Part shown: positions 1 to 64,000 of the stretch, piece by piece
Numbering within the stretch: position 1 is the first letter of the stretch
How the letters are laid out: every line of letters starts with the position of its first letter
Assembly (NCBI GenBank): GCA_006384855.1
Contig: VCJN01003561.1
Coordinates: 310,001-374,000, forward strand
From: Tetraselmis striata
Lineage: Eukaryota; Chlorophyta; Chlorodendrophyceae; Chlorodendrales; Chlorodendraceae
Direction of reading: 5' to 3'
Length of the DNA: 64,000 nt
The notes under the pieces: model-generated
What the model saw: the letters and a program-made list of their open reading frames with translations, nothing else
The model's database searches: none
Told to the model about the DNA's origin: nothing
Position numbers and translations under genes: made by a program

Positions 1-1024
1 GGGGGATGGGGGGGGGGGGGGGGTGTTACTAGCCTTTTCCCCTCTAGACCCCCTTGGGGATCCTGCCGCAAGAGCTCAGGCGGGCGAGATGGAGGCAACA
101 TCGGCGGACCGCGACCGAGGCCGGCGGACCGCCATAGCCGGCGTGGTGGGGCGATCAACGCCGCGACTTGCGGGATATTTTCAGCGATGGCGGCAGGTGG
201 AGCCGAGACGCAGGACGACGATCGAAGACTGCGCGGTGCCGGTGCATTACCAATTCACATATAAATCTTTCCGGGGGCGGGGCGAGTACTGCATTCGTAA
301 TCCCTGTACTGCCAATTAGCGGTAGTCGCTCGTACGGGCGACTACCCGTACTTGTCCGAAAATAACACAGCTACTGATCACGCGATGGAAGGAGTCGGGG
401 TTTGGAAACGAAAGAGGATGGGTGGAAGCTTGAGCTGTAATTCCACTATATGTGTTCTCCGCTATGGTTAGGGATGGCATGCCCTAAGAGCATGTGCCTT
501 GCTTGGCGGTGGAGAGCAGCAGACTAGCACGTTGTGATCAATTTCAATTTCAATTGATGGGGTTCCGGAAAAGGCCAAAACGTGGTGAACCGTCGATGGG
601 GTTCCACGGCTCTCCATCGGCGCATACCATAATTGCATGCATGGGGCCTAGATGCACTACATATCCCCCCTTCCCCCCCGCAGCATTTGACTTGCCAAAA
701 AAGCCAACATGCGCAACGTTGGCTTTTTGAACCAACCCGGGTTGAGCACCACCCATAATGTGTCCGTTGGCCCAGTGCCGGTGTTGTGCGTAGGTGCGGT
801 AGTAATGGTTGGCCCAGTGCCAGTGACAGCCGAGTGGTTGCCTTGGTGTTGCTGGCTAATTTGTGGACGAGCCTATGGCTAGAGGCTCGTGAACTGTGTA
901 GTTGGGGCATCGTTGAGCCCGGCCGTTGAATGAGCGGCCATGAATGTGAGAGGGATTCGCATATACACAGTGATTGTTGTTTTTAATAATATGGTGCCGT
1001 TCGATCCGTTGCCTCATAATACAA

Positions 1025-1500
1025 TATGAAGTAACTTGACAGTTGAATCAGCGATGCGTCGATTTTTCAGAAAATTTAAAAAATAACGGGTTCTATATCA
1101 CTGGCCTACAGTTCCATGAATTGCATTGCCAGCGCTTTGAAGTATTAGTCACTACCAGCAGCGAGCATTTGCATTGCCAGCCAGCGCTTTGAAGTATCAG
1201 AGTTTTTTTCCATTACCAGCAGCGAGTAGCGAGTAGCGAGTACCAATACCAGCAGTACCAGCAGCGAGTAGCGAGTACCAATACTCATAGCCTCCCAACC
1301 GTGAGATCGTCATCGGACGGCTGTGTAATTATTAAGGACCGTGGGCGGGTGGGTGGGCGGGGGGGTGGATTATAGTACTTAGTATTACATGCCAGTAGAT
1401 AAGCGCTTTAGTCATGCACCTACAGGCCCGATCCGCTGCACTATACGGGTACCCGTACGGCAATAAAGCCCACCGCCGAAAAATCGACGCTTCGCTGGAT
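1025..1500. mobile_element. MITE-like repeat, copy 1
   Basis: Shares most of its length with 37260-37690. Near its ends it has imperfect inverted repeats: CAGCGATGCGTCGATTTTT at 1049 onward, and its complement (one or two changes) ending at 1497. The interior holds degenerate direct repeats of a GCCAGCGCTTTGAAGTA motif and no coding capacity. The shared sequence runs about 20 bp beyond the left inverted repeat, so the exact left edge and target duplication are unclear. A non-autonomous DNA element is the best guess. Confidence 0.6.
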
Positions 1501-1835
1501 CAAACACACATGTGTTTGTCTTGACCGTTGTATTGGATCTTCCCGTTGGGGGGCATCTTCTTGTGTCTGACTGCCCGGGGTACGTGTAGGGACTACTTGA
1601 ATGCTCACGAGGGGGCGCCATTGCATGAAGTTCACCCTGATGCAGAGTGTACTTGGGAATGAGTGTCTCTGGACGAGATTGGGTCACTTTATGGGCATGA
1701 ATGTTGCAGACTATTCCGTACGCCCCACAGCATCCTTCAGCGACTAGCCCGAGAGCATATTCGGCAGCACTTCGCGTGTGTGTGTGCGTGGGGGGGGGGG
1801 GGGGGCGTAGTGCGTGTGTCTGTATGTGTGTGCGC

Positions 1836-1837
<2 letters not shown>

Positions 1838-1881
<44 letters not shown>

Positions 1882-1962
1882 GATGAGTGTGTGTGTGTGA
1901 TGTATGAGTGAGTGAGTGAGTGAGTGAGTGGGTGGGTGTGTGGGTGTGTGGGTGTGTGTGTG
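1838..1962. repeat. GT / GC / GTGA microsatellite
   Basis: A run of GT, then GC, then GT dinucleotides passes into (GTGA)n and GGGT-rich repeats. It directly follows a G16 tract at about 1790-1805. It creates spurious Cys/Val or Thr/His open frames. Confidence 0.95.
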
Positions 1963-3412
1963 TTCACACTAGGGAGGTAGTGTTCTTCTTATTTCCGCAC
2001 ATGTGCCGCAGTCGGCCATATTGACGGGTACGCGCAGTGTTCTACGTGCATAAAAAGTAATGAACGGGTGGGTCTTAATCCGTGCGCAGATTGACACACG
2101 CCACATGTCGCCAAACCGATTGCTGCCCTGTGGGCATATGTCCCCATCTTGCCACGAGCTAGCCGCCCCAGTAGTCGCGATGGCGTATTATGGACAGATA
2201 CGTATATACATCTAGCATTGGTGACATATGCTGCATCTTGCTAGATGTAAATGCGTTACATCGCATGTACGTGGTGCACATCCAGAGTTATCTAGGGTAT
2301 TCATATGCCCTACTCTGAAAACATGCGGGGTGATGTTGCGGCTATCTTGCATCGCGAGCCCATGGCCGCGCTTGACGTAGTATGCGCTTCAACAATCAGC
2401 GAGGCAAAAATTAGGCCGCACAGGTCCGCACAATGGGGAATGGGTGCTAGTGCGAGCACTGCACCATTACTCATATCGAGACGGGGCACGATGGGAAAAG
2501 ATATTAGTGATATCTGGTCGGAGCTCCAAGAATCGGGGGGGGGGGGGGGGGGGGGGGCACGCTTCAACGCGAGTCAACTATAACTATGGATGTTGCAGGG
2601 CGAAAACTGTAGTATGTATTACATGCACACAAGGCTCCCGCAAGTATTAGGTATTTTGATTGCTATACAAATTACTGTCTCCCTTAGTGTTTTCTCGCCA
2701 GCCACAATATCACATTATGCGGTCGCTATTGGAGGAGCCGACACGCATTGGCTTCTATTTGATAAAGTAGCCCTCAAAGTGCTGACAGCCTATAACTCCC
2801 GTCGCTCAGACTTTCGGGATTAATAGCTGCAGCGCTTTTGAGAAGCCGCTGCTGGAAAATCTATCGATTTGAGTACCTGATATGCCTAGCAGTTACGACT
2901 TCTTAGTGAGAGCGTGAATGAATGCACCTCCTAATGCCCACGCCATGCGCCTAGCGGTCGGGGTACGATCGAGTCGTCGGGCTCCACTCCCAGGTATTTC
3001 CCACTGCCAGCGTATTTCGAAAAATTGGGCATTTACGGGGTGGCGGTGTATGCGGGGGGCAAAGCGGGAGCGCGGGACGGTTTAGGGGGACTTGGCACGC
3101 CCTAACGTCTGGCGGCCACGCCTGGAGGGGCCAGGGGGCAGGGGGAGTGAGGGCTGAGGCGTCCAGACGGGGGCGCGGGGTTGACGGGTTATCATGTTGA
3201 TTGCGGTTGCAGGAGCGCCATGCGGCCAGCAAGGCAGCGGCGGTACATGTACATGTACATGCATGTAATCGCAACCGCTAGCCAGTAGTGTAAGGATAAC
3301 TTGCCCGCAGTAGCGCAATTGGTCGCTGTTGTTTAATATTCCTGCGGACCCAAAGATCGATGCGTGCGTGGGTAGTGTACCCGCTTTATAGTGAAACGAT
3401 TTTTTAAGTTGC

Positions 3413-4195
3413 GTGAAGTCCGCGCTGGGCGTGGGTGTCCAGATCCTCACGGACCCGTCGGTGCTTGTTTCTCTTCCGAAGGGCAGCGACGGCCGGCCGG
3501 CCGATGTTGGGCTTTTTGGGTATGGCGGTATCCGCGGGAACACGGTTGCTGTCGATACCACCATTGCCCCTATCCTCGGCGTGTCAAGCTCGGATCCAAC
3601 GACTGCTTTGCGGGCTACAGAGCGCCACACAATCCAGAAGTATGACGAGGGTGTCCGAAACGCCGCCGGCATGCTTCGCTTTGTTCCTTTCGCCGTTTCC
3701 GAGTTTGGCTCGCTGGCCCCGCACGCTGAGCGAGGCTTTCTTGGTGGAGCTCGCGAAAGCTAGCCACACACACAGTGGCCAAAAAATAAATCGGCCAGCT
3801 CTTGTCTGCGTGGCGCCGCCATTTCTCCTTGCTCATCAACATGGCACATGCAGACAACGTTCTTGGCGGGGTCGCGGCCGCGCGTGCGGCACGTGATGGT
3901 GCTCCTGCGCCTGCGTCGCGTCGCTCGTCGGCATGTGTTGCTATGACCCGGGTCATTGGCTGCAAGCGTCCTCGCCGCGGCTGATAGCTTCCCCCGGGGC
4001 GGGGGTCCCTTTGGATCCTGGCGGCTAAGCGACTTCGTGGTTCCCTTGGCTCCTCCTTGGTTCTTGGCTCCCTGGCCTCCTGCTCGACCTTGGTTTCAGG
4101 CTTATGTCTCTCTTTTTCTGGCAACCTTTCATAGTTGCTGTTAGTTCTGTTTGTAGTGCGCATTTGTGAAAGCCCTGATGTAATAAAAAAATTTG
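3413..4195 (+). mobile_element. LINE copy 1 (5'-truncated, 3' end only)
   Basis: Nearly identical to the last 780 bp of the LINE at 25.7-28.5 kb. It begins in the endonuclease-like domain and runs through the stop, 3' UTR and A-rich tail. The copy is flanked by AAGTTGC at 3406-3412 and again at 4196-4202, a short target duplication. Two 4-nt insertions relative to the intact copy, near 3729 and 3786, break the frame, so it is dead. Confidence 0.85.
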
Positions 4196-4377
4196 AAGTT
4201 GCTCTACAATCCGTGTATGCCGGTTGATTATAATGTATGTTGCTCTGATGTGTCTCCAGCGGCGGAAGGTGCTAGTCAGGGCGATGGGAGCTTATTTAGG
4301 GGGCGCGCTCAAATGTGTGTATGTTTTGCGGCAAAAACAGGCTTCCTAGGGGAACATACCAGGGCTGGGCGGAACTC

Positions 4378-4500
4378 AGTTTCGTTCCGGCGAGTTCCGG
4401 AGTTCCGGCCCGGGTGGAACTGAACCGCCGGAATTCCGTTCCGCCGGAACTCGGCCAAAAACCCGGTGGAACTGCCCCCCCCCCCCCCCTTCCCCCCGGA
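4378..4500. repeat. cluster of GTTCCGGCGGAAC palindromes
   Basis: Many overlapping copies of GTTCCG/CGGAAC half-sites in both orientations, ending in a C-rich tract. A second cluster of the same words lies at 5925-6075. The two flank the low-confidence gene remnant between them. Confidence 0.8.
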
Positions 4501-4698
4501 ACTACATCGAAACTTATCGTAATCGACTCCAGCATGTTGCTATCGCGTTGGCTCGTCGAGAATACATACAGTATGGTGATATACGCTGAGAAAAACACCG
4601 CAGGTGCCAGGGGGGCAGATACAGCAACGCCATCACAGCTGGCATCCCACACCAGAGTTGCTAACACCTAACTCACCCCTCGCCCCTCACCTTGAGCT

Positions 4699-4983
4699 AT
4701 GGCTTCCGACAATATTACCTTCCCTCTCGACCCGGAGGCGGACCGAAGATGACGTGCCTTTGGATCAGGAGGAAGCGGAAGGCGACGTAAAGGAAGATCC
4801 CGCCGCCGCGCATCGAGCAACGAGCGCCGCGGCCCGTAGCAACACCGGATGCATATGATGTTGGGGACAGACAATAAGTATGCAGCCAGCAGCCCTACCA
4901 ACACTATGCTTGCTTTTGTAGTGCTGCTCTGACAACCGGCACCCCGCTGATGCTATTGTGCGCGTGGCAATCACTTTCTCACT

Positions 4984-5036
<53 letters not shown>

Positions 5037-5750
5037 TGTGTGTGTGTATGTGTCTGTGTGTGTCTGTGTGTGTCTGTGTGATGTGTTGTGCATGTTGATA
5101 GTACTGCTCATAGTGCTGCGCCAGCCCCTGCCAATCGGCCTGAGGAGATTGACCTAATGAACGAAAGTGAACTGCCGGATGCCGGAGAAATGGATACGCT
5201 GTCGCGGCAGCACCGGCAGCAAGGGGTGAAGGACGAGTGGGCACGGTATTACGCCGGCGCCAAGACCATGAGGCAAGCTGGCGGCTTTGCGCCATGCGTT
5301 TCGCTCCTGGACTGATCGAAGACTAATGCCGGCCTCTACCCCATTGTGGCTGAGTTAGCTCGTCTCATTCTTTGAATTTTTGCTAGTCAGATAAAATGTG
5401 AGCGCTTATTCTCTTTAGCAGGGCTGGTCAACCAGCACCTGCGTAACAAAATGAGTGTGGAGATGTTGTCCGATCAGGTTTTCATCACCGAGAACGTGGA
5501 TGCTGCCACGGAGATATCTTCCATCCTCAAGGAAAACATGGACCCAGACACGTTCAAGGTTGCGTTCCCTGCTGCTGGCATCACGATCCCATCGGAGCTC
5601 GATCGAGGCAGTAGCATGCGAAGGGCTGCCCGACAGTGGTGAGCGGGAGAGATCGGCGCTAGAGCGCTACCTGGCTGAGGAGGAGGAGCAGCTGGCCGCC
5701 TTGGAGCGTGCTGATGAGGAGGCGTCTACCAACAGCCGCTTCGTCATGTA
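4699..5750 (+). pseudogene. broken acidic coiled-coil-like gene
   Basis: Not recognised. Coding-like pieces on the + strand are: a start at 4699 (MASDNITFPLDPEA); an acidic stretch to about 4850 (EDDVPLDQEEAEGDVKEDP) one frame away; 5115-5280 (NRPEEIDLMNESELPDAG onward); and 5424-5750 with a charged helix (RYLAEEEEQLAALERADEE) ending in TAA at 5749. The first and last pieces each need a one-base frame change where no intron is evident, and a (GT)n microsatellite separates pieces two and three. It could be a decaying gene, a real gene with assembly indels, or part of a repeat. Confidence 0.3.
4987..5088. repeat. (GT)n microsatellite
   Basis: About 100 bp of GT dinucleotides, interrupted toward the right by GTCT units. 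Confidence 0.97.
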
Positions 5751-5924
5751 ATGTGTTAGAATGCATACGTAGCATGGTTGGCCGTGAGGCCGGGTGGGCA
5801 AGGGGCGTAGACATCACAACCTGTAATGTTGGTTTTTTTACAATTCGCAGCTCACACTGGTGTCACCTGCCTGCACGACTGCACAGCTCATAGCAGCCCA
5901 GCAGGCCAGTACAATCAGCCCAGT

Positions 5925-6075
5925 TCCGGCCCTGGATCCGGCGGAATTCGTTCGGTTCCGGCGGAACTAGTTTGTTCCGGCGGAATTCCGTGGTTCCGTT
6001 CCGGCGAAACTGATCAGTTCCGCCGGAACTGAACGGAATTCCGTGGTCCCGTTGCGGCGGAACAGAATCTCGCGG
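5925..6075. repeat. second GTTCCGGCGGAAC cluster
   Basis: At least eight GTTCCG or CGGAAC half-sites, several forming GTTCCGGCGGAAC palindromes interleaved with GGAATTCC. Same word family as 4378-4500. Confidence 0.8.
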
Positions 6076-6478
6076 AATACCCGCGCAGGCCGAGCCGTTT
6101 ACCCACGACTCCACAAGTACCAGTACTGAGTCAGTATTAGTGGGGGGCTTTGGGGGCGCACGTGACCGCGTTCTGGACCGGTGGTCGCTCCTGTGTGTGT
6201 GGGTACCGCGACGCCCGCGCGCCTAGGCATCTCCTTGGCTAATACAAAAAGAAGAGGGTAACACACAATAATAATATAAACATCATTGTTAATTGCTGAT
6301 AGGAAGAGACAAAGGGCAACCAGCATAAATCGATTTTCCTTTAAGGGCAACACGCATTTTAACACCAAAATCGAAAAAAAATCAAGAGGGGGGTGCCTAG
6401 AACCCCCCCCTCCCCCCCCCCCCCCCCCCCTTTCAGCCCGGCGTGGGCGGGCGCCCACTCATTCATCAAGGAAGATTT

Positions 6479-6539
6479 CCCAGCATATGGCACAAATTCA
6501 CAGCAGAAAAAAAGCTGTGAATTTGTGCCATATGCTGGG
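6479..6539. repeat. perfect 26-bp inverted repeat (hairpin)
   Basis: The left arm 6479-6504 begins CCCAGCATATGGCACAAATT. The right arm 6514-6539 is its exact reverse complement, and the loop is nine nt of A-rich sequence. It lies just after a C-rich tract. No coding frame or partner repeat was found nearby. Confidence 0.95.
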
Positions 6540-6599
6540 CCAAGGACGGCCAAGGCCGGGGATCAATATCACTGCTACGACAACCTGCTTTAGTTAGAT

Positions 6600-9035
6600 G
6601 CCCCTATTGATGATTTATTGTAATAACTACGGGTGTAAGCATGAATGTGCAATATGTGTACCTTGTTTGCGGTAGTCTTTGTTCTGCAGGTGCCAAGGTT
6701 GATGGGGCAGAAGGGATCACGGGACGCTCGCACTGTACCGCGGAGCGATGGTGAGAAGTAATAAGTAAGAAGCAATAAAATGTGCTGTGTCCGTGTCATA
6801 TAAGGATTGGGAGCCTTGCGGTGTAATACATTGAATGCCGCCTGACTGCCGGCAGTAATCCCGCGACTGTTCCGACTATGAAGCCGCAATATAGTATGAT
6901 ACGATACTGGCTTCATATACGACGAATGTACGCATATAATATACATGTGCCTTTGTGCGTACCAGTACAATAACATTAGATTGTTGCGGCTGACATGCTG
7001 TATGCCTCGTTGATTTCAGGAGGATACCTGCTGGAGTTCCATTAGGGATCTGGTGGCCGCGGAGTGCCAGCGCGAGCTGCTCATGCAGCCCAAGCTGCAT
7101 GCAGCTGTTTTGTCACGAAGGACACTGGAGAATTCTCTGGCGCGCATTCTTGTGTTTACGCTCATGTGCTGTAGATATACACACGCATATCTGTATATAG
7201 ATATACATACATACATATATATATGGTATTCAAGATCAGAGTTTTCTTTCTCCCCTCTTTCAGGATTGCGCTGCATGTTATGGCATTGTTTTCATGCGGC
7301 AGCCTCCTGTTGCACCGTGCCCACCATTTCAATCAATTCAGATGAGGAACGCCGATTGCTCATTGGGACACTTATCTGATTACTCGGACATGTGCGCGCT
7401 GCTGTCAACCAGGGTGTGGCAGTCAATGGAGGCGTCGTTTGGCCTTGCAGATTTGACGTTGACGGTCCGTTTCTATGCGTGTGCACTTACCCCTGGCGGT
7501 GCTTTGTGATGGCCTGGCCGACCCATTGCTGGAGCAATGGATCCAGCACGGGATCTGTTGCTGCACTGAGCTGCCCATTTGCATGCCCGCTTCTAATGAC
7601 CCATGCCGGCAGGCTTCGGCACAACGTGGTGCGGTGGTATGTCCGGCAGCAAGGGAGCGTACGGTGCTGCGCCTCGCGTGGCATCCAGGCAGGTGCATCC
7701 CTGTGGCGCCTTGTACATGTCAGTGGTCGTGCGCATATCACTGCATTTGACTGAGCAGACAAGTAGTGCGAACCCGGAAGCTCTGATATTCCCAGCGGCT
7801 TTGCCACGCGGAGGAGGGGTCCTGGTTGATGATGGGCGCACTTTCTGGAACGGGTGCGAGGAGCTCAGGCTGGACTAGTGGCAAGCTGAACGGGCATGGG
7901 ATGGCCTATATCGCGAGAATCAATATGGCCGGAGGGCGCATTGCTGTTAGCAAACTAGTGCGGCGCAGTGGTTCACACTACCATGCCGGTCAAAACAGCA
8001 GCCGGGTGATCCTCATTCCTGCTGCCCAGGGTTATCGGCATAACTTTGCAAATACATTTCCCCTCACAAGAAGCAGACCACTTGTCAAAACGTCATGATC
8101 GATTCAGGCGCCGTTCGCCTGATCTGGTCCCACCAACGGATGGGGTGCATCCGCATCCGCTCTTTCTTCTCCGTTTGCTGCGTGTTGCGCTCACAGAATC
8201 TACCTGCCTCGTCATGCGTGTCGCAATCGGTGTTTTTTTTACCTGCACATTCGCTGCATATCGAATCAAATCAGCGGCTTGATAATCCAAGAACAGCTCA
8301 CATAATGTATGTGCCTGTCAGTGTACTAGGTGGTAACTGCTGCCGGGATAGCAAGCTCAACCAATACGAGCGCTGCTGCTCGCTGAACCCTGCAGTGCTG
8401 CTCAATATAGTATTTGTCGCGGGCCTTACACCCCGTAGATCAAAATAAGTATAACAACATTTAGATGTTTCTTCCTAAATACGGGGATACAGGAGGGCCT
8501 AACGGCCTACCCAATTGGGTTGGGGTGATGCCCTGACACCACTACCTACGTCTGCTCTGCGTATGGTTTCTCTCTCTCTCTCCTCCTCTCTCTCTCTCTA
8601 CAAGGATACAAGCAACATACCGAACAGATGCTTCCTCCCACATCCCAAGGTGCGAGCTAGCACTGAGGATGGTATCACGCTCCAAGCTAGCGCTACTGTC
8701 TACCCATTCACCATCCTCATCACAAGGTGTGGCGATAGTGGCGGCTCCATGTAGAAGCAGGGCAGCGACACTGGTAGCCTCCGGCCATGATACCAGAAGT
8801 CTAGGATAGGGTAAGTCCTTTCCACCACCTGTTGTTCAGTGTCGGATGTCTGTGTGCCCCTCTGGGACTACCATGGGCTATGGCGCATTGCAGCCGCAGT
8901 GGTGTTTTGAAAAGCCCAGATGACAGCACGAATACCCGTTTTCTTCATTAAACCAGCGCTGTGCAAGGTTTGAAATAGCAAATGCACCTCTGATAGATGC
9001 CTAGGATGCCACATAACCACTGCTATTCTCACAGT
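6600..9035 (+). other. no resolved gene; scattered exon-like pieces
   Basis: Apart from one exon-like block at 7020-7151, I cannot assemble a gene. A few open frames (for example 7826-8098) are preceded by pyrimidine-rich AG sites but show no recognisable family. A short CT microsatellite lies at about 8573-8600. Confidence 0.5.
7020..7151 (+). CDS. isolated exon, weakly like the serine acetyltransferase N-terminal domain
   Basis: A 44-codon block with no stop, bounded by a good acceptor (TTGATTTCAG) and a GTGTTT donor. It reads WSSIRDLVAAECQRELLMQ followed by HAAVLSRRTLENSLARIL. The spacing of Trp, acidic helix and LSxxTLExSLA recalls the helical N-terminal domain of serine O-acetyltransferases. 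The expected downstream hexapeptide-repeat domain could not be found; a possible fragment (FPAALPRGGGVLVDDG near 7790-7830) is too weak to use. It may be a real partial gene, a relic, or chance. Confidence 0.25.
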
Positions 9036-9041
9036 ATGGAT

Positions 9042-9848
9042 TTAATCCTTGTTACTCTCACAGTATGAATTCGGCGATGTCGGGTCGCCGTAGCACACGC
9101 AGCCCTCCTGCAGAAAGTCCATCATCCACTCCGGACAGGGAACCGTTGCGGCGGGATCAATGTATCTGCCAGATATAAGGTCGGTCTGCCCAGGGGTGCT
9201 GCAAGTGTACACCGGGAAGGCAGCAGATTCGAAACTGTAGCAGGTACAGCTCGCATCGGGGAACATCTCCGCCAATTTTTCAGGGCACGCAGTATCGGGC
9301 AGGACAGTCTTCGGTACTTCCTCCTGTTGCACACTTGCCGAGTCGGTTGCACTCATACCGCCGACGCAGCTGATCAAGTCGAATTCGGTGTCAGACTCCC
9401 CGTAGCACGTGCAAGTAGCATTGGTGAACAAATCAGATACCCAGTCTGGGCAAGGCATCGAGGGAGCGGATATCGACGGGTTGGTGTCCATCATAGTAGG
9501 CGCCTCCAATCCTGACTCGGCCCCCCGTCCCTCTTCCACTTCCGCATCGGTCTCGACCATCTCAGTGCTGCCGGCGCAGCTGACCGAGTCCAAGCTGGTA
9601 TCAGACTCGCCGTAACAAGTGCACTTCGTGGGTGCACTGACCATAGCCGTTACCCAGTCTGGGCACGGAATCAGGGGAGCAGACGAGTTGTTGACCTTTG
9701 CAGGAGCTTCCGGCCCTGGGTCAGCCGACGCCTCACGGATGGGCACCGATAGCGAGAGTCCCCGGGCCGAGTCGGCGGTAAGGACGCAGGCAGAGAAGAC
9801 GACAAACAGCAGGACAATTGTTGCCAGGCTTCGTAGATTTCTGATCAT
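9042..9848 (-). CDS. secreted protein with four 4-cysteine repeats
   Basis: Intronless 268-codon frame with a clear N-terminal signal peptide (MIRNLRSLATIVLLFVVFSA, cleavage probably near Ala-Asp-Ser-Ala). Four repeats follow, each CP(D/E)W or CPEK, then about ten residues, C-x-C-Y, then 8-11 residues and a final Cys. The central two share the word CTCYGESDT. The repeats are joined by acidic, Ser/Thr/Pro/Glu-rich linkers. The even cysteine count suggests two disulfides per repeat in an extracellular or cell-wall protein. No family is recognised. The ATG at 9848 is chosen because the signal peptide begins there. A G22 tract lies about 90 bp upstream. Confidence 0.8.
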   Translation of the reverse strand: MIRNLRSLATIVLLFVVFSACVLTADSARGLSLSVPIREASADPGPEAPAKVNNSSAPLIPCPDWVTAMVSAPTKCTCYGESDTSLDSVSCAGSTEMVETDAEVEEGRGAESGLEAPTMMDTNPSISAPSMPCPDWVSDLFTNATCTCYGESDTEFDLISCVGGMSATDSASVQQEEVPKTVLPDTACPEKLAEMFPDASCTCYSFESAAFPVYTCSTPGQTDLISGRYIDPAATVPCPEWMMDFLQEGCVCYGDPTSPNSYCESNKD

Positions 9849-9849
9849 G

Positions 9850-12825
9850 GTGCCACAACAGCTCTGGGGATCGATCGACGCAGGAAAACTGAAGAAAGGG
9901 TGCAGCGTGGGACAATTCAGGGCGTTTCCGGTCCCGGGGGGGGGGGGGGGGGGGGGGGGCGAGGGTCGCCGGGTGTGTTGAACATCCCTGGTCGCAGCAG
10001 CTCGGTCCGACTCCTATTAACTTTCATTAATCACAGGCGTAGGCGCGCTGAGGAGACCTGAAATGAACGTTGAATAAATGGCCCTCGATGCATATCGTTA
10101 AACCATCGGTATTAATCCTTTTTAGACCCTGCATTATCGTTGGACGATAAACCCTGCATCTCACCTGCAAGTGTGATGAAACCCTGCTGCGGCGCTGTAG
10201 TCACTACCGTCGTCGAATTCGCCGTTGCTGCCACCGCCGTCGCCGATCTAAGGATGTACTTACCGTCGAGCGCCGACATTCGTCCGGGAATGCACTCGTT
10301 TTGGGGCCCTTTTTGGTACGGCTACAATATTTGGCGTATATCTCATCTTCTATAGCGACTATATATATAGCGACGATATAACGTGAACTATCACGTTCGT
10401 TCGCCACATCCGCGAAAGATTCTATAGCGACTACCGGTACCGGTACCTACAGCAGGTAAATAGCGACTACGTCCACAGGCAGTAGTGACTGTCGTCACCG
10501 CCTCCTCGCTGCTTATATCGGCGGCGGCGTCGCGTCGTCGTCGTCGGCATACCTCGTCGGCATCGTATATCGTCGATGACCGCGCGCGTAGCATCAGTTG
10601 CGGGCGATACCCTGTAAGGATTACTTGTCGCAGCGCAGTGTTCATTGTGCTCGTACAAGCAGAAAAAATATCTGCTCTAATACATTATAGTATTTTGTAA
10701 AAGTCGGCCATATAGCGGACACAATATGCATAAATTCCCCGAGATTACGCCGCCCAGCCGGCCATTTAGCGGCAAAGCAGCGCCGACTAAAGGAGTCCCA
10801 GAGTCCCAGCTCAGCGGAATCGAGGGTGCGACGATCGAGCCATGCTCGCGCACGGGCAGAGGTATGGAGACACATATACCGGTACCTGTACAGATAAGTC
10901 CTTGTTTACCCGTACCTGCTCTATATATATAGTTTTATATATAGCGCGTGGACCGCGGCGGGTAGTGGGCTTAGATGACGCCTATGGGCGGTAGGGAACG
11001 ATCCTCGGCGGTGGGACCCCTCGGTGTCGGCGGACGCGCCCATCGTCGTCGATACTCCGCAGTCGTCGATATAGGGCGCAGGTAGAGCTACATAGGTACC
11101 CGGTTCAGGTAGTCGCTAGAGCTACATGTGCAAATACAAAACAATTTTATATTATGCGATTTATATGAAATATCAAATACATATGTATCTACACATATAT
11201 CGATATACATGGATATATATTATGGTGGTGGTGTATGGAATGTTGTCAGATGGTGCAAAATATATATAATATAATATATATATATATATATATTATATCT
11301 ATTTGGTGTAGAAAAAATAAAATGTACCGCGGTCTCGTACTAAGGATTAATACTCGTATTAGTTGCATTTGCCCAGTAACAAATCCACGACCCCAAGAAG
11401 CAGCGCTAGGAGATCAACGCTAGCGGCTTAAAAGCGTCCTAGTAGTAGCACTCGTAGTCTGACGGTGTCTGTCTATGGAAGTCCCCCCCCCCCCCCCATA
11501 TCCCGCTGTCCTCAGCGAGCCAGCACAGCTGACAAATTGACGGGTAGCACATCAACTTGCGACTCAGACAAAAGTAACGCAGTAATGGCTTGTATTGACG
11601 TATAGCAGAAGGATTGGTAGGAAATATCAGATTGTCAAAAGAATGCGCGTAGTTCCCACGCGGCAGGCGGGAACGGATGTGCGTTTATGAGATATGCTGA
11701 AAGGGGGGGGGGGGGGGGGAGTATCATTAGATGGTGTTAGATGGCTAGGGGAGACGTTATTCGGGTTTGTGGTAGAATACAGGGCTTCCTTCTGCTCGAC
11801 TAGAGGTTAGGGAGAGCTCAGACTAGCGTGTCTGATGCGGCGTAAGTTGCATTGATATATATATATAGGTGTTTGCGGCATTCTGCTGTCATACATGCTG
11901 GAGGAGTATGTACATTTCCAAGCATGTCCTGAGTAGACATTGGTTTATGAGTTGATGATATTCCTTGTCGGATACCAACATGTGCCAATGGTGGCGGGGA
12001 GCGGCCCATAACATATTGACATACTCACCGCTGGGATGTATACTCTGTTTTATCTACCCTGTAGGTCGATGAGAAAACATACATACATACATACATGCAT
12101 GCATGCATGCATGCATGCATACGTACATACATGTGTGTGTATGTGTATGGTTTCAGCGGGGGTTCTCCTACTTCCAATCAGGGTTTTCCCCTATCGATCT
12201 GACCCTGGTGGGCCCCCATCTGTGCATTTCAGCAACCTAGGCATGCAAGTCTGGACCATAGCGCACTCAGCGGGATCACGGAGGCTGTAGCGTCATCCTC
12301 CTCCTCGCGCACAGCATGTCGTCCCATCCATGGGCAGCAACGGTGGAGGTGGTTTACACGGCGGTGGGGTGCCGGCACCAGCGACGCCGCAACTATGAGG
12401 GCTTCTATCCAGTGGACGGGGCATCAGGGAAACATGGCTCGCAGTCAGGGGGGAACGTTTCCCGCCATCATACGCGATTGCCCGTCATATGGCCTATCCG
12501 AATCACTCCGACTTTGGGCGCCGGCAAAATAGTAAGGCGCCCAAATCAACAGCATCAGCGATGACACGATTTAACTACGTCGCGTCCATACGCAGGAAGG
12601 GTGCAGTCGCCAAAGGCAGCAGCTTGTTTGCTCCACGTGTAGTCGGAGTCCGGTGTGTCCCTTGGAGTGGTTGTACACCAGGCTCGTCATACTCACGTGG
12701 GACTAGGCCGCTGCCGCCTTCCCTGTCCTTCCCGCGCGGGAAGGCATGTCTTCTATGAACATAAAAAGGCGCCCCTGTCGGCAGACGTTGTGTCCGCGTC
12801 ATGAGAGGCACCCGCTGGGTTCTTG
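9850..12825. other. intergenic, microsatellite-rich
   Basis: No convincing gene. Contents: a G22 tract near 9938-9959, many scattered TAGTCGC/GCGACTA words, AT microsatellites around 11270-11300, C and G tracts near 11485 and 11704, and an ACAT/GCAT microsatellite at 12081-12130. Weak open frames at 12316-12758 have no recognisable product. Confidence 0.55.
12081..12132. repeat. (ACAT)n/(GCAT)n microsatellite
   Basis: Tetranucleotide tandem repeat changing from ACAT to GCAT units and back. Confidence 0.95.
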
Positions 12826-15800
12826 CTAGGTCATCGGGCATCTCGGGCAGGCCTCCGCCAGCACGGCCGACCAGGCGGCAGCCTCTTGCTGCGCCAGGCC
12901 CTCCGCCCCGCGGCGAGCAGCTGCGACTGCGGCGCTCGCCGCCTCGCTACGGCCGCCCGCGCCCAGGAGCTCGCGCACCGCAGCTGCGGCGAGGCCCGTT
13001 GGAGTAGATGCCAGCAGGCCGCAGGTGTGGACCTCGTAGGAGCGCGTCTCCGCATTGACGCGGTGCGAGGGGTTGGTGGAGACGCCGGACGCGGCCGCCA
13101 GCAGCGCCAGTAGGCTGGTGTTGCCCGGGATGTCGCGCACCAGCAGCGGGGTGCCGATGGCAGCTGCTTCCAGGAGCGCGCCGCTCTGCCCCTCGCTGGT
13201 ACTGGTGTTCAGCACCGCGGCGGCCTGGGCCATGTAGGCCAGCATGCCTGCGCGCGGCACCGGAGGCAGCAGGCGCAGTGCCGCGGCCTGCGCTGGGCTG
13301 TGCGGATGGGGCGAGTCCAGCACGCGGCGCACCTGCGTCGTCGACAAGGCAGCAAATCAGCGTGTGAGTCAGTGCACTCTGCGCCGCCGGCATCATACTC
13401 TCCGCGCCCATAGAAAGTAGCACATGGAGAACGACCCGGACATCTCATCACCTCTGATGTCCCATGCGCTCATGCACAAACCACCACACGGTATAATATT
13501 AGCTGAAACCATCACTGTAGAGGAACCAGCTAGCTGCCGAAACAGGGGGCTGTGATACAATGTCCTTAAAACACCGCCGCCAGCTGTGTCGAAGTTTGCT
13601 CCCTCCCTCCCTCCCATTCATTTCAACCAGCGGGTAGCTTTCCGAATGACGTACAGCACGTATTATGTAGGCTACCATCACTTCTGCATCATTATGCTGG
13701 CATTGACGCTTCATGATAGTACTATTGCACCATGGAGGTACTCAAATAGTGACCACTACTTCAATACTTGCATGCATGTGGTGACTACTTTATTGCAAGT
13801 CGATATATCGGCTATGTGACACTGTACTCAACTCGTACTCGTACCTCTGCGGCGTAGTGCGCGTCCAACTCGGGCCCGCACACCGCCAGGACAAAAGGAG
13901 GCGGGTCGTCCGGTCCCTGTCGGATCTCCTCTGCCGCGAAGCACAAGGCGGCTGCCGCCCAGAGCACATCCTTGATGGGCCGCAGCCCCGCCGGCAGCAG
14001 CAGGACCGGCGTAGATGCCGAGACGCCCAGCGCGGCGTGGAGGCAGTGCGAAGCCGCCGAGGTGTCGTCAGCAGGGGCAGGGGTGGGCAGGAGGACGCCT
14101 TGGGGGATGATGACTGTCTGGGGTGGCGGCGGCAGGCTGCCGGGCGGCGCTGCTTGCAGCATCGTCTCGGAGAAGGCAACCACGCGAGACGCGGCGGCCG
14201 CGCGGCGAGCGAGAGCTGCAGCGGAGGTACTGCCGTTCGCACCTGCATCCACATTGACGTCCGTCCCGCCCAGCACTAGCACCACCGGCACCGGCGGGCT
14301 GCCGTGCGGACGCATCATCGCCGCCTCCTCGGCTGCGTCTAGCACAGCACCACACTTGAAGGCGTGAAGCACGAGGAGGAGGTCGGGCGGGGGTGGCACA
14401 GTCGGCGCAGGGGCTAGCCCGGCGAGCCACGTGGCGAGGCTGCAGCCACCACCGGCGTGTGCAGTAGCGAGGTCCTGCGGTGTTGCGTAAGTGGTGGCGA
14501 ATCCCGACGATTCGAGGTGCGCCGCGAGCCGCGCCAGCGTGACGCCGTTGCCGCCGTCTGCAACGCCAGGGGGCGCCGGCAGGGTCGGCGATACGAGCAG
14601 GGCGGAGGGGCGGCCGGTCGGGGAATGATGGCGCAACTCGTGGTCGGCGTTGGAGAGGCCGACGGTATCTGAATTAGGCAACAATAAGCGGCGACCGTCG
14701 GGGGCTGGTGCCGCGTTGCCGGCGATGGCCCAGGCGCTGGCAGCACCATCGAGGGGATGCGACGGCGGCGCAGGAGAGCCCGAGGCTTTGTGGTGGGGCA
14801 TGACGTAAATATCAGATGGCGATGAGTTCGAGCCCGCGGCGGCGGTGGGGGCTCCACCGTTGCGGGCGAGGTGAGTAGAAGGTGCTGCGGGAATCGGGGT
14901 GTGGTCGAGGCTGCACGGCGACGGTACAGGTGGCAGTGCGCCACCCAAACCCGCGTGTCAGGCCTCGCCTGCGCGCGGCAGCACAACGCGAAAGCCAGTG
15001 AAGACGGCGTCCATGTCAGGCCAAAAGCTGTGGCGGTAGCCAGCGCGCGCGATGGGCGCGCTGGTCGCCCAGCAGCCGCCCTTGACGACCTTGCGGTAGC
15101 CGAACCAGGGGGCGCTGTTCTCGCGGTAGGGAAAGTCCATGACAAAGCCCGGGAACGGCAGGAAAGCGGACGTCGTCCACTCCCACACATTGCCGAGCAT
15201 CTGGCGACAGCCCCAGGCCGAGTCGCCGTCGGGCAGCGCGCCAACGTCGAGCGCTCCGCCGCGAAACCCGTCGAGGTTGGCCAGCGCAGGGGCGGGGGGT
15301 GCCTCGCCCCAGGGGTACGTCCGCCTGTGGTCGATCGAGGCGTCAGAGTCGGGGATTCCGCTATCCACGTTGGCGGGAACGGTTCGCGCCGCGAGCTCCC
15401 ACTCGGCCTCCGTCGGCAGCCGGCCGCCCACCCAGGCGCAGTACGCCGAAGCCTCGAACCACGACACGTGGCACACCGGCGTGTGCGGGCGCAGCGGAGA
15501 CGGCTGGCCGTCAAACTGGGCGAATGCCCAGTCGCGCAGGGGACCCGTATGACCATCGACGAGGCGGGATTCGCTGTCGGTGTCAGCCTCAGAGCGGGGA
15601 AGCCAGCCTCGGGGCGCGCTGCGCGCGCCCTGACCCACCACCGTCTCTTGTCGTTGCAGCCAGCGCCAGCCCTCATGGCTCCAGAGCTCCTGGCGACGAT
15701 AGCCGCCCGCGGCGATAAACGCGGCGTATTCGGCGTTGGTGACGCAGGCGCGCGCGATCCGGAAAGGGCGCACGCGGACGTCGTGTCCCCAGCGCTCGGC

Positions 15801-17254
15801 GTCGAACACCCACCGATCGGCCTTGTCCGCACCGAGCCTGTAGTGCCCGCCAGGCAGCGAGGTGTAGCCTGGCAGCGCGCCGCCGCCGACTTTGCAGGCG
15901 GGCAGCAGCGGCTGCGCATCTGTTGGCGCCGGCAGAGTGCCGCCCCAAGCGTCCACGACCGAGGCAGTCGTGGAGGCAGCTGGTAGGCGGCGCGGTGCCG
16001 GGTAGCGAAGCGTGTGGCGCGCCTGGATGATGTCCTCCACGTGCCAGTGCTCGTGCAGGATGGCGTAGGTGTGGAGGTAGGTGCGCACAGGGTCCAGGAG
16101 GCCGTCCTCACCACCGGTATCTGTATCGCCCAGAGTGGCCAGGCATGCCGCGGTGACGTCCGCCTGTCAAAGGCAGCAAAACAACATTGGTCCAAAATTA
16201 GCCGCAGCAAAAGTATCCATTGCTTCCTACGAAGTGAGTTGCTGTTCAACTATTTATACGCGAGCCTGCTCTGAGCGAATCGTGGCCTTATCAGGGTGAC
16301 AGCACTGCTGTGCGAGTGATGGAAGGAGATGCGAAGGAACAAGGGGGGATCAGCGCGGCAGACAAGTTGGACGAGATAACCCTGGCAGTATCTATCAACA
16401 TGCATGCAATTCCGAAGAGTCCCGTGCAACGCGCGCCCCTATCTATGTTTGGTTTGGTTTGGTTTTGTTAGCCCTCCAGGTACCTGCGATGGTGCACAGC
16501 TAAATGCATCTGCATCCTGTATTATATATATACGATGACCATATTCACAACTTGCATATCCGAATTGATGAAGAATGCGACAACTGCTGAAAATACACAC
16601 CAGGCGGATGGCTTATTATGGAGTAGCATTGGCTTTATCGCAAGCGGCCCAGGATGTGGCACAGCCCGTGTCATCCTCTCAGCCCTGTTGCATCAAAGGT
16701 GTCATCATGGTAGTGCGCGCGGAGGACGGCAGGCGGCGCACCAGGTACTGCTGGATGCTCTCCAGCGGCGGGTCGCTCCCCGCCACTAGCCCCGGCGCCC
16801 AGCGGTCGTCATGCGCCGCACGGAAAGAGTCAAAGAGCGCATGGGCGTCGTGCCCGGCGGCTTCCAGCGCCAGCGGTGGGGCGTGTGGCGCCAGCAGCCG
16901 CAGCGCCATGAACTCGTAGAAGTGCGCCACGTGGCCGACGGTCCAGTCGAGCGGGTTGATGCTTGGCTCCCTTGCCGCGCGCAGCTGCGCCGCGTTCAGG
17001 CCGGCCAGGGCACGGAGCAGCCGCTCGCGGACGTCGCCGTACATCGCACGTACCGCGCCGACGCTCAGCCGGACATGTTTCTCCGCCAGCGTGCCATACA
17101 GGTCCAGGTCCACGAGGTCCCTGTGCTCCGTGTCATCGTCGCTACATTCATGTCCATCGGGGTCCCAGCCCGGTGGGAGCTCCGGCGCGTGCAGCCCATG
17201 GAACCAGTCGTCTCGCTGCCTGCCGCTGACCTCATCGCCGCCGCCGCCTAGCAT
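12826..17254 (-). CDS. EgtB-like sulfoxide synthase fused to GLT1D1-like glycosyltransferase
   Basis: Four exons: 17254-16742, 16163-14969, 14884-13845, 13332-12826. Phases match throughout, giving 1,084 residues. Residues 1-205 form a DinB-like bundle, with GHVAHFYEFMALR and, in exon 2, HEHWHVED. These supply the three histidines expected for the EgtB/OvoA iron site. Residues about 230-570 are an FGE-sulfatase/C-type-lectin domain (GGRLPTEAEWE, LGNVWEWT, KVVKGGCW, GYRHSFW). After a low-complexity linker comes a GT-B glycosyltransferase like animal GLT1D1 (GGTDVN, FSETM, GLRPIKD, SEGQSGALLEA, DIPGN). EgtB enzymes join a thiol donor to trimethylhistidine. In bacterial selenoneine clusters an EgtB homologue (SenA) works with a glycosyltransferase (SenB), so a thio- or selenosugar role is inferred, not shown. 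The join uses a GC-AG intron (14968-14885, 84 nt). Without it, a stop at 14958-14960 would leave two adjacent genes. Confidence 0.8.
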
Positions 17255-20200
17255 GGCGCGGTGGCCGCCTTTCTGCTTCGAAAGCTGTTCTCTGGGCTCA
17301 GGCTAGCATCAGTGTCGCAGTGGCTGATGTGGAAAGAAACGGGGGCAGCCAGAACACGCAGCGGCCGTCAGAGGGGAGACATCCCTGCTGTTTACATTCG
17401 ATCCATGCTCATACTCTGCTTGTTGCTTGCGCTCATGGTCAACCATATCGATGACGTGACGCCCTGCGTCGATTCACTACTGATAATATCAATTCAGCAC
17501 CAATATCAAGATTAAGTTTATGCCGCTGTGAAGGGCTGCAGCCGTGGAGATCATCAGGGTGAAGTATAACTACACACTGCTCACTTTCCATGTTTTAACA
17601 GTTGCGGTCACCAACACGGGCCGGACTCGCGGCGATCTCCAGGAATAAGCAACCTCGCTAATAATTCGTACCCGGCCCAGCCCAGCCGAGAGATGGCAAA
17701 AATCCCGCCGCAGCGCGCCCGCAAACCCAACAAAAGCCGCCCCGAAGGCCCGGACAACCTGTCGGACTCAAGTGAAGGTTTGGGTATAGTCGCTAGTCGA
17801 CCTGGAGGATTTACCTTCATATTGAATGGCACCCAAACTGTGTATGACGACGGCGTCTCGAGCTCGCAGGGCCTCGCTTGGCTGTGCAGGCGCCCTATGG
17901 CGGCGGCTTCCGCTCGTCTAGAGGCTGGCGCGCGGTTGCGGTCCGCCAAGTACCTGGTACTCGCGTACTTCACGGGCGCGGGAGGGCGCAGGAGGTCGCT
18001 GCCACTACTCGTACAGCCCACCTCCCGCAGACGGATGTGCCGCGTAGTCTGTCACTGCAGGTCGTGATCCTAAATTATGTAGTTTAGGTTCGCGGCCTTC
18101 CTGCCTCCGGGTGGACACCCGACCGGAGTGTCAGGAGGAGAATGGTGGAGCTGTCGTGGGATGCGCCGCACACGTGAGATGCGAGACTCACCCGTGGCCG
18201 TGATAATTCAAATGGTACGGAAGGGTATTAAAGTTATCTCCATACATGCCACATATCCGATATAGGAGATACATGCCATACACATGGGGTATTAAGAGTC
18301 GGGCGAGGGCAAGCAAAGCACGATTACGGGCAGCAGGCAAGGGGCCGGGGAATAAGGCACTACATACAGCAAATACCAGGGATAAGATAATCTGGGGCGA
18401 AAATAGTATAATGGTGCTAATATTCGTCGGTGACGGTTTGGTTTGGGGTTTGGTAGGTTTCCAGTTGACTCGGGTCTGCAAAAAAGGTCGCGCATATGCG
18501 TTGTTACACAATTTAGAGCCGAAATTGTCTGAAAGCGTGTGTCTCATAGGGAAAGCGGAGTCAGAGCGGGGGCTGTGTGCACGGGTTACCCTTGCTACCC
18601 AGGGGCCCCTTGCTACTGTGTGCAACACAGCAAAACTGTCAATATGCTCATCTGCTGCGGCTGCTTTTATGTGTACTCGTGATGCACACGAAGAGGAGCA
18701 ACGACGGGTGAATTAGTAACCCGTACCACTTCGCCGAACATGTAGCCGGAAAAGCGGCGATATATAAAGGAAAGGAGAAACTTACCCCACAAATTAGTTT
18801 AGATCATTATTTCATGTTGAGTCTTGTTTCGCCAGTTTAGAGCGGATGAAGAGAGCGGCAGATTGATGAAGCAAGGGTAGCGCTGCTAGGTCACGTAGGG
18901 GGCACGCACCGGGAAGGCCACCGGGACGAAGCCTTACTTGTTGCACTTGCAAGTCAGTAGTGGCGTAGTGGCTTGATGTGCGTGGCTGAAGAAGAACCAC
19001 ACTCCAAGTGAAGGGGGTTGGGGTGTTGGGGTCGATGTAGGCAAGAACGACGTCGGATTTGGTCGCCCACCCGTCTTGGTTGCGGGCGTGGGACAACGAG
19101 GCTCCGATGGAGTTAGCAACAGAGGTTGCTTGCACCCTTGCGAAGGTTGTGAGAGGTCCGGGAAGTGCCTGCAAGGGGGGCAGCACCGACGAGATGATCG
19201 GCCGTAGAGAACCTATGGCAAGTAACCCGACATGGTAGCGGCAGTCCACGACTTGGAGTTCTGGCTAGGGGTGACCGCCTGGAAGAGTAGAAGTTAGTCC
19301 CGCCAAGACAACACGGACCATGGGGCAGACTGGACGTTGTCAGTGAAGTGGTGCAAGAGACGGGCGAGACGAGGTTGCTCCGTGAGGAGGAGCAGTACGC
19401 GTAGGGTCGGGGCCGGCAACTCTTCTACTGATCAAGCTCGGCACACCGGCCTAGAGCCAGGCATGAGCTTGCATCATTTCCGGAGAAGCGCCAGCACTCG
19501 ACGCAAGCATGCTTCGCTCGACACCGTCCGGCGACACCCCACGCAGTTAGACTTCCTTGAGGGCCAGCCCCGATCCACGTCGAGGTCGGGGAATGGGGGG
19601 CTGCCTCTCTAGGCTAGCGACTAGCGTCCGCAACCGGGCCCCCCAATTGGAGCATCCCCTAGCGACATTGAGGGGGGGTGTTGACATGATCAGTGTTGGT
19701 ACACTACTGCATATGTAGTGTACAATGTAGCGAGGGTATGCCTTAGTACTTTTGCACATGTCATCATGCATAGTCCGCACTAGCACAGCGCGCGCATGCA
19801 CCAGGCACCACAACGCCTGCCTAGATGTATGCGGCGCCCATTCGGGCCTGGTCACTTCTCTGTAACCAGCCACTCTCCGCGCTTCATGCTCCCTCCCACG
19901 GTCCCCGGCTCGCGCCGGGACCCGCACATGGCGGGTTAGCAGCGACGCTGCGCACAACGCCCTTACTTGTCACCCAGAAATCGGAGTAGTTGTCCATGGA
20001 TGGGACGGGATGGAATATTAGCTGTGACATAGGGGTCACGAAATAAGCTTTTCGGTTTCAAAGGGGGGTTAAGGGACTGCTATTGGGCACATCGGACTTA
20101 TCTTCAGGCTCTAGCTAAAGAGGCTTGATGTGTTCAGACCACATGTTGTAGCGAGGTGCGCGGTGATTGCATGCTCATCGACAGTATGATCGGCAAGGTA

Positions 20201-20700
20201 GGCATCGACGACCTAGTTGGTCGGTGGCATAGGCATGTTGTTAGTGGCAGATGTGGCGGTATGGCTCAAATATGCGCCGATAGGGTACGTGGTAATGAGG
20301 CTGTTTTCGAACAAGATGGGGGGCAAAGGACTTCCCGAGTTTGCAACAGTATCTAGTTGCTAATGGTCGCTAGTCGCTAAATAGTCGCTAGTCGCTAACA
20401 TTACCTGCATGTACCCGTAGCGGGGGAAAGAATAATGGTGCGGGCGGGATCATATATGAAATATCGTAGCGTCGAGGCAGTAGCCTGAAAACGTCCGAGG
20501 ATAGGCAGAGCATATTCGTCGTATGGGGTTTGAAAAAAGACGACAGTATGGCCGATAGCCGATGTAGAAAAAAACGGATTGTCGCGTGTACAAAAATTCG
20601 GACAGTGCGCGGAAAAGTAGTCGGTAGGGATTACAAGCATCAAGGGTAACCGGGCTTTAGCTGTATTTGCTAGTTAAGACGGGCAAATTCATGTAATTGC
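17255..20700. other. intergenic, no resolved gene
   Basis: Open frames at 17693-18067 (+) and 18812-19249 (-) have no recognisable domains. The sequence LRGGVDM just before a G-rich stretch and TGTTGACATG near 19670-19690 resembles the end of a copia polyprotein, polypurine tract and LTR start, but no second LTR was found. TAGTCGCTA words recur near 20370-20400. Confidence 0.45.
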
Positions 20701-20725
20701 GATCAAAAGCAGTGCAGGAGGCGCG

Positions 20726-21057
20726 CGCGGGGGGGGGGGGGGGGGGGGGGGCAGGGGGTCGGGAAAGCTTGGCTTTAATGCCAGTAGTGCCGGTGTGGCG
20801 CCGGCAATATATTTCCGGATAGTAGCGCATTTTCCATCGCGGTAGTTAACCAGCTGTTACGGTTAATGACTAGTTTGGGAGTATCATTAACTGTGTCAGC
20901 TGGAATGGCAAGGCATGCAGTTTCTAACATGAACCGGCACAGCTCGCGCGAAGACAACGAGTTTGCCGACTCAAGATATGCAACGGGCATGAATAGGAGA
21001 TCCGCCGTGCACGGATTGCACCAGCTCGCATGGCTCGGCCGCACTGTCAAGAGCTAG
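20726..21057 (+). pseudogene. possible copia-type RNase H fragment
   Basis: Downstream of a G20 tract, a frame ending at 21057 reads DSRYATGMNRRSAVHGLHQL then AWLGRTVKS. It resembles the copia RNase H segment in which an Asp-x-x-Tyr-Ala word is followed by an Arg-Arg-Ser word and a Trp-containing strand. It is too short and altered to be functional. Confidence 0.3.
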
Positions 21058-21227
21058 CTTGTTCTCTACAATAAGGGCAAGGCAATAGGCATGGGATGGG
21101 GGATAAGGTCGGGAAGTACAAAAAATTGTCGATTATTGACTTACAATTCGAAATCGAATCTAGGGTGGCCCCAAATTGTCATTAACCGGCAGGGCGGTGC
21201 AAGTGCAGCTTGGTTATCGTCCCCTTA

Positions 21228-21578
21228 CTTAGATGCCTTGTCGCATGCCATTGTTGAGCACCGGGCCTCGCTCGCCGACGAGCATTTCCTGACGGAGTGG
21301 TCCATGCGGTCACAACCATCACACATGCCGTCATAGCGGTCATAGGTTGAGGGTCGGAGTGTGGCAGCGACATGCGTGGCAACGGGAGGACGCGGGCACG
21401 GGAGGGGGTGGGGTCTGTCCGTTGACGATATAGTGTGGATGACATAGTCCATAGGGCGCGAGTCGCGGGCTTGGCCAGCTCGACCCGGATGGCACGGGCC
21501 ACCGGGTGTCGATCTCCACGGCACCGGCGGTGCTAGCGGCGGTGGCGGTGGCGCCAAGGTGGTCGTCCACGATGGCAA
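21228..21578 (-). pseudogene. gag-like fragment with CCHC zinc knuckle
   Basis: A proline-rich frame is followed by CDGCDRMDHSVRKC, an exact C-x2-C-x4-H-x4-C knuckle as in retrotransposon nucleocapsids. No pol domains follow on this strand. Probably a relic of an LTR retrotransposon. Confidence 0.4.
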
Positions 21579-22072
21579 CGGCGGGTGACCGGCATATGCA
21601 TAGGAATAAAGGCGGCGGAGGTCTTTAACCAGCGCTCGAACGGAACCAATGTAAGCTTATTTGTGCAATAGGCTTTAGAGGAGGCGCGAGGAAAAGGTTT
21701 GCAGCAAAGATTATTATTACAAATGAATGTACCGGGGCTTATACAACGATCGGTCTGGCAGCCGACTGCAAGCATGCGCTAGGCTTATTGGAGATGCAAT
21801 CTTACAGTCTTGAAGCCAAAGGGGATTGTTGCGGACAGCCTCGGGCAAGACATCGGCATAAGTATATGCATGCGTAGTGTGGTCGTACGTCGATTTGACG
21901 TGTAACATGTACTGGCGGCGTATATACGGGCAATGAGCAACTGAGCAGTCGTATGAGCAGGTGAACATATATCTATATATGAATATGCAAGTGTTTACGA
22001 GTATCGGTATAGTGGTATACGAGTATGATGGGTATGAGTATGCAGGTAGGGTTATAGTGGTAACCCTAAAAC

Positions 22073-22250
22073 TATATATGCATGGCGCCGGACGGGCGGG
22101 GCGGTACTAGATAGGCGGCGGGACCTGGGCGCGGGTGGTGGAGCGGTGGGCATGGCGGGAGTCGCGACGCATGGCTCGCAGGGTGGCCCGAAAGGCCCAG
22201 GATACGTACCCGATGGACCCAAAAGGCCCTCGATGTCAATTTAGAGCCCA
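22073..22250 (+). repeat. 178-bp dispersed repeat, copy A
   Basis: Begins TATATATGCATGGCGCCGGA and aligns along its length with 22740-22920 in the same orientation, with small indels and about 80 percent identity by eye. Function unknown. Confidence 0.75.
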
Positions 22251-22739
22251 ATCTTAAGCCCATCTTCGAAAAGCGGCTAGATGTATGTCTTTAGTCGTAG
22301 ATCCGACTTCCTATGTTATTTCGCCGATCTAAGAGACAGCGCGCGGGATCAACGATTTTACCCCATATTCGAATAATTGTCTCAAATCGCCATCTAGCCG
22401 CGGCCACGCAGTCCCCGCCAACCCTCACCCCCGGGATTGGGCCACCAACCCAAAGCCCGCCGCGGCCCGCATGACTGCTCACTGCCCACTGTCCCACCCG
22501 TCGTCGGTACCCAAACTAAAAACCCCTCCCCCTGCTACTCGACAAGCCGCAAGTTCACCGTGCCCGAGCGCCAAGATGAGGAGCCGTCCGGGTCTTGACG
22601 ATAGCTAGCCGCGGTTGGCGCGGCTCCACCCGCGGTCGCCATGCCATCGTGGGGTATGACAGAGGTCGAGCGACGCGGAATAGAGCGAGTCTAACCGGAT
22701 GGAGGGATACATTGTGACCGAGGCCCCGGAATCGGTGCC

Positions 22740-22920
22740 TATATATGCATGGCGCCGGACGGGCTGGGCAACTAACATTGAATAGGCAGCGGGATCCGGG
22801 CGCGGGTGGTGGAGCGGTAGACCGGGCGGCAGTCGCGACACATGGCTCGCGGGGTGGCCCGGACGACCCATGATAATAAGCACCGGATGGACCCGAAAGC
22901 CCTCAATGCCAATCTAGGGC
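22740..22920 (+). repeat. 178-bp dispersed repeat, copy B
   Basis: Direct copy of 22073-22250. It is followed by a second repeated block (GTCCTAGGTTTGCG ... GACCTTCGGAGGTC ... GGCTTTTCGAATATGGGG). That block recurs from about 23130, where a hAT-like element interrupts it, and again in part at 24138-24220 and 25574-25631. Confidence 0.75.
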
Positions 22921-23161
22921 TTCATAATTTGTTCCTCGGTTTGTCCTAGGTTTGCGCTACCCTAGGACCTTCGGAGGTCAAATCTACGACGTCCGATATT
23001 GAGTCTACAATCAAGTAGCGGCTTTTCGAATATGGGGTTTTTACTAGATTAGCCGCGAATCTGCGACTATAGCGCCGATCCAGCGGCTTCTCGAATATGG
23101 GCTTATTTAAGACGTCCCGGATGTTCACTCGTTTTGTCCTAGATTTGCGATAATGTAGGAC

Positions 23162-24137
23162 CATGGTTGGGCTTAAGTGTATTATGGGCTGACTTAACTT
23201 AATAAAGTGAAGTCAAGTCAACTTCATCTTAACTACTTAACAAATGTCAAGTTAAGTCACTGGAGTTTCACTCCAACTGAGCCTCCAAGTTTCACTCCAA
23301 CTTAATTTAAGTTAAGAGACTTAACTCAACTGACTTAATTCCGCAGTATAACTATATATAAACCCGAAGCAACTGACCCCTAGTCGGCAACCGTTCGCTA
23401 ATCGACTCGTACGAACAATTAACCCTCATATGTATCCGGCTCGTATTCGTTCGTAGTTCGTTGAAGCATCGCGAGTACGAGTACCCGTACTGACGCACAA
23501 TAGCGCTAGTCGGCGCTCGTCGGCGCCCACCACGCGCGTGGCGGTATCGCCGCGCGCATCGCCGATGCTGGCTACCGGCATCCCCGAGGGAAGCGACTAC
23601 ATTATGCTGAGTGCCGTGACGCCGAGCGGCATTCTCAACGCCCCAGACTAAGCGCAACAAAAACTCAACAGAGGGATGTCAACCATTGCGGAAAGCTCGC
23701 CAATGTTTGACTGGTGTTAATTGCAAGCTATTGTATGACAGGTGGATCCCAGAGCTAGACAACAGTCCTATTTCTGAGGTTCAGGATGCAATGCGTCAAG
23801 CGGCTGGGGCGTCGCGCGCTCGGCCCGATGAGGAGCAAGTACACATGTCTAATTCTGACGACTCCGTGTCGTCTGTCGATTCCGTGGCTAGTGAAATGAA
23901 CTAGGTTGTTGGCATGCTTAAGCCTTGCTGCTTGTGCTGGCCTACTGCCGTGAGGCTCGCCACAACAAGTGGCTGTGTAATTGCTTGGCTTTGCGGATTT
24001 AATTTACTACTATTTGAGCATTTAAGTCAACCCCAAATTAAGTCATTTTTCGGGAGTGACTTAGCTTAACTTAGCTTAACTAAAATGACTCAACTTAACT
24101 TAAGAGACTTAACTTGAGTGTGTGAAGCCCAACCCTG
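23162..24137. mobile_element. hAT-like non-autonomous transposon
   Basis: 976 bp with 13-bp terminal inverted repeats CATGGTTGGGCTT / CAGGGTTGGGCTT. Eight-bp flanks match at six positions (TGTAGGAC at 23154-23161, TCAAGGAC at 24138-24145), as expected for hAT elements. Both subterminal regions are packed with AAGTTAAGTC/GACTTAACTT words, typical of hAT transposase-binding sites. The interior has only a 72-codon frame (23686-23904, acidic Ser/Asp tail) that is not a recognisable transposase. The element splits a copy of a local repeat, which gives an independent check of its edges. Confidence 0.7.
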
Positions 24138-24145
24138 TCAAGGAC

Positions 24146-25665
24146 CTTCGGAGGTCGGATCTACGGGTACGACGTCCTAGATCGAATCTATAGTCTAGCG
24201 GCTTTTCCAATAGGGGTTTTTCTGCACCTCTCCACATCAGTTTGGGTTTTGCAGTTTTGTTCGACATGCGCATGTCATGTAGAAAATACGGCGTGGGCAA
24301 TTGCATGCAAGTGACTAAGGGCGAGATCGACTTGTGGAAAAATGGGGGCGCGCTCTAGGTCTAACCGTGCGACATGGCATGCGTCGTTCTGCGCCCCTCG
24401 AGAAATGGCAAATCAATAATGCGTGTAAAACTTGCATTGGAAAATAACAAGTTGCGCCTCCCCTTCGTACGCATACATCCAACGCGCAAATCCACGCCGT
24501 ACTGACATGCTGCCATCTTTAGTGTAAGGTTCACCTACAACATGTGTGGGGCACCAAGATAAGGTCACTAAGGGTGTTGCACAAGCCCTAAATTACAGTT
24601 TCACCACTACATGGCGTGATTTTCGGCAAAGAATGGTGCTGTTATTGTTGCCAACTCACGCATGAAAGGCTTATTGAGCCCTCCTTGGCTTAGGCGAGAG
24701 CGCATCAATGGGGGTCACGTGCACGCATGGCAATTGCGCCGAATCACAAGTAGAATGCCACACAGCAGCGCGCTATTAAATGCTCGAATATCAACAAAAA
24801 TAATATGTTGAAAAACAACACAATGTTGTTGGCCATCGAGGACATGGCTAGAGAGGGAGCATGTGGCAAGTTTGCGCCGCCCGTGTGCATCTACATTCAT
24901 AACAATGTCCCCCAAATGCGTATGGAATAAGGGGACACACATAGCGCAAAGCTACGCCCCCATGTTGAGGCTGCGTGTTGCGAAATGATGCCGTGATTGA
25001 TGTATTTTATGTTTATCGCTAGAAAGTTGTCAAAACGTGCAAATAAGGTGCTCAAAAACGGTGATCATCTCTTGCGTTTGACGCAAGGATTTTTGGCGCT
25101 TTTTTTCAGAACCCTTGGAGCACTCCCTGAGCCGCTATAAGCGTTTGAAGTCAAGGGGGCGTCGCTTGCAGTGGGCAAAACTGCACTGGTCCTAGCATCG
25201 TCACAGGCACATGTGCCCACCCTGCGTTACGTGACTATGCCCACCCAAACCCACCCAACCCGCGAGCTACTATGTTTCCTCACACATCTACGGCCATTGC
25301 ACCATACAATGCTCTATGCATGTGGGCCATCATATATGTGCCAATAACATGTATTGTTGTGCATCACCGCGTCATGCCCTTTGAGCGCCGCGCCAGATCG
25401 CAATATCCTATTCTTAGGGTACTAGGTTATAATTCAGACCCAATCCAGCAAAAGTTTTAGTAACAACCTAAAATATTCCCGGGTTCCAGCCCTAAAGCCC
25501 TACGTTTAGGTACCCTAGTATTTTTCATTTCATATTCAGCCAAAAAAGTACCCCAAATTTATGTGGAGGGGTGTAGATTCGCGGCGAATCCACGACCATA
25601 GCGCCGATCTCACTGCTTTTCGAATATGGCCTGTTAAGTAATATTCCAGCGCCATGCGCATCCTC
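24146..25665. other. intergenic, no gene seen
   Basis: Only short unsupported frames. It contains partial copies of the GACCTTCGGAGGTC and TTCGAATATGGG repeats at its two ends. Confidence 0.6.
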
Positions 25666-25667
25666 CC

Positions 25668-25680
25668 AATAATATACTAG
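25668..25680. repeat. LINE target-site duplication, left
   Basis: AATAATATACTAG, repeated with one change at 28525-28537. The similarity extends a few bases to the left (TCC). Confidence 0.85.
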
Positions 25681-28304
25681 ATCCCCTAGATAAGCTCACG
25701 CCGGCGGAGCGCAATGCGTTGGAACTAAGTGCCGGCGACATGAAGGGGTCCGTTCGACCCATTGGCATCGGCAGCGTGCTTGTCCGGTTCGCTATGCGCG
25801 TCCTCTTGCGCGCTCATGGCGAGCCCATCGCCCAATGGCTTGCCGCCCGCGGCCAGTTCGGTTTTGGCGTTAAGGGTGGCGTGGAACTAGTTCAATTCCT
25901 TGTGCGATCTCTCCTAGACTCGGACCCATCCCTCGTCTTGGTGCAGCTTGACGCCGAAAACGCGTTCAATTCCCTCTACCGCTCCGAAATGTTCCGCACA
26001 CTGCTCGAGGACCCTGTTTGGCAGCCTCTATTGCGTTCGGCGATCATGCTTTATGGTCAAGAGTCCAATCTGTACGTTTTCGACGGCTCCCAACCCGGTC
26101 CCTCTCTCCGGATTCCAAGCCGTCGAGGGGCCCGCCAGGGTTGCGTCCTCGGCCTCATCCTGTTCGCCGCCGTCGCTGCCCGAGTGTACGCTCGCATCGG
26201 CGCGGCTGCCCCCAGTCACTCAGTGTTGGCGGCTTTCTCAGACGACGTCAACCTGGTCGGCACTGGTGATGGACTTGCGCTTGCTACGTGGGTGGCCCCG
26301 TCCGCTTTTGCCGCCGTTGGGTTAAGCGTCACCATTCGCAAACGACAGGCGTATTGTCAGCTTGGCTCTTCGTCTCCGTTCGGCGCCCTTCCTTTTGGGC
26401 ATTTGTTGCATGGTGTTGCAGTCTCCTCGTCCGGAATCAAGGTACTTGGGGCCCCTGTGGGCTCGGCCACTTTCGCCCGGGAACTGCTGGACAAAACGGT
26501 CGAAAGATTTCACCAATTCGGCTCCCGGCTTGTCGGTTTGGCAGACCACTTCCACTCCCACACTGCTACTGGCTTGCTGCAAGTTTGCGGCCGTCGTTTT
26601 GGCCACCATCTCCGCTCCACGCCTCGGGGCTTGGGTCGATCCGAGGGGTATGGCGACACTATTACGTCTTTCCTCGAAGATGCAGACGCCGCCGCATTTT
26701 CAACGCTTGCCGGCATATGGGGTGTTAGCCCCGACCTCTTGGATACGCCCTCCATGCGCACGCAGCTGTCCCTCCCGGTCCAATTTGGGGGCCTCGGCAT
26801 CGGCGATAATGTGGTTATAGCAGATGCCTCCCACATCGGCGCTGCCGCCCTCGTGGTTGGCCAAGCTGTGACTTTCCTCCGTGCTCAACACGCCACCCTG
26901 AGCGACGCCGGGGCGTTCTTTTCCGACCCGTCCGGCGTATCCAGCCCTCATAGCCTCTACCTTGTTGGGGCGTCCTCGATCCACCAGGCTTTGGCCACCC
27001 CAACGTTGGAGCTCGATGCCGGCGCCAACGCGTCGGCGCCGATGTGGGCTGTCGAGCTTCGCGCCGCTCATACCCGTGTCGTTGAGGAGTGTGGAGACGC
27101 GGTACTCGAAGATCTAGCGGGGCCGTTGGCCTCTGCCCTAAAGCTGCTCCCCTCCAAGCGCTCCCACGTTGCCCGTGCCGGCTGCTCGGCCGCCGGGGCT
27201 GAGCCGGCGTCTGCAATGCGCTCGGCGGCCGACCTCCGAGCTATCCCGCATTACTCGGATTTCCCCTTGCACTCCATGCGGAAAGTACAGGAAACCCTGA
27301 GCCACCGCATTCACACGGTCCGTTTCGCAAAGCTCGTTGCGCGTATGCCTACAAGTGGCCCTGACATCAACCGCTTCCGAGGCCGCCTCTTACGCGCTGC
27401 GACAGCGTTCCTGGTGACTGATCCTCCAAGCGAGGGTCGCCTTGGTGAAGTCCGTGAGCGTTCCCCTGAGTACTACGATTCAATGTTCCGTGTTGCCGCT
27501 TGCCGCCCATTTGGCCTTCCGGCGGCTCATGTCCTCTCCCTAGGCGAGCCATGCCCTTGTGCTTCTTGCTCCTTCTCGGTACAAGGTATTCTTGCCCGTT
27601 TTGAGGATGCTGGCGTGGAGTTCACTCCTTCAACTTGGGCGGTCGCATACGCTGATCACGTGGCACGTTGCTCTGGGGGCGACTCCAATCACGCCGCACA
27701 CGAGTGGGCCGCACATGGCCTTTCCGACATTTGCCACGACGTGAAGTCCGCGCTAGGCGTGGGTGTCCAGATCCTCACGGACCCGTCGGTGCTTGTTTCT
27801 CTCCCGAAGGGCAGCGACGGCCGGCCGGCCGATGTTGGGCTTTTCGGGTATGGCGGTATCCGCGGAAACACGGTTGCTATCGATACCACCATTGCCCCCA
27901 TCCTCGGCGTGTCAAGCTCGGATCCAACGACTGCTTTGAGGGCTGCAGAGCGCCATAAAATCCAGAAGTATGACGAGGGTGTCCGAAACGCCGCCGGCAT
28001 GCTTCGCTTTGCTCCTTTCGCCGTTTCCGAGTTTGGCTCGCTGGCCCCGCACGCCGAAGCTTTCTTGGTGGAGCTCGCGAAAGCTAGCCACACACACACT
28101 GGCCAAAAAATCGGCCAGCTTTTGTCTGCGTGGCGCCGCCGTTTCTCCTTGCTCATCAACATGGCATATGCAGACAACGTTCTTGGCGGGGTCGCGTCCG
28201 CGCGTGCGGCACGTGATGGTACTCCTGCGCCTGCGTCGCGTCGCTCGTCGGCATGTGTTGCTATGACCCGGGTCATTGGCTGCAAGCGTCCTCGCCGCGG
28301 CTGA
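25681..28304 (+). CDS. reverse transcriptase with restriction-like endonuclease tail (5'-truncated)
   Basis: An uninterrupted frame of over 860 codons, open from the truncation point, so the listed start is not a true initiator. Counting from 25719: RT motif A (LDAENAFNSLYRSEMF) near residue 77; motif B (RRGARQGCVLG) near 136; motif C FSDDVNLVG near 172. A Cys/His cluster (CPCASC ... HVARCSGGDSNHAAHEW) lies at 610-660. The C-terminal region has RPADVGLFGYG, then VAIDTT, then AERHKIQKYDEG, resembling the PD-(D/E)xK endonuclease of RLE-type non-LTR elements. It would nick target DNA and prime reverse transcription. The upstream part is missing, so this copy cannot retrotranspose alone, although its frame is intact and it may be young. 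Confidence 0.8.
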
Positions 28305-28524
28305 TAGCCTACCCCGGGGCGGGGGTCCCTTTGGTTCCTGGCAGCTAAGTGACTTCGTGGTTCCCTTGGCTCCTTCTTGGTTCTTGGCTCCCTGTCCTCC
28401 TGCTCGACCTTGGTTTCAGGCTTATGTCTCTCTTTTGCTGGCAACCTTTCATAGTTGACGTTAGTTCTGTTTGTAGAGCGCTTTTGTGAAAGCCCTTATG
28501 TAATTAAAAAAAAAGAAAAATCCT
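25681..28524 (+). mobile_element. LINE copy 2 (5'-truncated, longest frame)
   Basis: Runs from within the reverse-transcriptase domain, through the stop at 28304 and a 3' UTR, to an A-rich tail at 28501-28520. It is bracketed by a 13-bp target duplication. Copies 1 and 3 match its 3' part closely and share the same 3' end, which defines the family terminus. Confidence 0.9.
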
Positions 28525-28537
28525 AATAATATACTGG
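28525..28537. repeat. LINE target-site duplication, right
   Basis: AATAATATACTGG directly after the A-rich tail. It pairs with 25668-25680. Confidence 0.85.
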
Positions 28538-28818
28538 TCAGTCGGGACAGGGGCTCTGGCTCCGCTGGCCTCGGCGCGCCTGCGCGCCACTGTTCGACGA
28601 TGACTCGCCCGTCGCACAGCAGAAGCGCATATCAGCGTAGGAGCAAGGATACCGCTGCAGAGACGTCAGTCCTCAACATCGCTGCTGCGTCACTGCACGC
28701 TGCTCACCAGCCATCCCGTATCACAGCAGCAAAGGATCGTGGTCGTGTGGGGCTGTGGTCGGCAACCTGGGGTAACAAGGCCAAAGGCGTGTGCACGGTC
28801 CGTAGCCGAGGCGGCGTG

Positions 28819-30393
28819 ATGGATGCGGAGCAACGACGGGGCGCTGTCGAGGATAGCGCCGCCCGGTCGGGCGGTTGGGCGGCGCTTCCCACCGGCGTGT
28901 TGCTACCCGAGCTAGCGGAGGCGCTGGCCGCGGGGGACTGCGCCACGGCGCGGCTCGCCTGCCGGAGCTGGGCCGAGGCGCTGGCGGCGGGGCGGCGCTC
29001 GCTGCGACCGTGCCGGCTGCCCGACTCCAGTCACCCCGGATGGGAGCGCTTCCCCGGCCTCCGCGCGCTGGACCTTGGGCGAACCGCCGCTGCGCTCGCC
29101 GCCCCCGACCTCGCGCGCCTGACGCCCTGCTCCAGCATCACTTCTCTTGGACTCGCCGGCTGCTGGAAGGTGCGCGTTTGGTGGGCGGGTGCGGGCTGCT
29201 GGGGCTCGCCACACCGGGGCTGCCGGATGGCGAGGCGGAGCTGCCAATATTGGCTCCCGCGTGGCTGCAGCGGGTGTCGGGGTTGAGACCTGATGCTTTA
29301 TGGATACAGTGCGCAATGCATCACAGGTCTAACATCTACAATACAAAGGGCCATGAATCGGAGGGCGATTTCCTGGCGAACAGGAGGAAAGCCAAAGGCC
29401 TAGGCGGCGACTGCGAGAGGCTGACCCGCCGCGCATGCACACTCCCTCGCTGCCCAGGTCACTGACGAGTCGGTTCGGCTTCTGGCCGCCGGCCTTCGGC
29501 AGCTGACGTCGCTCAACCTCACAGGCTGCGAGCTGCTGACGGACGACGGCGTGGCGGCGATGGCAGGCCTGCCGGCGCTGACGTCCCTCGACGTCAGTGG
29601 CTGCCGAAACCTGAGCAACGGTGGGCTGCGGGACTTGGCGGCTTCACGGCCGGGGCTACGCCACCTGCGGCTCGCCTGGTGCCGAGAGATTACCAGCAGC
29701 GGCCTCCTTGGGCTGTCCCCGCTCACGGAACTGCGCAGCCTGGCGCTGGACGAGGTGAAGCAGGTGATGACACCCTTTATCCACTGGCCAAGGCCACTCA
29801 GAACTTGGCATCCCGCGGCAGACGCTGACCCTCGCTGACCCTGTGTGGGTGGCACTGTGGCGGCGGAGCAGGTTCGGGACGAGGGTGTGGCCTCGCTGGT
29901 GGCGCTGAGCTCGCTGACCAGCCTGAGCCTGCGCTGGTGTCGCCGTGTGGGCGACGCCGGCGTGGCCCCGCTGGCTGCCCTCGCCCCCACCCTAACCTCC
30001 CTCCACCTGGACGGCTGCCTGGCGCTCGGTGACGCCGCGTTTGCCGCCATCGCGCAGCTGCGCCGCCTCACCGCGCTGGACGCCGCCAGCACCGCCGTTA
30101 CCGACGCCGGCGTGGCCCGCCTCGGCGCGCTACCCGCGCTGGTCACCCTCAGCCTTGCCAACTGCGGTGGCGTGACCGCCACGTCGCTGCCGGCGCTGCC
30201 GCCCAGCCTGCGCAGCCTCAACCTCGCGCGCTGCGGGGCGCTGGACGCCGTGCAGCCCGACGCGCTTGCCTGTCTGGCGCACCTCGCGCAGCTCAACCTG
30301 CTCTATTGCCGGCCCAGCTTGCGCGCCGCCATCGCCGGCCTGCACGCCGCCAACCCCGCCATGGAGATCCATGCCGGCACTGGCGGAGTGTGA
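28819..30393 (+). CDS. F-box-like leucine-rich-repeat protein
   Basis: Three exons: 28819-29169, 29458-29763, 29872-30393, all phase 0, giving about 392 residues. The N-terminus has an F-box-like helix pair (LPTGVLLPELAEALAAGDC, then CRSWAEAL). At least ten leucine-rich repeats of the cysteine-containing type follow (LTSLNLTGCELLTDDGV, LTSLDVSGCRNLSNGGL, LTSLSLRWCRRVGDAGV, LVTLSLANCGGV). Such proteins usually select substrates for SCF ubiquitin ligases (FBXL/AMN1 group). The F-box call is weak, so an LRR-only protein is possible. The second donor could instead be at 29755, removing three residues. The LINE copy 2 tail ends only about 280 bp upstream, so the promoter region may include transposon DNA. 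The frame is open upstream of the chosen ATG, so a longer N-terminus is possible. Confidence 0.75.
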
Positions 30394-30863
30394 GCCCTCG
30401 CCCGCTACCTTTTTGAACGGTAGCAAAACAAACCAACCTGCGTCACACCTCAGGGCATCAAATGATTCGGATGGCTGGCCAACGTAAGCGCCATTCTGCA
30501 TGATGGCGGGAGCAAGTGCCTTAGTTTACATTATTACTCTCAACAAAATTTGCTGTTGTGTTGTGCCTTCCTCCTCGAGCAAGCGCTCCCAAGGAGGGTC
30601 ATGAGACAGCCGCCGCCAGTTTTGCGAGTGCAACGTTCCGCATGCATGGTGGCTGGTCCATCCCGAAGCTGGTGAAACTCTACTACCTAGGCACATGCCT
30701 GCCGCCCAGCAATTGGTCGCGTAGATTCCAGCTCATCAGCATGGCACACGCAAGACCGCAATAGATGCCCCAAGATGCAAATGACGCCAACAACCTGTTC
30801 TCCACCTGTACCCGTCCTCGTGGTATAAAAGAACCGCTTTTGGGCATGGACTCACCCGACCAG

Positions 30864-31672
30864 TCACTTGGCGCCGGGGATCAACACCCTGATGCCGTCC
30901 AGCTGTGCCTCCATCAGCACCTGGCAGCCAAGCCGTGACCTGCGCCCACGCCCATGCCATTGGGTCAGCACACGGCATCGCGCAGATAGCGCCGTTGCTG
31001 GCGTAGCTCCCCTGGGGCAGAGCGTAGCGGGGTCGTGCTTACGTGGGGGTGGCCCGGAATGTGATCCCCAGCATGTCCTGCTCCTCCTCGCATGGTGTGC
31101 CAAGGGCTTTGTACATGTCATGTCCCTGCCGCCAACGCGCTTTGGTGTCAGGTGAAATGCCTCAGGGCTTGAATGGTGGGATACGATCCCGTTTAGCGGG
31201 GCGTGGAGAAAACGCCGACTCACCATGATGACGACGTGGCAAGTGGAGCATCGCAGCGACCCCTCGCAGCGGCCTGGCCATACAGGGAAGGGTAGGGCCA
31301 CGAAGGTCGGAGAGCAAAACATCGATGATGCTTTCAATCCCCCGGCACCCCATGAACACAGGAACATCGGTAGGTGTAACGACCTTCCAGCTTGATGCCT
31401 GCGGTATGAGCCGCGTCCAGGAGCGACTTCCCCGGCGTCGCTGCCACCCAGGTCTCCTTGCCGCCCTCCACGAAGGTGACTCCCACCGTGTCGCCGCCCC
31501 CTCTGAGCCTTCGGCATGGCTCGTACCGGTGCGGGGTGCCGCAGCGGAAGGGAAGCGCTGCAGCTGCTGCAGTGTAACGCGGCAGGAAGGCAGTCGCCGC
31601 CCAGCGCAACATCCCGCGCCGTGCACGCCGTGGTAAAACACCGGGTGTGGGTGGCTGATAGCCGATTGCCAC
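30864..31672 (-). CDS. mitochondrial-type [2Fe-2S] ferredoxin (adrenodoxin family)
   Basis: Four exons: 31672-31384, 31273-31224, 31125-31043, 30939-30864. Phases agree, giving 165 residues (145 if Met21 is the start). The N-terminus is Arg/Ala-rich with few acids (MLRWAATAFLPRYTAAAAA), fitting a mitochondrial presequence. The core reads VTFVEGGKETWVAATPGKSL, then CEGSLRCSTCHVVIM with the C-x5-C-x2-C cluster ligands, then EEEQDML, then SRLGCQVLMEAQLDG with the fourth Cys. Such ferredoxins pass electrons from ferredoxin reductase to iron-sulfur cluster assembly or P450 systems. The helix after the cluster loop (GHDMYKALGTPCEEEQDML) is slightly shorter and differs from the usual acidic consensus. 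The gene is convergent with the LRR gene. Confidence 0.85.
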
Positions 31673-31679
31673 CTCACGC

Positions 31680-34095
31680 TGTTTTTGAAAAGTTGTTCTC
31701 TATGACCCGAAAGCGCGTGGAACCCTGAAGGTCACCGACTCTCGCGGCACGTCATTGGCGCCCTGTGTGCAGGTATGGTCGCGGGCGGGCAGTGGCAGAC
31801 GCGCGTTTCAAGCCGTTCTATCAGCGGGGCCGGGTTTTGAATGTCAGCATCTTTTCATTCTTTTCCCTAGAGGTCATCACGAAGGCGTCCTATGTTGTGC
31901 TCGGTATCTCCGTCTGGTCGCTGTTGTCCTCCGCCGCCACCGCCGCCCCTGGCCCGAGTATATTGACCCTAGGCTAGAGCGACCGCGGGCCGCCGCTCCA
32001 TGGCCACACTGTTATTTATCAATATGGCACATCCCAACCTAGCCCACAGGTATTAAGGATTAATAGTGGACGCTACATCAACTACGACCGTATTAATTTT
32101 TTTTCATCCAATATTGCTCTCGCGTATCGACGGCTATCGATGTACCGCCAGTAGTAGTACAGGTGGGTACGCGAATGAAATACAGCGCGCACGGACGATG
32201 TACACCCCTCCACATAAGTTTGGGGTCCCTTTTCGGCAGTCTCAAGACTTCAGAAGTCTAGGGTACCTGAACGTAGGGTATATGAGATGAAACCCTGGAA
32301 TCTCAGAGGGTTTTATAAGACCTGCATGACGAGTGGCTCAAACCGATGCTTAAACCGATGCTTGACCTTTGACTGGGGTGTCACGCTGCACTTGGTGCGT
32401 GGATGGGCGTCGCTTGCAACTACACCAAAACTAGGGTCAGTATCACGCACACGCCGACGCGCGTGAATAGACAGCCAAACGGCGTGATGGCCATGAACGC
32501 GTGAGGAAACACATTGGCGAGGGGCTCGGGTGCATTTGGTTGGGGTGCAGCCGTGTGGGCGGCGGCTAGTACATGTCGCGTTGCGATACTGACATGGCAT
32601 CAGTGTCCACCACGCTCAGCAACACCCCCTTGGCTTATTTAGAACGCTATAACTTCTCAGGGTTTGCTCAGAAAAACTTTTTTAAAATACCACGCAATTC
32701 CTCGTTCAAATCTGCGTCGAAAACAATCTTTCAAAATCAAAGAATCGATTTTTGGGGCCCCGGGAAAAATCCCCAAAGATGATCATCCAAGTTGCCCCTC
32801 ACTGCCTCATGTGCCCACCCATGTCTGGCGCGTGGCTTTGCGATAAGTGCGTGTCTAAGCCCCATACTCGGTTGCGCGAGAGCGTTATGTGTGTGGATGA
32901 CCACGGACCACCAACACTTGGCATGTGCCGCCTCCTAGCGATACACACATCTACCTGCCAAAATGCCATTTTCCACAGCATTTTTCAAGGAATTTCATAA
33001 TAATTAAACTCCGCGCCCCTACCGCGCCACCCCGCCCACGAAACGGTGCCACTGGCATTCCACCACGCGCCCCCATAGTATAGCATTGCCCTACGCCAAG
33101 GGAGCCATCGAGCGCCTCTCCTACGTGCGTTCGCCACAGAAACATCAGCATTTTCACCCCAAAACTGCTCGCCACAGTCAGTGGCCAACTTGTCATTGGG
33201 GTGTCACGTCGTGCCTATAGCGACATGCTTTCAGTGGCCTACACGCGTAGCACGGTGTGTGCAACTTATGCCAAGGGCCGTGTACGAGTTTGGTGCGACG
33301 AGTGCCGCTATTTCCATAGGTTTGGACGGTTGGCGCAACCCACAATTTTCTAGAGCCAACGCATCATGCACTGATTTCGTGTTTTTAAAAGGGCGCCCAC
33401 AAGCAAATTGTCGTGTTGTCGCGCGGGTGGGTATATATAAAGCGCACTATAGGCGTTTGCCCGAACTATTCCCACTTAAGTTAGCATATATGCACATGCA
33501 TGCAACCGGCGTTGTCCTCGCCCATACATGCATGCGCTTTGCGATCGATAATGCAAAATCCGGACTTATGTGCAGGGGTGTAGTAACGGTAAGGGTCGCC
33601 CCGAGCCGGGACATCAGGACATAATATCGCCCGAAGCCGGCCTAGCAGCACTTGACATCGCGCCAACTCCAACTGTAGGTCTGGCATGGGCCGTTGGTCT
33701 GGCATGGACGAGTGCCTCATTCGAACCTCACCTAAGGGCTTGCGCATAAACCATATAAACACGGGGCCGGGACACACCGGCCGGTTCATCAAGCAGGAGT
33801 CGAACTCGGGACCTCTAACTTGGACAAGAGACTACCGAGCGCTAAGTGCTCAACCGAAGCGAGCGGACAAGGAACCTACCCTGGAATGTACGGACGATGT
33901 AGTATTTCCGAAGAAAAATAAGCATTATTCGTACGAGCATTCGGAAAGTAAATCTGAAATAATTCGACGGAAGCAGCGCGACTGAGATGAGATTGCGATG
34001 AAGCAGCAGTTCTACAATAATACGAGTTGAAGACCGGAATCTCCACGCGAGTCATCCGATATACACGCGCCGATAATTCCGACGAGAACGAAAAG
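31680..34095. other. intergenic, no gene seen apart from a SINE candidate
   Basis: Short frames only, with no splice-supported coding. A tRNA-like repeat lies near its right end. Confidence 0.55.
33590..33875 (-). mobile_element. possible tRNA-derived SINE
   Basis: On the minus strand a tRNA-like head contains an A-box-like TCGGTTGAGCACTTAGCG and a B-box-like GAGTTCGACTCC about 45 nt apart. The stems are too degenerate for a working tRNA. A non-coding body follows, ending near GGCGATATTATGTCC. No second copy was found in the window, so the SINE call is tentative. Confidence 0.35.
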
Positions 34096-34100
34096 TGTCG

Positions 34101-34173
34101 TGATCCTACCAGGAGTCGAACCTGGAATCTTGTGATCCGTAGTCACACGCCTTATCCATTGGGCCATAGGACC
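34101..34173 (-). tRNA. tRNA-Arg (anticodon ACG)
   Basis: A 73-nt cloverleaf without an intron. The 7-bp acceptor stem GGTCCTA pairs with TAGGATC (one G-T). The D-arm contains the A box TGGCCCAATGG. The anticodon stem TGTGA/TCACA holds loop CTACGGA, anticodon ACG (read as ICG). The T-arm CCAGG/CCTGG contains the B box GGTTCGACTCC. Discriminator A, no encoded CCA. It decodes CGU, CGC and CGA. Confidence 0.95.
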
Positions 34174-34179
34174 TTGCAT

Positions 34180-35470
34180 GTCAGGTTTTGTCAAATTAGC
34201 CAAATATATACGCTATGACGTGACGTCCGGGTGCTGTTCCGCTCGCTCGCCCAGCGCCGTCATATGCTGCCGAGACGACGCACATGTAGCGCCAATCCCG
34301 AAGACTACTGACAGCCCCCGCCGCGCCGGCGGAGTCGCCGCTACCGGCGCGGAACGGTAGCAACGAGCAGGAATCCACGGAGGCCTCTCACTCATTTGTC
34401 GCCCCTATATGGTCATTCACTACCCGTATCCCCATAGTTCACAACGAGAAAGGGCTAAGGATTGCCATACCGGTACGAGTGATACTGTTTGACACACCAG
34501 AAATATGATCCCGACCAACAACAAAGCAGATTGAGCCTTCGATACATCGGTCTTTGATACAGCAACTCACTCGGTACAGAATCCCACATTCTGTGTATCC
34601 GTATCGTCTATTATTATCCGCTGCATCGTCAACAGCGTCCAGCCTGAGAGTTCAACGCGCCGACCTTGGCATTTCGTTGTTGGCTTTCGTGGCTCCGCGC
34701 CACGCCAACAGTCAGCGCGCCAGGAGGGTTGAGCGTTGCGGCGCAAATACAGACGAAATCACGAAATGGCTAAACGGGTGCCCACTGCTTCCAGTCGATA
34801 CACAGGCATGAGTCCCACGGAATGGTGTCAGCTATGTTGGGGGCACTCGCCTGGCATTCGACACGTTGCCTACCTGTGCTGCAGCACGGGTAGCCACCCC
34901 GGACAATTAGGTGATGGCCGTTTCTCTACCCAAGATGGCGAGGGTGTCGTGATTTTACAATGCTTTCGGAGGTAGCGGCCTGGCCTGATGGTAGTTGCTC
35001 AGTGTTCATTTATGTATATAAAGAGTGTGTCGGATACAAAATGGAGCTGTAGATGGTATGAGGGCATTACTCCATCCCAAGAAAGGGTACAAGGCAGCTG
35101 AGTAGCTAGCAAAATAGCTAGCCTCCCGCTGAATGTCTGTACTCATGCTGTTATCATATTGGGGAAGGGGAGGTACAGTTAGTGACGTGGTGAGCGAAAA
35201 GAAGGCACCGGCCATCGGTCCACGCAATACAGGAACGGAGGTCACATTGCGCCGGGAGCCATCACACCTCCCCTGGGGCATCTTGACACACGCGGCGGAG
35301 AGCGGCGAGTCGCCATGTTGCTGCAGCCGCTGCTTGAATGCAGACAATCAGTTTTGATAGTAGTACTATCCATGCTGTAGAGGCCGTGTTCAACTTGATG
35401 GTTACACAGGTGAGCACTGTGACAGAGAAATAAGTGCACGTAAACATAACATATGCTCCGCCCTGGTTCC
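34180..35470. other. intergenic, no gene seen
   Basis: Short frames only. Nothing recognisable beyond scattered GCGAC words. Confidence 0.55.
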
Positions 35471-35478
35471 CGCCTGGG

Positions 35479-36565
35479 TCACGTGGGCGCCGTCGCCAGC
35501 GACCGGTTGTTCATGCGGTCCGCCTCCCCGCTGCACACCCACGAGGAGAACATGACGGCGCTGACCGTGACCGCCGCGCACGACAGCAGCACCAGCAGCG
35601 TGAACCCCCCCGACCGGTCCGCGATGAGCGCCGCGATGCCGAGCGTGACGAGCTCCGCCAGGCTGCAGAAGGACAGCTCCACGCCGCCCACCTGCGCGGC
35701 ATCGCACCTCAGTCCGGCAGCTGAGCCTCCCGCCCCCGACAAACCGCACCATGCCCACGCCCACGCCGCCTCCCTTGCAGTATACCACGGCGTACGCCAT
35801 TCGTCACGTCGTGCCTGCATGCGAGGGCTGACGCGGCCGGACCGCCGCCTGCGCAAAACGCACCGTGGACATCTCCCTCTCGCGCACATTCTGCTGCAGG
35901 ATCTGCGCGTGCGCCATGTCAAACATCCAGAGGCCGATGCGCGAGAGGATGATGAAGCTGCAGAAGACCCACACCCAGGCCGGCGCGCCCAGCAGCACCG
36001 GCCCCGCCACGCCGCCTGGTGGGGAGCGGCACCGCGCAGAGACGGAAGGGGAGCGGGGCGTAAGCGGCTGCCCAAGGCGAGGCGGGGCGGTGATGGGCTG
36101 GCGGGTGCGGCCCGGCCTGTCCCCCACCTGCGTAGTTCTGCAGGAAGCAGAGGTAGACGGCGGCGGCGGAGAGCAGGCAGGCGGCCTGCCAGGCGCAGGC
36201 TGCCATCCCGGTCTTCATGACCCCGATGCGCGGGATGGTGTAGGAGCCGACCACGGTGCCGATGAAGCCCTGCGACCGGCGGGGTTAGCCAGTGAGTCGC
36301 ACACCTGCAACTGGCCACCATCCCAAAGGCGCCGAGCTGGTAACCAACACGTCACAGACCCCTTGTCAACAGTGACCCCCAAAAGCGCCAGAAAACTTTG
36401 CGACCTGGGCGACAAACCCCAACTCTCGGTGGGTTGCAGCAAAAATGCAGAAATCACTCAAAACCAACCGTATGCAGTGGCGGTGTGGCGCTGTCAAATG
36501 TGCAGTCAGTCTCCGGCTAATAGACATTTTGGCTACGAACCGGTGTTGCTGAGTCATCGTTAACA

Positions 36566-36596
<31 letters not shown>

Positions 36597-39500
36597 AAAA
36601 CACACATAATGGCAGTCGCTGGTGACACCGCAGGTATGGAACGGTGGATCAGCCATGCGCGGTGGATGCCACCCCCCGAGGCGGGCGGGGCGCGGGGGGG
36701 GGGGGGGGGGGCGATCCTACCAGGACGGCGCAGGCGCTTCGGAACGCGGCGGTGAGCGTGCCGTTGCAGCCGGCGGAGGTCAAGAAGGCCGTCATGAGCC
36801 CGCCGGGCGACATCACCGCGTTGAAGTACAGCATGACGGTGGCGTTGCTGCGCGCAGCCCGGGAGGGGGGGGGGGATCGTGTTAACCCAACGACACATCC
36901 CCCAAGTGCTAGAGAGGGAGAGCGGGATGGAGACCGTTCATGCAGCTGCAGGTGGTTTAAGGGCATCAACGCCTCCCAACGGGGGTGCGCTGGCGAGGCC
37001 GAACGCGGCAGCGACTGTAGCGTAGATTTTGGGTGTAGCACCAAATCACAAATCAAAAGCCTAACCACTGCTTCTTGGCTGTCCTTAGACGCTGAACCAT
37101 CTAGGATACAGTCCCGTCCCTGGGTTCGCCTTTCGTTCGCATACATGCTTCACTCCTATTTGGCATGAAAAGCCATCAAAAGCGCACGCTGCCATTCAAA
37201 AACAAAAATGATGATATCTAATCTGATTGTAATTAAAAACATAATATATATGTATTATATATATGAAGTAACTTGACAGTTGAATCAGCGATGCGTCGAT
37301 TTTTCAGAAAATTCTAAAAGAACGGGTTCTATATCACTGGCCTACAGTTCCATGAATTGCATTGCCAGCGCTTTGAAGTACCAGCAGCGAGCGTTTGCAT
37401 TGCCAGCGCTTTGAAGTAGCGACTAGTCGCTACCAGAGTTTTTTTCCATTACCAGCAGCAAGTAGCGAGTACCAGCACCAGTACCTCCCAGCCGTGAGAT
37501 CGTAATCGGACGGCTGTGTAATTAAGGACCGTGGGTGGGCGGGCGGGCGGGTGGATTATAGTACTTAGTATTACATGCCAGTAGATAAGCGCTTTAGTCA
37601 TGCACCTATAGGTCCGATCCGCTGCACTATACGGGTACCCGTACGGCAATAAAGCTCACCGCCGGAAAATCGACGCTTCGCTGGATATATGTATGTATGT
37701 ATATATGTATACATGTGCATGGTATATATATGCATATAGATATACATATATATATGTATGTTAGATCTATATAAACCTTTACATGGGCCTATAATAGCGA
37801 CGTGTGGCTGCCGGAGCAGAATGGGTACATGTGTATACCTACAGCAAGACAGTGCGAAGAATATAGAAATCCGTGCGCGACGCGTAACCCCCCCCCCCCC
37901 CCCCCCCTCGGTCCCCACCCCGCCCGGCGCCCCCACCTGGTGATGACGGCCGGCTGGGAAAAGTAGGTCCCCCAGGTGGCGGCGACGTCCTGCTTCCACT
38001 GGTACACCTTGGTCTGGAAGCGCCAGTACAGGCTCTGCTTGGTGCCGGGCGTGTCGCCGCTGCCTCGCCGCAGCCCCTCCAGAATGACGGACACGCTCGC
38101 CTCCGCCGGGTCATCCGCCTTGGCGGACATCGCCTGCGGAACGATGCTCACCATCTGCGCGGGGGAGAGGCAGCCACGCGGGTGAGTGTCCGGAAAACCA
38201 GTCGGTTTTGTGGGGCGGCGTAGGGCTGCCTCACCCCAAGTTGAATCCGGGTCCCCCAAAGGTCCACAGGTGCGGACGCGGTACTAATAACACTGCAAAT
38301 AAGAGCCTCCCCTGCCCTCCAGCGGTCCAAAGTAGACTGGACTACAGCGGGACCACGGCCAACATCCTCATAGCTTGCATGCGGGCCCGATCTGAGGCTT
38401 ACAGCAAGGGCACTTGCACAGGTGCTTCGGCGCCCGAAAGCCGGTACGTCACACTTTCACGAGCAAGGCGGTTTCACAAGGGAATAGGGTTTAGAGTTTA
38501 ACCCTAGATCGCAACCATATTACCACCAGGCTGTGCATTTCTGAGGGGTCATTTCCTGAGGTGTTTTGATCCAGCTAGTGGGGCTGCTATCCTTAAACTT
38601 GACACTCCGGACTCGTTGGCGACCCCCAATGCGACAAAGTCCGGCGCCAGAGCGTGCGACGGGGTGCCGGCGAGGAGTGGTGTAAGCGCGCTAGCAGTGA
38701 AACGGCAGCAGGTGGAATCTGTTCGATTCCGCGTCTTGTCTCAGCTCTGTTTTATTCCCCCAGGAGGGATCTGTTAACGCCACCCCTGACAGATCCCTGA
38801 CTGCCCTGTCTCGCCGATGGTACTACGCCCCGGCCGTCCCTCGCTGTCCCCATCCCGGGTTCGCAGTCCCGCAGGGGACTATGCCCAATCGCAGCTGCGT
38901 GCACGGGGGCGGGATGTCCCGGGGGAAGGGGGCGGAGCAGGCAGGCAGGGGAGGCTCCTCCCGCACCCGCTGCACCATCAGGACGACCACCGCCGCGAGC
39001 GCGACGTTCACCGCGATGGTGCCCGCCACCACCGCCTCCATGGACAGCTGCGTCACGGCGTAGCCCACCAGCAGCGACGTCCCAAACTCGCTGATCTGCG
39101 CCACAGCGGGCGGACGCGCCGCCGCGCTGTCAGCCGCCCACTCGGAAGGACCAGATGGCAGTGCTGGGCCGGGGAGATGAGGGAGAAAACGGTGGGCAGT
39201 TGCGGCCGGGGGGGGCGGGGGGGGGGGGGGCGCTGACGCAGGCACTTTTGGCGCAAACACATAAGGATTAGACCGTATCTGCGCCCGCAAGGGGCCGCCA
39301 GTATGCGCATTGCTTTTGGGCTGTGGTGATGGCGTTCCCTTCGATCACCGTCGGGTGCCAGGGCGGTTGCGACAACGATGCGAATAGGAGCCTGCCCTGC
39401 CTACAATGAGACCGATGTAGACGAGCCTATAGCGGAACTACAACGGATGTTCCTACAGGTGGCATGCAGGACCGATCTGAGCCTTTTAGCTGCGGCTTCT

Positions 39501-40913
39501 TGTAGGTGCGCCGGCGCGCACACCGCTCCGCGTGAGGCACATGCATGCTACGCACTCTCAGTGTAGGTCGCTTCTATATTCTTATAGAATGCTGCTCTAT
39601 AAGCAATGGCAGCTCCGCTGCGAGCAAGCGGCGGAATGCCCTCCATCAAATCGTCAAGTGAAGCAGGAAATACACGTTTGACTCGACGGTTGAGTCACAG
39701 ACAAGCGCAATGTGCGCCATCGGATTGGAAATGAGGCCAAATCAGGGCAGCCCCCCAAAAGATGGCATGCTCCTTTGGCACTGACGAATCCACGGGCCGG
39801 GCCGGGGAGGGGAGGGCACGGGGTGCGGGGCGCTGTGGGAGGCATACCCCACCTGATCCGCACGCCGCAGGTTCCCGTTGGCCGTCGCCAGCGCATCGGT
39901 CTGGCTGGCTCCTGCCGTGCACACCCCGGACTCTTGTAAGTCCCAGATGCTGTGGCGCATTGGCAGCCAGCCATTGTGGGCAGCAGGAGGAGTTCCCCCC
40001 CCCCGCCCCCCCGGCCGGCCTGCTCGTGAAGGAGACCGCCCGCAGGGAGGGGGGTGGGGGGCACCGCACCGCAGAGGGCGACCACCCAGTCGCGCTCCAG
40101 CGCGACGTCGCTGGTGAAGGCGGAGACGCGCTCCACGACGCTGGTGAGAACGAGCGCGGGGTACAGCAGCGTGCTCTGCACCGGCAGGCCCAGCAGGAGG
40201 ATCCTGCCGGACAGGCGTACATACACACGCAGCCACGCCTCAGTCATCGGCCATGGCTCTGAGGGTGCTGATGTTGACGTGATAAAAGACCCTGCCCGAA
40301 GTGTCAGAGGTGGACTGCGCACGAAACACCAGCGGGACAGGACGAGTGTTCCTGCGGCATGCAACCCTGTTTGAGATCTATATGTAGGGTGGTTGTAGAT
40401 GCGTTGGCGCCCTACTTCACCAAGGCCAATACCAACGCCTAGGTGGGGAGAGAGCGGGGGGGGGGGGGGGGGGGGGGAGCATGCTCGGGACGGGTAAGGG
40501 GGAGGTAGAGGGGGGCACCTTTGCACGATGAGCACCGAGACGACAATGGCCACCATCTGGATGATCATCGCCAGATTGACTGCGTGCGCCCTGCACCATC
40601 AGACCAGAGGAAGGGGGGGAGGAGGGGGGGGGGGGGGGGGGGGGGGATTAGACACCCCCACCTCGCCTGTTGTTTCTCAGCCCCCCTCCCTCACCCCCGG
40701 GCCTCCATGCCGCATGCCCCCGGCTCACAGGCACACCTGTTCATCCGGTCAATGGCGGCGCCGACACTCGGCCCCGCCACAAACAGCGTGAGCTGCCCCA
40801 CGAGGCCCAGCAGCGCAATTGCGCCAAAGCCGCCGTCCGCGATCGCGAGCAGCAGCGGCTGCGCGAATCGCCAGCCGCGCTCCAGCACACAGTTCAGCAC
40901 GTAGATGATGTAC
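35479..40913 (-). CDS. ferroportin-like metal exporter, FPN3/MAR1 type (5' exon missing)
   Basis: Ten joined exons: 40913-40737, 40590-40519, 40203-40070, 39911-39853, 39095-38967, 38154-37937, 36847-36721, 36269-36128, 36015-35864, 35691-35479. All phases agree, giving about 474 residues of an SLC40A transporter. Diagnostic words: YVLNCVLERGWRFAQPLLLA, VERVSAFTSDVALERDWVV, NGNLRRADQ, MLYFNAVMSPGGLMTAFLT, SYTIPRIGVMKTG, SRIGLWMFDMAHAQILQQNV, GGVELSFCSLAELVTLGIA. Ferroportins export Fe(II) and related metals. The YFN-x-V-x-x-PG-x-LMTAFLT word matches plant plastid/mitochondrial FPN3. The first exon or exons, which should hold any transit peptide, lie above 40913 and could not be fixed (first base completes a split codon). 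Introns are full of C/G homopolymers, and one (37936-36848) holds a MITE copy. Confidence 0.85.
36566..36600. repeat. C20/A14 homopolymer pair
   Basis: A C tract runs directly into an A tract inside a ferroportin intron; a G tract follows at about 36696-36711. Confidence 0.95.
37260..37690. mobile_element. MITE-like repeat, copy 2 (in a ferroportin intron)
   Basis: Same repeat as 1025-1500, slightly shorter because of fewer internal direct repeats. It begins ATGAAGTAACTTGACAGTTG and ends CGACGCTTCGCTGGAT, with the same imperfect inverted repeats near the ends. It lies in the intron between the sixth and seventh listed ferroportin exons. Confidence 0.65.
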
Positions 40914-42123
40914 CTACCCATGGGGCCAGCGGAATAGCAAGGGGGGGGGGGGGGGGGAGGGGGCCATGTGGTCAGGCATGAACATGATGGTGAGAGGGAG
41001 AGGGAGCTGGTATGGGGCGAAAGGCAGGAAGGGGCTCACAGCAGGCCCACTGCCGCTGGGTACTTCGGCTTGCTGGTATCACGCGGGACACCAGGCTCTT
41101 GGCCCCTGGCCGCGGCCGCCACAGCCAGCCGGTGCCGCCGGCGCCGCGCCTGGAAATGGAGCGACCGGCCACCTGACAGGCACATGGACCCCTGCAGGCA
41201 TCGCCATCGCAACCTCAGCCGCAACCTGCGGTGCCCGTCGCCCATACCCGCTCGCGCGACATGTCAACAATGTTTGCTGTTAAATCAACGGCGGTTTTCG
41301 CCAAGGGGTATCTCAAAGTGTCGTCAAGACACATTGGCAAGTCTCGCTTGAAAATTTGCGCTCTGTCTGCCTGCCTGCCTGCCTGCACCCCATCTGTCTG
41401 TCTTTCTGGGGCACGCAAATGCATGTTTACGCCAGCATTCGCACGCTGTACAGTACGCCAGCTCGCCCAGGTAGCTGCCAGACCCACAGGCGTAGACTCA
41501 CCGTCAGCGGCGGCGCCTTGCCACCACCCTTCGGCGCTGCACGCTGTGGACCACAGCCTCCCGGCACCGCCCGCGGTCGAAGGCGAGGACGCGCCACCGG
41601 TCTGCAGGACGCCAACTCTGGCGCCACGACTCGAATCGTGCCCGCCGCCATCCTGTGCACTGCCGGTGCGAGAGCGGGCGGGTGGGCGATCGGACCGACG
41701 CGGGTATTGACGAGACAGCGCCTCCTCCTCGCGTTGTTATCTTTTCTGATTTTAATAATAAGAGATTTCGCTGTAACGCAGGTGCCCTCCGCTTGCTTGT
41801 CGTGGGCGAGTCTCCGGCCCTCGGGTCTATGGGGACGCCGCTGAGGGTGAAGCCACCCTGCCCTGCCCTAGTTTGTGGCGCGACAGTGAGGGTGGTGACT
41901 GTTCTTCTGGTGGCTTGCGGTGCTGCCTCCTTGGTCAGAAGAAGCCGTCCGTCGTCGCGTCGTTGCTGGATTGATGATGCGGCGCCGCGGCGGGCCGGCG
42001 GCGACAAAATTTTGAGCTGACGTGTTGTAATCCTTAGTAAACTTTTTGGTTACAGGGAGAGCGTCCGGAGAATGCACGCAAAGTACTGGGGGAGGAAAAA
42101 GCCTACATTTAAGCAGAACCCTC

Positions 42124-42723
42124 TTAGCGCCGGGCCGCGGGGCCCGGGGATGCGGCAGGTAATTGACGGCCGGCCGGTCTAAAAGATCTTCCGCCGAAGC
42201 CGAAGGGACGGCTTCCGGTGTGCCGACAGAGATATTCGGCGAGAAATATGTGCAGAGCCACAGAAAGCTTCGCAGTCCACTTCCGTATCCAGTGGGCAAC
42301 CAGGGCGGCTGGCCGGAGCTCACGCCACGAGGGGGGTTGCTTTAGGTGGCCGCTTGCGATGCCGCGCTCCGCAAGCTCCTTGAGTAGAGCGAGCAGGTGC
42401 TCGCCCAGACGCCCGCCCTCCTCGACGACGCACGGGACGAAGCGGTGTCGCCTTGCCACGGGCTGGGACGAGCAGGCGTCAACCCTAAACTTGGTTTGCT
42501 CGCGCAAGCGCGCCGCGTAGCCGGGTTGGACCGCGACTTGCGCCGCGATGGAGTTGCGGAAGACGCCTGTGACAGCAGCGTCTAGCACAAGGTGCACCCC
42601 CGGCCCCATGTAGTCAAGTTGCACCACGTCTCCCGGGCGCGTAGCGTCCGCGGAACGGAGGCCGCGCACCTCCGTTAGGACAGAGTCGCGCGGGGCCCCG
42701 GCCTCCTGCAAGATGGATACCAT
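42124..42723 (-). pseudogene. second retroelement family: endonuclease-like C-terminal fragment
   Basis: A 199-codon minus-strand frame reads LDAAVTGVFRNSIAAQVAVQ, then GYAARLREQTKFRVDAC, then RHRFVPCVVEEGGRLGEHLL, then a Trp-containing helix. The order D...AAxxRExxKF...FVPxVVEExGxLG matches the PD-(D/E)xK-type tail at the end of RLE-bearing retroelement proteins. It differs in sequence from the LINE copies in this window, so it belongs to another family. Nothing of the reverse transcriptase remains, so it is a 5'-truncated relic. Confidence 0.5.
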
Positions 42724-42894
42724 GGTAGTGGCGATGCGCGCGTGAACCTTGTGCCATGTAATCCTTAGTCATGGGCTTGTTATGCTGGTCGCTATATTTC
42801 ACTTCAATCACACCGTCATCACTTCATATAGTCGCTACAGGTATGGCGACTATCGTCTATTAATTAAAGTATTGTTCCAGGACTATACATGCTA

Positions 42895-43440
42895 TCCCGC
42901 ATCACTCGGACTTCCCCTTGCACTCAATGCGGAAAGTCCAGGAAACCCTGAGCCACCGCATTCACACGGTCCGCTTCGCAAAGCTTGCTGCGCGTATGCC
43001 TACAAGCAGCCCTGACAGCAACCGCTTCCGAGGCCGCCGCTTACGCGCTGCGACAACGTTCCCGGTGATTGATCCTCCAAGTGAAGGTCGCCTTGGTGAA
43101 GTCCGTGAGCGTTCCCCTGAGTACTACGATTCCATGTTCCGCGTTGCCGCTTGCCGCCCATTTGGCCTTCCGGCGGCTCCTGTCCTCTCCCTTGGCGAGC
43201 CATGCCCTTGTGTTTTTTGCTCCTTCTCGGTACAAGGTATGCTGCTCGTTTTAAGGATGCTGGCGTGGAATTCACTCCTTCAACTTGGGCGGTCGCGTAC
43301 ACTGATCACGTGGCACGTCGCTCTGGGGGCGACTCCAATCACGCCGCACACGAGTGGGCGGCACATGGCCTTTCCGACGTTTGCCACGACGTGAAGTCCG
43401 CTCCGGGCGTGGGTGTCCAGATCCTCACGGACCCGTTGGT
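42895..43440 (+). mobile_element. LINE copy 3, left half
   Basis: Matches copy 2 from about 27240 to 27790. It starts after ATACATGCTA (42885-42894), which is repeated as ATATATGCTA at 57917-57926, a LINE target duplication spanning 15 kb. It is cut at 43440 by the large DNA transposon and resumes at 57192. Small indels break the frame. Confidence 0.9.
43437..43440. repeat. transposon target-site duplication, left
   Basis: TGGT, repeated at 57192-57195. Intact LINE copies carry a single CGGT/TGGT at this point, so the duplication arose on insertion. Confidence 0.85.
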
Positions 43441-43463
43441 AACAGTAATTTAACCTATTTTGC
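43441..43463 (+). repeat. left terminal inverted repeat
   Basis: Starts AACAGTAATTTAACC and ends TATTTTGC. The reverse complement of 57169-57191 is identical except T to G at position 10. Confidence 0.93.
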
Positions 43464-43639
43464 GCTGTGGAATTCATTTTGCACCGTAGGGTTTGTTTAT
43501 ACCCTAGTTCCTGGGTTTACTATCAGTACTTAAGACTCACTGGTGATGTAGCTTGGGTTTGTAGACCTTGGGTGCAGTGCAGCATTCAACAGCGTGAAGG
43601 CCAGCCGCGACGCATATCCAATGTTGGTTTTGGGGCATT

Positions 43640-43656
43640 TTGTCCAAAATGGGACA
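43640..43656. repeat. TTGTCC/GGACAA inverted pair
   Basis: Short inverted repeat in the left subterminal region of the transposon, downstream of the transposase stop. Same word family as the intronic minisatellite. Confidence 0.7.
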
Positions 43657-43733
43657 AGATGAGGCAATGAAATCAATATTTATTATGATTATTACATCCC
43701 GCGGCTAGCTAGCCACAAGACGTTGCTGATAGT

Positions 43734-46700
43734 TTATTCGTTGAGCATCCCCAACTCAAGCAAGTCCTTCTTCGTGGCTGCGTTAAACTTGACGACTCCG
43801 CCGGGTTTGCGTTGCGCTGGGGTGGTTGACATGACGTGGACGCAGTTGTTTCGTGGCTGGCTGATTTGCCACCCAGTTTGCGCATATGTCTTCACGACTT
43901 GGACGCTTTTACCGTACCACTTCTTTCTGACCATGGTGCCGTCCTCGTTGAACACCTCTCGACTTCCCGACGCGTCGTGGATGGCCTTCGCGTACGACAG
44001 GGGGACGGCTTCAACAAGCTTCCAAGGAAGCGTCAGGCACTTCTCCCAGCTTGTGTCAACTGGCTTCTTCCCTCCTTTGTCTGCGCGTACAACCATAGGG
44101 GCATGAGGGGTTTGCCCTTTGCATCGGCATGGAAGGGCTCGTATACGGCCACGGTCAACGTGTCTTCGGTAGTCTCGCGCGACTTCACAAGCCCGATGAC
44201 AAATCTCGACTCCCAATCACCAAGAATTTCAGGACACTTGTCTTCCTCATGCACCTAACGATGACCAAGACCGCGAGCTATGTTAGTCCCGAGCGAGACG
44301 CCACGCCGTTTTTGTCCCAGCTGGGACAAAATAACAAGCAAGGTAGAAGAACCAAATTGTTTTGTCCCGTAAAGGACAAAAATGACAAACAATGGGACTC
44401 ACATCGGAGACGTCGATGACAACGAGGTTCGAGCCCTTTGCATCGCTGGGCGATGTGTTGTCATGAAGCCTCTCCTTGGCGCCGGCGTGAACTCCCCGGA
44501 AGGCGCTGTCATCTTGAAGCACTTGAGCACGAACCTCGGCTTCAACGCGAGCGGCTTCGGCATTGTTGAGGTCTGCGTTGGTAGCCATCGTGTGACGTGC
44601 CTCAGCAGGCGCGGTCTGCCCGCGCTCGCGCAAGAAGTCGTCAACTTCCTCTTTCCGTTGCGGCCAGAACCCGGAGAAAGCTGCCGAAGGAGCAGTTTGC
44701 ATCTCATCCAAGTCGTCGAGCAGATTCTTCCAGCTCTCGCGCTCGACTGGGGAGAAGTGCCACTGGACCGCCAGGTCCGTGATGTACGACCTGACCTTCT
44801 TGAAATCATCCAAGTACCTCCGGACCTTCACCGCGTCGGGCTTCTTTTTGTCGCAGAGAGCGTACAAAAGGGGCCGGCCCGCACGAATCTCGGGCGTCCC
44901 AGCTGGCGCGCTCTTCAAGATCTGCACTGGCTCAGAAAGCGGTGTGTTGGACCACAAGGCGGTGCGCAACGAGCCGCCAGACGCGGCGGCGTCGTCACGG
45001 GTGAACTCGAATTTGTGCGGCTTACTGATGTCCTGAATGTGGTCTTGGAAATGGGGCCTTAACCACTCAGAGAAGTCGAGGGAGAATGAGAGCTCAGCAA
45101 TCTCCGGAGTGGGCGAGAATGCCTTCGCCACCAAGTCAAGAAAGGCCTCGATTGTGTAGGCGGAGCTGCGAGATAGCGCAAGACTGATGCGGCTGAAGAT
45201 CTGGTCAACCCGTTCATGAGTGTGCCCGACAGGCAAGAAGACCAAATGAATGACGTCGCAGATGCCGATAGACACAAGCCAATTGCAGAGGGCCGCCACG
45301 TTCCTATTCTTGTTCTCCCTGACGGTTTTGTCCATCTGGATTCTGATGTACGGAATCTTTCTACCACGGTGTTGAATTTCCTGCATCGCAGATCAGATTT
45401 CATCAGTCCATGGCTACCCGACAACCACGGCGAATCTATCGGGAGGCTAACGAGCTCACCTTCATGATCGTGATCCATATTAGAGTGCACGTCGTGGACG
45501 AATCGTGGGGGATGGTGTTGGTGTAGTAGTAGATGTCGTCCGGGCGGTATCCGTCGTACTTCACACAGGTGAGGTGGTACTTGAGGAGCATGTCGGGCTT
45601 CACAGTCTTGGGGATGCGAACCCAGTGAGGCAGCAGAGTCTTCGCGGAGTCCATGCTATCAATTTCGAAGAAGAAGAAGTTTCCATGGCCAAGGCGCGAC
45701 TGGAAGACGGCGTTGTTCAGATCCCTTCGTTCCTGGCGCACTCTCTCGAGGTGTACCTTCTGCTCAGCTCTGACCTGACGCCTCACCAGCTGCTGATGTT
45801 GACGGTGCACTTTACGTTCCTCTGGCGTCATGTCCTTTGTGCAAATCTCGCGAGCTTGGTCTCTGAGTGCTTTGCCCGCCGCGCATATGGGACAGTGGCT
45901 GAATCGCTTCACCTTCGGCGTGGTGACATCCGGGAAGTCTTCCTTCCAAGTCCGGCGGAAAGTGTCGAAGGATGCGAGCTTCACTTCGCTCTCGGTAGCC
46001 AAATCTACAAAGGGGCAGGGGCATGATAGGTCGGTATACAAATAAGGTATCATAATGCGAGACAGAAAAGTTCGGTCTAAAGTGGGTCGAAATAATTATA
46101 TCGGTAGTTGGTGAATAATTCTGTAATCAGCATGGCGAAACAATCTGTCATTAGTGTGACAAAACGGTTTGTCATCAGTGGGACAAAACTGTCTCTCAGC
46201 AGTGGGACAAGACGTTCTCTCTGCAGTGGGACGATATCGGCTAATTATGTGGGACAAATACTTTTGTGGTCGGTGGGACGAAACGGTATGCCATGAGCGG
46301 TGCGAAACGTTCTGTCATCAGTGGGACGAAATCGGTCCGGCGTCGGTGGGACTAAACGTTCTGGCGATAGCGGGACGAAACGGTTTGTCATCAGCGGGAC
46401 GAAACGGTCTGTCATCAGCGGGACAAAACGGTTTGTCATCAGCGGGACGAAACGGTTCGTCATCAGCGGGACAAAACGGTTTGTCATCAGTGGGACGAAA
46501 CGGTTTGTCATCAGTGGGACGAAACGGTTTGTCATCAGTGGGACGAAACGGTTTGTCATCAGCGGGACGAAACGGTCTGTCATCAGTGGGACGAAACGGT
46601 TTGTCATCAGCGGGACAAAAACGGTATGTATTTAGAGGGACGAAACGGTTTGTCATCAGTGGGACAAAACGGTCTGTCATCAGCGGGACAAAACGGTATG

Positions 46701-47670
46701 TCATCAGTGGGACGAAACGGTCTGTCATCATCGGGACGAAACGGTCTGTCGTCAGCGGGACGAAACGGTGTGTCATCAGTGGGACAAAATGGGCCTCACC
46801 ACGGAGAATGGCGTTGTCGTCCTCGGCCCACGACTTGTAGTAGTAGTAGACGCAAATCTTGGTCATCCAAGGAGGTAGGTGCTTCTTGAAGGTCTCGCTG
46901 TTTCCGTCATGAAAAGGCATGATCTCGACGTGACCGAGGTCATCCGAGAAGAAGTGCTCGAGAAACATGCGCACATGCTCCCTCGGTCCGGTTTGTCTGC
47001 TCTCGTATTGCTTGCGCTGCATGATGTACGTGGGTTCGTTATCCACCACCGACCGCTGGATCACGAGACGTCTGTGTTTCGAGACCTGATGCAAGACCTC
47101 CCACGCACGCCCACACGTGTAGATGGGGCCGCGATGATCGAAAGATCGCAAGTAGCCACCGTGATCGAACATGTAATCAACTTGTAATCAACGAACATGT
47201 AATCACCGTGATCAACATGTGATCAACTTGTCGGATGCCGACTCGTAGCCGCCCCTGAGAACCTGAGCGAGCCGGTCAAAGGAGCGGTTCTGATTGCCAG
47301 AGTATACGGTCAACGCACGGTCCAACACGGCATCAACGAGGGCCTCTCCGCACTGTGTGTATAGCTTGTGCACGCACTTGCGCGAACAGCATGGCGACTG
47401 ATCGCTAGCCTCCTTGGCGAGCATGAGGCGGATACAATTGCGAGAGGTGCGCTTGCTGATCAGAGACGAGACCTTGCCATTATCGCTTTCGGCGACCTCA
47501 TCGGAGCCCTTGCCCCACGTGTACTTCCTTTTCTCAGGCTCCTTACGATCACTTGCACGCGCGTCGCAATCACACGAGTACCCGCTGCGGCACGAACACG
47601 TCGGTAATGTAAGTGTAGTGTCCGACGCGCCGGATCCTGGAGAAGAGGCCATGCTTTCGACCGCCGCCAT
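43734..47670 (-). CDS. DUF7869-like transposase of the 13.75-kb element
   Basis: Five exons: 47670-47217, 47180-46800, 46004-45460, 45380-44403, 44254-43734; about 960 residues. The N-terminus has a Cys-rich patch (CSCRSGYSCDCD). The middle has CPICAAGKALRDQA and a basic helix, then FEIDSMDSAKTLLPHW. Exon 4 opens with IRIQMDKTVRENKNRN, then FLPVGHTHERVDQIFSRIS. This D ... D-x-x-x-RENKN ... GHTHExxDQ-FS order is the hallmark of the DUF7869 family of presumed DDE-type transposases. Candidate acidic residues lie near 394, 477 and 516-519. The intron at 46799-46005 contains minisatellite array 1. The exon 1/2 boundary is weak (a 36-nt intron in local repeats). The last exon needs a one-base frame change near 44080, so either the final 110 residues are lost or the assembly has an indel. 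Confidence 0.75.
44310..44331. repeat. 22-bp perfect palindrome
   Basis: Centre CCCAGCTGGG, flanked by TTTTGT and ACAAAA, in the last transposase intron. A related inverted pair TTTTGTCC...GGACAAAA lies about 30-50 bp to the right (around 44362-44382). Confidence 0.95.
46108..46790. repeat. 24-bp minisatellite array 1
   Basis: About 27 units with core GGGACGAAACGGTTTGTC followed by ATCAGT or ATCAGC. Units at the left (46108-46300) are degenerate. The array lies wholly within a transposase intron (46799-46005). The 24-bp period leaves every frame open and produces artificial octapeptide repeats on both strands. Confidence 0.95.
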
Positions 47671-48216
47671 GCAGCGCGGGGCGAGTGGGTGGGGGGGGGG
47701 GGGGGAAGGACTGTGATCTGTGGTGAGGAAGAGTGACGGCCGATGACCGTTCTCGGACGGGCCGTTGACCGGGGGGCATAATATCCAGCTACGGGTCAAA
47801 ATAATTGAACCTGATGACTCAAATACCGTATTATTTCGTGTTTCTTTCGTATGTCGGAAATAGTTCTATACTAGTAAGTACACCCGAGTCCAATCCAAGG
47901 AATATATCATCCCATGAAGGAATATTATTGCCACGCCACTGTACTCTCGTCCCGTTATGACTCTCGAGTAGGGAATATTTTATCTTCCTGTAATAGTAAT
48001 ATATAGTCGCAGTAGTTAGCCTTGTATATTCGTCGCGGTGCAAAATACATGAACCTGATGACGACGACGAGGTACACTATAGTGTGCGCACGCGCGCCGT
48101 TGGTCCAGCAGGGGTCAGAGCGGCGGCAGACAGAAACCACGTCATTTCCACCTCTACCTCACCGCTTCCCACCAAGAAACCCGCTCATCTACCGCGTCAA
48201 CCTACCTACCGCCAGA
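47671..48216. promoter_or_regulatory. shared upstream region of the two transposon genes
   Basis: The transposase and methyltransferase-like genes start back to back, 546 bp apart. The gap holds a G16 tract at about 47691-47706 and a direct repeat GAACCTGATGAC at 47807-47818 and 48051-48062. A bidirectional promoter is inferred from layout only; no core promoter motif is clear. Confidence 0.45.
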
Positions 48217-51200
48217 ATGGCGCCGAAGAAGAACGAGCCTGCCAAGGACAAGGAAGACAAGGACGACGCCACCCCAGGTGAGTTGCGCGCGCGTACAGTA
48301 GCTGCCTGCCTGCTCGACGCGTGTTACGGCCAGATCTAGCGAGTTCGGTTAGGGTTCACTGTAGAAGCGGTGTAATCTAGGACCACTCGAGGTGTAGGCA
48401 GACGAGTGGCAGCGTACAGTAGCCGCCTGCCGGCTCGACGCGTGATGCGGCCAGATCTAGCGAGTTCGGATAGGGTTCCCTGTAGAAGCGGTGTAATCTA
48501 GGACCGCTCGATGTGTAGGCAGACGAGTGGGAATAGAAGCCCAAACGAGACGAGCGGCATCAGGGTCCTGCAAGGTAGTATTACGTCCCGTCGAGGCAGC
48601 TGCGGCAAGCAGTAAGGATGCTAATTGGTGGTGGGAGGGGGTGGGGGTGAAGAGCGGCCAGGGGGAACCTCTGCTTGTACTCCGCCGTAAGGAGTGGTTT
48701 AATATTAGTGTGAAGCGCAGTACTTAAAGACATTGCATTATTAAACCGCAGTACATAATGTATTGAAAATAGTTTTGTCATCAGTGGGACGAAACAGTCT
48801 GTCATCAGTGGGACGAAACGGTTTGTCATCAGTGGGACGAAACGGTTTGTCATCAGTGGGACGAAACGGTTTGTCATCAGTGGGACGAAACGGTTTGTCA
48901 TCAGTGGGACGAAACGGTTTGTCATCAGTGGGACGAAACGGTTTGTCAGCAGTGGGACGAAACGGTTTGTCATCAGTGGGACGAAACGTTCTGTCATCAG
49001 TGGGACGAAACGGTTTGTCATCAGTGGGACGAAACAGTCTGTCATCAGTGGGACAAAACGGTTTGTCATCAGCGGGACGAAACGGTTTGTCATCAGTGGG
49101 ACGAAACGGTCTGTCATCAGTGGGACGAAACGGTCTGTCATCAGTGGGACGAAACGGTCTGTCATCAGTGGGACGAAACGGTTTGTCATCAGTGGGACGA
49201 AACGGTCTGTCATCAGTGGGACGAAACGGTTTGTCATCAGTGGGACGAAACGGTTTGTCATCAGTGGGACGAAACGGTTTGTCATCAGCGGGACGAAACG
49301 GTCTGTCATCAGTGGGACGAAACGGTCTGTCATCAGTGGGACGAAACGGTTTGTCATCAGTGGGACGAAACGGTCTGTCATCAGTGGGACGAAACGGTTT
49401 GTCATCAGTGGGACGAATCGGTTTGTCATCAGTGGGACGAAACGGTCTGTCATCAGTGGGACAAAACGGTTTGTCATCAGTGGGACGAAACGGTTTGTCA
49501 TCAGCGGGACGAAACGGTCTGTCATCAGTGGGACGAAACGGTCTGTCATTAGTGGGACGAAACGGTCTGTCATTAGTGGGACGAAACGGTCAGTCATCAG
49601 TGGGACGAAACGGTTTGTCATCAGTGGGACGAAACGGTCTGTCATCAGTGGGACGAAACGGTTTGTCATCAGTGGGACGAAATTGTTACAGCCCCCTTAG
49701 GACTTAGGCCGAATAGACGTCTAGCCATAGATAGTCCTAAGGCAGGAGCTGAGTCTAGGGCCCATTGCTGGATCGTTATTCCACACGGCCAGGAATAATG
49801 AGCGGAGATTTGGGAAAAGGGATTCTTACAGTACCGGAAGCCGGTAACCTGGGTGACTTGCCCGGCGGTGGTTTTGCCGGCCTATTTATAGTCGCTGGTT
49901 TCCGTCATTCCGTGCGCTGTGTACCGATCCAATTTCCGCCACCTGTGCTGCGTGTAACTACTAGACTAATACTAAAATCGACGTGTGCGGTCCTAATCCG
50001 CGGCCCGTCGCTATTTTAGTAACACACAACTAACTACAGACAGGTTCCTAGCACCTTCGTCTGTCCGCAGCACAGTGATATAATATTTATCTACTATTGC
50101 TATAGCAAATGCTATAGCGTTCTAGATGGTTCCAGTAGGTTCTAGTACCTACTGGTAACACGCTCCTAAGGCAGCGCTCTATTTAACGCTAGGTATTTTA
50201 CCAGCGCGCACAACAATCGCGCTCCTGCTGGTACGCAGGCGTAAGTACAGGTTACTTGCACCCCATGTGGGTACTCGTAATACTGTCCTGCACTACTAGT
50301 CGCCTGGTAGTCGCTCGTACTGACGCCTCGTCGTCCTCGTACCAGTACTTCGCCTTCACTTGTACTCGCACTCGCAATGCTCATACTCGTACTTCGCTTG
50401 GCTTGTACTCGTTCTCGTCCGCCTCAGTCGCCAGTTCTTCGCTCCTTCGTCGGCTCCCGCAGTACAAAGTACAGCAGTGTAGAGTACATAACAAAATGGT
50501 CTGACAGAATATGATATTAATAGGTCGAAGGTCCAAGCGGACATCAAAACCTACCGAGAAAGCAAAAGAATTCGATGCGCTCGGAGCGCTAGTCGGGAGA
50601 AAACACAAGGCGTCATCTTCTGTGCCCGAGCAGCCGGCTGCGAAGAAGAGCCGTGCAGCCTCAGCTTCTGCAGCTGGAGCCGGCGCTGAGGCATCAGGTA
50701 ACCCCTGGAAACCGAGCCTTTTATAGGAGGTAGAGTGCCGGCTTACGGCACGCACTCGCAAGGAGAGAGATTGGCCGCCTTGCGTTTGAGGGCCCGAATC
50801 AAGAGCGGCCAGGTCCTCTCAGATGCTCAAATGCAGACAGCGCGAAGGCTAATGGATTACGAAAAGCTCATGCAAGCTTACTATCAATCAGGTCCTTGCC
50901 TCTCCAATCACATGATTTTTGTGAGTGCACTGTGTCATATTGACATTGTTTGAAATCATGTGCGTTGACAGGTTCGAAAGGACGAGCACATGAGCCAGTA
51001 GCGACTAAAGCTTCAAACGAATCCAAGGGGAAAGAAAAGGTTTCAGAGACGATTGTGACTCAAGGTAATTGTGACTGAAAGTATCAATCCCTGCCTTTGT
51101 GAGTGCACGGTGTCATATTTACATTGTTTGAAATCATGTGTGTTGACAGGTTCGAAAGGACGCGCAAATGAGCCAGTAGCGACTAAAGCTTCAAAGGAAT

Positions 51201-54200
51201 CCAAGGGAAAAGAAAAGGTTTCAGAGACGATTGTGACTCCAGGTAATTGTGACTGAAAGTATCAATCCCTGCCTCATCACTCCCTTCGATTACTTTCTCG
51301 TCAAGGAGTTATCTGACGTTCCAACAGGTAAATTGGCGCAGGCAACCGCGTCGGAAGCAGCTGGTAAATCGGGATCCCCAGGTAAGAAAAATCACGCTTG
51401 GCTTTGATGGTGTATGGCGATACCGTTCAGTAGTTAATCGTGACGCCCACCGCAGGTGTGTTGAGTACTCTCTACTCATTCTTTACAGGTTCCCCAAATC
51501 AAGGCTCTTCTTTGTCTAAAGGCCCATCTCAAGTACCGGAAACAGAGCCTGAGCCTGAAATAGAGCACACTGAGCCGGAGCCGGAGCCCGAGCCGGAGCC
51601 TGAAACAGAGCCCAATGAGCCCGAGCTAGAGCCTCGACATGAGCCTGAAACTGAGCCAACTCAGATGGAGCCCGAGCCGGAGCCCGAGCCGGAGCCCGAG
51701 CCCACTCGGCTTGACCCGGAGCCAGAGGCCGAGCTCGAGACTCCAGCGCCGACTACCGGGCAAGCCTCTGGTTCTGGAGCCTCTGGTTCTCGAGCCCCTG
51801 TTGCCGAGGCTCCGAGAAGGGTTCCTGAATTCCTCAGTATGTGCACGGATGAAGAGGTCTTCGGCACAGAGGAAGAACAGAGGCAATGGGCGGCAGAGAA
51901 GCGTAAGCAAGCTCTCGACATCACCGGCACTCCCGGACCCGAGAGGAAGACAAAGCTGATGACGGTCGCCTCTTACGACGACTTCTTTGACGAGAGGGAC
52001 GGGTCCCAAGAAGATGACTCCTACAGCGACTTTACCTCAAGGAGCTGGACTATCCACTGGTTCAAGAACGCAAGTGCTGAGGTACAGATCTATTTGTACA
52101 TCGAATTGCACAAGGCGAGCCTGCTGACTGGCAAGGACTTTTTCGATGATCCGAAGGGGCCACTTCTCGCGTGTATCGGAAAGATCAAGGACGTCGAGCT
52201 GGACTCGGCCGGAAACTACGAGGTGAGTAAAGCTTGTATGATGTCTGAATTCGTGTCAATGTCGTGTTTCAATAAGTATTAATATTCTTGTGCTTGTTAC
52301 CGCAGATATCTCTTGAACCTTATCGCTTGACAGTGCACAAGGAGTACATGATCGATGTCAGCTTCGAGAGGTTGCTACTACACGCGACCCAACCGCCACT
52401 CTCCTTCCAACCGCGGTTCCAGTCTTACTACGCATGGACTTTGGTCGAGCGCAATGTGCTGGCGCAGGCGCTGACAGGTTTCGCGTCTGGTCAGATTGAC
52501 ATCGATGACTTGGCCAACATTGACAAGGATTTTAAGAACGCGCTTCAATACGTCAACACGTTGGCCGTCCCGCCGGCCTTGAATGGCTTCAACAACACCG
52601 GTGCCGTCGACTGGATCTCTTACAGCCACCTCAGAGTCGAGATTGCTGATCCAGAGGTGAAGACATCTCACGTTGGCGACATCAACACGTTATACGCCGA
52701 CAGAGTCAACCTCGTGGTCGACAAGGATACGGGGCTGCCTTACATTTTCAGCTTCATATCCGATAAGTTCGTCGCTCCGCCGCCGGAATTTGAATTCCGT
52801 TCCCCAAAGCTGCAAGACTGCAATATGGTGGCGCAAAGCTACAAGGTAAAAGCCTATCGCGACCTGTTGTACCTATCCGGATCAGATATGTGTAGTTACA
52901 TATAAATCAATACACAATGCAACTTACTGACATCCATTTCTTGCATTTGTTATTCAGAGAAATCCTTCCCTGTCCGCCGAGAATTTCTCGGTGTCCTTTC
53001 CAGTAGTCCCTAAACATCATTTTTTCTCCGATGAGTACGAGCCCCTCGCTCAGACCATGGCCAACTTCAAGGAGCTAGTCGCAGCACACGAAGGCGGGGA
53101 GAACCCGAGGTTGGCGGATTCAAATTCCTACAAGCCAGAGATCGACGTCATCGTCGAGTTTCTTCGCGACCACGCCGCGCGTCAAGCCAACATCGACGGC
53201 AGCCACAGACGGGAGGCGAAGCGCATGGTGAAAGAAAACTACCCGGAAATCTACAACGCCAACAAAGGCATCCACCTCACGTCGACTAAGATGTACATCG
53301 GCCTCTCGCCGGAAGTCTGCCGCTACATGTCTATGAAGCTCAACGAGGCGGGTCACACCGTCGTGGGAGACACGTCGATGCACAAACTCCTGGTGAGTGA
53401 CCCATTCTCCCAAATTACTATTTAGCTAACCGTGGCAGTAAATAGGCGTAAAGTGTGACAAAAGTCGTTCTGTCGTTAGCGGGTTAAAAATATGTGACAG
53501 TGGGACGAAACGTTCTGTCATCAGCGGGACGAAACGGTCTGTCATCAGTGGGACGAAACGGTCTGTCATCAGTGGGACGAAACGTTCTGTCATCAGCGGG
53601 ACGAAACGGTCTGTCAGCAGTGGGACGAAACGGTATGTCATCAGTGGGACGAAACAGTCTGTCATCAGTGGGACGAAACGGTCTGTCATCAGTGGGACGA
53701 AACGGTCTGTCATCAGCGGGACGAATGGGTTGGTCATCAGCGGGACGAAACGTTCGGTCATCAGTGGGACGAAACGGTTTGTCATCAGTGGGACGAAACG
53801 GTTTGTCATCAGTGGGACGAAACGGTCTGTCATCAGTGGGACGAAACGGTTTGTCATCAGCGGGACGAAACGGTCTGTCATCAGCGGGACGAAACGTTCT
53901 GTCATTAGTGGGACGAAACGGTTTGTCATCAGTGGGACGAACCGTTCTGTCATCAGCGGGACGAAATGTTCTGTCATCAGCGGGACGAAACGGTCTGTCA
54001 TCGAGGTACAAGCGTTCGGAATTTTGAAATCGGTGCAATTGTTTCTGCAGAACCTTCGCAGATGTTTCGAGAGCTGGTATGCAGAACAGGATGCAAATCG
54101 CCCCGGCTTTAGGGCACTTCCGCAAATCAGGGTAGTGAAGGAGTTCAAGAAGTCTGAAGGTCTTCAAGTTGAACTTGAGAAGATCGGCATCAAAGATGAG

Positions 54201-56843
54201 AAGAGCAGCGAGTTCTCAAATTTGATTGACCTCTGCTCGCGCCCACAACGGTGAGCTGCGTACATGATGAAAATTTATCGTGTTGTTAATGCATCTAGAT
54301 TCTGACAAATGATTTGCGCAGTGTTTTTGAGCCCCTTGAGCAGATTTCTGAAGCCTACCGGCATGTGGACCTCGGGGTTCGAGGATGGGACGAAGCCAGA
54401 ACCAAACTCGGAGACCTATTCGTGTACTACCGGCAAGAACTCGATAGAGTCAAGCGCCTCAATAGCGGCAGACAACTCACCCAGAAGGAAGTGACCAAGG
54501 TTTACGAAGCAATTCGGAAGCCTATCAATACAATCCTCGATAACAAGAAGTACGGCTTCGGGAAAAACAGAGCTCACTTCCGAGTCGCCCTCATGGAGGT
54601 AAGTTGTGACCGACCCCAGTGTCTTAATCATATGGAATACTATCATTGATTCCTTTCTCCGTACTGAAGTTTGTTTTTCGACCCAGGATGTCGCCTTTGG
54701 ACCCCATGCGCCCTGGCTAGACGAGCCGTCTCTTGCCAAGCAGAGCGACAGCGCGGATCTCCCTGTGGGCCAGATGTACCTGGTGGTTGGACTGCTCATC
54801 CAAGGCGAGCACAGTGTGACCCCGAGCCTCTACGAGCTGGTGGATGACATAAAGCATGCCGGCAACAATGGCCCCATGGCTGTTACGCACACCAACGCGG
54901 AGTGGCTCGCGATGATTGAGACCTGGCGGTTTCGCGATCTCTTGCGTCGAGCAAGCATCAAGCTCATGAATGCTATTGGCACGGCAAAGGGACACGGACA
55001 GGAACTCCAACTGCTGACGCCGGACGAACCAGCCAGGAACTGGGGGAAATATCTCTCGGACCACATCATCGAAATGGATGTGGATGACAAAGTGTCGGAT
55101 GAGCAAGCGGCCGCTCGCCTTGACGCCATCACCAAGTTCATAGCCAAGGTTGATGACCTCGACCCAACAGGCTTCCCTAGAAAGTTCCAGGATTTGTTCA
55201 AAGGTGCTCATCGCTCCGGTCCGTTGATGGTCTTGCTGACCCCTCCTGCCAGATGGGGGGACATGAAATCCGCCGATTGTCTCACACCACTACCGGTTCG
55301 AGAGCATATCGCGGCCACCAACACCACCATCAGGAGTGAGGCGTATCGCATCAAGAATCAGATGCCGGACTTGGTCATCTCCTTCTTCACAGAGTTTGCT
55401 CTTCTGGCATGTGCGCCGGAGCTCATCGCGGTTTCCGCTCCGAATGTTTCTAATGAGCTGTGGATATCGATGAAGGTAACTAAGATCTTGTGCAACCACA
55501 AATGCTCTTCTGAATTTTCGTTGTGAGCTATTAACCCGAATATATTTCCTACCACACACAGGCCGCGGCACTTCCGGTGATGCCCAAGGGCTGCGAGGTC
55601 GACAAGGATGACAAGGTGTGGTTGAACAATGAGCTTTGCAAGACTTGCATTGTGGAGGGGAACTTCAAGGCTCCCGCGACAAAACAATTCGCCGCGGACG
55701 CCATGTCGGCAGTTCGTGCCAAAAAGGCAACAGTCTTCATTGCCGACGCGCTTTTCGGAGCTGGTTCGCACACATGGGACTCGAAGGATGCTGCGTGGGG
55801 TACGGACGACTTCAACGACGTGTTTGCTTTCGCCAGGCAAGACAACCCCAACAACCCCGGTGCGTACTAGATGACTGTGCTTTCATTTATCTCATTCCCG
55901 ATTTACCCCCGCGCAGGCAGTTGAATATCCTGACTGGATCTTCTGACGTCCACACTGCTCTCGATGGGTGCCATTTCTTCATTCACCTCTCGGACCAGCA
56001 ACTTGGATCCGCAATCACAGCCGTTCAAAAACAAGCTGAGGACCTCATCTATCACGTCCTGACTTGGGCCAAGGATTGCGGGATGAAGATGGGCAGCTCT
56101 CTGCGTCACGACGCTGAGTACTACCTCTACGTCAGGAAGCCCCCGCCAAGCATCATAGCTGACAACATCCGTTTCGATGATCCCCGAAGGTGAGATTTGA
56201 TCCGTGGAAAATAGCCGGCTTGTATATTCTACTCGCTAAGCCGGTTGTGCCTTTCCAGGTTCTCTACATCCATCATGTTGGGTCACTTCAAAGACAGTTC
56301 GAAATTGAAGGACGAGAACAGACAGACGGTGAACAAGTACCAAAAGCCTATCGCTCTCTTCGCCAAGCACCTTAAGATGGCGGCAACAGACGGGACAACA
56401 ATCGTCGACGTCACAGCCGGAACCGGGACAACCGCGGTGCGTGAGGGGTGCAACCCGGGTGAGTGTCTTAATGGGGTCAGCATAAACAAATTAACGTCTT
56501 GTGCGGTTTGCCACGCCTTTTCCAGGTCGCTGCGGCCTTTTCCGTGTGGTGGGACCATATGGATCATACCTACTCGTTCACACATAGGAACTTGAAGATT
56601 ATCCTCATTGACAACCAAAAGACGCAAATCGCTGGGATGAAGTCCAGGATGACCTCATGGTTCAAAGAGAAGCCATGGGACGAGACTCAAAGACTGCGTC
56701 CAAGTGACTTCGAGAAGTGGCCGGGTCTACCCCTTCCAATGACCGAGTTAGAGGAGCGGGAAGAGCGTGCAGCGGCGGAGAAGAGGAGGCAAGAGGCGGC
56801 AGAGCGCCGAGGGGATTATGTGATCGAAGATGATGATATGTAG
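48217..56843 (+). CDS. large nuclear-type protein with C-terminal DNA-methyltransferase-like domain
   Basis: Sixteen exons: 48217-48277, 50524-50697, 50763-50891 (or from 50727), 50972-51064, 51150-51242, 51328-51381, 51489-52222, 52306-52845, 52958-53392, 54051-54250, 54322-54598, 54687-55475, 55562-55836, 55917-56189, 56259-56436, 56526-56843. Phases are consistent and there is no stop, giving 1,540-1,552 residues. The N-terminus is Lys/Arg-rich and disordered, then a Glu-Pro repeat region, then about 1,000 residues of unknown fold. The C-terminus resembles amino-methyltransferases with motif IV before motif [13 protein letters not shown] in place of DPPY, then [11 protein letters not shown], then [14 protein letters not shown] (SAM-binding motif I), then IILIDNQK. 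The catalytic Pro-Pro-Tyr is absent. The last 45 residues are a charged helix. One intron is GC-AG (55837-55916). Introns 1 and 9 hold minisatellite arrays. Confidence 0.78.
48776..49686. repeat. 24-bp minisatellite array 2
   Basis: About 38 highly regular units of the same core as array 1. It lies in the long first intron (48278-50523) of the methyltransferase-like gene. Most variation is T/C at one site (GGTTTGTC or GGTCTGTC) and GTGGG/GCGGG. Confidence 0.97.
50921..51260 (+). repeat. 178-bp tandem duplication containing an exon
   Basis: Exons 50972-51064 and 51150-51242 and their flanking intron sequence are near-identical copies 178 bp apart. Both exons are 93 nt and phase 1-1, so the duplication adds 31 residues (SKGRA ... 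EPVATKAS ... SETIVT) without a frame change. Confidence 0.92.
53500..54004. repeat. 24-bp minisatellite array 3
   Basis: About 21 units of the same core, inside the intron 53393-54050 of the methyltransferase-like gene. It ends about 45 bp before the acceptor. Confidence 0.97.
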
Positions 56844-56872
56844 TACAATTCCGCAAAATTAGCCGCTCATAT

Positions 56873-57110
56873 GTTTTGTCCCGGCTTTGACAGAGTTTCA
56901 GCCCCGGACGGCACAAACTGCTTGTAGCCATCACGGCCCCCGCACTTCTTTTTGTCCCAGTTTGGACAGAGTTTCAGCCCCCGCGATGGCGCAAACTTCT
57001 TGTAACCATCCCGTTTCCTTCACTCTTTTGATTTGTCCCTGCTTGGACGGAATTGGTTTCCCCGACTTGGCACAAAATGAATCAACCGGCATTCATATTA
57101 GCTTTCAATC
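56873..57110. repeat. subterminal tandem repeat with TTTGTCCC words
   Basis: Roughly 2.5 units of about 75-80 bp, each with TTTGTCCC, then TTTGGACAGAGTTTCAGCCC, then GGCACAAACT and TTGTAACCATC or TTGTAGCCATC. It lies between the methyltransferase-like stop and the right terminal inverted repeat. Confidence 0.75.
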
Positions 57111-57168
57111 CCACAGCTGCCCCCAAACCCTAATTTAGACCTAACCACAATGCACCGCGTGTCTCGGG

Positions 57169-57191
57169 GCAAAATAGGTTACATTACTGTT
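57169..57191 (-). repeat. right terminal inverted repeat
   Basis: Reads GCAAAATAGG then TTACATTACTGTT on the + strand. It is the complement of 43441-43463 with one mismatch. Confidence 0.93.
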
Positions 57192-57916
57192 TGGTGCTTG
57201 TTTCTCTTCCGAAGGGCAGCGACGGCCGGCCGGCCGATGTTGGGCTTTTTGGGTATGGTGGTATCCGCGGGAACACGGCTGCTGTCGATACCACCATGCC
57301 CCTATCCTCGGCGTGTCAAGCTCGGATCCAACGACTGCATTGCGGGCTGCAGAGCGCCACAAAATCCAGAAGTATGACGAGGGTGTCCGAAACGCCGCCG
57401 GCATGCTTCGCTTTGTTCCTTTCGCCGTTTCCGAGTTCGGCTCGCTGACCCCGCACGCTGAGGCCTTCCTGGTGGAGCTCGCGAAAGCTAGCCACACACA
57501 CACTAGCCAAAAAATCGGCCAGCTCTTGTCTGCGTGGCGCCGCCATTTCTCCTTGCTCATCAACATGGCACATGCCGACAACGTTCTTGGCGGGGTCGCG
57601 GCCGCGCGCGCGGCACGTGATGGTGCTCCTGCGCCTGCGTCGCGTCGCTCGTCGGAATGTGTTGCTATGACCCGGGTCATTGGCTGCAAGCGTCCTCGCC
57701 GCGGCTGATGGCCTACCCCGGGGCGGTGGTCCCTTTGGTTACTGGTAGCTTGGCGACTTCGTGGTTCGCTTGGCTTCCCCTTGGTTCTTGGCTCCCTTGC
57801 CTCCTGCTCGACCTTGGATTCAGGCGTATGTCTTTTTTTTTTTTGGCAATCTTTCATAGTTGCTGTTAGTTTTGTTTGTAGTGCGCATTTGTTAAAGCCC
57901 TGATGTAAAAAGTCAC
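57192..57916 (+). mobile_element. LINE copy 3, right half
   Basis: Continues copy 3 exactly where 43440 stopped (TGGTGCTTGTTTCTC onward) and runs to a short A tail at about 57906-57911. The outer target duplication ATATATGCTA follows at 57917-57926. A one-base deletion near 57297 breaks the frame. TGGT at 57192-57195 is the right target duplication of the inserted transposon. Confidence 0.9.
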
Positions 57917-59031
57917 ATATATGCTAGTACTATATAGTAGTGACTTCTGCTCCAATTTGCACCGGTACCAGTAAGCGTATTTACTTATGGTAGAGTGATT
58001 ATTATATCCCCGAATGATAATATTCGCCTATAACTTATACTATATTCGCCGGATTATTATATCACGGTGATAGGGAGATAGTACCGGGCAGTGGATTAGT
58101 AGCGCGGCCGCCCCGCCGAGCGACTTGATAAGCCATGACAATTATATTATTATTTTTGGTTTTAGGTGCCCCCCCCCCCCCCCCCCCCCCCACCCCCCCC
58201 CTTCCCTTTTTTTAGCGCCCCTTTTTCTCTCTCCTGCTGCATTGACCGATACTACAAAGCATTGTTAAAAGCACTGCAAAACCTGCGATTGGGATGTAAT
58301 ATCAATGCTTGTCATGTCCAACAAGTACCCATCGGCAAGCAAGCCATATGCAATACATGCACAAAAGATGACAATTATGAAGAAACAACACATGATTACA
58401 ATGTGTAAGTGTTAACCCCTTGCCCCCCCCCCGCCGGCCGAAGCTTACCGTACTATGGATGTGTAATGATGGATGACTACGGTATTCATCCATCATTACC
58501 GATGGTGCCATGGTCCCATGATAATGTCTCGCACGCTACGCTGTGTTGCGTCTGACGGGTGCCTTGGTGCGACGCGCATGCTCGCTTGCTGGTTGTTGCT
58601 GAGATGTTGTTGATGCTGTTGAGTTGCTACCCTCTCCGTGCGCATGGCTGTCCTGCTCTGATGCGTCCGTATTTCTGCTCCGCCGATGTTGTCGTGTTCC
58701 CGCCGTACGAGCGGCTTAGCTCCTTGCATGTGCACATTGATTTGTGCAAACATGCAAGCAGCACACTTCTCCACTGCATGGTCAAGGCCTCGTCTATAAT
58801 GTCAGGCTTGTGATCTGCGCCATCCGCACATTAAGCACACATAGAGGCATCAAACCAAGCCGTTGTCTTGGCCTAGTGAGTGTAAAACTCAAACTACAAC
58901 GGGAGTGCAACTTACAACCCAGGTTAGCCATAGAGACTATGAGGTCCTAGAAAGGGTGGTCTTTATCGAAAGGTCGCATGCCACACATGAAGTTGTCGTT
59001 CTCCAAGGCCTCCGCAAGGTGTTGCATAGCG

Positions 59032-59395
59032 TTACGGGTCGAACTCCTTGTCGGGGACCTTGCCGTTCAGCTCGCGGAGGTCGGTCACCAAGTCGAAGAC
59101 ATTATGCGTCTGAAACCCGAAGTCGGCTAGGGTATGAGCAGCATGCCGTTCCTTGGTGCGTTCCCGAGGAAGTCTCTCGCCAATCGGGTCCTCGGAGATC
59201 GCCACCGCGGCGGCCTTCGAGTTGATGAAGCTGGAGTCGACCAACTTGGCGAGGAAGTCTCAGTCGCTTCTTGATGCGAGTGATGTACGTGTCGATGTTG
59301 TCCATGGACCGCTTGTTTTGCATGTTGAACGACGCCTTCGCGTCGTCGCGCAAGTCTCGGTCGTGTGGTATTCCCCATATCATGGTCACCATCAA
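59032..59395 (-). pseudogene. decayed gag-like or transposon protein fragment
   Basis: Two frames join by a one-base shift near 59245: FNMQNKRSMDNIDTYITRIK, then FLAKLVDSSFINSKAAAVAI, then ERHAAHTLADFGFQ and LVTDLRELNGKVPDKE. The helical, charged pattern recalls retrotransposon capsid proteins, but no diagnostic motif is present. Minus-strand frames up to about 60600 may be part of the same relic. Confidence 0.3.
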
Positions 59396-61450
59396 GCCGG
59401 CATGGCTGCCGCCCCGCCTTCAGTGAAATACCTCAAAGGGCGTACGCATAAACTTCTATAGCACCTCGATGAAGTTGCGCCTGCAATGATGTATGAAAGC
59501 TCAGGCAGACGACGTCATGAGGACGAGCCGTGGGTAGTACTGACATTGGCACGAAACAAGAGAGATTTTGGCACGCACCGGGTGGAGGAGTTCAGGCGTG
59601 CTGTGTAGCGCGACACGTCTAAGGTGGTGTAAGTGCCCAACGCGCACAGATCGCGGTTAATATGTCGCATAGGGGGTGTAGTTTGGAGAACTGTTGCGAT
59701 ATCAGTTTGACCACGACGATGTCGCGTGCGACTTCTCTAGCAAACGGGCCGGGATTGCGAGCAGGTTGCGTGCATGGTGGCGAGAATTCTGGCTGTCGAG
59801 GCGCCTATCGTATGCTAACAACGCAGTTTCGAGGGCACTAAGATATGCGAGCACGGATGGACCACTTGCCCTTCCTCGTCCAAGTGTCGATGTTGCGGAG
59901 CTGTAGCTTGTGTAGCCAATTCGTGGCTCTACCCGGATCCGGCGCGTTTGTGTGCTTGCCCAATTCGAACTTCCCAAAGAATCGTTCTAGACAGGCGTCG
60001 GGGGGGGGGGGGGGGGGGGGGGGTGCAGCAACGTTGTCGGCTTCTGTAGCTCCATTCCCCGCCGGTGTTTGTCATATTCTCACGTGAGCTGCACAGGATC
60101 AGCGCGATGATTGTGCGCATGCTGCACGAAGTCACGTCCCACCTTGTTCGCGGTATCGGCCGTGCACCCGACTTTCATGGACGCTAGTCAGTCTAGTATA
60201 TTGTTGAAGTGTCTCTTCTTCCTCGACAGACTATGGCGGGTTCATCGGGGTGGCTGCGGCGTGGCTAGGTGGTGGTTGACATATGTAACTACCGTCATCA
60301 TACGCAACATCATAGGGTTTACCGGCGCTAGGTGCGCCTCTACCGGAAGGGGGGTAACTGTAATTTGGAGGAAAGCCACCGCAAGCGTTTCCAACGCGTC
60401 GGAGAGGGCATATCATCGATAAACGCAGTGCAGTCTTGCGCGGTCACGACGGTGTTCTTTGGGGCACTCGGCGAACATAACAGCATCGTAAAGCGGCGGA
60501 GAGGCGCGGGCAATACAACGCGGAGCTGTCAGCATATAACCTATGTATGAGCATGCCGGCGTCGGGCTCTATCATCTTCCTCCATGACCGCTTGAACGGT
60601 TGGGCGTTGTCGATGTTAACGCTCACGGCTCACGCTCTGACATAACGTCGCCAATTAGTTTCACATGCATGGCGGGGGTGGTTGTTATGAAGGTGGTTGT
60701 TGTGATGCCCACGGCTCGCGGGTGCGGCCATGGTTCTGGGGCGGGGGACGGTGTCAAATGGAGCCTATAAACCGACGTGGAGCCGCGAAAGATAGCGCGC
60801 AGGCAGCCGTGAGGCAAGGCGCCGGCGGCCGTTCGCGTCCATACTCATTTTTCAGTACGGCACTAAGCACTGTTTGGATTCGGCATCTAGTTTGTTTGCA
60901 GATATTCGATAACCCCCCCCCCCCCCCCCCCGCTTCCTTTTCTAAAGGATAAATAGGCACCTCTGCCTTTTCGGGTGGTTTCGTGATCGCCTTTTGCAGC
61001 TAGCTCACGTAACTACAGTAGCCCACAAGTCTTCGCATGTTTTTGATCGGTATGATTTGGGTTTGGTCGCTACTAGTCGGTAAACCCACGCATATTCTAC
61101 GCCGTTGAAGTCATTGCGAGGATAACCATGAAAAAGCGTGCACATGGTGAGATAGGGCCAATGCGACGTCGCGCGTGGCGCGCGCGTCGCATGTTATGCG
61201 GCACTGCCAGTGTAACAAGTGCTGCACGGCCGGGCAATGAACGGTTTGAGCGCAGGCGGACACGTCGACATTTGGACATAAAGAACCGTGTTTTTCTCCC
61301 ATGATCGCCGAGATACATGTGTTGGCCACCTACCCCATGCCGCGCGGCGCATGGTTTGGAGTCTATGGTCAGCTATCGGGCTGCATGCGACATTCGTAAA
61401 CATGCTGTTCGACTTGCAAGAAGCAGTAATGTTTCAATCACGTTTTAATT

Positions 61451-61569
61451 CATAACATTTCGACGTTTTATCGAATTGGGCTGCAAATTAGTGCGATGGA
61501 AAGCCCGTGACCTGCGCTTTCCAAAGCACTAATTCAGAGCCCAATCTGATGAAACGCCGAAATGTTATG
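61451..61569. repeat. long imperfect hairpin, 54-nt arms
   Basis: The left arm 61451-61504 and right arm 61516-61569 are the same length and complementary at 45 of 54 positions, with an 11-nt loop (CCGTGACCTGC). Mismatches fall as small symmetric bulges, and both arm ends are well paired (CATAACATTTCG, TGGAAAGC). It could be a palindromic MITE or a small-RNA precursor. Confidence 0.85.
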
Positions 61570-62700
61570 GCATTGATGTCAAAGTTACCCCCCCCCCTGT
61601 TCTGGTATCCCAGCCAGCCCACTCACTGTGGGTGGGGGCGCATGATGGGGGCATGTAATGTGCCCTTCCACGCAAGTTCCCAGGCGCGAGGACCCCTTGG
61701 ATAGGTCTCCATGTCGCGCGGGCCCCGTCATCATTTTGGCTTTTTTCCTTGGATGACGGGTGACATGTGTGACAACATGTGCGAAGACCCGTGCAGCAGT
61801 GGCGACATGGTTGTCGAGCGATAGGGGGGCAGCCCGCGCTTAGCCTACGGTGCGGGCGCTAGAAGCATGCACCTATGCAATCGAAGGCACTTTATGTGTG
61901 CTACTTTCACCCAGCGAGACGCGGCCAACGGCGCTTATCTTGCAGCTTCGAAAATTGTGGGATGATTGGCCCCGTCACGACGACGGGATTACGGGCACAC
62001 TCATGGAAATATATAATGCCATGCATTGCATGAGTAGCGTGCATGGATTGGGCTCAATCTCTCTGTGGTCTTACAGCGCATGCATACGTCCACCCACCAC
62101 CGGCAGCGCGCGGGCATATATGCGAAGGATGGAAGCTACGCCGCCATCAAGTTGCCCCCTATTCATCGCCCGTTTTTTTCTGTGGTTTTAGCCATGTGCC
62201 AAGCAATGCCATTGCCGAACAATTCTAAAAGTGCAATAACCGGGGGAAACGGCTGCTTCCTTGGCGTAGGAGGCTGACATCCACTGGATTACAAGGCTCC
62301 ATGGCCCCGTGGCCCCATGGCAGTCGACTTGTCGTGGCCATACCACGCGAAGTACTGGCAGGGTACTGGTACATCTGTAATCCTTACATAGACGACCCTG
62401 CAGTTGCTGTGGAGATAGCGAAAGGGCGTGCAGCGGCAGGGGGGCGCCGACGATCACCACCCAAACGAACGAACGCCGACGTGATACCGGAATCCCGCTC
62501 GTGTGCCCACTCAAGCACAACAGCAGACCACCTAGCTAAGGCCTGCGGTATCCCTCTATTCCGCGGCGGTGCTGTTTTTCGGATACGATTACCCGGCTGA
62601 TCAGTGCTGTCTTGGTTGTCTGGATAGCACCGCACCCGCGTCTCTTGCCCCTCCACCCCGTCGCCCTCCGCTCGGCAGCAGGCGCAGGCAGGCGAAGTAA

Positions 62701-62812
62701 CCCCCCCCTCCCCCCCCTCCCCCCCCCCCCCCCCCCCCCCTCCCCCCCCCCCCCCCCCCCAACACACACACACACACCCCCCCCCCCCTCCCCCCCCCCC
62801 CCCCCACACACA
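62701..62812. repeat. C-rich homopolymer block with (CA)n islands
   Basis: About 110 nt made almost entirely of C tracts broken by single T or A and two short CA runs. Artificial Gly- or Pro-rich frames arise from it. Confidence 0.97.
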
Positions 62813-63032
62813 CAGCGGTTGGACACTCGCGCGGCATCTATACCGGCGGCGAGGCCGGCGGCAGTTGCCCTCCCTCCTTCAGCGTTCTCGCCAGGCCTTT
62901 CAACCGCGAGTAACGCAGCCCAGGCGTGTGGGCGAAGGGGACAGGGTGCCGCGAACGGGAAAGGCACGGCGCGGCTCGGCCGCTTTCCGGTAAGGAGAAG
63001 CGACTAGTCGGGGCGGAGTGGAGGGCGCGGGC

Positions 63033-63875
63033 ATGCGTGTCCTATGGCTGGGCGCCGCCCTGGCGGTGGCGCTGTCCGCATGGCTGGCCGCGCTCCGGCT
63101 GGAGCTGGAGGGCGCCCTCCGGACGGTGGTGCAGCTGGTGCGCGCGAACCCCAGCATCCCCCCCCCCCCCCCCCCCCCCACCCCCCCCCCGGGCCACACA
63201 CACATAGGGCAAGATTCGGACATCGGATTTCTGTTCATACCTTTCCTTCACAGAAGCAGGTACTGTTATCTTGTCGTCGGAAAAAATGATAAAGGCTTTG
63301 CGAACTAGAGGGTGGTAACCATTGAGAATGCGTGCAACGGTCACTGTGCCCGTTCACAATGTTTGTGTAATAAATAAATTGGATGTTTTGAATATCAATT
63401 AGGTCGCTTGCCCCCCCCCCCCCCCCCCCCACCCTATCCCCATCCCAAAGCGCACACCCTTGTGGTGCCTCCCTACGAGTACTGGCTGATCCACACCTAC
63501 GCCGTCGCTCCACTCCCGCAGGCGCCGCTGCTGGCGGTGCTGCTGTTCGGGCTCTACTGCGTAGCGGCGCTGGCGCACGGGGTGCTCACCTTCCGGTTGT
63601 GCCCGGCCGAGCACGCGTCGCTGCAGCAGGTCCCCCCCCCCCCCCCCCCCCTCCCCCCATCCATCCCCCAGTCTGCCCCCATTCCGCCGGCAATGTCATC
63701 CCATCTTGTCTGTCTCCATTCAGAGGATCGACTGGTGAAATGCGTAGGGGGGCAGGGCAGGCGGTGACGCGTGACGCTCGTTTGGGGGATGGGGATGCTT
63801 GCCGTGCAGGAGATCAAGGAGGCACGGCGGGAGCTGCAGAAGCTGGAGGTGCTGGCAGAGGAGGTGGACGAGTAG
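63033..63875 (+). CDS. DPM3: dolichol-phosphate mannosyltransferase subunit 3
   Basis: Three phase-0 exons: 63033-63137, 63522-63629, 63810-63875, giving 92 residues, the usual length for this subunit. Two membrane helices (LGAALAVALSAWLAALRLE; LAVLLFGLYCVAALAHGVL) are followed by TFRLCPAEHASLQQEIKEAR and RELQKLEVLAEEVDE. This matches the family pattern of a second helix, a conserved Phe-x-x-Cys, and a C-terminal helix that binds the catalytic subunit. DPM3 tethers DPM1 to the ER membrane, where dolichol-phosphate-mannose is made from GDP-mannose for N-glycans, GPI anchors and O-mannosylation. Both introns contain C20-type tracts close to their splice sites. The second exon start was chosen for the strong acceptor CACTCCCGCAG; an alternative upstream acceptor would add about 17 residues. 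Confidence 0.82.
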
Positions 63876-64000
63876 CGGCGGCACAGCCAACGGGCCGGCT
63901 GGCCCGTGAGGGAGCTGGCTGGGGGCGCACCTGCGTCCGGGAGCACCGGCGCCCTCAGGGAAAGAGTCCCCTCCCCCTGCGCCCCCCTTCCCTTGGGCGA

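Follow-up and report, generated by a model that had tools for sequence, protein, structure and literature searches.

A young and abundant DNA transposon family in Tetraselmis striata with a gene for a DUF7869 transposase and a methyltransferase-like passenger gene

The genome of Tetraselmis striata contains a genuine, young, and abundant family of DNA transposons that carries a gene for a DUF7869 transposase. One copy, an insert of 13.75 kb, occupies exactly positions 43441–57191 of the window, which is the whole stretch of 64,000 nucleotides that was analysed. It very probably represents a non-autonomous copy of a family of large cut-and-paste elements that the DUF7869 protein would move. With less certainty, the arrays of palindromic sites in these elements would be bound by a protein, and their passenger would be a methyltransferase-derived accessory protein. 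The features of the copy are collected in Table 1.

The insert is bounded by 23-bp terminal inverted repeats (TIRs), which start with AACAGTAAT and are complementary at 22 of 23 positions, and by a target site duplication (TSD) of TGGT. The original prediction had named the edges of the insert, the repeats with their one mismatch, and the flanking TGGT, and all of these were borne out by the sequence. Empty sites were also found. When the sequences on either side of the insert were joined across a single TGGT, the result matched all 40 scored places (1059 candidates) at 97–98% identity, where 39 matches span the full 124 bases and one spans 122. Since the joined flanks with one TGGT match uninterrupted repeats, the duplication at the window insertion is 4 bp. 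The ends and the empty site support the predicted nested DNA transposon with TIRs and a 4-bp duplication.

The DNA that flanks the insert belongs to a repeat that is dispersed in many copies and holds a short reading frame. This repeat had been called a LINE. The interruption of a repeat is confirmed by the empty sites, and the LINE label remains unconfirmed by any Pfam match. The short reading frame looks LINE-like and appears to resemble the C-terminus of a LINE-encoded protein. Pfam detected no LINE domain in three readings of the flank (one match, at 0.1, was at chance level) and none in the three plus-strand upstream frames of positions 34000–43440, read with X at stops. No reverse transcriptase domain was matched in these readings, and the flanking repeat copy may be 5'-truncated. 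Another locus, C1870, with a 561-aa frame, was considered as a second DUF7869 family and rejected, as it is a copy of the same family; it sits in a host repeat of this kind, at a point about 125 bp away.

Other copies with the same ends had been expected, and they are numerous. A scan of the 224-Mb genome that allowed one mismatch found the terminal pattern at 475 places (250 forward, 225 reverse), and the reversed pattern that served as control in the same genome at none; therefore, the TIR pattern is not due to chance. The 600-base left end is 99% identical in all 39 other scored places (40 scored, 427 candidates), and the right end, for which 40 of 403 candidates were scored, is 97–100% identical in each of them. 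Pairwise identity among 11 aligned copies is 97–99%. Both ends were read in 19 copies, namely the window copy, ten copies taken whole, and eight more; C2865 and C1496 have no right end within the stretch taken and were left out. Exact 4-bp duplications flank 12 of the 19 (TGGT, TACT, GAAC, TAGG, GCAT, GAAG, GTAC, ACAG, TTCA, ACAT, CTAT, and ATGT), so that the same ends with 4-bp duplications exist elsewhere in the genome, as foreseen. The duplication is absent in the other seven (C2669, C663, C1441, C809, C226, C2449, and C2110). The amplification of this family in Tetraselmis striata is recent and very successful. Two copies, C1001 and C1460, carry large deletions.

Table 1. Features of the insert and its flanks, in window positions
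Feature	Position	Strand	Remarks
TSD TGGT, left copy	43437–43440		Uninterrupted repeats match the flanks joined across a single TGGT
Left TIR	43441–43463	+	AACAGTAATTTAACCTATTTTGC
Single dyad	43638–43656	+	TTTTGTCC-N7-GACA; near left end
Transposase exon 4 and stop codon	43734–44254	-	Holds the 1-base loss of the window copy
Two dyads (44310, 44360)	44310–44378	+	Transposase intron 3; the first is the palindrome TTTTGTCCCAGCTGGGACAAAA
Transposase exon 3	44403–45380	-	QMDxTVRENKNR and VGHTHERVDQIFS; DUF7869 at 7e-36
Transposase exon 2	45460–46004	-	Region of first predicted catalytic Asp, IDSMDSAKTLLPH
Dyad array, 24-bp units	46136–46789	-	Inside transposase intron 1
Transposase exon 1	46800–47670	-	Holds the 45-base insertion of the window copy; joins agree with P0002
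Possible alternative first passenger exon	48217–48277	+	Reading frame; same start in P0069, P0072, P0074
Dyad array, 24-bp units	48774–49682	-	Between the genes, 5' of modelled passenger start
Passenger gene	50511–56843	+	15 coding exons, 1,553 aa, spliced by eye; uninterrupted in the window copy
Passenger exons 1–5	50511–50697, 50736–50891, 50972–51064, 51150–51242, 51328–51381	+	Own splice model
Passenger exons 6–10	51456–52222, 52306–52845, 52958–53392, 54051–54250, 54322–54598	+	Own splice model
Passenger exons 11–15	54687–55475, 55562–55863, 55917–56189, 56259–56436, 56526–56843	+	Own splice model
Exon with IDGSHRREA	52958–53392	+	Exon 8 of own splice model
Dyad array, 24-bp units	53498–54002	-	Inside passenger intron 8
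N6/N4 DNA methyltransferase-like domain	55562–56623 (exons within)	+	PF01555, phrog_67
Two dyads (56874, 56950)	56874–56968	+	Near right end
Right TIR	57169–57191	-	22/23 complementary to left TIR
TSD TGGT, right copy	57192–57195		As for the left copy

Two divergent multi-exon genes had been proposed inside the insert, and both are present, the transposase gene on the minus strand and the passenger gene on the plus strand. In other copies, the transposase gene encodes a protein of 956 amino acids in four coding exons. The independent gene model P0002 agrees with the spliced transposase (98% over 99%) and has the same exon joins. The protein matches PF25273 (DUF7869) with an E value of 1.1e-43 and 149.5 bits, where the gathering score is 26, which upholds the assignment of a DUF7869 transposase gene; the same profile search gave no KDZ match at E values up to 5. 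Of 548 candidate PF25273 matches in the genome, 150 were scored. Every one of these lies above the cut-off, and 76 of them, counted by hand, have a stop-free frame of 376 amino acids. No PF25273 match was found in any of the 14 control genomes. The homologues (n = 66) comprise 54 proteins of Tetraselmis, one of a sea cucumber, and 11 others, and a profile search added one relative from Symbiodinium.

The original prediction of a self-mobile element failed for the window copy itself. Compared with all ten aligned other copies, it carries a 45-base insertion in the first exon and is one base short in the final coding exon, and its transposase frame stops after 152 amino acids. Because this frame is broken, the window copy is not mobile by its own transposase. 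It would have been moved in trans, or it would have decayed after insertion. Copies were scorable when all exon landmarks were found, which applies to eight of the 11 copies (all except C2669, C2782, and C226). The 956-aa frame is intact in five of these eight (C1001, C154, C821, C1441, and C809) and broken in the window copy, C663, and C1460.

Conserved residues bear on how this protein may work. All 17 aligned relatives, which include the sea cucumber protein and metagenome proteins, share D385, D388, D468, the GHTH motif, and D510 (P0002 numbering) without exception; six Tetraselmis gene models, most of them without part of the region, were left out of this alignment. The E of GHTHE varies in the first alignment, and because it is not invariant, D510 is probably the better third catalytic residue. 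The residue that follows D468 is K in the window copy and N in all six other copies translated through that point. The DUF7869 protein would thus be a DDD transposase with an RNase H fold, using D385/D388, D468, and D510. We infer this fold from the motifs; solved structures gave no useful match.

Substitutions among the copies were also compared. The values were pooled over all pairs of the 11 copies, which are not independent and carry no significance test. The transposase has a pN/pS of 0.25 at a pS of 0.019, and the passenger has a pN/pS of 0.58 at a pS of 0.038. When distinct changes relative to the majority were counted, the ratio was 0.26 with no stop change for the transposase and 0.57 with four stop changes for the passenger. 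The comparison of coding sequences points to purifying selection on the transposase. As the passenger has a pN/pS of 0.58 and twice the pS of the transposase, weak selection or a differing history follows for it. The passenger appears to be less constrained, or to have an older or mixed history.

A 19-bp dyad, TTTYGTCC-N7-GACA, occurs near both ends of the element and fills three internal arrays. Within the element, it is found five times on the plus strand and 71 times on the minus strand, whereas the remaining 50 kb of the window contain none. Of the minus-strand dyads, 69 lie in the three arrays of 24-bp units and two are the palindromic partners of those at 44310 and 44360. Three single dyads are found at distances of about 197, 870, and 920 bp from the left end, and two more at about 317 and 241 bp from the right end. 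These five fixed-distance dyads are present at 53 of 55 sites in the 11 aligned copies; C2782 lacks the site at 870 and C1460 the site at 317. The arrays vary in length between copies, and the third is missing from C1001 and C1460. The half-motif occurs eight times outside the arrays, against 0.9 expected under a first-order Markov model (maximum five in 200 draws), and three times in the rest of the window. To our knowledge, such palindromic arrays have not been reported. The transposase is proposed to recognize the 23-bp ends together with this subterminal palindromic site, and it would make staggered cuts of 4 bp.

A related family in the same genome carries arrays of its own. A search with P0053 revealed further DUF7869 genes, including a family about 53% identical to P0053 whose longest frames reach 766 amino acids. 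One copy of this type, L053, was read over 9.9 kb and is 31% identical to the transposase of the window family. Its arrays consist of palindromic units of 25 to 28 bp, such as TGCGTCCATGCTGTGGATGGACGCA. For the pattern GTCCAT-N5-7-ATGGA(C/A), 12 occurrences were counted in 7.3 kb of the L053 copy versus 0.005 expected, and none in the window. Parts of the L053 arrays recur in many copies. The right end is fixed by 34 of 43 matches, which end at one position to within 12 bases. No passenger gene was found in the stretch read, the left end of L053 lying beyond it. A short match to the passenger C-terminus beyond the right end was taken as a stray fragment and rejected.

The arrays could be neutral minisatellites that grew from the subterminal site by slippage and have no function, a reading that falls only somewhat short of an even chance. 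Their copy number differs between elements, and they lie in introns and between genes, where a change of length is tolerated. However, individual dyads that share this core persist close to the left and right ends at nearly all sites of the aligned copies, and the related family bears arrays of a different palindrome. Under the preferred reading, in which the arrays are bound by protein, they may bind a protein encoded by the element, either the transposase or the methyltransferase-like passenger, and such binding might tune the dosage or chromatin of the element; both steps are less certain than the recognition of the ends. The presence of palindromic arrays in both families suggests a mode of self-regulation shared by these elements.

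The passenger gene is long. All 14 passenger homologues are Tetraselmis gene models (P0067–P0080), and at 862–1,042 amino acids they are shorter than the model in Table 1. The join of exon 13 is uncertain because none of the 14 gene models holds its first part. The full 1,553-aa frame was recovered by the landmark scan in none of the ten other copies: two are those with large deletions, and the rest have differing landmarks, stops, or both. PF01555 (cut-off 26.7) matches the spliced C-terminal piece with 32.3 bits, covering positions 46–199 of the 221 in the profile, and a longer spliced piece with 30.7 bits, so the prediction of a divergent methyltransferase-like gene stands. It also matches four of 13 gene models (best E 8.9e-6), and P0067 falls below the cut-off at 24.8 bits. 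The C-terminal domain matches phrog_67 at 2.4e-9, and a match to CcrM (0.0012–0.0013) is weak and far under its cut-off. The remainder of the passenger outside the methyltransferase domain has no convincing family match. IDGSHRREA is taken here to be a ParB-like motif, and GSHRREA is exact in 12 of 14 gene models; no profile matched a ParB domain in the passenger, and the resemblance lies in this short motif.

Motif IV of active N6/N4 methyltransferases is (D/N/S)PP(Y/F/W), for example DPPY. This usual form is absent from all 14 passenger proteins, and ADALFG stands about at the expected place, judged by eye, in all 14. A motif I-like stretch is present, with AGTGTT in only four of the 14 models. 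The passenger had been described as a DNA-modifying protein; the methyltransferase domain is confirmed, and modification is doubtful without the usual motif IV. An active methyltransferase that marks the DNA of the element is an unlikely reading. It draws on the PF01555 match above the curated cut-off, on the motif I-like stretch, and on a published proposal that similar algal methyltransferase-like proteins mark their element's own DNA (PMC12477816). Against it are ADALFG at about the DPPY place in every protein and a PF01555 match that begins only at position 46 of the profile. With less certainty than for the transposase, the passenger is viewed as an accessory protein that derives from a methyltransferase and interacts with DNA, and its catalysis is probably weak or absent. 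The cargo thus appears methyltransferase-derived and its activity doubtful.

A phage origin of this cargo was rejected, as a tblastn search with the 281-aa C-terminal piece gave no match in 50,697 phage records. A viral origin was rejected as well, as 194 stretches of viral contigs fit the passenger pattern and none was confirmed. The single transposase pattern had no match in viral contigs.

The TIRs and the 4-bp duplications in 12 of 19 copies are features of DDE/D cut-and-paste transposons. Target duplications of 4 bp are typical of the Sola superfamily, those of KDZ (Zisupton and relatives) are about 8 bp, and EnSpm/CACTA elements, including Chapaev, have CACTA-like termini. KDZ was rejected, as no KDZ profile matched and the duplications are 4 bp. 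EnSpm/CACTA including Chapaev was rejected, as no such Pfam transposase domain was found and the termini are AACAGTAAT. The target of piggyBac and Kolobok is TTAA (PMC9587614), and both were rejected, as none of the 12 duplications is TTAA. The Repbase superfamilies considered are those listed in PMC4455052 and PMC9587614.

Two assignments were weighed further. The element may be an ordinary member of Sola1, with DUF7869 as its transposase domain and Sola1-1_Ec32 as a close counterpart, which is a tentative reading with a little less than even probability. It agrees with the 4-bp duplications other than TTAA, the large size of the element, and the methyltransferase passenger opposite the transposase, as in Sola1-1_Ec32 (PMC12477816). 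Nothing found speaks directly against it, and the likeness to Sola1 is one of description. Alternatively, DUF7869 elements may form a separate superfamily outside the Repbase list, which is somewhat unlikely. No Pfam transposase family besides DUF7869 was matched, the TIRs start with AACAGTAAT, and the term DUF7869 occurs in none of the open-literature papers searched; however, absence from Pfam names and the open literature is weak evidence. A stronger version, held to be very unlikely, combines a separate DUF7869 superfamily with family-specific palindromic arrays read by an element protein, where a passenger that has lost catalysis would use the arrays in a ParB/parS-like manner to mark or control the element.

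DUF7869 is a domain of unknown function that occurs from algae to sea cucumbers. The present results link it to a mobile unit for which ends, target duplications, an empty site, and hundreds of young copies are defined, so that its role as a transposase is directly testable. The element is also a further example of an algal transposon with methyltransferase-like cargo, here with an altered catalytic motif. The altered motif IV speaks against the simple notion that cargo of this kind methylates its own DNA in every case.

The arrangement of a methyltransferase gene opposite a transposase is already in print. Sola1-1_Ec32 of Ectocarpus, an element of 21.5 kb, carries a gene for a ParB-like and N4/N6 methyltransferase protein of 1,104 amino acids opposite its transposase, and similar cases in green and red algae are cited there (PMC12477816). 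The Tetraselmis element is likewise a giant algal DNA transposon with an N4/N6-type methyltransferase gene opposite the transposase, which is a likeness of layout. In contrast to Sola1-1_Ec32, it measures 13.75 kb, its passenger has 1,553 amino acids in our own model, the ParB resemblance is without profile support, and motif IV is altered. The passenger resembles the N6/N4 methyltransferases of phages and bacteria through its matches to phrog_67 and, weakly, CcrM, whereas it is a much longer eukaryotic protein with introns and an altered motif IV. The transposase resembles DUF7869 (PF25273) proteins of animals and protists, with relatives in Apostichopus, Symbiodinium, and metagenomes. Unlike these other matches, which were obtained as single proteins, it belongs to an element with defined ends, target duplications, and an empty site.

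Between copies of the element, synonymous divergence (pS) is 0.038 in the passenger gene versus 0.019 in the transposase gene. This twofold gap looks, from the sequences compared, as if the passenger half and the transposase half of the element had differing histories. A further copy (L051) lies in the same dispersed repeat as the window copy, with insertion points approximately 125 bp apart. In transposase exon 3 of the window copy, K directly follows the second putative catalytic Asp, and N occupies this position in all six other copies that were translated through there. DUF7869 and methyltransferase domains are fused in P0047, a single gene model of 533 aa, which is probably a deleted element copy or a gene-model error.

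The minus strand of the units in the three internal arrays contains no stop codon and translates into an octapeptide repeat, RFVPLMT(D/N/E). These units are absent from the gene models inspected.

A related DUF7869 family, represented by L053 and L052, carries arrays of its own, which are composed of palindromic units of 25–28 bp. A query containing the right end of the L053-type family gave 626 candidate places in the genome, of which 40 were scored.

Coordinates of the element, its internal arrays and related loci (rows marked "window" give positions within the window)
Feature	Contig	Position	Unit
Element, window copy	VCJN01003561.1 (window)	43441-57191	
Array	VCJN01003561.1 (window)	46136-46789	24 bp
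Array	VCJN01003561.1 (window)	48774-49682	24 bp
Array	VCJN01003561.1 (window)	53498-54002	24 bp
L051, further element copy	C1870	370654	
L053, related family	C1345	52000-61900
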